Shown one piece after another: positions 1-43,638 of a DNA stretch of 43,638 bases; position 1 is the stretch's first letter, and each line of letters opens with the position of its first letter. The notes beneath the pieces are model-generated. The model made no database searches, was not told where the DNA came from, and was given only the letters and a program-made list of their open reading frames with translations. This DNA is from Deltaproteobacteria bacterium (GTDB lineage Bacteria; Desulfobacterota; Desulfobacteria; Desulfobacterales; Desulfobacteraceae). The stretch spans positions 1-43,638 of the forward strand of contig JAADHV010000009.1 in assembly GCA_013151635.1 (NCBI GenBank), written 5' to 3'. A program made the position numbers and the translations under genes.

Positions 1-9
1 TTTGCTCAT
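1..9 (-). CDS. 5' tip of a minus-strand gene leaving the window
   Basis: Reading the minus strand, an AGGAGG-type ribosome binding site (complement of 15-20) lies a few bases before an ATG at position 9, followed by two codons (Met-Ser-Lys) before the window ends. The perfect Shine-Dalgarno match and spacing suggest a real gene start, but only three codons are visible, so no function can be assigned. It lies directly beyond the end of the decayed transposase. Confidence 0.3.
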
Positions 10-61
10 CGGTTCCTCCTGTATGATTAAGATTGGAACCGAAAATATCATCCCCCGAAAT

Positions 62-569
62 TAAAAGCACGCAGGCTTACCGAAGGGACACATTTAACCA
101 GGTGGGCATAGGAAGCAAAGTCATAAATTCTTGGGGATCTTTTGATATCATAAATTTCATAGAGAATAACCAGGCTGATAATTTTACCGATCCCGGGTAG
201 ATCTCATGTCCCCTGGATAAACAAAGGCCATGGGGAATGTACCACCTGATCAGGCTCGCGATCTTATGGGAATTAACTTTATTATTTTTGGCTTTACCGC
301 CATGGATAGCTTTTATGTATAATACATGGCCCAGGATAAATTCGATGTTGTTATCCTCACAGAAATCTGCTACCCAATGCAGGAAGAACATGGGCAACGA
401 CCAGATCATCAAGATATGGTTTGATCGCCTTCATGAGTGCATCGGGTGAGGTTTTAATATTTTTGTGGAATTTAACCTGGCTTTTGGAATCCAGGATGCA
501 GACATACATGGATCTTGTATGAAGATCGATGCTACAATAATACTTATGCTGTTTGATATAAAATTTCAT
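62..569 (-). pseudogene. Decayed IS110-family transposase (mobile element remnant)
   Basis: An intact start (ATG at 569 behind an AAGGAGA site) opens a frame containing CSIDLHTRSMYVCILD, the first Asp motif of the IS110 DEDD transposase domain. The similarity then moves to another frame (WVADFCEDNNIEFILGH, IHGGKAKNNKVNSHKIASLI), moves again (FPMAFVYPGDMRSTRD), and jumps to the C-terminal Transposase_20 region (PGIGKIISLVILYEIYDIKR ... YAHLVKC). Compared with a normal IS110 transposase of roughly 300-400 residues, the middle is deleted, there are at least two frameshifts, and the C-terminus is cut off. It cannot encode an active enzyme. The family assignment is from recognised motifs; no element boundaries or direct repeats were identified. 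Confidence 0.8.
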
Positions 570-671
570 TTTGAGTCTTCTCCTTTTTATGTTTTTGGTT
601 TGCACCTTCCAGCATATAGTATGCTGCTTAGAAGGGGAAGGCTCAATTAGTATCAAATTAATCAACTCAGA

Positions 672-712
672 CCATTAACACTCAGGCAAAAATCTGGCCT
701 GAGTGTTAATGG
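672..712. repeat. Perfect 16-bp inverted repeat (hairpin)
   Basis: CCATTAACACTCAGGC at 672-687 is the exact reverse complement of 697-712, with a 9-nt loop. There is no T-run on either side, so it is not a canonical intrinsic terminator. It sits upstream of the IS110 remnant and about 120 bp before the GyrI-like gene. It could be a REP-like or element-end structure, or an RNA processing hairpin. Confidence 0.6.
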
Positions 713-831
713 CTGGTTATCATGGCGTTGTTTGGAAAAACGTAATTATAAATTTAAATTAAGAGTTCTGAAAAAAAACAGAAATAAATAAATTCCATAC
801 ACCGCATTATACCTCTTGAAAGGAGATGCTA

Positions 832-1443
832 ATGGAAAAAATAGACTACAAAAAGGAGTTGAAATACCTTTACAAACCTTCAGCGAAGAAAGTTGAAACT
901 GTAGTTGTTCCAAAAATGAACTTTCTCATGCTTGATGGCAAGGGTGACCCAAATACTTCTCAATCATTTCAAGACGCCATTGATACTTTGTATCCTCTTT
1001 CATATGTATTGAAATTCATGATTAAAAGGGGAGAAATAGGAATTGATTATGGAGTGTTACCGTTAGAAGGATTGTGGTGGGCAGATGATATGTCATCATT
1101 CAGCGTAGAGAACAAAGATGGCTGGAAATGGACGCTTATGATTATGCAGCCGGACCTTGTTACAAATGAAATGGTTCAAGAAGCAATAGAGCAAGTAAGA
1201 GTTAAGAAAAATCCAGTATCTTTGCCACTGGTAAGATTTGAATCATTTGAGGAAGGAAAAGTTGCTCAAATAATGCATATTGGTCCATTTTCAGAAGAAG
1301 GCCCAACTGTAGAGAAAGTACATTCATTTATTGAAGAAAGTGGAAACCAGAGAAGGGGAAAGCATCACGAGATTTATCTGAGCGATATTAGGCGAGCAGC
1401 CCCGGAAAAGTGGAAAACCATTATCAGGCAATCAATGTTATAA
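832..1443 (+). CDS. GyrI-like small-molecule-binding domain protein
   Basis: A soluble protein of 203 residues with no signal peptide or membrane segment. Its N-terminal part (KKELKYLYKPSAKKVETVVV, then NFLMLDGKGDPN and the FQDAIDTLYPLSYVLKF segment) is the pattern of GyrI-like/SACol2532-type stand-alone effector-binding proteins, which are related to the ligand-binding half of AraC/MerR drug sensors. A conserved tryptophan pair follows (PLEGLWW). The ATG at 832 is preferred over the one at 826 because an AAAGGAG site at 819-825 ends six bases before it and would overlap the earlier ATG. No DNA-binding domain is present, so a binding or hydrolase-type role for a small hydrophobic ligand is inferred. 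It stands alone between the IS remnant and an unannotated gap. Confidence 0.75.
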   Translation: MEKIDYKKELKYLYKPSAKKVETVVVPKMNFLMLDGKGDPNTSQSFQDAIDTLYPLSYVLKFMIKRGEIGIDYGVLPLEGLWWADDMSSFSVENKDGWKWTLMIMQPDLVTNEMVQEAIEQVRVKKNPVSLPLVRFESFEEGKVAQIMHIGPFSEEGPTVEKVHSFIEESGNQRRGKHHEIYLSDIRRAAPEKWKTIIRQSML

Positions 1444-1793
1444 AAAGGTATAATCGGGTAGCCGGGGGTTTTAATCCCCAGTCCCCTGCGGCTGATCGCT
1501 GTCATGATGGGCCTGTTTTTTGAAAGTGCCCAGTTTAAGCAGATGGCGGACTTTTGTCCGGGCATAGCGCCATAGTTTCCAGTAGCACATCCATAAAATG
1601 CAGTAAATTTTTTTTCACAGCCCGGTTTGAACTCATTGTAAGGGCAAGCCCAAGTCCTCTGGATGATAAAGCTGATGTGTTCCTGTAATAACAAATTAAC
1701 TGGAGCAGGATCGGGACATGTACGTCTCTGGAAGCTGAAAGATGCGTCTGCATAAAGATTATTTGATTTGGTAAAAAAACAGGAGAGATTCCC
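1444..1793. other. 350-bp gap without a recognisable gene
   Basis: No supported coding region, RNA gene or strong terminator was found. The stretch around 1460-1490 is GC-rich (a short GGGG/CCCC dyad near 1464-1478) and unlike its AT-rich surroundings, which would fit old mobile-element debris. Only short open frames occur and none has a good ribosome binding site. An ACAGGAGAG site at its right end belongs to the following reductase gene. Confidence 0.4.
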
Positions 1794-3014
1794 ATGCAAT
1801 ACCGTAAAATACCCAAAACAGGTGAAAAACTTTCTGCTCTTGGCTTTGGCTGTATGCGCCTGCCGGAAAAAAGAGGCAGGATTGATGAAAAACGGGCAAA
1901 AGACCAGCTTTTTCAGGCCATTGAAAAAGGTGTGAACTATTTTGATACAGCCATGCCCTATCATATGGGTGCCAGTGAGACATTTCTTGGGAAGGTGTTT
2001 GAGGGGCCGTATCGAAAGAAAATAAAACTGGCCACAAAACTTCCTCCCTGGTATGTCAATGATTCTCCAGACATGGACAAGCTTTTTGCAGCCCAGCTCG
2101 CCAATCTTAAGACCGGTTATATTGACTATTATCTGCTCCATGCCCTGAATGGCGAATCCTTTAAAAAAATGAAGGAGCTGGGGGCACTTGATTTCCTTAG
2201 CCGGCTCAAATCCGAAGGGCGGATAAGAAATGCTGGGTTTTCCTTCCATGGCAGAAAAAAGGATTTTAAAAAGATTGTTGATGCGTATGACTGGGAGTTC
2301 TGCCAGATTCAGTATAACTATCTTGACACGGAAAACCAGGCAGGGAAAAAAGGGCTTGAATATGCCGCTGGAAAGGAACTGGGTGTTATCATCATGGAGC
2401 CCCTGAGAGGGGGTAATCTCGGGAAAAAACCTCCCAAAAAGATCCAGGCACTCTGGGACCAGGCAGACGTAAAAAGAGAACCTGTTCAATGGTCCCTGGA
2501 GTGGATATGGAATCATCCCGAGGTGACAGTTGTTTTATCCGGTATGAATGATGAGGCTCACATTGAACAGAATATTGAAATGGCAGGCAGGGCCTTTCCA
2601 GGTACAATATCCCCAAAGGATCTTGAGATAGTAGACGAGGTGGAAAAAGTGTACCTGAGGCTCATGAAAGCGGGCTGCACAGGGTGCCGATATTGCATGC
2701 CCTGCCCGTCGGGTGTGAACATTCCCGCCTGCTTTGAATTTTATAACAATTTTCATATGTTTGATGATAAAATCAATGCCGGAATGTTTTATCTTGCAGG
2801 CTGCGGCGGCCTTTTTTCCGGGAAACCGGCACTGGCTTCCCAATGCGAAGAATGCGGCGAATGCGAAAAAGTCTGTCCCCAAAATCTCCCCATCATGGAC
2901 CTGTTAAAAGATGTGAGCCTGGAATTTGAGGGATTTAAATTCAGGATGATGTTAAAAACAGCCAAGGTTATTTTTGGTTTTAAACGGTGGAACATACTTA
3001 GAAAACAAAAATAG
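1794..3014 (+). CDS. Aldo/keto reductase with C-terminal 4Fe-4S ferredoxin-like region
   Basis: A 406-residue cytoplasmic oxidoreductase. The N-terminal TIM-barrel reductase domain (about 1-280) carries GFGCMRLP and the family tetrad, seen here as Asp51, Tyr56, Lys82 and His116 (in YYLLHALN). The C-terminal extension has two cysteine clusters, C295/C298/C301/C304 and C351/C354/C357/C361 (CEECGECEKVCP), each able to take part in a [4Fe-4S] cluster. This arrangement is common in anaerobes and suggests electron exchange with ferredoxin, rather than only NAD(P)H, for reduction of an aldehyde or ketone; the substrate is unknown. It starts at an ATG behind an AGGAGAG site and ends in a strong terminator, so it appears to be monocistronic. 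A long open frame on the opposite strand is a shadow. Confidence 0.9.
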   Translation: MQYRKIPKTGEKLSALGFGCMRLPEKRGRIDEKRAKDQLFQAIEKGVNYFDTAMPYHMGASETFLGKVFEGPYRKKIKLATKLPPWYVNDSPDMDKLFAAQLANLKTGYIDYYLLHALNGESFKKMKELGALDFLSRLKSEGRIRNAGFSFHGRKKDFKKIVDAYDWEFCQIQYNYLDTENQAGKKGLEYAAGKELGVIIMEPLRGGNLGKKPPKKIQALWDQADVKREPVQWSLEWIWNHPEVTVVLSGMNDEAHIEQNIEMAGRAFPGTISPKDLEIVDEVEKVYLRLMKAGCTGCRYCMPCPSGVNIPACFEFYNNFHMFDDKINAGMFYLAGCGGLFSGKPALASQCEECGECEKVCPQNLPIMDLLKDVSLEFEGFKFRMMLKTAKVIFGFKRWNILRKQK

Positions 3015-3015
3015 T

Positions 3016-3062
3016 CCCAAGGTAAAAATAGTTAATACTTTTTTTACCTTGGGGTTGTTTTT
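3016..3062 (+). terminator. Intrinsic terminator after the aldo/keto reductase
   Basis: A 13-bp stem, CCCAAGGTAAAAA (3016-3028) with its complement at 3041-3053, is followed by a T-rich tail (TTGTTTTT). It closes the reductase transcript and isolates it from the TRAP operon. Confidence 0.85.
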
Positions 3063-3201
3063 GTAAGAAATTTACCTACACAATAATCAGAAATACTCTA
3101 ATTGACTTAATACCTTGCTATCTATTATCGTTTTATAACGGGAATCCTCTCGATGGTTTTGTGTTAAAAATTTTTAATTCAATAAAAGGAGAGTAAAAAA
3201 A

Positions 3202-4212
3202 ATGAAAAAGTTGTTTGGCTTATTGGCAATTCTGGCACTTTGCATGGCGATTTCAGCGCCAATTGTATCAGCAAAGAAAAAACCCTTTAAAATCAGGTTT
3301 TCCCATGTGGTTTCAGAAAATACGCCCAAGGGATGGGGGGCAAAAGAGTTTGCAAGAAGGGTAAACGAGGAGCTTAAGGGAAAAGTGGTTGTAAAAGTAT
3401 TTCCAAGTTCGCAGCTTTATGGAGATAACCAGGCAATTGAAGCCCTTGCAGCAGGATTCATAGAAATGGCAGCACCTTCTTCAGCAAAATTTGTTGGATC
3501 AGTTCCTGCGTTACAGCTTTTTGATATGCCTTTCCTTTTCAAGAATATTCAAACTGTTCATAAAACAGTTGACGGCGAAATCGGTGATGAAATAAGACAA
3601 ATGTTTGTAAAAAGAGGTCTTGGCATTAAACTGATTACGTTCTGGGACAATGCATTTAAACAATTCTCCTGTAACGTTCGCCCCTTGATTAAACCTGCTG
3701 ATTTTAAAGGCGTGAAATTCAGAATCATGAGTTCTGATATCCTTGAAGCACAGATGAAAGCCCTTGGCGGAGTTGGTCTTAAGTTGCCCTTCTCTGAGGT
3801 TTATAACGCGCTTGAGCAGGGTGTTGTGGACGGCCAGGAGAATACAGCCTCCAATATTTATACAAAAAAATTCTATGAAGTTCAAAAATATATGACATTT
3901 TCAAATCATGGATATCTTGGATATGCTGTAATTATGAATCAGAAATTCTGGGATAAGCTGCCAAAAGATATCCAGGCATCTTTATCAAAGATTCTCAGGG
4001 AAGTAACAGAAAAAGTAAGGGAAAAAGCAGTTGAACTTGATAGAGAGCAGTCTGCACTGATAAGGGCTTATGCGAAAAAGAGTGGAAAACTTGAAATATT
4101 TGATCTGAATGCTGCACAGGTTAAGGCACTCCAAGATGCTGTAGCACCTGTTTATAACCAGTTTACCGATGTAGTTCCGCCATCCTGGATTAAGAAAATC
4201 AAAAGCATGTAA
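3202..4212 (+). CDS. dctP: TRAP transporter solute-binding protein (DctP family)
   Basis: The periplasmic receptor of a tripartite ATP-independent transporter, 336 residues. Residues 1-24 form a signal peptide (basic MKK, hydrophobic core, cleavage near VSA-KK). The mature protein has the family pattern: IRFSHVVSENTPKGWGAKEFA, the FPSSQLYGDNQAIEAL region, and VKFRIMSS containing the conserved arginine (R174) that normally pairs with a substrate carboxylate, then GVVDGQENTASNIY. A good AAAGGAGAG site precedes the ATG. It is followed by an RNA hairpin and then dctQ and dctM. The arginine indicates an organic acid substrate, but which acid cannot be read from the sequence; C4-dicarboxylates are only one possibility. 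Confidence 0.93.
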   Translation: MKKLFGLLAILALCMAISAPIVSAKKKPFKIRFSHVVSENTPKGWGAKEFARRVNEELKGKVVVKVFPSSQLYGDNQAIEALAAGFIEMAAPSSAKFVGSVPALQLFDMPFLFKNIQTVHKTVDGEIGDEIRQMFVKRGLGIKLITFWDNAFKQFSCNVRPLIKPADFKGVKFRIMSSDILEAQMKALGGVGLKLPFSEVYNALEQGVVDGQENTASNIYTKKFYEVQKYMTFSNHGYLGYAVIMNQKFWDKLPKDIQASLSKILREVTEKVREKAVELDREQSALIRAYAKKSGKLEIFDLNAAQVKALQDAVAPVYNQFTDVVPPSWIKKIKSM

Positions 4213-4226
4213 TAAAATTTTTAATA

Positions 4227-4260
4227 TATGCTCCCAAATATAATTGGTTTTGGGAGCATA
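4227..4260 (+). promoter_or_regulatory. Intercistronic hairpin between dctP and dctQ
   Basis: TATGCTCCCAAA (4227-4238) is complementary to 4249-4260 with a 10-nt loop and no T-run after it. Its place just after the binding-protein gene fits the known arrangement in which a 3' hairpin protects the receptor mRNA, or partly terminates it, so that more DctP than membrane subunit is made. The 12-bp pairing is seen directly; the role is inferred. Confidence 0.6.
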
Positions 4261-4281
4261 AACTTTACAGGTGTTGCAATC

Positions 4282-4836
4282 ATGATACAAAAGGTTGTAA
4301 GAATTTGGGATAAATTAGAAGAGATCCTCATCGTTATTCTCATCTCAGTTGCCTCATATCTCTCATTCCAGGAAGTTATTTTAAGGTCGGTATTCAATAC
4401 GGGCTGGAGCGGTTCCTATGAAATAACAATAATGGCCCTGATATGGTGTACATTCATCGGTGTGAGTCTTGGGATTAAAAAAAATGTTCATATCGGAGTT
4501 GATCTTTTAGTCAATAAATTCCCCCCTCCCATTAAAAAATTATTTGTTTATCTTTCCATTCTCTGCTGCCTCATATTCGGGATTGTTATCGCATTCCAAG
4601 GATACCAGTTTACAGCTTTTATAAGTAGAAGCCACCTTCTTTCCAGGGATCTTCGAATCCCCATGGAATGGGCATATATGTCCGTACCGGTATGTGGTGT
4701 CCTTGTGACATTGCGCTTTATTGAAAAACTTGTTTATGTCATTCAGGGAAAAACCTTTGAGCATGATAAAATAAGTGAGCTTTCAGAGGAAGAAAAGAAG
4801 CTCCTGACAGGGATAAAGAAAAAAGGAGATTCATAA
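4282..4836 (+). CDS. dctQ: TRAP transporter small membrane subunit (DctQ family)
   Basis: A 184-residue, four-helix membrane protein that partners DctM. Hydrophobic segments run from ILIVILISVASYL through IWCTFIGVSLGI and LSILCCLIFGIVI to MSVPVCGVLVTL, with a charged C-terminal tail. The motif LGIKKNVHIGVDLLV is typical of the family. An in-frame ATG at 4228 would start inside the stem of the upstream hairpin and add 18 residues unlike the family, so the ATG at 4282 is preferred even though only a weak AGGTG site precedes it. It is directly coupled to dctM, whose ATG follows its stop codon with no gap. Confidence 0.9.
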   Translation: MIQKVVRIWDKLEEILIVILISVASYLSFQEVILRSVFNTGWSGSYEITIMALIWCTFIGVSLGIKKNVHIGVDLLVNKFPPPIKKLFVYLSILCCLIFGIVIAFQGYQFTAFISRSHLLSRDLRIPMEWAYMSVPVCGVLVTLRFIEKLVYVIQGKTFEHDKISELSEEEKKLLTGIKKKGDS

Positions 4837-6129
4837 ATGGAAGTCGGATTAACTCTTTTTGTTATATTTTTTGTATTCCTGCTCATGGGGATTCCTCTTG
4901 CAATCTGTCTTGGACTCGCTGTTATTGCAACTTTCTGGTACCATGACACACTGCCGCTTATGGCCGTTGCTCAGCGAATGTACAATGGTCTTGATCAATT
5001 TCCTCTAATGGCCATTCCGTTTTTTGTCCTGGCCTCGGGAATCATGACCTCCGGTGGTGTTTCAAAGCGCTTGATCAAGGTCTGTAATGCCTTTGTCGGG
5101 CATTTACCCGGAGGTCTTGCCGTGGCATCAATTGTTTCCTGCATGTTTTTTGCAGCCATTTCCGGGTCAAGCCCTTCCACGGTTGTGGCCATAGGATCCA
5201 TCATGATCCCTGCAATGGTTGCTTCCGGATATGGAGAAAAATACAGTGTGGGTCTTCTTGGTTCCGCAGGATCCCTTGGTATATTGATCCCGCCAAGTAT
5301 CCCGATGATCGTATATGGTGTTGCAACAGAACAGTCGGTTGGGAAGCTTTTTATGGCAGGTGTGGGGCCCGGCCTGTTTATGGGCGGCATGTTTATTGCT
5401 ACTGCCGTTATCGTTGCCAAATACAAAGGATTCGGCGGCTCCCAGCCGGTCCCCTGGAAAGAAAGAATGGCAGCCCTTGTGGATGCAAGCTGGGGGCTTT
5501 TCATGCCGGTTCTTGTTCTTGGGGGGATTTACGGCGGAATTTTTACGCCAACCGAGGCTGCGGCTGTATCGGTTGTCTATTCTCTTTTTGTCGGGCTTTT
5601 TATTTACAAGGACATGAAATTCAGTGATATTCCAAGGGTTTTTTCAAGGTCGGCGATTACCATGTCTATGGTTTTATTTATCATTACAACGGCAATGCTT
5701 TTCGCCTTTATTTTGACATCTGAAGGTATCCCCGGGGCCATTGCCGATTTTATTATCGAACATGCGGTTACTCCCTGGGTATTCCTGTTATTTGTAAATA
5801 TCCTGCTCTATTTTGTCGGTGACTTTATGGAGCCAAGTTCTGCAATTTTGATTCTGGCTCCATTGTTTTTGCCCATTGTACTGAAACTTGGAATTGATCC
5901 TATTCATTTTGGTATAATTATGACCGTGAATATGGAAATCGGAATGATTACGCCTCCTGTGGGGCTCAACCTGTTTGTGGCATCCGGAATTTCAGGACTC
6001 TCCCTCTGGGACGTGTTCAGGGGCGCCGCGCCTTTTATGGTCATTATGCTTATCGGGCTTGCAATCATTACTTATATACCAATCATTTCCCTCTGGTTTC
6101 CAAAATTGCTTTATGGCACCATGTTTTAA
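4837..6129 (+). CDS. dctM: TRAP transporter large membrane subunit (DctM family)
   Basis: The 430-residue transport subunit, highly hydrophobic across its whole length, as expected for about 12 membrane helices. Family motifs include FPLMAIPFFVLASGIM near the start, AISGSSPSTVVAIGSIMIPAM, SAGSLGILIPPSIPMIVYG, and near the end MTVNMEIGMITPPVGLNLFV. Members use an ion gradient (usually sodium) to drive uptake of the acid handed over by DctP. The start is fixed by an AAAGGAG site inside the end of dctQ. Length and domain content are normal. A strong terminator follows at once, so the operon is dctPQM only. Confidence 0.95.
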   Translation: MEVGLTLFVIFFVFLLMGIPLAICLGLAVIATFWYHDTLPLMAVAQRMYNGLDQFPLMAIPFFVLASGIMTSGGVSKRLIKVCNAFVGHLPGGLAVASIVSCMFFAAISGSSPSTVVAIGSIMIPAMVASGYGEKYSVGLLGSAGSLGILIPPSIPMIVYGVATEQSVGKLFMAGVGPGLFMGGMFIATAVIVAKYKGFGGSQPVPWKERMAALVDASWGLFMPVLVLGGIYGGIFTPTEAAAVSVVYSLFVGLFIYKDMKFSDIPRVFSRSAITMSMVLFIITTAMLFAFILTSEGIPGAIADFIIEHAVTPWVFLLFVNILLYFVGDFMEPSSAILILAPLFLPIVLKLGIDPIHFGIIMTVNMEIGMITPPVGLNLFVASGISGLSLWDVFRGAAPFMVIMLIGLAIITYIPIISLWFPKLLYGTMF

Positions 6130-6134
6130 ATTTT

Positions 6135-6177
6135 AAAAAAGCACCCCTGAAGGGTTTTGCCTCGGGGGTGCTTTTTT
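6135..6177 (+). terminator. Intrinsic terminator of dctPQM
   Basis: AAAAAAGCACCCC (6135-6147) pairs with GGGGTGCTTTTTT (6165-6177), and the run of T is part of the right arm. It lies six bases after the dctM stop codon. Confidence 0.9.
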
Positions 6178-6345
6178 AAACGATTTATTTCTTTTTTCCA
6201 GTCATTTAAAAAAATTAGTTGCATCATCAACGGTTTTATAGAATATTATGTGGAAAAGGCTTAAAACACCTGAGTAAAATTGGACATGATGATATTTACC
6301 TATTGATTTGATAATAATTTTAACCGGGAAATAAGAAATATTTAC

Positions 6346-6798
6346 ATGGAAACATTTGAGAAAGTCATTGATTCGTCTATTGCATATCTTGTGGGTCGAA
6401 CCTCCAGATCAATTATTAAAAGGCTGACTAAAAAATTTTTGGATGCCGGGTTTGACGTAAGCTATGAGCAGTGGAGCATACTTGTTCACCTGTATCGAAA
6501 AGACGGGCAGACTCAGCAGGAGCTTTCCAATATTGCCGTTAAGGACAAGGCTGCCATCACAAGGCTTTTAAATGTCCTGGAAAAAAAGAACATTGTGTTA
6601 AGAATCCCGGACAGGAATGATAAGCGAAGCAAGCTTGTCTATCTCACCAATAAAGCCAAGGAGTTTAAGGCCCAGTTAATTGCCATTGTCGAAGATTTAT
6701 TAGAGGAGGCGGAGCATGGGATTGAGCCTGGCGAAATTGCCGGATGCAAAGCCACATTAAATAAAATATTTTCTAATTTTGACAGGCTGAATCATTAG
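6346..6798 (+). CDS. MarR-family transcriptional regulator
   Basis: A 150-residue winged-helix regulator. An N-terminal dimerisation helix is followed by the DNA-binding core: VSYEQWSILVHLYRKDGQTQ, QELSNIAVKDKAAITRLLNV (recognition helix) and the wing VLRIPDRNDKRSKLVYLT. MarR proteins act as dimers and usually release DNA on binding a small phenolic or acidic ligand. The ATG at 6346 has only a weak upstream site. It follows the TRAP operon on the same strand after a terminator and may control it, but no palindrome was confirmed as its operator. It converges with the response regulator gene, leaving 11 bp between stop codons. Confidence 0.88.
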   Translation: METFEKVIDSSIAYLVGRTSRSIIKRLTKKFLDAGFDVSYEQWSILVHLYRKDGQTQQELSNIAVKDKAAITRLLNVLEKKNIVLRIPDRNDKRSKLVYLTNKAKEFKAQLIAIVEDLLEEAEHGIEPGEIAGCKATLNKIFSNFDRLNH

Positions 6799-6809
6799 TG
6801 TTTTTAAAT

Positions 6810-7448
6810 TTACAGCTCAACCAGTTTATTTTGGATGGCATACCTGGACAGCTCGGCATTGTTTCTTAAATTTAATTTTTTTAATATCCTTGACCTGTAA
6901 GTATCAACCGTTTTGATACTTATGTTATAGGAGGTTGCGATTTCCCTGTTTGTCGAACCCATGGCAAGCTTTCGCAATACCTGGAGCTCCCTCATGGACA
7001 GGGATTCTGTGGGGCTGCCGCTTTTGTTTCCCCTTATCACTTTAAGAGCTAAAGCCTCACTTGCCTTTTCAGTCAAATATCTTCCCCCGGCATGGATTTT
7101 TTTTACGGCCGCCACAAGCTGTTCAGGAGCGGACTGCTTTGTGACATATCCCCGGGCGCCTGCTTCTATTGCCCTTATCACATACTGCTCTTCATCATGC
7201 ATTGTTAGAATAAGCACAGGCACATCAGTGCAATAAGAGTTAAGGCGGGTCACCACTTCAAGCCCATCCATGCCCGGCATTGAAATATCAATCACAGCCA
7301 CATCAGGTTTTTTATTCATGGCCTCATCCAGTGCTGCTTCCCCGTCGGCAGCTTCGGCAATCACCTCGATTTCATTGCTGTCTTCCAGGACTTTTCTCAA
7401 GCCTTCCCTGACAATACTGTGGTCATCTGCAAGAAGCACCTTAATCAT
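6810..7448 (-). CDS. NarL/FixJ-type response regulator
   Basis: A 212-residue two-component regulator. The receiver domain (1-about 120) has the acidic pair in LLADDH, the phospho-acceptor Asp54 in AVIDISMPGMDG, the Thr in ILTMHDE and the Lys in YVTKQSAPEQL. The C-terminal LuxR-type helix-turn-helix (about 148-212) reads LSMRELQVLRKLAMGSTNRE, then the SIKTVDTYRSRILKKL recognition region. It starts three bases after the stop of the kinase gene encoded upstream, so the pair is translated from one mRNA. The target genes are not visible from the sequence. Confidence 0.95.
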   Translation of the reverse strand: MIKVLLADDHSIVREGLRKVLEDSNEIEVIAEAADGEAALDEAMNKKPDVAVIDISMPGMDGLEVVTRLNSYCTDVPVLILTMHDEEQYVIRAIEAGARGYVTKQSAPEQLVAAVKKIHAGGRYLTEKASEALALKVIRGNKSGSPTESLSMRELQVLRKLAMGSTNREIATSYNISIKTVDTYRSRILKKLNLRNNAELSRYAIQNKLVEL

Positions 7449-7451
7449 AAA

Positions 7452-9605
7452 TTATCCTTTCACTTTTACTTTACAGCAAATAATTGTACCTTCTGACAAT
7501 CGGGAAGATATGTCAAGTTTTCCGCCAACAAGATTAGCCCGCTCTCTCATCCCCTCAAGGCCGAATCCGCTAAAATCGTTATCGTTAAGGGCATCAAAGC
7601 CGCACCCGTTGTCCTCTATGGTTAGAATGATCCCCTCTTCATCGTTTTTAAGTTCAACCGTTATGGTGGTGGCGTTTGAGTACCGAAGGGAGTTGGTTAC
7701 GGCTTCCTGACCAATCCTGTATAAGGCCGTTGCAATGGTGTCATTGATTTTTGGAATTTCATCATGTTTGAATACACAAGAAACATTGGAACGTTTCTCA
7801 AAATCCAGGAGTAATGATTCCAGTGCATCGGCAAGTCCCAGGTCATCCAGCACCCGAGGTCTTAAGCGATAGGCCATGTCTCTTACATCATTAATGGTAT
7901 CGTCTATTAACGAACACATTTTCCCTGCCCTGTTTTTGGCGCTTTCATTAACATCGGTTAAATATTTTTCAACCCAGACGGCATCAATGCGAAGGGCTGT
8001 CAGCACCTGTCCCAGGTGATCGTGGAGTTCCCTTGCCATGAGAGCTTTTTCCCTTTCCTGGGATGCAATGATATTTTTGGACAGGTTTTTAAGGTTATCC
8101 TGGGCTTTTTCAAGCTGGGCAGTCCTCTTTTTTACCTGCTGTGCCAGGTCATGGGAATGTTGGGACAGTTTTTCCTTGGCGATTTGCAGGGCCTTCTGCG
8201 CGCGGTTTTTTTCTGTTACATCCACACTCACTGCAAGAGATCTTATGATATTATTGTTTTCATCCCTGACCCCGTAACAGGAAAGCATGATATCCATTTT
8301 CTCCCCGTTTTTTTTAACATAGGTGTATGGGACATCTTTACAAAAGCCTGAACTGAAAAACCTGGGAAAGATCACTTTAATGGCATATTTTTTTGATTCA
8401 GGCGTAAAAAAGTTTACGAGCTGTTTGCCGATGACATCTTCCCTTTTGCACCCCATTACCTCTACCCAGTGGTCGGAAACCCTGATAATCCTGCCTTCAA
8501 TATCAATTGAATGAAGCATGGCAGGAGTTTTATTGTAGATATGCCTGTACCTTTCTTCGCTGAGCCTAAGCTCTTTTTCAACTTTTTTCCGTTTTGTTAT
8601 TTCATGGATTCCCAATTGGTAAAGAATAAATACCAGGATACCGGTCAGGATTAAGACAGATGTGATAACAGGTCCTATAATCCTGACAAAGGGTTCTGAT
8701 ACCTGTTTTTCAATTTCTTTTAAATTTCTTAAATTAATGATTCTCCATTCAGGATAATTTGCTACACCAAGGCTTGTAAACAGGTATCTGTCCTTGTTAT
8801 TTTTTGTTATATAACCTGTCTGGCTTGTTGAAAATCCGCTCCAGGCCCAGGGCCCATTGCCAAATTGCCGCGAATTTTTTATTTTATTGATTTTTTTTTC
8901 ATTAAGTTTCCACAAAAGTTTGAACCTTAAATCGTCTTTGTTGGAAATAAAAATAACACCGTCCGGGTTAATAAAAAGGAGGGTATTACGGGATTTTGGA
9001 AACAGCTTTGTTTCAACAAACTCCACTGAAGCCTTGATGACTGCGACGCCTATAATATCGCTATGGTTTCTGCCATAAACAGGGTGAGAATAATAAACAC
9101 CTCTTTTTATAGAAGTGGTGCCAAGGGCAAGATAGGTTGCAGGTTTGCCATTGATGGCTTTTTTATAATAGGGCCGGAAAGAAAAGTCTTTTCCAACAAA
9201 ACTGTCGCGGGCATTCCTGTTGCTTGAGCATAAGGTAATCCCGTTTTTATCCATAAGATAGCTCACCTCAAGGTCAAGGGATTCTGTAAAATTGTCAAGG
9301 ATCAGGTTGGCCTGGTAAATTGATTCCAGGCTGGTATCTTTAAGCACTTCTTTTAATTCTTTTATGCCTGAAAGGGTTTTAACAGGTTTGATATGCTCGG
9401 AAAGATAGGAGGAAAGCTGGTCAGTTAAAAGTTTCAGCCGTGAATAGGCATCTGCTTCGGTTTTTTGAAAAGCAGCTTTTCTAAACGAGTGATAATATAA
9501 AAGCCCGCCGGCTGAAGCTGATAAAAAAGCAAACAGAGCCAGTATCAATATAATTAGTCGAAGTCGCATGAAAATAAGTATATCTGTATGCCAGGACTTT
9601 TTCAA
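7452..9605 (-). CDS. Cache/PAS sensor histidine kinase (HisKA_3 type)
   Basis: A 717-residue membrane sensor kinase paired with the following NarL-type regulator. A first membrane segment (about 14-36) is followed by an extracytoplasmic double-Cache-like sensor (about 40-305), including the GKDFSFRPYYKKAINGKPA and YYSHPVYGR motifs. A second membrane segment (about 312-335), a PAS domain (about 345-470), a coiled coil and the kinase core follow. The H-box is ARELHDHLGQVLTALRIDA with phospho-accepting His528, and the ATP-binding domain has DNGCGFD and FGLEGMRERA. The start is a TTG at 9605 with an AGGA site seven bases upstream; an ATG at 9569 lacks a site. Cache domains of this type usually bind small organic acids or amino acids. 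The ligand is unknown. Confidence 0.92.
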   Translation of the reverse strand: MKKSWHTDILIFMRLRLIILILALFAFLSASAGGLLYYHSFRKAAFQKTEADAYSRLKLLTDQLSSYLSEHIKPVKTLSGIKELKEVLKDTSLESIYQANLILDNFTESLDLEVSYLMDKNGITLCSSNRNARDSFVGKDFSFRPYYKKAINGKPATYLALGTTSIKRGVYYSHPVYGRNHSDIIGVAVIKASVEFVETKLFPKSRNTLLFINPDGVIFISNKDDLRFKLLWKLNEKKINKIKNSRQFGNGPWAWSGFSTSQTGYITKNNKDRYLFTSLGVANYPEWRIINLRNLKEIEKQVSEPFVRIIGPVITSVLILTGILVFILYQLGIHEITKRKKVEKELRLSEERYRHIYNKTPAMLHSIDIEGRIIRVSDHWVEVMGCKREDVIGKQLVNFFTPESKKYAIKVIFPRFFSSGFCKDVPYTYVKKNGEKMDIMLSCYGVRDENNNIIRSLAVSVDVTEKNRAQKALQIAKEKLSQHSHDLAQQVKKRTAQLEKAQDNLKNLSKNIIASQEREKALMARELHDHLGQVLTALRIDAVWVEKYLTDVNESAKNRAGKMCSLIDDTINDVRDMAYRLRPRVLDDLGLADALESLLLDFEKRSNVSCVFKHDEIPKINDTIATALYRIGQEAVTNSLRYSNATTITVELKNDEEGIILTIEDNGCGFDALNDNDFSGFGLEGMRERANLVGGKLDISSRLSEGTIICCKVKVKG

Positions 9606-9616
9606 TGGAAAGTCCT
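9593..9616. repeat. Hairpin enclosing the TTG start of the kinase gene
   Basis: AGGACTTT (9593-9600) pairs perfectly with 9609-9616, leaving an 8-nt loop. On the minus-strand mRNA the putative AGGA ribosome binding site lies in one arm and the TTG start codon in the loop. This could limit translation of the kinase. The pairing is seen; the effect is inferred. Confidence 0.4.
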
Positions 9617-9717
9617 GATGTTTTTTGATTGTACTTGCCTGTATTTACTTTGTTATGCTAAAAATGATTTGATATCATCAGAGTACAATTCATAAAATCA
9701 TTCTATACATTTGCACA

Positions 9718-11985
9718 TTAATTTTTCTTGATTATCATTTTGTAGCCGGTTTTTGAATCCTGGCTTTCAAAAACCGAAAAATTACTAAAGGGTTTCTCAA
9801 TTTCCGTGGACGAAAAAACCCCTTTTAAGATGGTCCCGGGAAATGCTTTTTTATTTATTTTTATTTGCGAAACATTTTTTTGTTTCCTTGTCCATTCAAA
9901 AAAAGCAAACAGGTCTATCTGAAGCTCTGAAATTTTTCTCTTGATTTTTGGCTCAAGCAGTTTGATTTTTTTTTCAATCAATGCTTTTTCTTTTTCATAT
10001 TTCTTTTTTAATGCATTTAATTCTTTTAATGAAGAAATGGATGCATCCATTCTTTTTTCGAAATTATTTATCAGTCGCACAATATTTTTTAATTTTTCTT
10101 TTTTAAAAGAGTCTTTTTTCTTTTTAAACTCACATGATAGTTTTTTCTTTTTGTTTTTTGCGCGGTCATGGAAAATTTTCAGTTCAATCATTTTTTGAAA
10201 TGTTTTTTTTGCAAAAGAGTCTTGCTCGTCCCTGTTTTCTTTCAGCTCGTCAAGTTTAAGGCTGACTTTTTTTAACTGCTGATTAACCTGCTTTGTTTTT
10301 TCTAAAATATGATGTTCTGTTCCAGCCCCTATTACACACCCTTTTGTCCTGTTGTTACCGGTGCCGGCTATCTCTATCCCTTTTTTGCCGTACAGGGTCG
10401 ACGAAATCACCCGGCATTGGCCTGAGTCTATTTTGCCGCTGCTGAAGATTTGCGAATCAATGATTTCATTTTCAATATAAACATTTCCAAACGTTTCGAT
10501 CCTGCAATTATGAAGATATCGCGCATGAATATCACCCTGAGCACTGATAACTGAATCTGTAATGCCGATACTTGACCGCACGCTGCCAATAGCCTCAATC
10601 CTGGCCCCCCTGATTTCCCTTGCAATAATTTCTCCTGCACGGACAGGATAGGCACCTGTCAAAACACCTGAAATATTTAAATTTGCATAATTTTCAAGGG
10701 GGCCGTATTTTAGATCAGCATCTTCAAGAACATTAATTTTCGGATGTATATAAAGCTTTCTTTCAATGGAAAGGGAAGGGAATCCTGTTTTGCCGGCAAA
10801 AGCCTTTGTAGCGTCTTTTGACAGTCTTGTCCCGGCCGCACACCTGAAAGTGAAATCATAGCCTTTTGCCTGTTCAATATTATTCCCGAACAGGTCTTTT
10901 TTTAAATATGCATCACCCCTGAATTGCTGTTCAGCCAATGTTTCACCCTTGTTTTTGGCTTCAGTGTCTATTTTATCCGTATCAAAATGATAAACAGCTT
11001 TTCTGCTTTTTATCAATTCCAGAGAAAAATCCTGTTTTGCAGCAATGAATTCTATATTTCCCATATCAAGATTGCACTGGAGAACGGCATCCGGATAAAT
11101 TCCAAATTGTATTCCCCTTGTCTCAAGTGCCTGCTTGACAGACTTTAAACCAAAGCTTTTGGCATCTTTTTTAATTTTTATAACCGCTTCCATTTGATCC
11201 TGGCTGACACTGATATTGATTGCAGGGTCCTCACTTTTGTCTTTCCCTTTAATACGTTCCTGTTCTTTTAGGACAAGGTCTTTCTGGTCTTTAGTTAAAA
11301 AATTTAACTCAACCATGATGTCGCCGAGAATTCGAATTTTATTTTGTTTTTCAAATTCGTCTTCCTGGACTTTTTGGGCGATCTTAACTTCCCGCCTGGA
11401 AGAAATACCTTTTTCAATAACACTTGCTGCAAATTCCTGGTCCAGCACCTTGATTTTTAAAAACTGTTTTTCATACCCTGAAAGATTTATGTCTTTATCA
11501 AGTGTTTTTTCATCCTTTAAGCCGGCATATTCTGCTTGATCCGAATCAAAGATTTTTTCTGCCTGGGTATCAAGAAATGTCTGTTCTTTTAAAATCGTAT
11601 TTTTCTGTTTTGCCGTGATAGCACGGGATTCAACCAGGATATCTCCTATAAGCTTTTTGATTTTTGTCCGTTTAAATTCTTTTTTCTGGTGTAAAAGGGC
11701 CTTTTCCACATCTTGTGTTGTCGCAAATCCTTTTTCAACGGCGATTTTACCAAATTCTTCACCCCTTTTTTTAATAATAAGGTATTCCCGGATCAGTTTT
11801 AAAAGCCCGATCTGGTATTGGGTGGCAAATTTCTGGGTCTTCAAAAGCGTGTCAAAATCAATAGTATGCCCTTGTTTTTGTTTGAGTGAATATAATTTGT
11901 TGATATTTAGATATTGTTCATTGGTGATGGTGCCGTATTGCAGGGCAAGCGCGGGCAGAGAAGGGATTTGATTCAATTGTTCCAA
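9718..11985 (-). CDS. FapA-family (DUF342) protein with duplicated N-terminal module
   Basis: A 755-residue cytoplasmic protein. The centre (about 250-570) matches FapA/DUF342 proteins: IKIKKDAKSFGLKSVKQALE, then a beta-helix-like polymer-forming section rich in short Gly/Ile turns (ISGVLTGAYPVRAGEIIARE, IEAIGSVRSSIGITDSVISA). A long lysine-rich coiled coil (about 580-700) follows and a beta-rich tail ends the protein. The N-terminus has a repeated module at about 75-136 and 181-242, each ending in (L/I)GDI(L/M)VE...L(K/T)...Q(K/D)..(I/V)LKEQ, resembling N-terminal modules of type II secretion/pilus ATPases. The TTG start at 11985 has a GGAAG site upstream. Members have been linked to flagellar assembly or cell-surface functions, but no such genes are adjacent here and the role is unknown. 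Confidence 0.8.
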   Translation of the reverse strand: MEQLNQIPSLPALALQYGTITNEQYLNINKLYSLKQKQGHTIDFDTLLKTQKFATQYQIGLLKLIREYLIIKKRGEEFGKIAVEKGFATTQDVEKALLHQKKEFKRTKIKKLIGDILVESRAITAKQKNTILKEQTFLDTQAEKIFDSDQAEYAGLKDEKTLDKDINLSGYEKQFLKIKVLDQEFAASVIEKGISSRREVKIAQKVQEDEFEKQNKIRILGDIMVELNFLTKDQKDLVLKEQERIKGKDKSEDPAINISVSQDQMEAVIKIKKDAKSFGLKSVKQALETRGIQFGIYPDAVLQCNLDMGNIEFIAAKQDFSLELIKSRKAVYHFDTDKIDTEAKNKGETLAEQQFRGDAYLKKDLFGNNIEQAKGYDFTFRCAAGTRLSKDATKAFAGKTGFPSLSIERKLYIHPKINVLEDADLKYGPLENYANLNISGVLTGAYPVRAGEIIAREIRGARIEAIGSVRSSIGITDSVISAQGDIHARYLHNCRIETFGNVYIENEIIDSQIFSSGKIDSGQCRVISSTLYGKKGIEIAGTGNNRTKGCVIGAGTEHHILEKTKQVNQQLKKVSLKLDELKENRDEQDSFAKKTFQKMIELKIFHDRAKNKKKKLSCEFKKKKDSFKKEKLKNIVRLINNFEKRMDASISSLKELNALKKKYEKEKALIEKKIKLLEPKIKRKISELQIDLFAFFEWTRKQKNVSQIKINKKAFPGTILKGVFSSTEIEKPFSNFSVFESQDSKTGYKMIIKKN

Positions 11986-12097
11986 ATTCTATTCTTCCAT
12001 GTTTTGTAAAAAGGTTAAAACCACTTGTTGACTAAAGATAGAAAATTTATGGAATAAAGTAAACGATTTCGTGAATCCCTGATTAAGGTTTTTAAAT

Positions 12098-13561
12098 TTA
12101 TACGATATGACCGGGATCAATATAGGTTTCAAAATGTTCTTTTAAAAGGGTATAGTCTCTTTCTTTTAAAGAAAGCATATCATCACAAGAAAAGTTTGCA
12201 TCCAATCCTATTGTTTTTAACCATTTCGATAAAATCTGAGCTGAGTCAAAAAAACCATGCATGTAAGTTCCGGCCACCCTGCCGTCCTCAGACAGGCATC
12301 CATCTGTGCCTGAACACGGCCTGCAATTTGTGGTATTTATCCCGATCAGGGGTGTGCCCCCACGCAGGCTTGTAAATCCCATATGTATTTCATAACCTTT
12401 TCCTTTTGCATCCCCCCATTGAAAATCATTTAAAGTGGTTGTCTTAGGTGCCTTTAATACGGTTTGGACAGGTAATAAATTCAGGGCTTTTGTTCTTCCC
12501 TTTGCACCTTCAATGCCGTTTGGATCATCAACATACCGGCCAAGCATCTGGTACCCCCCGCAAATTCCTAAAATATACCCGTTTGATTTATAATATTTTT
12601 CCAGGGGTCTTTTAAAGTTTTTCAACAGCCAGTCAAGGTCATCCCTGGTATTTTTTGAACCTGGGATAATTATGGCCTTGAATTTTGACAAATGATCCGG
12701 CCGGTCAATAAAAATTGTTTGAATGCCCTTTGTTTGTGAGAGAGCATGGAAATCAGTAAAATTTGCAATATGGGGCAGCCTGATGATACCAATGGCAGGA
12801 ATGCCGGGGTTGAACTCATTGAAATTATTGCATTCTTCAATTTCAACTGAATCTTCCGCATCAATTTTAAAATGAGTATACCATGGCAAAACCCCCAGCA
12901 CCTTTTTTTGTGTCTTATTTTCAATCCAGGAAATTCCATCCTTGAAAAGGGCAATGTCTCCCCTGAACCGGTTGATAATGAATCCTTTCACCATATCCTG
13001 GTGTTTTTGCGAAAGGCATTCAAGGGTACCGACAATTTGTGCAAATACTCCTCCCCTGTGAATATCCGCAGCAAGAATAACATCTGCGTTGGCATATTCT
13101 GCCATGGCAAAGTTTACAATATCACTGGGCATAAGGTTGACTTCGGCGCATGACCCTGCCCCTTCCAGGATAATTCGGTTGCATGTCCTTGATAATCTGT
13201 CAAATGCCTTGCAGGCTTCCTTAAAATAAAAGCCTTTGTTTTTATGATAGTCCATAGCAGTAAAATTGCCATGGACCTTTCCGTTCAGGATGACCTGGGA
13301 CTGCTTTTCCCCTGTTGGTTTTAAAAGGATGGGATTCATATTAACATGGGGAACAATTTTTGAAGCTTCTGCCTGCACAATCTGAGCCCGCCCCATTTCA
13401 AGACCCTCCGGTGTAATCCCTGAATTATTGGACATATTCTGGGCTTTGAAAGGAGCTATTTCTTCGCCTTTATCTGCAAGAGATCTGCAAAGAGCTGCCG
13501 CGATTATACTTTTCCCGACATCAGAGCCGGTCCCTAAAATGGCAATATTTTTTTTCATCAT
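12098..13561 (-). CDS. cobQ: Cobyric acid synthase (CobQ/CbiP)
   Basis: An ATP-dependent glutamine amidotransferase that amidates four side chains of adenosylcobyrinic a,c-diamide to give cobyric acid. It has 487 residues, the usual length. The N-terminal synthetase domain shows GTGSDVGKSIIAAALCRSL and FKAQNMSNNS. The C-terminal class I glutaminase domain has the nucleophile cysteine in YILGICGGYQMLGR and the His in GTYMHGFFD. The ATG overlaps the cobO stop codon by four bases. It is the last gene of the riboswitch-controlled operon; no clear terminator was seen after it. Confidence 0.96.
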   Translation of the reverse strand: MMKKNIAILGTGSDVGKSIIAAALCRSLADKGEEIAPFKAQNMSNNSGITPEGLEMGRAQIVQAEASKIVPHVNMNPILLKPTGEKQSQVILNGKVHGNFTAMDYHKNKGFYFKEACKAFDRLSRTCNRIILEGAGSCAEVNLMPSDIVNFAMAEYANADVILAADIHRGGVFAQIVGTLECLSQKHQDMVKGFIINRFRGDIALFKDGISWIENKTQKKVLGVLPWYTHFKIDAEDSVEIEECNNFNEFNPGIPAIGIIRLPHIANFTDFHALSQTKGIQTIFIDRPDHLSKFKAIIIPGSKNTRDDLDWLLKNFKRPLEKYYKSNGYILGICGGYQMLGRYVDDPNGIEGAKGRTKALNLLPVQTVLKAPKTTTLNDFQWGDAKGKGYEIHMGFTSLRGGTPLIGINTTNCRPCSGTDGCLSEDGRVAGTYMHGFFDSAQILSKWLKTIGLDANFSCDDMLSLKERDYTLLKEHFETYIDPGHIV

Positions 13562-14070
13562 TTTTCGATTCCAACCCTGGCGGCCACGCCTTTTTTGTAA
13601 TAATGTTTGATCTCTTTCATTTCCGTAACAAGGTCTGCTTTTTCAATTATTCTGTCAGTTGCCCCCCGGCCTGTGATTACAAGTTCTACATTGTCAGGTT
13701 TCATATCCATCAATGCAAGAAGTTCTTCTTCTGTTATGAGATTGAGCATAAGTGCAACATTTGCTTCTTCTGCAATTACCAGATCATGCTTTCTGCCTTT
13801 TAGAATCTCACATAGCTTCAAATATCCCCTGGCCCCGGCAGCTATATCTTCATTTGAAGGTTTGCCTTTGACAAATTTGCCAAGGCCGTATTGTTTAACC
13901 TCAATATTATCTAATTGGGACAAAGCCTTGATTTCAGAGTAATCCCCTTTTTTTAAGAACTGAACAATATAAACCTTAAGACCAGCACCGGCGGCCCGGA
14001 TGGCAAGCCCCAGGCTTGCCGTTGTTTTTCCCTTGCCATTACCGGTGTATACTTGAATATATCTTTTCAT
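13558..14070 (-). CDS. cobO: Cob(I)yrinic acid a,c-diamide adenosyltransferase
   Basis: Transfers the adenosyl group of ATP to the cobalt of reduced corrinoids (CobO/CobA/BtuR family), 170 residues. The P-loop is at the N-terminus (YTGNGKGKTTASLGLAIRAA) and the family motifs VYIVQFLKKG, DLVIAEEANVAL and LVITGRGA follow; family members read LDE where this one reads AEE. The C-terminal VTEMKEIKHYYKKGVAARVGIE is the usual ending. A clear AGGAG site sits seven bases before the ATG. The gene overlaps cobQ by four bases, so the two adjacent late steps are translationally coupled. Confidence 0.95.
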   Translation of the reverse strand: MKRYIQVYTGNGKGKTTASLGLAIRAAGAGLKVYIVQFLKKGDYSEIKALSQLDNIEVKQYGLGKFVKGKPSNEDIAAGARGYLKLCEILKGRKHDLVIAEEANVALMLNLITEEELLALMDMKPDNVELVITGRGATDRIIEKADLVTEMKEIKHYYKKGVAARVGIEK

Positions 14071-14099
14071 ATATAGTCTCCTGACAGGTTTGAGTATTC

Positions 14100-14900
14100 T
14101 TAAATATCATATTTTTTTGAATATCCCCTGGGGGTAAATAAAAAATCAAGATATCTAAGGGAAGCACTTGAGCCGATAAAAACCACGGTCTGCATCCCGA
14201 CATCACCTGTATTCATTTTATCCAGGGTAGTAAAAGAAACCTGCTGGTTTTCCCTCATGGCACCTGTGACAATGCTAACAGGAGTCATAGCCTTCCTGTG
14301 TTCTAATATTAGTTCCTGGGCCCTTTTTAGCTGCCAGGTTCTTTTCTTGCTTTTAGGGTTATACAATACAATTACAAAATCCGCCATGGCGGCACAGGTT
14401 AAACGTTTTTCAATTTTTTCCCAGGGGGTTAAAAGATCACTTAAAGAAATGGCTGCAAAATCATGGGTCAAAGGTGCTCCTGCAAGGGCTGCGCCTGCTG
14501 CCAGGGCCGGGATTCCCGGAACAATTTCAAGAAAAAGGCCGTCCTCTATTTTGGGTTGGCTTTTTTTGCCCTGAGTTCTTACAAGGTTTATCCCACGCTG
14601 CATGCAGATCTCAAAAACAAGGCCTGCCATAGCATAAATACCCGGGTCGCCCCCTGAAACAAGAGCACATGATCTCCCAGCCAAGGCCTGGTCTATTGCT
14701 TTTTCGACTCTTTCGACTTCTTTCATCATACCTGTTGATATTATTTCCTTATCTTTGACAAGGTCAAAAATCAAATCAATATAAGTTGTGTATCCTGCAA
14801 CACAATCTGCAACACAATCAACCTCTTTTAAAATCTCAATTGCCCTGCCTGACATATAGGCAGTATTGCCAGGGCCTGTCCCGATCACATAAAGTATCAT
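14100..14900 (-). CDS. cobJ: Precorrin-3B/cobalt-factor III C17-methyltransferase (CobJ/CbiH)
   Basis: A SAM-dependent methyltransferase of the corrin ring that methylates C17 with ring contraction, 266 residues. The start MILYVIGTGPGNTAYMSGRA gives the SAM-binding loop, followed by SGGDPGIYAMAG and VPGIPALAAGAALAGAPLTH. The open frame extends upstream to 14996, but the ATG at 14900 matches family starts and overlaps the cbiG stop by four bases (ATGA), so it is chosen. CbiK and CbiG in the same locus point to the anaerobic route, in which the substrate is cobalt-factor III. All domains are present. Confidence 0.95.
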   Translation of the reverse strand: MILYVIGTGPGNTAYMSGRAIEILKEVDCVADCVAGYTTYIDLIFDLVKDKEIISTGMMKEVERVEKAIDQALAGRSCALVSGGDPGIYAMAGLVFEICMQRGINLVRTQGKKSQPKIEDGLFLEIVPGIPALAAGAALAGAPLTHDFAAISLSDLLTPWEKIEKRLTCAAMADFVIVLYNPKSKKRTWQLKRAQELILEHRKAMTPVSIVTGAMRENQQVSFTTLDKMNTGDVGMQTVVFIGSSASLRYLDFLFTPRGYSKKYDI

Positions 14901-15982
14901 TTTTTTATTGCCACTGCTATTGTGACATCCTTGTTTTTTTTCTTTGGGACAATCAGTCTCCCGTTGCCGGCTGACAGTATTGCTGCTGCTTCGCATACGC
15001 TTTTAACTCCTAAATGTTTCTCAACCATCTTTGATGGTGTCATAATTGTCTTAACTGAGTTTAATTCTTTTTTGCCGTAAAAATCCATCTTGATTTTCAT
15101 TTCCCTGGAAAGTGCTAATAAACCCGGCTCATCTTTTTTGACCTCAGTAGTCGCAAACCTCCTTATACTGGCAGGAGACAGGCCTCCTTTTTTTAAAACC
15201 TTTAATAAAAACAGTTTGATTTCTTTTAGGCCTGTGTTCCTGTTGCATCCTATCCCAATATTTAATACAGGTGGTCTTAAAATTAAGGTTCCACGTGAAA
15301 CGTTTTTGATTTCATAAGAACAATATATTTTTCCTTTTGCCGTGCCAATATCAGCAGCGCTTGTCAGGAAAGTATCCGGCAGATGGTTTTTAAGAAATCC
15401 TGATGGATCATATAAATCAACAGGTACCCCCATGAGAAATGCCATGTTAACATGTTTTATGTTTTCAGGGGTCTCGATAAAAAGTTTTCTTTTTTTTGCT
15501 ATAATATCAATGGCCGGAAGAAAATTAGTATCAGTTGCAGTGGTAATAACGGGTGCGGCGTTAATGGCACCGGCGATTTCTTTTGTAAGTAGATTAGCAC
15601 CACCCAGATGGCCGGATATCAGGCTGATGGCGTGGTTGCCATTATCATCCACAACCACTACGGCAGGATCAATGGTTTTTGATTTTAATAAAGGAGCAAT
15701 TATGCGGACCGCGATCCCTGTGGAAAATATAAAAACATGCCCCTGGAACTTATTAAACCTGTAATGGATTTCTTTGGATAATTTTTTAAATATAAATGTG
15801 TTTTTTCCACTTCTGGTTTTTTTTATAATTCCGGAAGAAAAAAAAAGGGTTGAATCTTTAAAGCCGGCTTTTATTTTCAGAGCTATGCCTTTCCCATTTG
15901 GAGTAATACACCAGATGGCAATGGGACCTGAAAAAACTTTATTATTCTGCGTTTCTATATCCATGAGAAAATTTTGAATCAT
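14897..15982 (-). CDS. cbiG: Cobalt-precorrin-5A hydrolase (CbiG)
   Basis: Opens the delta-lactone of cobalt-precorrin-5A, releasing the C2 fragment as acetaldehyde, in the oxygen-independent pathway. It has 361 residues. The N-terminal domain carries the family signature DPAVVVVDDNGNHAISLISG then HLGGANLLTKEIA and TTATD. A variable centre is followed by the C-terminal CbiG domain (LNIGIGCNRNT, GGLSPASIRRFATTEVKKDE). The start is uncertain: the ATGs at 15982 and 15964 overlap cobM by 41 or 23 bases and neither has a clear ribosome binding site. Its presence strongly supports anaerobic cobalamin synthesis. Confidence 0.93.
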   Translation of the reverse strand: MIQNFLMDIETQNNKVFSGPIAIWCITPNGKGIALKIKAGFKDSTLFFSSGIIKKTRSGKNTFIFKKLSKEIHYRFNKFQGHVFIFSTGIAVRIIAPLLKSKTIDPAVVVVDDNGNHAISLISGHLGGANLLTKEIAGAINAAPVITTATDTNFLPAIDIIAKKRKLFIETPENIKHVNMAFLMGVPVDLYDPSGFLKNHLPDTFLTSAADIGTAKGKIYCSYEIKNVSRGTLILRPPVLNIGIGCNRNTGLKEIKLFLLKVLKKGGLSPASIRRFATTEVKKDEPGLLALSREMKIKMDFYGKKELNSVKTIMTPSKMVEKHLGVKSVCEAAAILSAGNGRLIVPKKKNKDVTIAVAIKK

Positions 15983-16724
15983 ATAGTTTGGATTTTAAAA
16001 TGTCATGATTTTTTATGCTTGCCGCAACGGATTTTCCAACTATTATCAGTGCATGTCTTGTGATAGAATTTTCCTTGCAGGTTTTGACAAGCTTTTTTAT
16101 CTTTGTATAAAATATTTTTTCATCAGGGTGGCTGACCTTATAAGCCACAGCACACAAAGCTTCTTTGCCATAGTGGTTTTCCAGTATTTCCTGAACTTTT
16201 CTGGCATGTCCAATGCTGAGATAAATAGCCATGGATGACCTGTGGGATGCAAGTTTTTCCAGATCTTCGGATTCGGGAACAGTTGTTCTCCCTGATATCC
16301 TGGTTAAAATCAGGGTCTGACTCACTTCGGGAAGCGTATATTCCATATTCATTTTTGAAGATGCGGCAAACGCGGCTGTAACACCAGGGATAACCCTGTA
16401 TGGTATATCTATTTTTTCAAGTCCCCGCATTTGCTCAAAAATAGCACCATAAAGAGAGGGGTCACCTGTATGAAGGCGAATAATTTTTTTGCCCCTGTCA
16501 TGATAGGTTTTTATTGTATTGATTATCTGCCCTAAGTCCATACCGGCGCTGGATTTTGTTTCAGTGTCTTTGCCCTTCCATGCCAGCACGGCTTCCGGCA
16601 CTAAAGAGCCTGCATAAATTATAAGGTCTGCTTTTTTGAGCGCATTCATGGCTTTAACAGTAATAAGCTCGGGATCGCCGGGCCCGGCACCTGCAAAAAT
16701 AACCTTGTTTGTATTTTTATTCAT
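15942..16724 (-). CDS. cobM: Precorrin-4/cobalt-precorrin-4 C11-methyltransferase (CobM/CbiF)
   Basis: A SAM-dependent corrin methyltransferase, 260 residues. Signature elements are VIFAGAGPGDPELITVKAM at the N-terminus, LIIYAGSLVPEAVL, RLHTGDPSLYGAIFEQM, and VIPGVTAAFAASSKMNMEYT, followed by LTRISGRTTVPE. The ATG overlaps the cobL stop codon by four bases, with an AGGAA-type site inside the cobL 3' end. Its 3' end overlaps the start of cbiG, whose product acts on the next intermediate. In an anaerobic pathway the product is cobalt-precorrin-5A. Confidence 0.96.
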   Translation of the reverse strand: MNKNTNKVIFAGAGPGDPELITVKAMNALKKADLIIYAGSLVPEAVLAWKGKDTETKSSAGMDLGQIINTIKTYHDRGKKIIRLHTGDPSLYGAIFEQMRGLEKIDIPYRVIPGVTAAFAASSKMNMEYTLPEVSQTLILTRISGRTTVPESEDLEKLASHRSSMAIYLSIGHARKVQEILENHYGKEALCAVAYKVSHPDEKIFYTKIKKLVKTCKENSITRHALIIVGKSVAASIKNHDILKSKLYDSKFSHGYRNAE

Positions 16725-17965
16725 AAAGGATTCCTGTTTTCAGTTTTTGATCCTGTGATAATCCAAACCGGGTTCAATGCTTCAAGCCGGTCTCCAAACG
16801 GCATTCCTTTGGATCTGGACACCTGGATTTGAACAACTCTGGGGTTAAATTTATATTCTTTTAATCGCTTTAAAGCAATATTAAGGTTTTGCAGCAATAT
16901 GGTATTGATAACAATAATGCCTGAAGGAGCAAGCCTGGCACATGAAACCTTTATTATTTGTTCAAGGTTTTCTCCCCCGCCGCCTATAAAAATTCTGTCA
17001 GGTGTTTTTAGTTCATCAACTCCTTCAGGAAAGGCAATATTCAATACCCTTACGTTGGAGCAATTAAATTTTTTAATATTATGAACTATATCCTCAATTC
17101 TTCCGGGGTGCTTTTCAATGGCAAACACGCGGCCCCGGGGGACCTGAAAGGATGCTTCAATACCAATGGAACCGGAACCTGATCCGATATCCCATAAAAC
17201 ATGATCATTTTTAACCAGTTTTAATTTGGAAAGTGTAATGCTTCTGACTTCTGATTTGGTAATCAGTCCTTTTGAATGTTTAAACAAAGAATCATCCATG
17301 CCTGCATATGTTTCATATGAAACCTGCGGTTTTATCTTTCCGTGTTTTATGAGGATTACAATATTTGGCTGCAAAAAGCTTTTCTTGCCTATAAGGTCTA
17401 TATTTTCAAACCATGTGGTCCTTTGATCCTTTGAGCCTAATTTTTCCAGAACACAAACATTGAAGTCATACATGCCTTCTTTTATTAATTCTGAGGCAAT
17501 GAATCCAGGGCCAGATTCCGGCCCTGTTAAAAATACAATTTTGTTTTCTCCTGCAAGGTTTGAAAAAGAAAAATTTTTAGTTTGTTTTTCATGCAGGCTG
17601 ATAATTTTTGCGTCGTGCCAGGGCTCTTTTATCGCTGCAAAAGCAGCAGAGACAGAGGAGATATTTGAATGAATGCGAAGGTGCTGTTTTTCAAAATATT
17701 TAGTAAATGTGGAGCCAATACCATGAAATAAAGGATCACCTGAAGCAAGGACAACAATTTTCCTGGTGGACATTTTTCTTTTAACAATATCAACAATGTT
17801 TTTAATTGGGCCCTTGATGGTAATTTTTTCTTTTTGAAGCGAATCAAATATTTCAAGATGGCGTTTGCCGCCAACCAGCACATCGCAGTTTTGAATAATT
17901 TCCAGATGTTTTCGGGTCAGGTCTTTTTTCCCCTGTCCGATACCGATAATGTCAATTGGATTCAT
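16721..17965 (-). CDS. cobL: Cobalt-precorrin-7 C5 / precorrin-8 C15 methyltransferase-decarboxylase (CobL/CbiET)
   Basis: A bifunctional 414-residue protein. The N-terminal CbiE methyltransferase domain (about 1-200) shows IDIIGIGQGKKDLTRKH, VLVGGKRHLEIF and VLASGDPLFHGIGSTF. The C-terminal CbiT domain (about 215-400) has a class I methyltransferase fold: ITKSEVRSITLSKLKL, VLWDIGSGSGSIGIEAS (SAM loop), FAIEKHPGRIEDI and IFIGGGGENLEQI. It methylates C5 and C15 and removes the C12 acetate carboxyl. The ATG is one base beyond the stop of the upstream permease gene, with a GGTGGGA site. The fused CbiET form is common in proteobacteria and is full length here. Confidence 0.95.
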   Translation of the reverse strand: MNPIDIIGIGQGKKDLTRKHLEIIQNCDVLVGGKRHLEIFDSLQKEKITIKGPIKNIVDIVKRKMSTRKIVVLASGDPLFHGIGSTFTKYFEKQHLRIHSNISSVSAAFAAIKEPWHDAKIISLHEKQTKNFSFSNLAGENKIVFLTGPESGPGFIASELIKEGMYDFNVCVLEKLGSKDQRTTWFENIDLIGKKSFLQPNIVILIKHGKIKPQVSYETYAGMDDSLFKHSKGLITKSEVRSITLSKLKLVKNDHVLWDIGSGSGSIGIEASFQVPRGRVFAIEKHPGRIEDIVHNIKKFNCSNVRVLNIAFPEGVDELKTPDRIFIGGGGENLEQIIKVSCARLAPSGIIVINTILLQNLNIALKRLKEYKFNPRVVQIQVSRSKGMPFGDRLEALNPVWIITGSKTENRNPL

Positions 17966-17966
17966 A

Positions 17967-19019
17967 TTATCCCACCATATAGTAAAGGGTTCCCAAAAAT
18001 ATGATACTCAATATCCTGAATAACTGGCCTGACAATAACAATTGCAGTCCCATTTTAGGAGAGAAAATTCCCATATATCTTGGCAGCTGGTGGCGAAGCG
18101 CCCTTATGGGAAATGCAAGTATATTCCCAAGCAGCAAAGCTATTACGGTTTCTTTCATACTTAGGACACCTGCATTCATTAATGCTCCTGCAGCTGCAAA
18201 CCCGGATGTAAACTCGGCGGCAAAGCTTAAAATAACAACAGAAAAAGATTGAACAGGTATGATCGTAAGCGTGATAAAGTGGGACATGGATTTGTTCAGG
18301 TAATCAAAAAACCCGTTTAGATTTAATATGAAAACAAAGGTATATATCGGCAGAACCCAGATAATAATGTTTGTTATACGTGACGGCAGCTTTAATTTTA
18401 TTTTGCTCAATATGGCTGAAATGTCTTTTTTTTCATCTTTCCCGGTCGGATCAGCTTGAATTTGTATTTGATCATTATTGTGTTTTTTTAAGTATAATCG
18501 TCCGAAAACAAGAAAGCAACTTGTCCTCAGAACTGTAGCCAGAAAGGTAATAATAAGATATAAGAGTCCTGCTTTTCCTGTCAGGGGCAGGATGATAAAC
18601 AAAGTTGTCGGCAAGTGCAGGAAAAAGGCCGGGAACTGGTTCACAAAATTTGATAAAAATAATTGCATTCTGCTGATCTTGCCGTCTTCGTAAAAATCCA
18701 GGAGCATGGCATTGGCACTTGCCCCTGAGATAAAAGCTGTCGTAAAGGCAGCGCTGCACTTGTTCCCAAGATTTGAAAACCTGAAAAACGGTCTGGCAAG
18801 AACTGCAACCTGCCTTGTCCAGCCAAGGCTTTCAATCAATTGCCCTGCGAAAAGCCCGATGGAAATAAACACGATAAGCCGAAACAATGGTATGCCAAGC
18901 TTTTTTATGCATAGGGCAAGGCTGATTTTTTCAAAATATATCAGGCTGAAAATCAAACAGATAAGGGTGAAAAGTACTGAAAACCCGAGGTTTCTATAAT
19001 TTATTTTATTTTGTTTCAT
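17967..19019 (-). CDS. Nucleoside-recognition (Gate domain) membrane protein in the cobalamin operon
   Basis: A 350-residue integral membrane protein with about eight hydrophobic segments, starting with LGFSVLFTLICLIFSLIYF. Two related halves carry Gate-type features: FISGASANAMLLDFYEDGKI in the first and AAEFTSGFAAAGALMNAGVL in the second, each preceded by hydrophobic helices. Gate (nucleoside recognition, SpmA/FeoB-like) proteins include transporters, but the substrate of this branch is not established. It is locked into the cobalamin operon, overlapping cobI upstream by four bases and lying one base from cobL. This placement suggests transport of cobalt, a corrinoid intermediate or the lower-ligand base; that is inference from position only. 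Confidence 0.75.
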   Translation of the reverse strand: MKQNKINYRNLGFSVLFTLICLIFSLIYFEKISLALCIKKLGIPLFRLIVFISIGLFAGQLIESLGWTRQVAVLARPFFRFSNLGNKCSAAFTTAFISGASANAMLLDFYEDGKISRMQLFLSNFVNQFPAFFLHLPTTLFIILPLTGKAGLLYLIITFLATVLRTSCFLVFGRLYLKKHNNDQIQIQADPTGKDEKKDISAILSKIKLKLPSRITNIIIWVLPIYTFVFILNLNGFFDYLNKSMSHFITLTIIPVQSFSVVILSFAAEFTSGFAAAGALMNAGVLSMKETVIALLLGNILAFPIRALRHQLPRYMGIFSPKMGLQLLLSGQLFRILSIIFLGTLYYMVG

Positions 19020-19720
19020 TTGGATGCCAGTATCAATGTCCAGTAATCAGGTGCCCTTTTTTCAAGTTTATTAAAATCTTTAATAATCTCTTCATTTTCC
19101 CTGCCGCATTTTGAAACAGCAACGCATCTATTGTTTAACCCTGTCTCTTTTAAGGCTTTGTTAATGTCCTTTATGTTTTTATAGGCTTTTACAACAGCAA
19201 CATTTTCAACACCATCTATGTTTCTTATCCTTTGGCCTCCATAAGCTCCTGAAGTTATGAGCAGAGATTCTTCACCCTCCACAAGAATCCTGTTCAACCT
19301 TGCTGATGCAGCATGAAAAGATGTTATTCCAGGGATTGTCTCAATATCAGCTTCCGGCATCACACAGTCCATTTTTTTTAAAATATAGCCAAAAGTGGAA
19401 TAAGTTGTGGGATCGCCAAGAGTCAAAAATACTGCATTTTTCCCTTGTTTTAGAAATACTGCTATTTTTTTTGCATTCCTTGTCCATGCAGCTTCAGTTT
19501 CTCTGGCATCTTTGGTCATGGGAAAGGACAGCTTTTCTATTGTGGCAGTAGAGGATATATAAGGAGATGCAATTTCAACAGCAAGGCTATATGTGTTTTT
19601 TGTCGATGCCGCAGTAAAAATAATATCTGCTCCCTTAATAATCCTGACGGCCTTTATTGTTATCAATTCAGGGTCTCCTGGTCCAACACCTACCCCGAAT
19701 AGTTTTCCTGTTTTTTCCAT
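19016..19720 (-). CDS. cobI: Precorrin-2/cobalt-factor II C20-methyltransferase (CobI/CbiL)
   Basis: A SAM-dependent methyltransferase acting on the first cobalt-containing intermediate after the chelatase, 234 residues. Motifs include KLFGVGVGPGDPELITIKAV (SAM loop), LTLGDPTTYSTFGYIL, and IPGITSFHAASARLNRILVE with LLITSGAYG. The ATG shares one base with the btuF stop (TAATG). It is the first biosynthetic gene of the operon, directly after the corrinoid uptake genes. In the anaerobic route its substrate would be the product of CbiK, which is encoded divergently about 3.7 kb away under a second cobalamin riboswitch. Confidence 0.95.
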   Translation of the reverse strand: MEKTGKLFGVGVGPGDPELITIKAVRIIKGADIIFTAASTKNTYSLAVEIASPYISSTATIEKLSFPMTKDARETEAAWTRNAKKIAVFLKQGKNAVFLTLGDPTTYSTFGYILKKMDCVMPEADIETIPGITSFHAASARLNRILVEGEESLLITSGAYGGQRIRNIDGVENVAVVKAYKNIKDINKALKETGLNNRCVAVSKCGRENEEIIKDFNKLEKRAPDYWTLILASK

Positions 19721-20709
19721 TATTTTTCCTTTTCAAGTTGTTCGCTAGTAAAAATATCAGGATAAAGGAGCATTCCAATTGCTGCAATACCTTTATAAAG
19801 CCTGGGAACAGGCCGGGACACGATATCTTCATCAATCAGGTATATTTGATTGTTTTTTATGGCTTTAATCACACTGAATCCAGGCTCTTTTTTTATCTGT
19901 TCAATGCTCACAGAATTCATTACCCCTTTTTGAGCAAGGAATACATCTATTTGTGAGGCTTTTGCAAGGATTTGCTCCTTTCCGTAGATGGCAATATTGG
20001 TTCTTCTTGATGCCTTTGCATCAGACGCCACATTGATTCCGCCTGCGGTTTCAAGGGCAAAGATCTGAATGGCTCCGGGGGTAAAGGTTTTCATCCTTGT
20101 ATGGATGGCTTCAAAATAAACCTTTTTTTTCGGATGAATCCCGTGGGTCAATGCTTTGATATAATGGATTTTTTCTGAAAATACCCGGACCAGTTTCTCA
20201 GCCTCTTGCTTTTTTCCGGTCAAAATACCAAGTTTAATCCAGTAATCATACATCTCGTTGATATTGGACGGTTGAAGGGAAATCACTGTAATACCGGATT
20301 TTTCAAGACGGTTGATCAATTTGGGATAGCCATGATCAATCATCGGCCGTATCAGAACAAGATCAGGCATGGCGGCTAAAAATTTTTCAGGGTCATCATG
20401 ATAGGAAAACCTTGGTTTCTTCTCCACCTGCGCCGGAAAAGTATCATTAATGCTGACACCAATTATATGGTTTTCAAGGCCAAGATAATAAAGATTTTCC
20501 GTATGGGCCCCATAAAGAGAAACAATCCGGGTAAAAGGTTTGGAAAAATTGATCTGCCGGCCGCTTTTGTCTGTCAGTGTCCATGCAAAGCAATCTGAAA
20601 AGATCATAAAGGCAATAAAAAAAGCCATTCCTGTTATGCATTTAAACCGGCGGATAGTACACCTGCTTTGCTTGAACATGTTCATTATACTCAATAATAG
20701 AGTCCACAT
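19720..20709 (-). CDS. btuF: Corrinoid/metal-chelate ABC transporter substrate-binding protein (BtuF-like)
   Basis: A 329-residue periplasmic binding protein of the helical-backbone class (BtuF/FepB). The long N-terminus ends in a hydrophobic signal segment (MAFFIAFMIFSDCFA), so cleavage near residue 42 is likely. The mature part begins WTLTDKSGRQINFSKPFTRI, followed by VSLYGAHTENLYYLGLENHI and AAMPDLVLIRPMIDHGYPKL. The start at 20709 is supported by an AAAGAGGT site five bases upstream, although it overlaps the ATPase gene by 68 bases; ATGs at 20685 and 20679 would give a shorter leader but lack sites. Being between a cobalamin riboswitch and cobI argues for cobalamin or cobinamide uptake, though the fold also serves siderophores and heme. 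Confidence 0.85.
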   Translation of the reverse strand: MWTLLLSIMNMFKQSRCTIRRFKCITGMAFFIAFMIFSDCFAWTLTDKSGRQINFSKPFTRIVSLYGAHTENLYYLGLENHIIGVSINDTFPAQVEKKPRFSYHDDPEKFLAAMPDLVLIRPMIDHGYPKLINRLEKSGITVISLQPSNINEMYDYWIKLGILTGKKQEAEKLVRVFSEKIHYIKALTHGIHPKKKVYFEAIHTRMKTFTPGAIQIFALETAGGINVASDAKASRRTNIAIYGKEQILAKASQIDVFLAQKGVMNSVSIEQIKKEPGFSVIKAIKNNQIYLIDEDIVSRPVPRLYKGIAAIGMLLYPDIFTSEQLEKEK

Positions 20710-21418
20710 TGAATACCTCTTTAATTATGGGTTGCGTCAGGACATCCCCGGACCTGCCAAATGCTTTTATACGGCCCTGTTTCAATATCAGCAGAACATC
20801 AGACCAGCTTGAAGCAAGGTTCAGATCATGGAAAACATTGATCACCAGTTTATTTTTATTTTTTACAGCCTGCTTTATAAGGTGCAGCATTTGCAGGGTA
20901 TGGTGAATATCCATGCTGGAGAATGCTTCATCCAATAAAAGAATCGGTGTGTCCTGGCACAGCGCCCGGGCAAATACGCACCGCTGTTTTTCCCCCCCGG
21001 AAAGCTCGTTGATTTTCCTGTTCTGCAAATGCTGAATTCCACACTGCATCATTATCTTGTTTGCTTTTTTAATATCCTTTTTTGAAGGGGGAGAGAATCT
21101 TGGTATATAAGGGTGCCTTCCCATCATTACGACTTCTTTGACAAAAAAAGGAAAGTTGATGGCATAGTCCTGAGAAACCAGGGCGATTTTCCTTGCTATT
21201 TCAGTTTTGGACCATGCCGGGATTCGCCTCTGGTCAATATCAACATGGCCTTTGCAAGGGGCTAAGAAACCGGAAATTAAATCAAGCAGAGTAGTCTTTC
21301 CGCTGCCATTCGGACCGATGATGGAATAAAAATTTCCCGGCACAAAAGAGCAGCTCAAATCTTTAATGATGGCCTCATGGTCATAAGCAAACGAGATATT
21401 GTGCAAGGTGATTTTCAT
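20642..21418 (-). CDS. btuD: Corrinoid ABC transporter ATP-binding protein (BtuD-like)
   Basis: A 258-residue ATPase of the FepC/BtuD family. It has Walker A GPNGSGKTT (35-43), a Q-loop in IALVSQDYAINFPFFVKEVV, the MGRHPYIPRF stretch typical of iron-siderophore/B12 ATPases, the signature LSGGEKQRCVFARAL, Walker B ILLLDEAFSSMD and the switch His in VFHDLNLAS. The gene lies eight bases after btuC and overlaps btuF, so uptake components are co-translated. Specificity for corrinoids is inferred from the riboswitch and neighbours. Confidence 0.92.
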   Translation of the reverse strand: MKITLHNISFAYDHEAIIKDLSCSFVPGNFYSIIGPNGSGKTTLLDLISGFLAPCKGHVDIDQRRIPAWSKTEIARKIALVSQDYAINFPFFVKEVVMMGRHPYIPRFSPPSKKDIKKANKIMMQCGIQHLQNRKINELSGGEKQRCVFARALCQDTPILLLDEAFSSMDIHHTLQMLHLIKQAVKNKNKLVINVFHDLNLASSWSDVLLILKQGRIKAFGRSGDVLTQPIIKEVFNVDSIIEYNEHVQAKQVYYPPV

Positions 21419-21426
21419 TATCTGCC

Positions 21427-22503
21427 CTATTTGAACCTGCTTTTTTTAAAGATCCAGCAGAAAACAGGTCCTCCTGTCAAAGCCGTGAGAACCCCGATGG
21501 GAATTTCATGGGGCAGCACCGCACGGGTAACAGTATCTGCAAATAATAACAGAAAAGCTCCTGTAAGCATGGACAAAGGAATCAGTTTTCGATTGTCAGG
21601 CCCTGTTATCAATCTTACCATATGGGGAACCAGAAGACCCACGAATCCAATGATGCCGGAGACGGAGACACAGATGGCAGCAAGCATGGATCCTGTGACC
21701 AGGAGAATAAGGGTGACCTTTTTCAGGTTTACGCCAAGGCTTGTCGCTGATTTTGCCCCAAGGGAAATTAAATTCAGATCCCTTGCAAAAAAGAGTGAAA
21801 TTAAAATGCCTGCTAAAAGAAAAGAAGCAACAATTAAAACATCAGGCCATGTTTTAGATGCAAAACTTCCCATGAGCCAGAAAATTATAACGGAAACCTG
21901 CTCATTGGCAATAAACTTTAAAAAGCTGATCCCCGCGGAAAGGATGGCACCAACAATAATTCCTGACAAAATCAGGTTGTTTGAAGAAAATCCAATCAGA
22001 GGATTTTTTGACGAATAGGATAAAAAGATGACAAGAAAAAGGGTAAGGCAGGCCCCGGTAAAAGCAAAAGCCGGGACAGAAACAAATGCAGCGCCAAGGT
22101 TTAATAAGATCGCAATGCTTGCGCCAAATGCAGCACCAGCTGACAGGCCAAGAGTATAAGGATCGGCTAAAGGGTTTAACAATATCCCCTGGAACAAAGC
22201 CCCGGATATGGAAAGGGCGGCCCCAACGAGTGTACAGGTTAGTATCCTTGGCAGCCGCACATCAAAAATAATAGTAAAAAAGATTTCATTGGCAGCTTTT
22301 GCCGTTTGAGAATCACCAAAGAATTTTTCCGTAAGTATGCTCAGAATATCGCTTATCGGAATTTGAACATACCCCATTGAAAGGGAAACCAGAATCATGA
22401 AAAGAAGAAAAAGGGAGAAAAGGACCACCAGATATCCTGTTCTCCCTTTTAATATGGCAACCGGCATACTCAAATTACTGCCATAATTTACAGGTGCGGA
22501 CAC
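21427..22503 (-). CDS. btuC: Corrinoid ABC transporter permease (BtuC/FecCD family)
   Basis: A 358-residue inner-membrane permease with about ten hydrophobic helices. Family motifs are VRLPRILTCTLVGAALSISG, ALFQGILLNPLADPYTLGLS, AGAAFGASIAILL and, near the end, VSGIIGFVGLLVPHMVRLI followed by GPDNRKLIPLSMLTGA and LPHEIPIGVLTALTGGPVF. It forms the channel with BtuD. The start is uncertain: a GTG at 22503 lies inside the end of a small upstream frame, and an ATG at 22467 is the next candidate. Neither has a strong ribosome binding site, so translational coupling to the small frame is possible. Confidence 0.92.
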   Translation of the reverse strand: MSAPVNYGSNLSMPVAILKGRTGYLVVLFSLFLLFMILVSLSMGYVQIPISDILSILTEKFFGDSQTAKAANEIFFTIIFDVRLPRILTCTLVGAALSISGALFQGILLNPLADPYTLGLSAGAAFGASIAILLNLGAAFVSVPAFAFTGACLTLFLVIFLSYSSKNPLIGFSSNNLILSGIIVGAILSAGISFLKFIANEQVSVIIFWLMGSFASKTWPDVLIVASFLLAGILISLFFARDLNLISLGAKSATSLGVNLKKVTLILLVTGSMLAAICVSVSGIIGFVGLLVPHMVRLITGPDNRKLIPLSMLTGAFLLLFADTVTRAVLPHEIPIGVLTALTGGPVFCWIFKKSRFK

Positions 22504-22664
22504 CTGAAACTCTTACACAGATTAAAAAGATCTGTGAAGTGATTGTATAGTTTGTTTTTTGTGGTTCCAAAAAATCTGAAGGCGTTTATCTGTGGCAGCA
22601 AATCATGGTATTGTTCCATGTGGAACAAATGAGTGGGTCGGACGGCAAACTTTAGTTTTTCCAT
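22488..22664 (-). CDS. Small unrecognised protein, first gene behind the cobalamin riboswitch
   Basis: A 58-codon frame, MEKLKFAVRPTHLFHMEQYH..., starts at an ATG nine bases after a GAGGAA site and ends inside the putative start of btuC. It is the first frame after the riboswitch terminator. It is soluble and contains a His-rich stretch (HLFHMEQYH) and two cysteines near the C-terminus (CKSFRC), so metal or corrinoid binding is conceivable. No family is recognised. It may instead be a leader peptide that couples translation to btuC, or not a gene at all. Confidence 0.4.
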   Translation of the reverse strand: MEKLKFAVRPTHLFHMEQYHDLLPQINAFRFFGTTKNKLYNHFTDLFNLCKSFRCPHL

Positions 22665-22716
22665 AGCAAACAATTCCTCGGTCATTAATTATTTTCAACA
22701 ACACGAGACAGGGTAT

Positions 22717-22755
22717 AAATAAAGAAACCCATACCAGAACCTGTCTGAGTATGGG
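22717..22755 (-). terminator. Riboswitch-linked intrinsic terminator of the cobalamin operon
   Basis: On the minus strand a stem CCCATAC...CAGA pairs with TCTG-GTATGGG around a 5-nt loop with one bulged base, then TTTCTTTATTT. It lies about 60 bases after the aptamer and before the first open frame, the expected place for an expression platform that ends transcription when cobalamin is bound. Confidence 0.75.
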
Positions 22756-22816
22756 AACCGTTTTTATCCTCATTTTGTTGATCTGCCCTGAGCCTCGCAA
22801 GTAACATGATCAAACA

Positions 22817-22988
22817 TTCAGGCAGGTTTTCTGACTTCCGGATCAATTTACTTGCCACACCTTCCCGTTAAATCAATTAACTAAATCTGTTGAACAGTGG
22901 TATATGTGGCTTTCATTCCCGGTAACAGCGGCGGGTCCGTTCCTGATTCTCACAGGATTCCCTCTTAACTGCAATTGCAGCACCTGAA
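22817..22988 (-). ncRNA. Cobalamin riboswitch (cob/btu operon)
   Basis: On the minus strand the conserved cobalamin aptamer core is clear: GGGAATCCTGTGAGAATC, then GGACCCGCCGCTGTTACC, a central CCACTGTTC segment, and the B12-box region GGGAAGGTGTGGCAAG... followed by CCGGAAGTCAGAAAACCTGC. The closing P1 helix can form from TTCAGG (complement of 22983-22988) and CCTGAA (complement of 22817-22822). It precedes the small frame and btuC and would switch off the whole uptake and synthesis operon when cobalamin is plentiful. Confidence 0.93.
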
Positions 22989-23089
22989 ACATTGGGCAGA
23001 TTATCGTTATTACAGCGAAGTGTCAAGAAAAATTTTTGATTAAATCAGGGAACCCTGACATAACTATCATGTAACCACTCACACCTGCA

Positions 23090-23138
23090 TGTCAATGAGA
23101 TATTTTTTCTTGACTTCATAAAATATCTCATATATTTG
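23090..23138. promoter_or_regulatory. Back-to-back promoters with a 12-bp inverted repeat
   Basis: For the plus strand, TTGACT (23110-23115) and TATTTG (23133-23138) are 17 bp apart and lie just before the second riboswitch. For the minus strand, the complement of 23090-23095 is TTGACA, with a weak -10 about 16-19 bp on. Around the plus -35 box, ATGAGATATTTT (23095-23106) is a perfect inverted repeat of 23120-23131. A protein bound to that dyad would cover both promoters. Boxes and dyad are seen; activity is inferred. Confidence 0.5.
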
Positions 23139-23151
23139 TTTTAACCATAAA

Positions 23152-23343
23152 ATATTTATGGGTTGTCTCAATAGAGACTTAGAGGGAAGACGGTTAAAAT
23201 CCGTCGCGGTCCCGCCGCTGTTACCCTGTCGTTTTTTCTTAGGTTAAAAACGAACCTTTTTGATAATTTCGTACCACTGTTTTTTATTGAAACGGGAAGG
23301 TCATCAAAAGGGCAGGGAAGCCAGAAGACCTGCCCATATAAGT
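23152..23343 (+). ncRNA. Cobalamin riboswitch (cbiK)
   Basis: A second aptamer in the opposite direction. GAGGGAAGACGG, AAAATCCGTCGCGGTCCCG and CCGCTGTTACCCTG form the conserved 5' core, CCACTGTT the central part, and GGGAAGGTCATC...GGCAGGGAAGCCAGAAGACC the B12-box region. A P1 helix can form between TTATGGG (23156-23162) and the CCCATA region (23333-23338). A strong terminator follows about 60 bases downstream, so cobalamin would attenuate transcription of cbiK. Confidence 0.93.
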
Positions 23344-23404
23344 ATAATAGAGTACGTTGCTCTCGTGGAACAGAGTGGCATACAATTGGTGGATAGAAAA
23401 CGGT

Positions 23405-23444
23405 ATCCCCGGATTGATTTATTTTGATCCGGGGATTTTTTTTT
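23405..23444 (+). terminator. Riboswitch-linked intrinsic terminator before cbiK
   Basis: ATCCCCGGAT (23405-23414) pairs with ATCCGGGGAT (23427-23436), followed by nine T. It is placed between the aptamer and the cbiK ribosome binding site and is the likely expression platform. Confidence 0.9.
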
Positions 23445-23471
23445 GTTTAATAATAATTATAATGAGGTTTT

Positions 23472-24449
23472 ATGATGAAAAGAATTAGATTTATCTGTAT
23501 GGTATTTGCTTTGTCCCTGGCACTGGTTGCGTCTTCTTTTGCAATGGGCCCTAAAAAAGACAAAAAAGCCATTGTTATTGCCGGTTTTGGCACAAGTTAC
23601 CTTTCCGCACTGGTTTCATTCACAAATATTCAAAAACAAGTGCAAAAGGCATTTCCCGGGGTAAAGGTAAAAATAGCGTTTACCTCAAATATTATCAGAA
23701 ACATCTGGCACAAAAGACAGAATGACAAACAATTTTTAGCCGAAAATAAAGACATTGCAAGAGAAATACTCTATGTCAAAGGCCCTCTTGCTACAATTGC
23801 GGACCTTCAGGACGAGGGATATAATATTATTGTTGTCCAGCCCACCCATATCTATGATGGGGAGGAATATGCAGACCTTTGTTCTTATGTTGACGGCCTG
23901 AATGCTATTAAAACCGTAAAAACAAAATATATGCCTTTTAAGAAGCTTGTTCTTGGACGTCCCATCCTTGGAAAAAAGGGACCGGTATATGATTATCACG
24001 AAGATATTGAAACCGGGGCAAAAGCCATGGCCAAAGATGTGGCCCTGGCCAAAAAAAACAAAGCTGCCCTTGTTTATATGGGCCACGGCAACGAGTATCT
24101 TTCCACGGGCGCTTATGTAGAATTCCAGCAGGCCATGAGAAACATGTATCCCGGGACTCCCATATTTGTCGGTACAGTGGAGGGCTACCCTTCTCTTGCT
24201 AATGTTGTGTCAGGTCTTATCCACACCCAGATAAAAACAATCTTGTTAAAACCCATGATGATTGTTGCAGGAGACCATGCAAATAATGACATGGCAGGCA
24301 GCGATGATGATTCCTGGAAGAATGTGATAAAAGCAAAGGGAATCCGTGTTATTACAGAAATCAAAGGCATGGGTGAAAATCCGGAAATTGGTAAAATCCT
24401 TGTCCGGCATATAAAGGATGTTGCAAAGGATAATGATATTAAATTGTAA
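23472..24449 (+). CDS. cbiK: Secreted anaerobic cobalt chelatase (CbiK, periplasmic type)
   Basis: Inserts Co2+ into sirohydrochlorin, the first committed step of anaerobic cobalamin synthesis; 325 residues. Unlike enteric CbiK it has an N-terminal signal peptide (basic MMKRIRF, hydrophobic core, cleavage near SSFA), as in the periplasmic CbiK of Desulfovibrio. Domain motifs are AIVIAGFGTSYLSALVSF, VQPTHIYDGEEYADL, VYMGHGNEYLSTGAY (His205) and MMIVAGDHANNDMAG (His269), the two histidines being the probable metal ligands. A GAGGT site precedes two adjacent ATGs (23472, 23475); the second is better spaced. It is monocistronic behind its own cobalamin riboswitch. Export poses the question of how the tetrapyrrole substrate gets there, and a heme- or metal-handling role is an alternative. 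Confidence 0.93.
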   Translation: MMKRIRFICMVFALSLALVASSFAMGPKKDKKAIVIAGFGTSYLSALVSFTNIQKQVQKAFPGVKVKIAFTSNIIRNIWHKRQNDKQFLAENKDIAREILYVKGPLATIADLQDEGYNIIVVQPTHIYDGEEYADLCSYVDGLNAIKTVKTKYMPFKKLVLGRPILGKKGPVYDYHEDIETGAKAMAKDVALAKKNKAALVYMGHGNEYLSTGAYVEFQQAMRNMYPGTPIFVGTVEGYPSLANVVSGLIHTQIKTILLKPMMIVAGDHANNDMAGSDDDSWKNVIKAKGIRVITEIKGMGENPEIGKILVRHIKDVAKDNDIKL

Positions 24450-24487
24450 CCCTGTTCACCTATAATTTTATTTGTTAATTAATATGT

Positions 24488-24540
24488 GCCTGAATGCCCG
24501 TGTTAAAAGGCATTCAGGCTATAAAAACCGGTTTTATTTT
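24488..24540 (+). terminator. Probable terminator after cbiK
   Basis: GCCTGAATGCC (24488-24498) pairs with 24509-24519 around a 10-nt loop. A second small dyad, AAAACCGGTTTT, and a T-rich tail follow. The first stem lacks an immediate T-run, so efficiency is uncertain. Confidence 0.55.
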
Positions 24541-24622
24541 AATATTCGCAATATGGCAGTTGTTTTTTAATGGATTCCTCTGTATTTTAAGTCTTTTAAT
24601 CATGTAAAAACTGAAAGATTCC

Positions 24623-25861
24623 ATGAAATTTGAAACATACCATATATTGTCACCCATAAAAAGAAATTTGTCTGATCTCGGATTTAAGCGCCCCACAGAC
24701 ATCCAGTATAAAGCCATTCCTTCCATTCTGAAAGGAGAGGACGTGCTTGCCGTGGCCCAGACAGGAACAGGAAAAACCGCTGCATTTGCCATTCCCATAA
24801 TTGACAGGATCGCCAGGGCAAAAAGCTCGAAACACTCTTTTGGGATTCAATGTATTGTCATGGTGCCTACAAGGGAGCTCGCAGCCCAGATAGGCAATGT
24901 GTTTAATGAGCTTTCAAAACACACCAGGGTAAAAACACTGGCAGTTTACGGCGGGGTTGAGCAGGACCCCCAGATTAAAAAGCTTGCCCGTGGAATTGAT
25001 GTGCTTGTGGCAACTCCGGGACGAATGTTTGACCTGATCAGTCAGGGAGCTGTCAGTCTGAAACTGGTCAATACCCTTGTCCTTGATGAAGCTGATCAGA
25101 TGCTGGATCTTGGATTTATTAATGATATAAAGGCTGTAAAAAAAAAGTTGTTTAAAAGGCATCAGACGCTTTTCTTTTCAGCAACAATTAATAAAAAAAT
25201 TAAAAAACTTGCCTTTTCCCAGGTAAAATCTTCTGCCATCAGGATTCAAATCTCCCCGGAAGATCCGGTTTCCAGGAATGTATCCCATTTTGTCATGTTT
25301 GTTGAAATGGATGACAAACGCTTTTTTCTAAGAAAATTCATAAAAGACAATCCTGATGCAAGGATCATTGTATTTGTCAGGACCAGGGTCAGGGCGGAAC
25401 GACTTGCAAAGGCCCTTGAAAGGGGTGGGATAAAAGCTTTAACCCTTCATGGAGATAAAGATCAAAAAGACAGGACTAATGTAATGAACATGTTTAAAAA
25501 AAGCCAAATGAATATACTTGTTGCAACTGATGTAAGTGCAAGGGGCATTGATATCCCCGACGTTCATTATGTAATTAACTATGACCTGCCTGAAAAGAGC
25601 GAAAATTATGTCCACAGGGTAGGAAGAACAGGCAGGGGAGTTAAAAAAGGCATTGCTGTCTCATTTTGCAGTAAGGAAGAAAAAGAACGCCTTAAAGACA
25701 TCCAGGAATTTTTGAATAAGAAGATTGAAACAATCCCCATCGGTAAAAAAGACTATGCTTTTACAATTTCTTTATCCAGCGAACAACAAAGCATCCATGA
25801 CTTAATAAGGGAGCAGGAAGAATGGGAAAAAAAGAAAAAGAAGAAACGAAAGAAAAAATAA
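24623..25861 (+). CDS. DEAD-box ATP-dependent RNA helicase (RhlE-like)
   Basis: A 412-residue RNA helicase that remodels RNA or ribonucleoprotein in the cytoplasm. All core motifs are present: the Q motif (FKRPTDIQYKAIP), motif I AQTGTGKT (45-52), Ia PTRELA, Ib TPGR, II DEAD (from Asp155), III SAT, then the second RecA domain with IIVFVRTRVRAERLAK, ATDVSARGIDIPDVHYVINY and HRVGRTGR. The tail ends in a run of lysine and arginine (EEWEKKKKKKRKKK), a common nonspecific RNA-binding extension. It stands alone on its strand, with a weak ribosome binding site, and ends at a strong hairpin. The RhlE-like assignment is by overall length and motif layout. Confidence 0.94.
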   Translation: MKFETYHILSPIKRNLSDLGFKRPTDIQYKAIPSILKGEDVLAVAQTGTGKTAAFAIPIIDRIARAKSSKHSFGIQCIVMVPTRELAAQIGNVFNELSKHTRVKTLAVYGGVEQDPQIKKLARGIDVLVATPGRMFDLISQGAVSLKLVNTLVLDEADQMLDLGFINDIKAVKKKLFKRHQTLFFSATINKKIKKLAFSQVKSSAIRIQISPEDPVSRNVSHFVMFVEMDDKRFFLRKFIKDNPDARIIVFVRTRVRAERLAKALERGGIKALTLHGDKDQKDRTNVMNMFKKSQMNILVATDVSARGIDIPDVHYVINYDLPEKSENYVHRVGRTGRGVKKGIAVSFCSKEEKERLKDIQEFLNKKIETIPIGKKDYAFTISLSSEQQSIHDLIREQEEWEKKKKKKRKKK

Positions 25862-25881
25862 GGCAACAGCTTTTTTATGCA

Positions 25882-25925
25882 GCACCCCGGATTTATTGAT
25901 GATTTTCCGGGGTGCCTTAAATTTG
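25882..25925 (+). terminator. Terminator between the helicase and acyl-CoA synthetase genes
   Basis: GCACCCCGG (25882-25890) pairs with CCGGGGTGC (25907-25915), followed by CTTAAATTTGTTTT on the plus strand. It lies between two convergent genes. The tail favours termination of the helicase transcript. Confidence 0.75.
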
Positions 25926-25927
25926 TT

Positions 25928-27553
25928 TTATCTATTCCACTCAGCGTCTCTTAATTCAATTCTTCTTATTTTACCACTAATGGTCTTAGGCAATTCTTCC
26001 ACAAATTCTATTTTTCTTGGGTATTTGTAAGGAGCAGTAGATTTTTTAACATAATTTTGCAGTTCTTTTATCAAATCTTCACTTGGTTCGTGGTCAGGCG
26101 CAAGAATGATAAAAGCCTTGACTACTTCGCCACGGGTTTCATCCGGGCTTGAAACAACAGCGGATTCTGCAACGGCCGGATGCTCAATCAGGGCGCTTTC
26201 CACCTCAAATGGCCCTATCCTGTATCCTGAAGTTAAAATAACATCATCCGATCTTCCCACAAACCAGAAATATCCGTCTTCATCCACATAGGCTTTATCT
26301 CCTGTCAGATACCAGCCCGGGATAAATGAAGAGGCTGTCCTGTCAGGTTCTTTCCAGTATTCTTTAAAGAGCCCGACTGGTTTTTCAGGCTCTACTCGCA
26401 CGGCAATGTCTCCTTCCTTGTTTGGCCCGAGGATATTGCCCTGATCATCAATCACATGCAGGTCAATACCGGGGGTGGGTTTTCCCATGGAACCGAAACG
26501 CGGCTCGATGCAGGGGAAACTTCCGGCAAGAAGTATTGTTTCTGTCTGGCCGTAGCCGTCCCTGATAATACATCCGGTGGCTTTTTTCCAGACATCAATG
26601 ATTTCCGGGTTTAATGGTTCACCTGCACCCACACAGTGTCGAAGCATCGGGAACTTATACCTGGAAAGATCCTGCAATACCAGCATCCTGTAGATCGTAG
26701 GGGCACCGCACATGGTTGTAACAGGATATTTTGCAAGTAAATCAAGAGTGGTTTTTGGGTCAAACCTGTCAGTGTGGTGGATAAACTGGGCAGAACCCTG
26801 GTTCCACGGACCAAAATAGCTTGACCATGCTGCTTTTGCCCAGCCTGTATCAGAGACATTCCAATGCATATCATCTGTTTTCAGATCCAGCCAGTATTTT
26901 CCGGTTACCCTGTGTCCGATGGGATATGAATGGGTATGCAAAGCCATTTTAGGGAACCCTGTTGTGCCGGATGTAAAATAAACCAGACAATTGTCTTCAG
27001 CCTTTGTCCTTGCAGTTTCAAATTCTTCGGATGCATCCTTCATTGCATCATCGAAAAACAGCCATCCGTCTCTGGCAGATTCAATGACAATTTTTGACTT
27101 TACAGTTTCGCACTGGTCTGCCACTTCATCAAAGGCTGCTGCAATGACAGGATTGGTAATTATGCAGGCGGCATCGGATTTTGTTGCACGATATTTAAGG
27201 TCTTTTGAAGTAAGTTGCGTTGTTCCCGGTGCAATTATGGCACCACATCTGATACAGGCTGTGAAAATAATCCACCATTCAATATTTCTTGGAAGAACAA
27301 CAATAACTACATCACCCTGCCCGATCCCTTCAGCCTTAAAAACATTGGCCAGTTTTTTAGAGGCAACACTTATGTCATTAAAGGTTTTTTTGATTTCAGT
27401 TCCATTGTCATCCACCCAGAGCATGGCAAGTTTTTCTTTATCTTCAGCCCATTTGTCAATGACTTCACCGGCAAAATTATAATATTCCGGGACATCCCAT
27501 TTGAATTCTTGATATTCTTTGTCGTAGTCGGTCATATTTGGTTGTACTGTCAT
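25928..27553 (-). CDS. AMP-forming acyl-CoA synthetase (medium-chain/ACSM type)
   Basis: Activates a carboxylic acid to its CoA thioester through an acyl-adenylate; 541 residues, normal length. Signature motifs are the phosphate loop YFTSGTTGFPKMALHTHSY, MHWNVSDTGWAKAAWSSYFG (ACSM-like), GYGQTETI, GWYLTGDKAYVDEDGYFWFV, and the C-terminal lysine in LPKTISGKIRR. Likely substrates are short- to medium-chain fatty or related acids. A GGAAAAGGT site lies upstream of the ATG. It is followed on its other side by a two-component system on the same strand, separated by 227 bp with a hairpin. A link to acids made by the downstream AOR module is possible but speculative. Confidence 0.92.
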   Translation of the reverse strand: MTVQPNMTDYDKEYQEFKWDVPEYYNFAGEVIDKWAEDKEKLAMLWVDDNGTEIKKTFNDISVASKKLANVFKAEGIGQGDVVIVVLPRNIEWWIIFTACIRCGAIIAPGTTQLTSKDLKYRATKSDAACIITNPVIAAAFDEVADQCETVKSKIVIESARDGWLFFDDAMKDASEEFETARTKAEDNCLVYFTSGTTGFPKMALHTHSYPIGHRVTGKYWLDLKTDDMHWNVSDTGWAKAAWSSYFGPWNQGSAQFIHHTDRFDPKTTLDLLAKYPVTTMCGAPTIYRMLVLQDLSRYKFPMLRHCVGAGEPLNPEIIDVWKKATGCIIRDGYGQTETILLAGSFPCIEPRFGSMGKPTPGIDLHVIDDQGNILGPNKEGDIAVRVEPEKPVGLFKEYWKEPDRTASSFIPGWYLTGDKAYVDEDGYFWFVGRSDDVILTSGYRIGPFEVESALIEHPAVAESAVVSSPDETRGEVVKAFIILAPDHEPSEDLIKELQNYVKKSTAPYKYPRKIEFVEELPKTISGKIRRIELRDAEWNR

Positions 27554-27750
27554 ACTAGTTTACCTTTTCCTTTGAACTGTAATTAATTTTGGTTTGTTTA
27601 AACTTTCAAACTAGTTAAAAATGCTTTGCTATTTTTTTAAAAATTCTATTGATCTGGTGTAATAGAGGAGAAGGAATTTAACAATAGGTGAAAACCGGAT
27701 TTTGAAGGTAGGTAATCCAGTAAGGTTTTGTGGTAAAAAACAATACATTA

Positions 27751-27772
27751 TTGTAGGTTGGCAAACCTACAA
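27751..27772 (-). terminator. Hairpin after the second response regulator gene
   Basis: TTGTAGGTT (27751-27759) pairs with 27764-27772 with a 4-nt loop. On the minus strand it lies just after the regulator stop codon, but the T-run comes only about ten bases later, so it may be a weak terminator or an mRNA-stabilising hairpin. Confidence 0.4.
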
Positions 27773-27780
27773 AACAGGGT

Positions 27781-28452
27781 TTAATTTTTCCAGGTGCTGA
27801 TCTGGCCGGTCCTTTCAAAATGCACGGCACATCTTACAAGCTCATTGGCATGTTTCAAGCTGAGTTTGTCTTTTATTCTTTCCCGATATGTACCAATGGT
27901 TTTGATGCTTAAAAAAAGTCTTTCTGCTATATCTCTGGAAGAAAATCCCCTGCCAATCATTTTAAATACCTGAAGTTCCCTGTCCGTGAGCCTGTCAACG
28001 GGTGTTTTTTTCCGGACGTCCGGCGTATTGGAAATATTGGAAAGAATATGTTCTTTTACTTTTTCATTAAGATAGATTTTGCCTTCAAGAACATGGTGAA
28101 TGGCTGTGACCACAGACTCCATGGCTTCCTGCTTCATTATATATCCTCTTGCACCTGCTTGAAGTGCCCGCTGGGCATACAGGTATTCGTCATGCATGGA
28201 CAACACCAGGACAGGGATATTTTTATGATGCTTTTTAACATATTTTACAAGGTCAATCCCGTCTGATCGCTTCAATGTTATGTCTGCAATAATAAGATCG
28301 GGTTTTAAGTCTTCTATCTCCTTAATGGCAGGTTCAACATCTTTTGAACTGCCCGAAGCTGTAAAATCTTCTTCCTGGTTGATAAGTTCGGTAAGGCCCA
28401 GCCTGAAAATAGGGTGGTCTTCAACCAAGAGTATCTTTTTTTTATTTGGCAT
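27781..28452 (-). CDS. NarL/FixJ-type response regulator
   Basis: A 223-residue regulator paired with the kinase gene upstream on the same strand. The receiver has the acidic pocket (LLVEDHP), phospho-acceptor Asp57 in LIIADITLKRSDGIDLV, and VLVLSMHDEYLYAQRALQAG with the Lys in GYIMKQEAMES. The LuxR-type helix-turn-helix follows (LTDRELQVFKMIGRGFSSRD, SIKTIGTYRERIKDKL). The ATG at 28452 is preferred; a TTG two codons earlier is possible. It is similar in layout to the regulator at 6.8-7.4 kb but clearly not a recent copy. Targets are unknown; the adjacent acyl-CoA synthetase is a candidate. Confidence 0.94.
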   Translation of the reverse strand: MPNKKKILLVEDHPIFRLGLTELINQEEDFTASGSSKDVEPAIKEIEDLKPDLIIADITLKRSDGIDLVKYVKKHHKNIPVLVLSMHDEYLYAQRALQAGARGYIMKQEAMESVVTAIHHVLEGKIYLNEKVKEHILSNISNTPDVRKKTPVDRLTDRELQVFKMIGRGFSSRDIAERLFLSIKTIGTYRERIKDKLSLKHANELVRCAVHFERTGQISTWKN

Positions 28453-28527
28453 AAACAATTAAAATTCCACATCAATGTTGGCTGAAAATACCACTTTTGA
28501 AAACTTCGTGCAATGGTTAACCAAAGA

Positions 28528-30729
28528 TCAGTTTAAGGCACTTGAAGGCAAGGCCAGGTTTACCATTGTACCTGGAGCGCCATCGGAATTGACAACCAGG
28601 GAGGCACCGATTAGTTTGGCCCTGTAATTCATGATCTGCAACCCCATGCCGTTTGTTTCCTTTGAAGGCTTGAATCCCGTGCCGTTATCTTTTACAAATA
28701 GAAGGAACTGGTCATCTTTTTTTTCCATTATGATTTTAATCCTGTCGGCCTTTCCGTGGCGGATGGCATTCTGGACCGCCTCCTGGGCAATGTGGTACAG
28801 GTTGATGGTCACAATATGGTTTTTTATAATTATTTTTTGCCTGCATTCAAGAAGGCATTCTATCCTGTGCATGAGCCTTGTTTTGGCTGCAAGATCCTGA
28901 AGGGAAGATTCAAGGCCGTGGTTAAAATAAACAGGGCAAAGTCCCCTTGCAAGCCTACGTGTCTTTTGTATGGCTTCTTTTATTAAATCCGTGATTTTAT
29001 CAGACAACAGCACTGCTTCTTCCGGCTGCCCTTCGGCCTTGCGTTTTAGCACCTTGATTAATCCTTCAATCCCGATCAGGTGGGGACAAAGATCGTCATG
29101 CAGATCGTTTCCTATTTTCTGTCGTTCTTTTTCCCCTATTTCCATTATAGCCTTTTCAAGGCGTTTGAACTGGGTTACATCCCTGTGGGTAATAACTGAT
29201 CCCGCAGGCTCTCCATTCTTGTTCCTGTAGACAGAGCCCCTTGTCGTAACATCAATGAGTCTTCCGTCCCTGGATGTCCTCCGGGTCTCGGTCCTCGGCA
29301 ATACTCTGCCTTTAAGGATGGTTCTGATTCCTTCCATGGTTTCTTTCCAGTGTTCCCTGGGGACAAACCGGTCCATTTTTTTCCCAATGCTGTCTTCAGG
29401 TGTATATCCAAATACCTTTGTAAAGGCAGGGTTTATATAAGTGACATTGCCTTTCATGTCATACACCACAATGGGATCAGGAGTTGCTTCCATAACGGAC
29501 CGGTACTTTTCTTTGCTTTCCTGCAATGCTTCCTGGGCCTGTTTACGTTCTGCTATCTGGGCTTTGAGGGCTTTATTATGGGTTTCAAGCTTATCCATAA
29601 AAGAGTTGTAATAAAAGGCCAGCTGCCCTGCTTCGTCACGGGATTCCATTTTTACAAGCCGGTTGGAAAATCCACCTATAATATCCTGGTCAAAGCGGTT
29701 CATTAGTTCCCTCAATGGTTTTGTAATGGTGGAACTTAAGATAAAAGTTATGGGGATAAAAATAATCAATGAGGCAAATCCAACCATAATAATAAAATTT
29801 TTAATTGTATTTAAAGGAGAGAAAAATTCATCCAGGTAGCCGGAGGATGCAACAATCCATTCATATTCAGGGATATAGTTAAAAATGACAAGTTTTTTTC
29901 GTATTTTGCCGGTTTTTAGATCTTTTTGGGAATAAATGATTTTACCATTCTTTTTTTTTACCATTTTTTTTAAAAAACTGTTGGAAAAGCCCTGGGTAGA
30001 AAATACATTGACCCCGGCAAGTTCAGGATGGATAATAACATTGCCTTTGGTATCCATGACATAGGAATAACCGGTTTTCCCAAATTTTAAACCCAGGATG
30101 CTTTCTTTAAAATCATTTATATTGACAAGCTTGGAAAATTCTTTCCGGTAAGATGAAACAGTGATCATCCAGTCCCAGGGTTTAAAATAGCTCAAATAAA
30201 GAGCCTTTGGCCTTGGCATCGGGTCATCAGGGTTTTTCCAATTATATTCAATATACCCGTTCTTTTTGGCAATCATTTCCCGGACAAATTTGTGGTCTGA
30301 GATATCAAGGCCTTCCAGGGTTTTTTCAGGGTGCTTGAGAACCCTTCCTTTTCCGTCCAGAATGCAGATATACCCTGTTGTTCCGATTTTCTGGCAAAGA
30401 ATGATATCCGCGGCCCGGGCCTTGGCTTCTTTAAGAGAAATTTTGCCTGCTGCCTGCAGGTCATAAAGGTGCTTTATAATTTCATAGTTGTTTTCAGCAG
30501 CTGCCCGGAGATGGTTTTTTATGGACACGGACACGGCTGTCTTTACATTATTTAATATGGCAGATGTGGAGCTTTGCAATTGGCTTTCAATGTTTTTTTC
30601 AACATTTTGTTTTACTATGGAATAGATTATAAGGCTTGAAAGGCTCATGATAAAAAGAAATGTAAAAGAATAGATAAACAGCAGTTTATACCGGATTCTA
30701 AAATTTTTAACCAGATGGAATGGGTTCAT
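28528..30729 (-). CDS. Double-Cache/HAMP/PAS histidine kinase (HisKA_3 type)
   Basis: A 733-residue membrane sensor. Transmembrane helix 1 lies at about 12-36. The extracytoplasmic region (about 40-308) has two similar Cache-like halves, each with GTTGYICILD/GKTGYSYVMD followed by ...HPE and a later KPWDWMI/IPEYEWIV element. Helix 2 (about 310-335), a HAMP linker (TITKPLRELMNRF), a PAS domain (about 405-525, DPIVVYDMKGNVTYINPAF) and the kinase core follow. The H-box GNDLHDDLCPHLIGIEGLI has His544, and the ATPase domain has DNGTGFKPSKETNGMGLQIM. The two Cache halves suggest sensing of an organic acid or amino acid. It is encoded just before its regulator and downstream of a truncated peptidase frame. 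Confidence 0.92.
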   Translation of the reverse strand: MNPFHLVKNFRIRYKLLFIYSFTFLFIMSLSSLIIYSIVKQNVEKNIESQLQSSTSAILNNVKTAVSVSIKNHLRAAAENNYEIIKHLYDLQAAGKISLKEAKARAADIILCQKIGTTGYICILDGKGRVLKHPEKTLEGLDISDHKFVREMIAKKNGYIEYNWKNPDDPMPRPKALYLSYFKPWDWMITVSSYRKEFSKLVNINDFKESILGLKFGKTGYSYVMDTKGNVIIHPELAGVNVFSTQGFSNSFLKKMVKKKNGKIIYSQKDLKTGKIRKKLVIFNYIPEYEWIVASSGYLDEFFSPLNTIKNFIIMVGFASLIIFIPITFILSSTITKPLRELMNRFDQDIIGGFSNRLVKMESRDEAGQLAFYYNSFMDKLETHNKALKAQIAERKQAQEALQESKEKYRSVMEATPDPIVVYDMKGNVTYINPAFTKVFGYTPEDSIGKKMDRFVPREHWKETMEGIRTILKGRVLPRTETRRTSRDGRLIDVTTRGSVYRNKNGEPAGSVITHRDVTQFKRLEKAIMEIGEKERQKIGNDLHDDLCPHLIGIEGLIKVLKRKAEGQPEEAVLLSDKITDLIKEAIQKTRRLARGLCPVYFNHGLESSLQDLAAKTRLMHRIECLLECRQKIIIKNHIVTINLYHIAQEAVQNAIRHGKADRIKIIMEKKDDQFLLFVKDNGTGFKPSKETNGMGLQIMNYRAKLIGASLVVNSDGAPGTMVNLALPSSALN

Positions 30730-30773
30730 ATCACACCCCAGAATTGTTTAAACAGGCTCATAATCAATCGTGT

Positions 30774-30899
30774 CTATATCCTGCCAGGGTTGAATCCGGT
30801 CATGTATTCAAGGTTATTGGACGGCCCTATGACCACGGCATCAAGGTTTTTTGCTTTCATAAGCAAGAAAAGTTTATCAATTTTTAACAGGTCAAACAT
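30774..30899 (-). pseudogene. N-terminal remnant of an M24 (Xaa-Pro dipeptidase/creatinase-type) peptidase
   Basis: A 41-codon frame with an excellent ribosome binding site (AAGGAGA, nine bases before the ATG at 30899). It reads MFDLLKIDKLFLLMKAKN then LDAVVIGPSNNLEYMTGFNP and stops two residues after a final glycine. This matches the first strand-helix-strand of the creatinase N-terminal domain of M24 peptidases (R/K-I..L...M...LDA.....N..Y.TGF), which normally continue for more than 350 residues. No continuation was found in any frame before the kinase gene begins 45 bp on. It is either a truncated pseudogene left by a deletion or a tiny leader frame for the kinase operon. Confidence 0.6.
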
Positions 30900-30986
30900 G
30901 GTTTGAATTCTCCTTAAAATCAAAAGGCGGCATTTTTTTAATAGCTGTTTATTGACATTTTCCTGTGTAATTTAAAATGAAAATTT

Positions 30987-32759
30987 TCAAATCAGTTTGT
31001 ATTTTTGTAATTTTCTTGCAATGGTTGACTGGTTTAAGCCAAGCACCATAGCTGCTTTTGATTGTGTCAAATGTTCATTCATGATGTCCTTTAGGACCTG
31101 TTTCTCAAATGTTTCCACCATTTCACGGAACGAAAGTCCCTTATTTTTTAAATCCATGATTAAATTGTCATGTTTTGCCGAGTCTGTGATGCTTTTAGGA
31201 AGGTCTTTGTATTGTATCTTATTATTTTCATTGAGTACAACAAGCCGTTCGCATACGTTGATAAGCTCTCTGACATTACCCGGAAATGCATATGCCTCCA
31301 AGGCATCAGCAGCTTTGCTTGTAAGCGTGATGGTTTTTTTGACATCAAATTTTTTTGAGAAATAATCCAGGTGATGAGAAACCAGGGGGAGAATGCAATT
31401 TTTTCTTTCTCTCAGCGGCGGCAGGTGGATGGGGATAACCTTGAGCCTGTAATAAAGGTCCTGCCGGAATGTTTTATTGTCAACCATTGCTTTAAGATCC
31501 TGGTTGGTGGCGGCAAGGATACGGACATTTACTTTTTTACTGGTTGTTCCGCCAATTCTGCTGAGAGAACCGTCTTCAAGAAATCGTAACAGCTTTACCT
31601 GGGAAGAAAGGGGAAGTTCTGCAATTTCATCTAAAAAGAGTATCCCGTTGTCTGCCATTTCAAACCTGCCTGGTTTCCCCTTGTTTGCACCGGTAAACGC
31701 CCCTTTTTTATAGCCAAAAAGCTCGCTTTCAACCAGAGTGTCCGGGATAGCACCGCAGTTAAGCCTGATCATGGGCTTGCCACGACGTTTGGAATAATTA
31801 TGGATCATTTCTGCGATCACCCCTTTTCCCGTGCCGGATTCACCTGTGATAAGGACAGTGGAATCAACCCTTCCCACCTTTGCTGCTTTTTCAAGAATGA
31901 TTTTAAAATTAAGGCTTTTGGCAATAATTTTTTTAGATTTCAAGGCTTCCAGCTGCATTTCAAGAAGGTCTTCTTCAAGCTCGGCCTTTAATGCCTGCTT
32001 TTCCTCAATCTCTTTTTTGAGCTTTTCAATCTCTGTCATATCCCTTTCATTGACTACCACCCTGAACAACTGCCCTTGTTTGTTAAATACAGGTGTGGCT
32101 GTGAGCAAAAGATTTTTCCCGTGCCTGGTGTGCTGAATAATGGTTTCTTTTTTCTTGGATTGTAGTACTTTCAGAGTGACAGAGCGGTCGATAATACCTT
32201 TGTCAACCATTTCCTGCATGGATTTTCCAATAAATTTTTCAGCCATGATGCCGGTCAGCTGTTCCGAGGCCGGATTAATCCTGATAACCGTTCCCTGGCC
32301 ATCGCAGATCCAGAAACCATCATGACTGGAGTTGATAATGGTATCAAGCTCTATGGACATTTCCTGGTAGGATCTCATTTTCCTGCTGACTTTTTCCAGC
32401 ATGGTCACATCCTCGAAAAGATAGAGTAGGCCAAGGGTGCTTTTTTCCCAGATAATCGGGCTGATCCGCGTCATAAATTTTTTATTATGCCGGATGACCT
32501 GGATATCCCTCATGGTGATAATATTTTTTAATACAGTACTTGAATGTTCGCTCAGTTCCGGCAGGGTTGCAGGAATCAATGTGCCGGTAAAGATATCCAG
32601 GTGCCCCTGGGCTTTTTTATTCGAGATCACTGTTTTAAAATAACAGTCTGTCACCACAATGCCGTTGGGAGAGGCATTTAAAAATGCTTTACTGAATTGC
32701 TTCCAGTTTAATTGTTTTGACTTTTTATTCAGGGATATGGTTTTTTCATTAATAATCAT
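30987..32759 (-). CDS. Sigma-54-dependent activator with PAS domains
   Basis: A 590-residue bacterial enhancer-binding protein. The N-terminus (about 20-270) contains PAS-like sensor regions (FLNASPNGIVVTDCYFKTVI; INSSHDGFWICDGQGTVIRI with NPASEQLTGI) and a coiled coil. The AAA+ domain has Walker A GESGTGKG (306-313), the sigma-54 contact loop GAFTGA (353-358), Walker B ILFLDEIAELP and the arginine-finger region RQDLYYRLKVIPIHLPPLRE. The C-terminus is a TyrR/Fis-like helix-turn-helix (LTQSKAAMVLGLNQSTIARK). A GGAGGT site precedes the ATG. It is divergent from the aminotransferase/AOR genes, which carry a -24/-12 promoter and two palindromes, so it is the obvious activator. A PAS domain presumably senses the amine or an intermediate. 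Confidence 0.94.
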   Translation of the reverse strand: MIINEKTISLNKKSKQLNWKQFSKAFLNASPNGIVVTDCYFKTVISNKKAQGHLDIFTGTLIPATLPELSEHSSTVLKNIITMRDIQVIRHNKKFMTRISPIIWEKSTLGLLYLFEDVTMLEKVSRKMRSYQEMSIELDTIINSSHDGFWICDGQGTVIRINPASEQLTGIMAEKFIGKSMQEMVDKGIIDRSVTLKVLQSKKKETIIQHTRHGKNLLLTATPVFNKQGQLFRVVVNERDMTEIEKLKKEIEEKQALKAELEEDLLEMQLEALKSKKIIAKSLNFKIILEKAAKVGRVDSTVLITGESGTGKGVIAEMIHNYSKRRGKPMIRLNCGAIPDTLVESELFGYKKGAFTGANKGKPGRFEMADNGILFLDEIAELPLSSQVKLLRFLEDGSLSRIGGTTSKKVNVRILAATNQDLKAMVDNKTFRQDLYYRLKVIPIHLPPLRERKNCILPLVSHHLDYFSKKFDVKKTITLTSKAADALEAYAFPGNVRELINVCERLVVLNENNKIQYKDLPKSITDSAKHDNLIMDLKNKGLSFREMVETFEKQVLKDIMNEHLTQSKAAMVLGLNQSTIARKLQKYKLI

Positions 32760-32787
32760 TTTCAGACCTCCGGGGTCAGTAATTATT

Positions 32788-32822
32788 TATGCATGAATGC
32801 ATATTTTATGCGCCAACGCATA
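32788..32822. promoter_or_regulatory. Pair of 16-bp palindromes, candidate activator sites
   Basis: TATGCATGAATGCATA (32788-32803) and TATGCGCCAACGCATA (32807-32822) are both perfect dyads of the form TATGC-N6-GCATA with centres 19 bp apart, close to two helical turns. They lie 54 bp before the -24 element and just upstream of the divergent activator gene, the usual place for enhancer sites. The symmetry is seen; binding by the adjacent regulator is inferred. Confidence 0.65.
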
Positions 32823-32875
32823 GGTTATACGGATATTTTCCTTTGATCAAGAGTAAAAACACCATGAAATGGCAA

Positions 32876-32891
32876 TGGCACATTAGTTGCT
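32876..32891 (+). promoter_or_regulatory. Sigma-54 (-24/-12) promoter of the polyamine module
   Basis: TGGCAC (32876-32881), five bases, then TTGCT (32887-32891) matches the sigma-54 consensus TGGCAC-N5-TTGC exactly. It sits about 100 bp before the aminotransferase start and downstream of the twin palindromes. Confidence 0.85.
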
Positions 32892-32988
32892 ATATTAAAT
32901 TTTGTTGAATTGGAAAAGTATTTTTCATTTTATGCAGATCCGCTTTTTTAATAAAAATGAATCCGTCCGAACCATCAGGAGATTAAAG

Positions 32989-34296
32989 ATGTCACAATTG
33001 AGCAAACAACTTTTGGAACGAAGAAAAAAAAATATTCCTCAGGGACCTTTTAATACAACCCCGGCTTTTATCAAAGAGGCCAAAGGCGCATGCATGGTTG
33101 ATGTGGAAGGAAAAAAGTTCATCGATTTTGCCGGTGGGATTGGTGTTAATAATGTGGGGCACAGTCACCCGAAAGTTGTCCGCGCCATAAAGGATCAGGC
33201 AGATTCTTTTATTCATACCTGTTTTCATGTTGCCATGTATGAATCCTATGTGGAACTTGCAGAAAAGTTGAATGCCCTGGCACCAGGGGATTTTCAAAAA
33301 ATGACCATGTTTGCCAACTCAGGTGCCGAAGCAGTTGAAAATGCAGTAAAAATTTGTCGATATGCCACTAAAAGAAGCGGCATTATCTGTTTTGACAATG
33401 CATTTCATGGCAGGACCCAGCTTGCCATGAGCCTTACCAGCAAAATCAAACCCTATAAGCTGAATTTCGGACCTTTTGTACCGGAAATTTACAGGATGCC
33501 GTATGCCTATTGTTACAGGTGTCCTTTCAACCTGGAATACCCTTCCTGCGATGCAGCCTGTGCTGATTATCTTGAGGATTTTTTCATCACAAATGTTGCT
33601 CCTGAAAATACAGCGGCGGTGATCGCCGAGCCCATACAGGGAGAGGGTGGATTTATTACGCCTCCGCCTGAATATTTTCCAAAGCTTCAAAAAATATGCG
33701 CTAAATATGAAATTCCCCTGATTATTGATGAGGTCCAGGCAGGCGCGGGCAGGACCGGCAAATTTTTTGCCATAGAACATTGGGGGATTGAACCGGATAT
33801 TATTACTATTGCAAAAAGTTTTGCAGGCGGGATGCCGTTAAGTGCGGTAACAGGAAAAGCCATGCTTATGGAAGCGCCCCATATCGGGGGCCTGGGAGGA
33901 ACTTACAGCGGTAATCCCCTTTCCTGCAAAGCAGCCCTTGCCGTTCTTGAAATCCTGTTTGAAGACGGCCTGCTTAAAACAGCCCAAAGCCTGGGTGAGA
34001 CCTTGCTGGAAAAATTTATTTCTTTTCAAAAAGAACATGAGATAATAGGCGATGTCAGGGGGAAAGGCCCCATGCTGGGCCTGGAACTGGTCCGGGACAG
34101 GCATACCAAAGAACCTGCTGTAAAAGAAGCTAAAAAACTGGTTGAGCTTTGTTATGAAAAGGGTCTGATCATACTGTCCTGCGGGAATTATGGTAATGTG
34201 ATCAGAACGCTTATGCCCCTTGTCATTACAAAAGAGGAACTGGATAAAGGGCTTTCAATACTTGAAGAAAGTTTTCATGAACTGGAAAGGCAATAA
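32989..34296 (+). CDS. Class III aminotransferase, probable 4-aminobutyrate aminotransferase
   Basis: A 435-residue PLP-dependent omega-aminotransferase. Family landmarks are FIDFAGGIGVNNVGHSHPKV, MTMFANSGAEAVENAVKICR, FHGRTQLAMSLT, IAEPIQGEGGFITPPPEYFP, IIDEVQAGAGRTGKFFA and the Schiff-base Lys276 in TIAKSFAGGMPLSAV. The insert YAYCYRCPFNLEYPSCDAAC is typical of one GABA aminotransferase branch. The ATG at 32989 follows a CAGGAG site with good spacing; the open frame extends upstream to 32902, across the promoter-leader region, and that extension is rejected. It lies 12 bp before an AOR gene. Predicted reaction: GABA plus 2-oxoglutarate or pyruvate to succinic semialdehyde plus glutamate or alanine. 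5-Aminovalerate and beta-alanine are alternatives. Confidence 0.9.
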   Translation: MSQLSKQLLERRKKNIPQGPFNTTPAFIKEAKGACMVDVEGKKFIDFAGGIGVNNVGHSHPKVVRAIKDQADSFIHTCFHVAMYESYVELAEKLNALAPGDFQKMTMFANSGAEAVENAVKICRYATKRSGIICFDNAFHGRTQLAMSLTSKIKPYKLNFGPFVPEIYRMPYAYCYRCPFNLEYPSCDAACADYLEDFFITNVAPENTAAVIAEPIQGEGGFITPPPEYFPKLQKICAKYEIPLIIDEVQAGAGRTGKFFAIEHWGIEPDIITIAKSFAGGMPLSAVTGKAMLMEAPHIGGLGGTYSGNPLSCKAALAVLEILFEDGLLKTAQSLGETLLEKFISFQKEHEIIGDVRGKGPMLGLELVRDRHTKEPAVKEAKKLVELCYEKGLIILSCGNYGNVIRTLMPLVITKEELDKGLSILEESFHELERQ

Positions 34297-34308
34297 AGGT
34301 CAGGTTTA

Positions 34309-36063
34309 ATGAACGGTTATTTTTTAAAATTATTGAAGATTGATGCGACAAAAAAAAATTTCCATGTCGAGGATATTGATAAGGATGTGATGGAGACAAG
34401 CATTGGAGGCAAAGGTCTTGCCACCCGGTTGCTTCTGGACTGCAATCCTGCCGGAGTCGACGCTCTGGGGCCTGATAATCATTTGATCATCACAGCAGGC
34501 CCTTTTTGTGGAAGTTCCCTGTACGGATCATCCCGGTATGGTGTTTTTTCCAAATCACCTTTAACCGGGTTTTACGGGGAATCCTATTCCGGAGGAAGTT
34601 TTGCAGGGCCCCTGGGCAATACCGGATTTGATGCCGTCCTTATCAAGGGAGCGGCAGAAAACCCGGTCTGGATTGAAATCAGCCCGGATAATGTTATTTT
34701 TCATGATGCTAAAAGAATCTGGGGCAGGGATACCTTTGAGGCAGAAGACTATCTTAAAAAAGAATCCCCGGGGAAAAGCCCCGGGATTATGGTGATCGGT
34801 CCTGCCGGTGAAAACCTGGTCCGGTTTGCCGTTATTAAAAATGACCGGTATCGTGTGGCGGGCAGAACCGGGATGGGTGCAGTTCTTGGATCAAAAAAAA
34901 TAAAAGGTATTGTATGCCATGGAGATAAAAAAAGAATTTTTCATGATCCTGACGGCATAAAAAAATACAAAAAGAAAATGCTGGCCCGCCTGAAAGACGA
35001 CAAGGTTGTCCATGCCTATAGAACCATGGGAACGCCCATGATGGTGGATATTTTAAATAATGCCGGTGCGTTTCCCACAGAGTACTGGAAGCGCGGAAGG
35101 TTTGAAAAAAAGGACAGTATAAATGCCGCGGCAATGGCGAAAAGGCTTAAGCCTGTACCCCATGCATGCAGGGATTGTTTCCTTGGATGCGGTAAATACA
35201 CTGAGGTGCAGCAGGGCAGGCACAAGGGGCTCAAGCTGGAAGGTCCGGAATATGAGACCATTTATGCATTTGGCGGGCTGTGCATGATTGATGAAATAGA
35301 GGAAATTGCCTATTTGAACCGGCTTTGTGACAGTTTAGGCGTTGATACAATCTCTTCGGGAAACCTGGCAGCCTTTGCCATTGAAGCCTCAAAAAGCGGC
35401 AGAATTAATGAAAAACTGGAATATGGATCAGCCGATGATGTGGCGAATCTGATTCGAAAAATAGTCAAAAGGCAGGGAGTTGGCGGAATCCTGGCAGAAG
35501 GGATCAAACCGGCTGCTGAAGAACTTGACATGCAGGATATCATCGTTCATGTCAAGGGTATGGAACCTGCCGGTTATGATCCGAGGATTTTAAAGGGGAT
35601 GGGACTTGCCTATGCGGTCAGCGAAAGAGGTGCATGTCATTTAAGGACAACTTTTTACAAGGCTGAACTGGCCGGGATGGTGGCCCCTGAAGCAATTGAC
35701 AATAAGGTTGAACTATTCACCGATTTTGAAGACCGGTGTACCCTTTTTGATTGTTTTATTCTCTGCCGGTTTTTCAGGGACCTGTATCCATGGGAAGAAC
35801 TGTCCAGATTATTGTTTCTTACCACGGGCCTTTCCTATGATCAAACAAGACTGTCATCGCTTGCAGCCGGGATCAAGGACAATACCCGGCACTTCAACCT
35901 GAGGGAAGGGCTGACATCGGCAGATGACACCCTGCCTGCCAGATTGTTTGATCAAAAACTTGAAGGTGATAAGGGAATCACGCAAAACGAGCTTCGAAGG
36001 CTTGTATCTGAGTACTACAAAATAAGGGGCTGGGATGCCGGCGGTATTCCACCAGCTAAGTAA
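34309..36063 (+). CDS. Aldehyde:ferredoxin oxidoreductase (tungsten AOR family)
   Basis: A 584-residue enzyme that oxidises an aldehyde to a carboxylic acid with two ferredoxins. The N-terminal cofactor-binding domain has METSIGGKGLATRLLL and TAGPFCGSSLYGSSRYGVFS with KSPLTGFYGESYSGG. Cys287, Cys290 and Cys294 (ACRDCFLGC) plus Cys486 in FILCRFF form the [4Fe-4S] site, followed by LEGPEYETIYAFGGLC. The late motif MGLAYAVSERGACHLRTTFY is typical of AOR domains near the pterin. It follows the GABA-type aminotransferase by 12 bp, so succinic semialdehyde is the predicted substrate. A 70-bp spacer with a large dyad separates it from a second, fused AOR gene. Confidence 0.93.
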   Translation: MNGYFLKLLKIDATKKNFHVEDIDKDVMETSIGGKGLATRLLLDCNPAGVDALGPDNHLIITAGPFCGSSLYGSSRYGVFSKSPLTGFYGESYSGGSFAGPLGNTGFDAVLIKGAAENPVWIEISPDNVIFHDAKRIWGRDTFEAEDYLKKESPGKSPGIMVIGPAGENLVRFAVIKNDRYRVAGRTGMGAVLGSKKIKGIVCHGDKKRIFHDPDGIKKYKKKMLARLKDDKVVHAYRTMGTPMMVDILNNAGAFPTEYWKRGRFEKKDSINAAAMAKRLKPVPHACRDCFLGCGKYTEVQQGRHKGLKLEGPEYETIYAFGGLCMIDEIEEIAYLNRLCDSLGVDTISSGNLAAFAIEASKSGRINEKLEYGSADDVANLIRKIVKRQGVGGILAEGIKPAAEELDMQDIIVHVKGMEPAGYDPRILKGMGLAYAVSERGACHLRTTFYKAELAGMVAPEAIDNKVELFTDFEDRCTLFDCFILCRFFRDLYPWEELSRLLFLTTGLSYDQTRLSSLAAGIKDNTRHFNLREGLTSADDTLPARLFDQKLEGDKGITQNELRRLVSEYYKIRGWDAGGIPPAK

Positions 36064-36071
36064 TGCATTAG

Positions 36072-36105
36072 AAATTAAATTATGCAATTATGCATAATTT
36101 AATTT
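36072..36105. repeat. 15-bp perfect inverted repeat containing a third TATGC-N6-GCATA site
   Basis: AAATTAAATTATGCA (36072-36086) is the exact reverse complement of 36091-36105 with a 4-nt centre. The core, 36081-36096, has the same TATGC-N6-GCATA form as the two sites before the aminotransferase gene. It could be a further binding site of the sigma-54 regulator, an internal regulatory site for the fused gene, or an mRNA hairpin between cistrons. No -24/-12 promoter was found beside it. Confidence 0.65.
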
Positions 36106-36133
36106 TCACAATTATAAAGGAGACTGAACCTAA

Positions 36134-39100
36134 ATGATCGACTTAGAAGAATATCATCCGGATGATTATAAACTCAGGGATATAAAAGCTGCTAAAAAGG
36201 AAGTGGATGAAATAGTTGATATTATCCTTAAGCCAACAGAGGAGATATCCCTTGAAACAAGAGAAGAAATTTCCAAAAAAACAGTCAGGAATTTCCGGGA
36301 TCATATTAATAAAGGTTTCCTTGATTATAGAAAATCAGTAACAGAAGCAACAGGATTTGCCGTAACAGAATGGACAGGCAAAGGTTCCATCCTGGTGGAT
36401 GCACTGGACAGGCAGTTTTTGGATCTTCTGGGAGGATTTGGTCTTTATTCCTATGGTATCCGCCATCCGAAGATTGTAGCTGCAGTGAAGGCCCAATTGG
36501 ACAGATCCCCGCAATACAGCCAGGAAATGCTGGACCCTTTAAGGGCGCAGCTGGCTAAAATACTGGCCTTATTAACTCCCGGAAAAATCCAGTACGGTTT
36601 TTTTTCAAATTCAGGAACAGAAGCTGTGGAAGGGGCTATGAAACTTGCTAAACTCCATACAGGGCGCAAAGGGTTTATATCCATGCTTAAAGGCTTTCAC
36701 GGAAAAACCCTGGGGTCCCTTTCCCTTATGGGTAAAAAAATGTTCAGGCAGCCTTTGCTGCCTCTTCTTGACGGAATCAGGCAGGCCCCGTTCGGGGACC
36801 TTGTGGCTCTTGAGCATGAGCTTTCATCGGCCAGGGCAGTAGGGGATGATATTGCAGCCGTTGTGGTCGAGCCTGTTCAGGGGGAAGCCGGGGCCATTGT
36901 TCCGCCAGATGAATTTTTACCCGGAGTCAGGGAACTTTGTGATCATTACGGTGTACTTTTAATTGTTGACGAGGTGCAGACCGGTTTTGGACGGACCGGC
37001 AGGATATTCGGGGTGGATCACTGGGACGTCAAACCCGATATCATGTGTTTTGGAAAAGCCCTGGGCGGCGGAGTTGTTCCCATGTCCGCTTTTATGGCAA
37101 CTCCTGAAATATGGAAATGCATGGAACCCAATCCTTTTATACATACTACCACAACAGGCGGCAACCCCCTTGCCTGTGCTTCTGCCCTGGCCGCCATATC
37201 CGTTCTTTTAGAAGAAGATCTTGCAGGCCAGGCAAAGAAAAAAGGGGAATATGTCCTTGATAAATTAGGGGAGCTAAAGGAGAGGTATCCTGGTGTCCTG
37301 GCCCATAAAAGAGGGCTTGGTCTTCTTTTAGGAATGGAGTTCCACACCGATGGCATCGGGTATAAGGTTGCATCAGGGCTGTTTTCAAGGGGGGTTATCA
37401 CAGCAGGAACCCTGACCAATGCCAAGAACATCCGGTTTGAACCGGCATTGAACGTACCCTGGGGAATTCTTGATGAGTCCTTAAACCGCATAGAAGATGT
37501 TTTTAAATCCATTGAACTGCCCAAGGGCAGAAAAAGCGAACATCTTTATACCGGCCAGGTACTTCATGTGGATCTGACTCAAAAGAAAGTTCAGTCAAAA
37601 ACCATTCCACAGGATCTTCGCAAACAATATATCGGGGGCTGGGGCCTTGGTGTAAAATATCTCTATGACCTGATTGATCCCAAAGTTGATCCTTTGTCAC
37701 AGGACAACGCCTTTGTCATCATGACAGGTCCTGTGTGCGGCACCCTTGTTCCCACATCCTCACGAACCAGCCTTGTTTCAAAGTCTCCCAAAACCGGGAC
37801 TATATTTGAATCCAATATCGGCGGTGCCTTCGGGCCTGAACTCAAGTTTGCCGGTTATGACGGTATTGTTGTCACCGGTAAATCAGACACACCTGTTTAT
37901 CTGAGAATAGAAAATAATAAGGTTAGTTTGGAAGATGCTTCCCCTATCATGGGCAAAGGTATATTCGAAACAGAAAAATGGCTGAAAAATCAGATTAATT
38001 TTGAGGCTAAAACCCTTTCCATCGGGCCTGCGGGTGAAAATCTTATTGATTTTGCCTGTGTGGGTTCCGAGTCTTACCGGCAGATGGGACGTGGCGGTGG
38101 CGGTGCCCTTTTTGGTTCAAAAAATTTAAAAGCCATTGCGGTCAGGGGAACAGGCGGAGTCCAGGTCAACGGGATCGGCGCATTTTATGAAAAAGTAAGC
38201 GAGCATACACAAGGCAACCTTCTCACCGATGATAATCTCTGGGCTTATCATCATGGCACATCCCTGCTGGTGGATGTTACCAATGAGATGGGAATTCATC
38301 CCACACGAAATTTTTCAAAGGGTGTAAGCAAAGGCCGCAAAAATTTGAACAGCGATGCCATTGATGATGTTAAAATCGGTGACCGGTCCTGTGCTTCCTG
38401 CCCCATGGGATGCGGCAAGTTTACTTTGGTTAACGGCACACAGCTTGAAGGCCCTGAATATGAAACCCTGTGCCTGGGCGGCTCAAATTGTGAAGTGGAT
38501 GACCTTGAGGCTGTCATGAAATTTAACCGGCTTTGTGATGATTATGGTCTTGATACCATGTCCACGGGGAATATTATCGGTCTTGCCATGGATATCACGG
38601 AATCCGGACTTTATGACTATGGCATCCGGTTTGGAGATAAAGAACAATATCTTTCCCTGGTTGAGGAGATTGCCACCCGGTCCACCCAAAGGGGGAAAGA
38701 CCTGGCACTTGGAGCTCAAAAACTTGGTGAAAAACATGGGGCTCAGGACAAGGCAGCCCATGTGAAAAATCTTGAGATGCCGGCCTATGATCCCCGTGGT
38801 AATTATGGCATGGCACTGGGATATGCAACTTCCGAGCGCGGTGCCTGTCATTTAAGGTCCTTTACCCTGTTTGAAGAAGAGCCCTTTAAGGTCAGGGAAA
38901 TGGCCCGGGCTGTCATGGAGAACCAGAATAATAATGCCGTAAAATGGTCCATGGGGCTCTGCGATTTCTGGGGAACAGTGGATACATCCATTATGGCGGA
39001 TTTTCTAACAAAGGGACTTGGCAGAAAAATATCTGCCAGGGACCTGGAGAAATCCGGGGAAAGAATATGGAATCTTACACGGCTCTTCAACCTGAAGGCC

Positions 39101-39289
39101 GGGTTTACCGCCGACCAGGACACCCTTTCTGAAAAACTGATGAACAAAGCCCTGGAAAACGGTCCCTGGGAAGGCAGAAAATTTGACCAAAAGGTGTTGG
39201 GCCAAATGAAAACGCTTTTGTATCATTTAAGGGGATGGGATCAGGAAGGACAACCCTGCAGGGAAAAGCTGGCAGAACTGGATCTTTAA
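36134..39289 (+). CDS. Fusion protein: putrescine aminotransferase (PatA-like) + aldehyde:ferredoxin oxidoreductase
   Basis: A 1051-residue single frame joining two complete enzymes. Residues 1 to about 458 form a class III aminotransferase resembling E. coli PatA throughout: HINKGFLDYRKSVTEATGF, LDLLGGFGLYSYGIRHPKIV, EMLDPLRAQLAKILALLTPG, FFSNSGTEAVEGAMKLAK, IVDEVQTGFGRTGRIFGVDH, Schiff-base Lys308 in FGKALGGG and HTTTTGGNPLACASALAA. After a short linker (about 458-470) residues 471-1051 form a full AOR: YTGQVLHVDLTQKKV, then QYIGGWGLGVKYLYDL, TGPVCGTLVPTSSRTSLVSK, iron-sulfur cysteines C753, C756, C760 (CASCPMGC) and C943 (GLCDFWG). Predicted: putrescine to 4-aminobutanal, oxidised in the same polypeptide to GABA. 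An AAGGAG site 11 bases upstream supports the start. Cadaverine is an alternative substrate. Confidence 0.93.
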   Translation: MIDLEEYHPDDYKLRDIKAAKKEVDEIVDIILKPTEEISLETREEISKKTVRNFRDHINKGFLDYRKSVTEATGFAVTEWTGKGSILVDALDRQFLDLLGGFGLYSYGIRHPKIVAAVKAQLDRSPQYSQEMLDPLRAQLAKILALLTPGKIQYGFFSNSGTEAVEGAMKLAKLHTGRKGFISMLKGFHGKTLGSLSLMGKKMFRQPLLPLLDGIRQAPFGDLVALEHELSSARAVGDDIAAVVVEPVQGEAGAIVPPDEFLPGVRELCDHYGVLLIVDEVQTGFGRTGRIFGVDHWDVKPDIMCFGKALGGGVVPMSAFMATPEIWKCMEPNPFIHTTTTGGNPLACASALAAISVLLEEDLAGQAKKKGEYVLDKLGELKERYPGVLAHKRGLGLLLGMEFHTDGIGYKVASGLFSRGVITAGTLTNAKNIRFEPALNVPWGILDESLNRIEDVFKSIELPKGRKSEHLYTGQVLHVDLTQKKVQSKTIPQDLRKQYIGGWGLGVKYLYDLIDPKVDPLSQDNAFVIMTGPVCGTLVPTSSRTSLVSKSPKTGTIFESNIGGAFGPELKFAGYDGIVVTGKSDTPVYLRIENNKVSLEDASPIMGKGIFETEKWLKNQINFEAKTLSIGPAGENLIDFACVGSESYRQMGRGGGGALFGSKNLKAIAVRGTGGVQVNGIGAFYEKVSEHTQGNLLTDDNLWAYHHGTSLLVDVTNEMGIHPTRNFSKGVSKGRKNLNSDAIDDVKIGDRSCASCPMGCGKFTLVNGTQLEGPEYETLCLGGSNCEVDDLEAVMKFNRLCDDYGLDTMSTGNIIGLAMDITESGLYDYGIRFGDKEQYLSLVEEIATRSTQRGKDLALGAQKLGEKHGAQDKAAHVKNLEMPAYDPRGNYGMALGYATSERGACHLRSFTLFEEEPFKVREMARAVMENQNNNAVKWSMGLCDFWGTVDTSIMADFLTKGLGRKISARDLEKSGERIWNLTRLFNLKAGFTADQDTLSEKLMNKALENGPWEGRKFDQKVLGQMKTLLYHLRGWDQEGQPCREKLAELDL

Positions 39290-39347
39290 AGGAACCTGGT
39301 TTGAGACATCATTCTGATGAAAAGAATTAAGATTAAGGAGATAGTGA

Positions 39348-39893
39348 ATGGAAAAATTACTTTTGGTCATCCCTAACAGGTGTACGGGATGCAATAGATG
39401 CACTTATGTCTGCTCAGCGGTAAAAGAGGGGATGTTCATTCCTTTCAGGGCCAGGATAAAAATCAATAATTTCCCCCATGAAGGGTATTCCGTGCCAAGC
39501 ATCTGTTTTCAGTGCCCCAGTGCAGACTGCATGAAAGCCTGTCCCGAAGGTGCCATTATTAAAAATGAAAGGGGTGTCATTGCCATTGACATCAATAAAT
39601 GCACAGGGTGCGGCAAGTGTGTAACTGCCTGTACCTACGGGATGATGGAGCAGTATGAATCCGGTATGCCCTATAAGTGTGATCTTTGCGGCGGAAGCCC
39701 GGCATGTGTGGCTGAGTGTAATTTTAGTGCCCTGGTATTTAAGGAGCCGGATTCCATCACCCGCAAACAAAGGGCCCAACAGATGAAACAAAGAAGCACT
39801 AAAGGTTCTCCTTCCTTTAAACGTCATGAACTTGCAGTAAATATTCTTGACCAGGCGGTCAGGGTACCGCGTACGCCGGGATATCTGGGTTAA
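39348..39893 (+). CDS. Four-cluster ferredoxin, probable AOR electron acceptor
   Basis: A 181-residue iron-sulfur protein of the HycB/DmsB/AOR-small-subunit type. Sixteen cysteines in four groups (CTGCNRCTYVC; CFQCPSADCMKAC; CTGCGKCVTAC; CDLCGGSPACVAEC) can bind four [4Fe-4S] clusters. There is no signal peptide or membrane segment, so it is cytoplasmic. An AAGGAGA site precedes the ATG. Encoded 58 bp after the fused aminotransferase-AOR, it is the natural electron acceptor or small subunit for one or both AORs, as AorB is for AorA in Aromatoleum. No flavin NADH subunit follows, so electrons probably leave as reduced ferredoxin; that is inferred. Confidence 0.9.
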   Translation: MEKLLLVIPNRCTGCNRCTYVCSAVKEGMFIPFRARIKINNFPHEGYSVPSICFQCPSADCMKACPEGAIIKNERGVIAIDINKCTGCGKCVTACTYGMMEQYESGMPYKCDLCGGSPACVAECNFSALVFKEPDSITRKQRAQQMKQRSTKGSPSFKRHELAVNILDQAVRVPRTPGYLG

Positions 39894-39943
39894 AATATAA
39901 AAATGGATATAAAATAATGTAAAAAACCGGAAGAGAAAAGCAT

Positions 39944-40981
39944 ATGATAACAGATAATAAGGGGTTATCCCTTCAGGGTATCAATAAAACCTATGGCAAG
40001 GTAAACGCAGTCAAAGATGTTACCCTTGATATAAATTCAGGAGAATTTTTTACTCTGCTGGGTCCTTCCGGGTGTGGCAAAACAACATTGCTGCGCATGA
40101 TCGCCGGCCTGGAACTCCAGGATTCGGGCAGTGTCATTCTGGAAGGTCAGGATATCACAAGACTGCCTGCCATTAAACGGCAGATTAATACGGTTTTTCA
40201 AAGCTATGCTCTTTTTCCTCATCTTAATATTTTTGAAAATATTGCTTTTGGTCTCCGTTCCAGGAAAGTTCCGGAAAAAGAAGTACAAACCAGGGTTCAA
40301 GAAGCCCTGGACATGCTTGAACTCGGGACAATGCCAAACCGCTATCCCCATCAGCTTTCCGGAGGTCAGAACCAGCGGGTGGCCCTGGCAAGGGCCCTGG
40401 TCAACGAGCCAAAAGTACTTTTGCTGGATGAGCCCATGTCAGCCCTGGATGCCAAATTAAGGGCCCAGGTTCAGGTGGAACTCAGGCGCTTGCAGCAAAA
40501 ACTTGGTCATACCTTTATACTGGTTACCCATGACCAGGATGAAGCCCTTGTTGTATCTGACCGCATTGCAGTAATGAAGGACGGGCAGATTATCCAGTTC
40601 GGTACCCCGGAAGAGGTCTATGATTTGCCTAAGAATAGATTTATTGCCCAGTTTTTAGGAGCGGCAAATCTTCTTGCCGGCAGGTTCCATGACGGGATGT
40701 TTCATACGGATATCGGCCCTCTTGAACTGGAAGGGCCTCCCCCATGGGAGCGCGGCGTGATCGCCATCAGACCTGAGTGGATAAAACTTTCAGATACAAA
40801 GCCTGAAAAAAACGGGATCAAAGCAAAAGTCAGTGAAATCATTTACCGGGGTACAAACCTTGATATCTGGTTTGAACCGGGCGCAATACGGGTCAGGAGC
40901 AGCACCTACAAGAATTTTAAAATCGGAGATGAACTCTGGCTTGATCTGGCTGCTGAAGAACTGGTGGTGCTCAATGAATAG
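39944..40981 (+). CDS. potA: Polyamine ABC transporter ATP-binding protein (PotA)
   Basis: A 345-residue importer ATPase. It shows Walker [10 protein letters not shown] (40-48), Q-loop [20 protein letters not shown], signature [16 protein letters not shown], Walker [13 protein letters not shown] and the His switch in [11 protein letters not shown]. The C-terminal part (about 240-345, [25 protein letters not shown]) is a TOBE-type regulatory domain found in PotA and related spermidine/putrescine ATPases. A GGAAGAG site precedes the ATG. It overlaps potB by eight bases and opens a potABCD set directly after the amine-degrading enzymes, which strengthens the polyamine assignment. Confidence 0.93.
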
Positions 40982-41879
40982 ACTGATAATCTGGTATGGT
41001 GAACTGCTAACCCAGAAAAAGCTGATTAAGAGAGGAGCGCTGTTCCTGACACCCGGCATGCTGTGGCTGATGATTTTTCTGGTGCTTCCCGGTTTGATAT
41101 TGATCCTTGTCAGCTTTGCCGGCAGGGGTGCCTATGGTGAACTGGTATGGGATTTTGGCCTGGCCAATTATAAACGGCTTGCGGGATATGGCATATTCGG
41201 GTGGACGGCGGATTATATCGTTATTCTTCTTCGCTCAGTATGGGTTGCCTTTGTCACCACAGGCCTGGCCGTTGTTCTTTCTTATCCCCTGTGTTTTTTT
41301 ATTGCAAGAAAACCTGAAAGAAGCCGGTATATGTGGCTGATGATGGTAATTATCCCTTTCTGGACAAATATGGTCATCAGGACCTATTCATGGTTCCTGA
41401 TTCTGGCTCCGGAACTGCCTTTTGCAAAACTGGCAGCCTGCTTTAAGATTATTTCTCCGGGAATGGGTCTTTACCCCAGTGCCTTTGCCGTTTACCTGGG
41501 TATGATTTCCATGTTCCTGCCCTTTGTAGCCCTTCCTCTTTTTTCAAGTGTAGAACGTATGGACTGGACCCTGGTTGAAGCAGCCCAGGACCTTTATTCA
41601 TCCAATATACGAATTTTCATGCATGCTATTTTACCCCAGACCCTTCCCGGGCTTTCTGTCGGCGTTATTCTGACATTTGTTCCTGCCATGGGGATGTTTG
41701 TTGTCCCGGACCTTTTAGGAGGGGCTAAATACATGCTTGTGGGAAACTTGATTCAACAGCAGTTCGGAGCCAGCCGTGACTGGGCATTTGGCGCAGCAAT
41801 CAGCATGGGATTGATGGTCTTGACCATGTTCAGCCTCTATTTGTACAGAAGAAAAAACAAGGGCATGGATTTATTATGA
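40974..41879 (+). CDS. potB: Polyamine ABC transporter permease (PotB)
   Basis: A 301-residue membrane subunit with about six helices. Segments start at [40 protein letters not shown] and [11 protein letters not shown] are typical of PotB. The cytoplasmic coupling loop reads [20 protein letters not shown] then PQTLPG (the EAA motif). The open frame extends back to 40833 inside potA, but the ATG at 40974, eight bases before the potA stop, is the sensible start. Its stop overlaps the potC start by four bases (ATGA). Confidence 0.92.
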
Positions 41880-42676
41880 AAAAGATTAATCTACTGGTGA
41901 ATACCATGGCCTTCGGGACCATGGGGTTTTTGTACCTCCCGTTGATGGCCGTGGCATTTTTTTCCGTGAATAATACTAAATACGGCCTTTCCTGGAAAGG
42001 GTTTACACTTGACTGGTATATAAAGCTGTTTCACAACGAGGTAATTCTTCAGGCAGCATGGAATACACTGGTCCTTGCTGTTGTATCAACCCTTATTTCA
42101 ACAGCTTTAGGCACAGCGCTTGCCATTGGCATGGACCGGTTTCCCTGGCCAAAAAAAATGAACACCGCCCTGGATCTTATTCTGCATCTTCCCGTGATCA
42201 TACCGGACATCATCCTTGCTGCTGCCCTGGTGGTCGCGTTTGGGTTTCTGCGCCAGGTATCATCATTGTTTGAACCGGGTCTGTTCAGCATGATCATAGG
42301 TCATATAACGTTTCAGGTGGCATTTGTAGCCTTGGTGGTCCGCAGCCGCCTGATCAGCATTGGCAAAGATATTGAGGAAGCTGCAAGGGATCTTTATGCA
42401 AGTACTTCATACCTATTATGGAAAATTACTCTGCCGTTATTGATGCCGGGCATTATTGCCGGTGCCATGCTTGCGTTTACCTTATCTCTTGATGACTTTG
42501 TCATCAGTTTTTTTACAGCCGGGCCAGAGTCGGTAACCCTGCCATTATTTATTTTTGCAGCAGTCAGAAGAGTTGTGACCCCCCAGATCCATGCACTGTC
42601 GACCCTGGTTTTATTTGTTACGATAATTCTTGTGTTTGTCATGGAACGGTTTACAAGAAAATTAAATACAAAATAA
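41876..42676 (+). CDS. potC: Polyamine ABC transporter permease (PotC)
   Basis: A 266-residue membrane subunit that pairs with PotB. It has about six helices beginning AFGTMGFLYLPLMAVAFFSV, the PotC-like WKGFTLDWYIKLFHN, helices around LDLILHLPVIIPDIILAAAL, and the EAA loop IEEAARDLYASTSYLLWKIT with PLLMPGI. The ending LDDFVISFFTAGPESVTLPL, then FIFAAVRR, is characteristic of PotC/PotI. It overlaps potB by four bases and is followed after 51 bp by potD. Confidence 0.93.
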   Translation: MKKINLLVNTMAFGTMGFLYLPLMAVAFFSVNNTKYGLSWKGFTLDWYIKLFHNEVILQAAWNTLVLAVVSTLISTALGTALAIGMDRFPWPKKMNTALDLILHLPVIIPDIILAAALVVAFGFLRQVSSLFEPGLFSMIIGHITFQVAFVALVVRSRLISIGKDIEEAARDLYASTSYLLWKITLPLLMPGIIAGAMLAFTLSLDDFVISFFTAGPESVTLPLFIFAAVRRVVTPQIHALSTLVLFVTIILVFVMERFTRKLNTK

Positions 42677-42727
42677 ACATTTTTTTAAAAGGTCTAAACC
42701 AATAATTAAACTGCCAAGGAGGAAAAA

Positions 42728-43638
42728 ATGAAAAAGTTAATGTTAATGGTCATTGCAATCTTTATATTGTTGTCAGGAAGCGCCTGGTGCAACAGTGGAG
42801 AATTGAAGATATTCACATGGTCCGAATACATGGATGAAGTCAATTTTCCAAAAGCCTTTGAAAAAGCTACCGGTATCAAGGTGAGTCTTGATTTGTATGA
42901 ATCAAACGAAGAAATGATGGCAAAACTGCAGTCCGGCGGTTTGGGACAATATGATATTATTATTCCGTCGGATTATATCATGCCAAGCCTTATTCATTTA
43001 CATCTTTTAACTCCCCTTGATCATTCAAAAATACCCAATTTGAAAAATTTGAGTAAAAAGTTTACAAGTCCCTCCTTTGATCCGGGAAATAAATATTCGG
43101 CAGGATGGCAGTGGGGAACAGTGGGACTGATGTATAACAAGAAAAAATTAAGCAGGGCAGATGTCCAGTCCTGGTCTATTATATTTGATCCTAAAAAAAA
43201 TCCCGGAACATTTTACCTGATTGATTCTGTCAGGGAAATGCTTGGCATCACCTTGCTGTACCTGGGATATGATTTTAATACAACCAACCCTGAAGAACTT
43301 AAAAAAGCGGCCGATCTTCTTGTCAGCACAAAAAAAAGAGAGGCCTGCCTGGGGTTTAAAGGCGGTGTCGGCGGCAAGAATGATGTCATATCAGGAACAG
43401 CGGCGGCAGCCCTGGTTTATAATGGAGATGCTGTTCAGACTATTGCACAGTATCCTGAAACATACGGTTTTATCGTACCAAAGGAAGGCAGTGCCATATG
43501 GATTGATTCCATGTGTATTCCTGCCAAGGCACCCAACCTTGATTCTGCATACAAATGGATTAACTGGGTCCTTGACCCCAAGGTAGGCGCGGCTCTTTCA
43601 AATTACAATCATTTTGCAACGCCCAATCAGGCAGCCAT
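42728..43638 (+). CDS. potD: Polyamine-binding periplasmic protein (PotD/PotF family), 3' end cut by window
   Basis: The reading frame is open to the window edge (303 codons visible). An AAGGAGG site precedes the ATG. A signal peptide (MKKLMLMVIAIFILLSGSA) directs export. The mature protein matches PotD: LKIFTWSEYMDEVNFPKAFE, ATGIKVSLDLYESNEEMMAK, QYDIIIPSDYIM, and IWIDSMCIPAKAP, whose Asp aligns with the acidic residue that holds the polyamine amino group. The segment LIDSVREMLGITLLYLGYDF aligns with the region holding two further acidic ligands of E. coli PotD; the Glu is kept but a Ser stands where one Asp is expected, so polyamine preference may differ. It completes potABCD. Confidence 0.92.
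   Translation, partial: MKKLMLMVIAIFILLSGSAWCNSGELKIFTWSEYMDEVNFPKAFEKATGIKVSLDLYESNEEMMAKLQSGGLGQYDIIIPSDYIMPSLIHLHLLTPLDHSKIPNLKNLSKKFTSPSFDPGNKYSAGWQWGTVGLMYNKKKLSRADVQSWSIIFDPKKNPGTFYLIDSVREMLGITLLYLGYDFNTTNPEELKKAADLLVSTKKREACLGFKGGVGGKNDVISGTAAAALVYNGDAVQTIAQYPETYGFIVPKEGSAIWIDSMCIPAKAPNLDSAYKWINWVLDPKVGAALSNYNHFATPNQAA

Follow-up and report, generated by a model that had tools for sequence, protein, structure and literature searches.

A PatA-type aminotransferase fused to an aldehyde:ferredoxin oxidoreductase, a predicted bifunctional enzyme of anaerobic putrescine breakdown

Analysis of a window of 43,638 nucleotides (the whole stretch of DNA considered) from a bacterium related to sulfate reducers confirmed that one of its open reading frames is a genuine fusion of a PatA-type putrescine aminotransferase with an aldehyde:ferredoxin oxidoreductase (AOR), beyond chance or misassembly (Table 1). 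Judged from homology and gene neighborhood, the protein is quite likely a bifunctional putrescine-to-GABA enzyme of anaerobic polyamine breakdown, which is probably ferredoxin-linked. The original prediction of one PatA-AOR polypeptide was exact in coordinates, strand and length; no stop codon was found and the junction DNA is open. Also, the catalytic residues that had been named, i.e. Lys308 for PLP binding and the [4Fe-4S] cysteines Cys753, Cys756, Cys760 and Cys943 of the AOR half, were located by alignment at the predicted positions.

Table 1. Positions of the fused gene, its parts and the surrounding features in the window
Feature	Position	Strand	Evidence
Sigma-54 activator (AAA+/PAS/Fis), PrdR-like, divergent	30987..32759	-	Pfam Sigma54_activat 229.3 bits
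-24/-12 (sigma-54) promoter, perfect match TGGCACATTAGTTGCT	32876..32891	+	Motif scan
GabT-type 4-aminobutyrate aminotransferase, 435 aa	32989..34296	+	TIGR00700 542.9 (cut-off 506.65)
Stand-alone AOR, 584 aa	34309..36063	+	AFOR_N and AFOR_C (Pfam)
PatA-AOR fusion	36134..39289	+	ATG start, 1051 aa, single open frame
PatA half, residues 1-462, PLP Lys308	36134..37519	+	Aminotran_3, PRK11522 above cut-off, E. coli PatA residue identities
Linker, approx. residues 463-470 (8 residues)	37520..37543	+	Alignment and junction DNA; borders by judgement
AOR half, residues 471-1051	37544..39286	+	AFOR_N and AFOR_C, conserved Cys
AorA/WorS-like polyferredoxin subunit, 181 aa	39348..39893	+	Four motifs of four Cys each (16 Cys)
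PotA-like polyamine ABC transporter ATPase	39944..40981	+	NCBIfam PotA 393.3, below cut-off 482
PotB-like permease, 301 aa from ATG 40974	40974..41879	+	PotB 212.7, below cut-off 348
PotC-like permease	41876..42676	+	PotC 203.8, below cut-off 326
PotD/PotF-like substrate-binding protein, cut by contig end	42728..43638	+	PotD 163.8, below cut-off 582

A stop or frameshift near the junction had been named as what would refute the fusion. Since 21 other genomes and contig L025 likewise show an open junction, an assembly or sequencing artefact is ruled out; chromosome-sized contigs with an open junction are C1 of G042 (5.6 Mb), C1 of G507 (5.6 Mb) and C1 of G604 (7.0 Mb). The suggested search for the same domain architecture across genomes yielded 20 of 389 genomes of the order, including the one studied here, with an open junction and both halves. 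In a 21st genome of the order (G583), the junction and the PatA half are kept, the AOR half stops at residue 778 and both its end and AorA are missing. A 22nd fusion genome (G447) lies outside the order, and L025 carries one further fused locus. Present in 21 of the 389 genomes of the order, the fusion has a patchy distribution there; in all, it extends over 11 genera and 9 families. In G011 and G551 the contig border removes its start, and in G498 the frame begins late; neighborhood counts rest on 23 fused loci. As a family control, about 150 AFOR_N matches listed for 58 genomes were used: among these, all three frames of more than 900 codons were PatA-AOR fusions, and the longest non-fusion frame had 809 codons.

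The fused rows form one clade in the tree of the PatA half (support 100/100; 22 fused of 45 rows) and one in that of the AOR half (support 99/98; 21 fused of 47 rows, with one gene represented twice, as a_L099_9223 and x_L076), and therefore one fusion event is concluded. Several independent fusions are ruled out for the rows examined, each tree requiring a single change. For these trees identical sequences were collapsed, the truncated L095 was left out of the AOR tree and L025 was in neither. The linker has a constant length among 22 aligned fused proteins, except for a one-residue insertion in L087. Both halves are under purifying selection; dN/dS was 0.025-0.083 in four pairs covering both halves and 0.068-0.083 for the AOR half, at dS values near saturation (1.1-2.3). 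In G256, the gene order is PatA, agmatinase-like gene, AOR of the same clade, AorA, agmatinase-like gene, GabT. An apparent triple fusion in this genome (open frame 1535) was rejected, as it consists of separate PatA, agmatinase-like and AOR genes in overlapping frames. Of 2020 plasmid records with a match, 10 of which were listed, two align with 80% or more of the query at a single site; these are haloarchaeal (Halostagnicola larsenii and Natronomonas pharaonis) and encode a class III aminotransferase followed by an AOR with ~32-33% identity, but as two separate genes.

The PatA identity that had been claimed for the first half holds. Pfam Aminotran_3 was matched at residues 81-456 (305.7 bits), and PRK11522, the NCBIfam model of PatA, scored 622.7 over residues 22-461, above its cut-off of 612. 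The tighter equivalog model TIGR03372 scored 480.4 and its cut-off of 658.65 was missed; therefore, the half is described as PatA-type and not as a member of the strict equivalog. E. coli PatA (YgjG; PDB 4uox/4uoy), a stand-alone protein in contrast to the fusion with its attached AOR, aligns with residues 40-441 (461.7 bits) and has the same PLP and putrescine contacts. In an alignment judged by eye, all 14 active-site and entrance residues checked were the same as in E. coli PatA; among them are Gln119, Phe91 and Leu419, which contact putrescine, and Lys183, which according to PMC4244111 class III enzymes do not conserve. The entrance position Phe102 is Tyr in 5 of 22 fused relatives, and Thr340 is Pro in one of 22 aligned fused proteins.

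In the second half, AFOR_N (residues 474-673) and AFOR_C (residues 703-1051) scored 255.6 and 361.7 bits, with Pfam cut-offs of 29.8 and 27, respectively. Thr709, Tyr776, Glu777, Tyr885 and His906 correspond to the second-shell residues Thr243, Tyr312, Glu313, Tyr427 and His448 of the P. furiosus enzyme, and together with the four cysteines they are invariant in 21/21 fused and 8/8 unfused clade members examined. Of the two pterin-binding aspartates of the DxxGL motifs of P. furiosus, Asp338 is kept as Asp802, while Asp489 is replaced by Trp938; this position, Asp504 in the AOR of Aromatoleum aromaticum, is Trp or Phe in 29/29 rows of this AOR clade. The loss of Asp489 is no bar to the wider AOR/WOR family because FOR likewise varies in its cofactor-binding motifs (PMC10413684), and by its AFOR_N and AFOR_C domains, cysteines and second-shell residues the half is assigned to this family. 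By analogy, it is predicted to hold a W-bis-pterin site.

The AorA-like gene follows the fusion at 22 of 23 fused loci, and best PDB matches of its product are 9mqx_E (109.3 bits) and 8c0z_C, the AorA of A. aromaticum (95.5 bits). The AOR half itself matches AorABC of this organism (PDB 8c0z) with 346.5 bits; AorABC differs in having no aminotransferase domain and its own FAD subunit, AorC. No gene for an NAD-linked FAD subunit was found among the ORFs and Pfam matches between 39893 and the contig end. The arrangement resembles class II WOR (WorL and WorS, PMC13328260) in the AFOR_N/AFOR_C large subunit, the second-shell Thr/Glu/Tyr/His and the neighboring small subunit, which has four cluster motifs, and it differs in that WorL here bears a PatA domain. 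The main text of this 2026 classification contains neither 'aminotransferase', 'putrescine', 'polyamine' nor 'fusion', and its sole 'fused' refers to ModBC.

The divergent sigma-54 activator, which scored 421.4 with NCBIfam PrdR (below the cut-off of 795), is the probable regulator of the fusion operon. The promoter is the sole zero-mismatch sigma-54 match on both strands of the window, in which 35 matches with at most two mismatches were found and 26.35 were expected; an exact match lies between activator and operon also in L041 and L054. Among the 23 fused loci, two (in G000 and G042) have the activator nearby, and it also occurs close to GabT/AOR or PatA loci in G005, G037, G499 and G741. 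For GabT, the listed TTG start at 32902 probably lies upstream of the real start, ATG 32989, which is preceded by AGGAG; several relatives have 435 aa. The PotB-like ORF was listed from GTG 40833, and ATG 40974 was chosen as in some relatives. The stand-alone AOR is proposed to be a succinate-semialdehyde oxidoreductase, and its type likewise adjoins GabT in G001 and G005, two genomes without a fusion above the threshold. Further neighbors at the 23 fused loci are PotA (11), GabT (9) and the second AOR (5) as well as AguA (9), AguB (8) and agmatinase-like genes (3), with AguA (agmatine deiminase) or an agmatinase-like gene near 12 loci.

In E. coli, the PatA product passes to the NAD-dependent dehydrogenase PatD, and 4-aminobutanal cyclises spontaneously. 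In the fusion, the PLP half would, as its homology and residues suggest, transaminate putrescine to 4-aminobutanal. The AOR half would then oxidize this aldehyde, probably in hydrated form, at the W-bis-pterin site and so yield GABA. Family and neighboring gene point to an electron path that would lead from the [4Fe-4S] cluster of the AOR via the separate AorA-like four-cluster subunit to ferredoxin. GabT would convert GABA to succinate semialdehyde and the second AOR the latter to succinate, so that both aldehyde oxidations would supply ferredoxin and not NAD(P). PotABCD would import polyamines, and the sigma-54 activator would switch the operon on. Plausibly, the fusion prevents 4-aminobutanal from escaping or cyclising to 1-pyrroline.

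The predicted capture of 4-aminobutanal by the AOR is supported by context, i.e. by GabT, the Pot transporter and the AguA or agmatinase-like neighbors, and by an aminobutyraldehyde dehydrogenase that adjoins unfused PatA in a different genus of the family (G758 and one G055 locus). The G758 dehydrogenase scored 661.6 with PRK13473 (cut-off 615) and 518.1 with the strict TIGR03374 (below 909.3), the G055 enzyme is 93% identical to it, and at the second G055 locus (L043) a dehydrogenase homologue is separated from PatA by one gene. In G447, a homologue of the aminobutyraldehyde dehydrogenase (64%) is encoded in the region of the fusion, and therefore the AOR half is not the sole route everywhere. 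The genome studied here has AguA (577, cut-off 381.8) and five Aldedh matches, of which two are full-length and below the aminobutyraldehyde dehydrogenase and PuuC cut-offs and three are short or weak. Its SSADH-like gene scored 596.4 (under the cut-off of 646.35), and therefore the second AOR may be dispensable for succinate semialdehyde.

Tentatively, we extend this to a PLP-tungsten enzyme that channels 4-aminobutanal and belongs to a ferredoxin-linked route from putrescine to succinate independent of NAD; both aldehyde oxidations would then fall to tungsten oxidoreductases, with AorA as the type of electron wire. The chances are about even that both activities exist and 4-aminobutanal or 1-pyrroline simply diffuses between the sites, the fusion providing equal amounts and co-localisation. 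Consistent with such diffusion, unfused PatA and an AOR of the same clade stand in G256 with one gene between them, two large channels are described to lead into A. aromaticum AOR (PMC10413684), and the short linker is uninformative on a tunnel. Against it, the fusion has been kept across 9 families with a near-constant linker length, for which co-expression in an operon creates no need. An AlphaFold2 model of the fusion (mean pLDDT 55.1, pTM 0.49) from a shallow alignment of 13 rows gave no usable inter-site geometry. That another amine (cadaverine, spermidine or another diamine) is the true substrate, with like chemistry and a different aldehyde, appears unlikely given the putrescine-forming AguA or agmatinase-like genes near about half (12/23) of the fused loci and GabT near 9, although E. 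coli PatA also accepts cadaverine (PMC4244111) and the Tyr and Pro substitutions at Phe102 and Thr340 also speak for it.

Reduction of acids by AOR has been reported (PMC10413684, PMC10816221), and in the reverse direction GABA would be reduced with ferredoxin to 4-aminobutanal, which would then be aminated to putrescine. We regard this as very improbable in view of neighbors predicted for putrescine import (PotABCD-like), putrescine formation from agmatine and GABA degradation, and of the dehydrogenase beside PatA in another genus. Scarcely any probability is given to one half being catalytically dead or regulatory, e.g. the AOR half through the lost pterin Asp: the exchange of Asp489 for Trp938 is in favor of it, but the FOR motifs deviate too (PMC10413684), the cysteines and second-shell residues are invariant in 29/29 clade members examined, the dN/dS of the AOR half is low and AorA is retained beside the fusion. 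The preferred reading thus remains a bifunctional putrescine-to-GABA enzyme.

In line with the original statement that no described PatA-AOR fusion was known to its author, none was found in searches of the open-licence literature without preprints by title and start of the abstract, in which colon spellings were possibly missed. PtTamH (PMC9594044) is also a class III transaminase fused to an enzyme handling its aldehyde, but it acts in the biosynthetic direction in secondary metabolism and has an NADH-dependent thioester reductase as partner. Among tungsten oxidoreductases, only 5 of 92 clades include a member whose physiological role is defined, according to PMC13328260. Here, the fusion itself points to the likely aldehyde, thereby making the AOR substrate directly testable. 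If the proposed function is true, one AOR clade would gain a defined physiological substrate, and the fusion would represent a natural answer to a self-cyclising intermediate in an anaerobic polyamine pathway saving low-potential electrons for ferredoxin, not NAD(P)H.

Three AOR types were found tied to polyamine aminotransferases, i.e. the fused type, the one adjoining GabT and a third one next to unfused PatA, which suggests that AORs replaced aldehyde dehydrogenases in amine breakdown more than once.

The predicted single uninterrupted polypeptide joining a PatA-type aminotransferase to an aldehyde:ferredoxin oxidoreductase (AOR) was confirmed: the frame runs through 1051 codons without a stop and matched Aminotran_3, AFOR_N, and AFOR_C. 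The PatA half scored above the cut-off of PRK11522, an NCBIfam model for putrescine aminotransferases (622.7; cut-off 612), and missed the tighter model TIGR03372 (480.4; cut-off 658.65). Linker length was the same in the 22 fused rows aligned, except for a one-residue difference in one row. Channelling of the intermediate between the halves is possible; structure prediction of the fusion gave a mean pLDDT of 55.1 and a pTM of 0.49, too low for reading its geometry.

Positions of the fusion, its Pfam domains and the AOR genes discussed in the text
Feature	Location	Strand	Remark
Fusion ORF	36134-39289	+	1051 codons, stop-free
Aminotran_3	residues 81-456 of fusion		Pfam
AFOR_N	residues 474-673 of fusion		Pfam
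AFOR_C	residues 703-1051 of fusion		Pfam
Second AOR (stand-alone)	34309-36063	+	upstream of fusion, same strand as fusion
Third AOR type	L044 8246-10018; L096 7933-9681; L097 7522-9249; L099 9223-10971		beside unfused PatA-type gene

Putrescine, either imported or formed from agmatine, would lose one amino group to the PLP half, and the resulting 4-aminobutanal would be oxidised to GABA by the AOR half, presumably with tungsten. Electrons would pass from the AOR half via the small polyferredoxin subunit AorA to ferredoxin, and GABA would be converted to succinate by GabT and the second AOR. The observations themselves cover the fusion, how it is conserved, its residues, and the order and identity of neighbouring genes; from these we infer both activities, the tungsten, this direction, the electron acceptor, and a benefit of the fusion. 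4-Aminobutanal cyclises to 1-pyrroline, and AOR-family enzymes deliver electrons of very low potential. The fusion is of high interest because it gives an AOR clade a testable substrate.

The catalytic residues assigned originally, Lys308 and Cys753, 756, 760, and 943, were found at these positions by protein alignment. The alignment of E. coli PatA (4uox) with the PatA half scored 461.7 bits and contained one- and three-residue gaps. Excerpts of the structure paper on the E. coli enzyme (PMC4244111) name its contacts with PLP and putrescine, and 14 residues of that enzyme, with letters taken by eye from the 4uox alignment, were identical in the window protein (E. coli/window: Phe91/102, Gln119/130, Thr151/162, Phe180/188, Lys183/191, Glu243/251, Asp271/279, Gln274/282, Lys300/308, Phe327/335, Thr332/340, Tyr402/410, Leu419/427, Arg426/434). 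Across the 22 fused proteins all 14 contact positions were invariant but Phe102 (Tyr in five) and Thr340 (Pro in one).

The AOR half matched the solved AORs 9mqx (452 bits), 1aor (397 bits), and 8c0z (346.5 bits). The second-shell residues Thr243, Glu313, Tyr427, and His448 of P. furiosus AOR, named in excerpts of PMC12096430, and in addition Tyr312, correspond to Thr709, Glu777, Tyr885, His906, and Tyr776, which were invariant in 21/21 fused and 8/8 unfused members of the clade. Tyr452 is replaced by Phe910 (Phe in 19 and Tyr in two of the 21 fused proteins). According to the excerpted text of PMC10413684, Asp504 of A. aromaticum AOR, equivalent to Asp489, is a pterin ligand. This position was Trp or Phe in all 29 rows of the fusion's AOR clade (Trp938 in the window), while the 18 other AOR rows, two of which represent one gene, had Asp (16), Asn (1), or no letter (1). 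Loss of the second pterin-binding Asp is a notable departure of this clade. A Lys precedes the replacing Trp or Phe across the clade (29/29 rows), which includes the AOR half in the window (37544-39286) and the AOR relatives at L038, L015, L020, L021, L023, and L034-L036. With an E-value limit of 1e-30, AFOR_N gave 15 matches in the window's own genome (G000) and 0-24 across the 58 genomes searched.

The fused frame was present in 7/97 genomes of close relatives and in 3/395 genomes sampled from the phylum, the own genome being counted in both sets, and an open junction with both halves was found in 20/389 genomes of the order; among these 20, the start is cut off by the contig end in G011 and G551 and the frame begins late in G498. 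The union of the overlapping genome sets comprises 22 genomes of 11 genera and nine families, plus the named contig L025. Contig labels of close fusion relatives were Desulfobacula, Desulfotignum (2), Desulfobacterales, and uncultured or unplaced proteobacteria (2). Of about 150 AFOR_N matches listed in a family control, three lay in frames of more than 900 codons, each being a PatA-AOR fusion. In both trees the fused rows formed a single group, with 22 fused among 45 rows for the PatA half (support 100/100) and 21 among 47 for the AOR half (99/98). Compared with four relatives, the PatA half had a dN/dS of 0.025-0.043 and the AOR half one of 0.068-0.083, at dS values of 1.1 to 2.3 and near saturation. 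In G583, a further genome of the order set (locus L095, frame 8012-10546), the junction is present and the AOR half stops at residue 778; neither a continuation nor AorA was found in the 19 kb fetched.

Unfused counterparts provide the most telling neighbourhood evidence. In genome G256, PatA (72%), an agmatinase-like gene, a same-clade AOR (60%), AorA (54%), a second agmatinase-like gene, and GabT lie in a row. PatA (71-72%) lies directly beside an aminobutyraldehyde dehydrogenase in G758 and at the first G055 locus, together with AguB and PotABCD, and this NAD-type enzyme occupies the place of the fused AOR; the G758 dehydrogenase scored 661.6 with PRK13473 (above 615) and 518.1 with TIGR03374 (below 909.3). 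Together with three further PatA proteins, those of these two loci form the sister group to the fused PatA clade (95/90). In the second G055 locus, an antiporter gene lies between PatA and the dehydrogenase homologue. In G037, G539, G499, and G741 the PatA-type gene, only 51% identical in G741, adjoins a third AOR type, which is about 28-32% identical to both other types and apparently represents another AOR recruited to the same step. The G612 stretch contains PatA and AguB, and none of these dehydrogenase or AOR aldehyde enzymes was found there. On haloarchaeal plasmids of Halostagnicola and Natronomonas (L103 3896-7081, L104 3881-7179), class III aminotransferase and AOR genes adjoin unfused, in Natronomonas next to branched-chain amino-acid transport genes.

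The own genome (4.2 Mb; assembly 95% complete) had five Aldedh matches, three of them short or weak. The two full-length proteins, one SSADH-like (596.4, under the cut-off of 646.35) and one methylmalonate-semialdehyde-type (527.7, over 448.5), missed the aminobutyraldehyde and PuuC cut-offs.

In the window, GabT (TIGR00700 542.9; cut-off 506.65) is located upstream of the fusion on the same strand. An AorA-like gene follows 58 bases downstream of the fusion, encoding 181 amino acids with 16 cysteines in four motifs, and its best solved relatives are the AOR small subunits 9mqx_E and 8c0z_C (A. aromaticum AorA). PotABCD-like genes come next, each under its strict NCBIfam cut-off. The first four intergenic gaps of the operon measure 12, 70, 58, and 50 bases.

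At 23 fused loci, neighbours were AorA (22), PotA, PotB, and PotC (11 each), PotD (8), GabT (9), AguA (9), AguB (8), agmatinase-like genes (3), and the second AOR (5); AguA or an agmatinase-like gene occurred at 12 loci and an aminobutyraldehyde dehydrogenase homologue near one (G447). Since the stretches compared span just 3.8 to 43.6 kb, absences carry little weight. Among representatives checked with NCBIfam, AguA of L090 (588.2) was above and that of L100 (335) below the cut-off of 381.8, AguB of L100 reached 464 (cut-off 410.25), and the agmatinase-like protein of L039 missed its cut-off (164; 174.3). AguA was also found at another place in the own genome (577; cut-off 381.8). In G042 (L041 10128-11663) a stand-alone AOR of 511 amino acids beside the fusion does not contain the internal stretch bearing three cluster cysteines and may be inactive; GabT was not found in the 18 kb covered at this locus. 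In G023 (L057) a cassette of PotABCD and agmatine deiminase occurs twice (79-5080 and 13397-18000), flanking the GabT, fusion, and AorA genes; both copies are equally identical to the window, reflecting duplication or an assembly effect.

Both halves come from known families, and it is the PatA-AOR combination that was not found. Literature searches aimed at such a fusion returned no paper describing it in the title or the beginning of the abstract. The words aminotransferase, putrescine, polyamine, and fusion are absent from the main text of a 2026 classification of more than 4,000 tungsten oxidoreductases (WORs; PMC13328260), in whose scheme, as its main text presents it, the fusion would be a Class II WOR by its small subunit. 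The nearest published design met was PtTamH, according to excerpts of PMC9594044 a transaminase-reductase fusion acting in the biosynthetic direction.

A sigma-54 activator gene is oriented divergently from GabT, and the sole perfect -24/-12 match of the window is located 97 bases upstream of the GabT ATG. Exact matches were present in 6/106 loci. One is the window's own (L002); at L041 (G042) and L054 (G005) the match is again flanked by this activator gene and the operon; and those at L027, L028, and L099 were not tied to the PatA-AOR operon. The activator was near just two of the 23 fused loci (G000, G042); nine had a TetR_C_37-type regulator instead. Upstream of the sigma-54 promoter (32780-32840), recurring TGCAT/ATGCGC-like words seen by eye are possible activator sites. 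Elsewhere in the window (12098-20709, minus strand), genes for a CobB/CobQ-type amidotransferase, tetrapyrrole methylases, and a Peripla_BP_2 binding protein look like a cluster for cobalamin synthesis and uptake.
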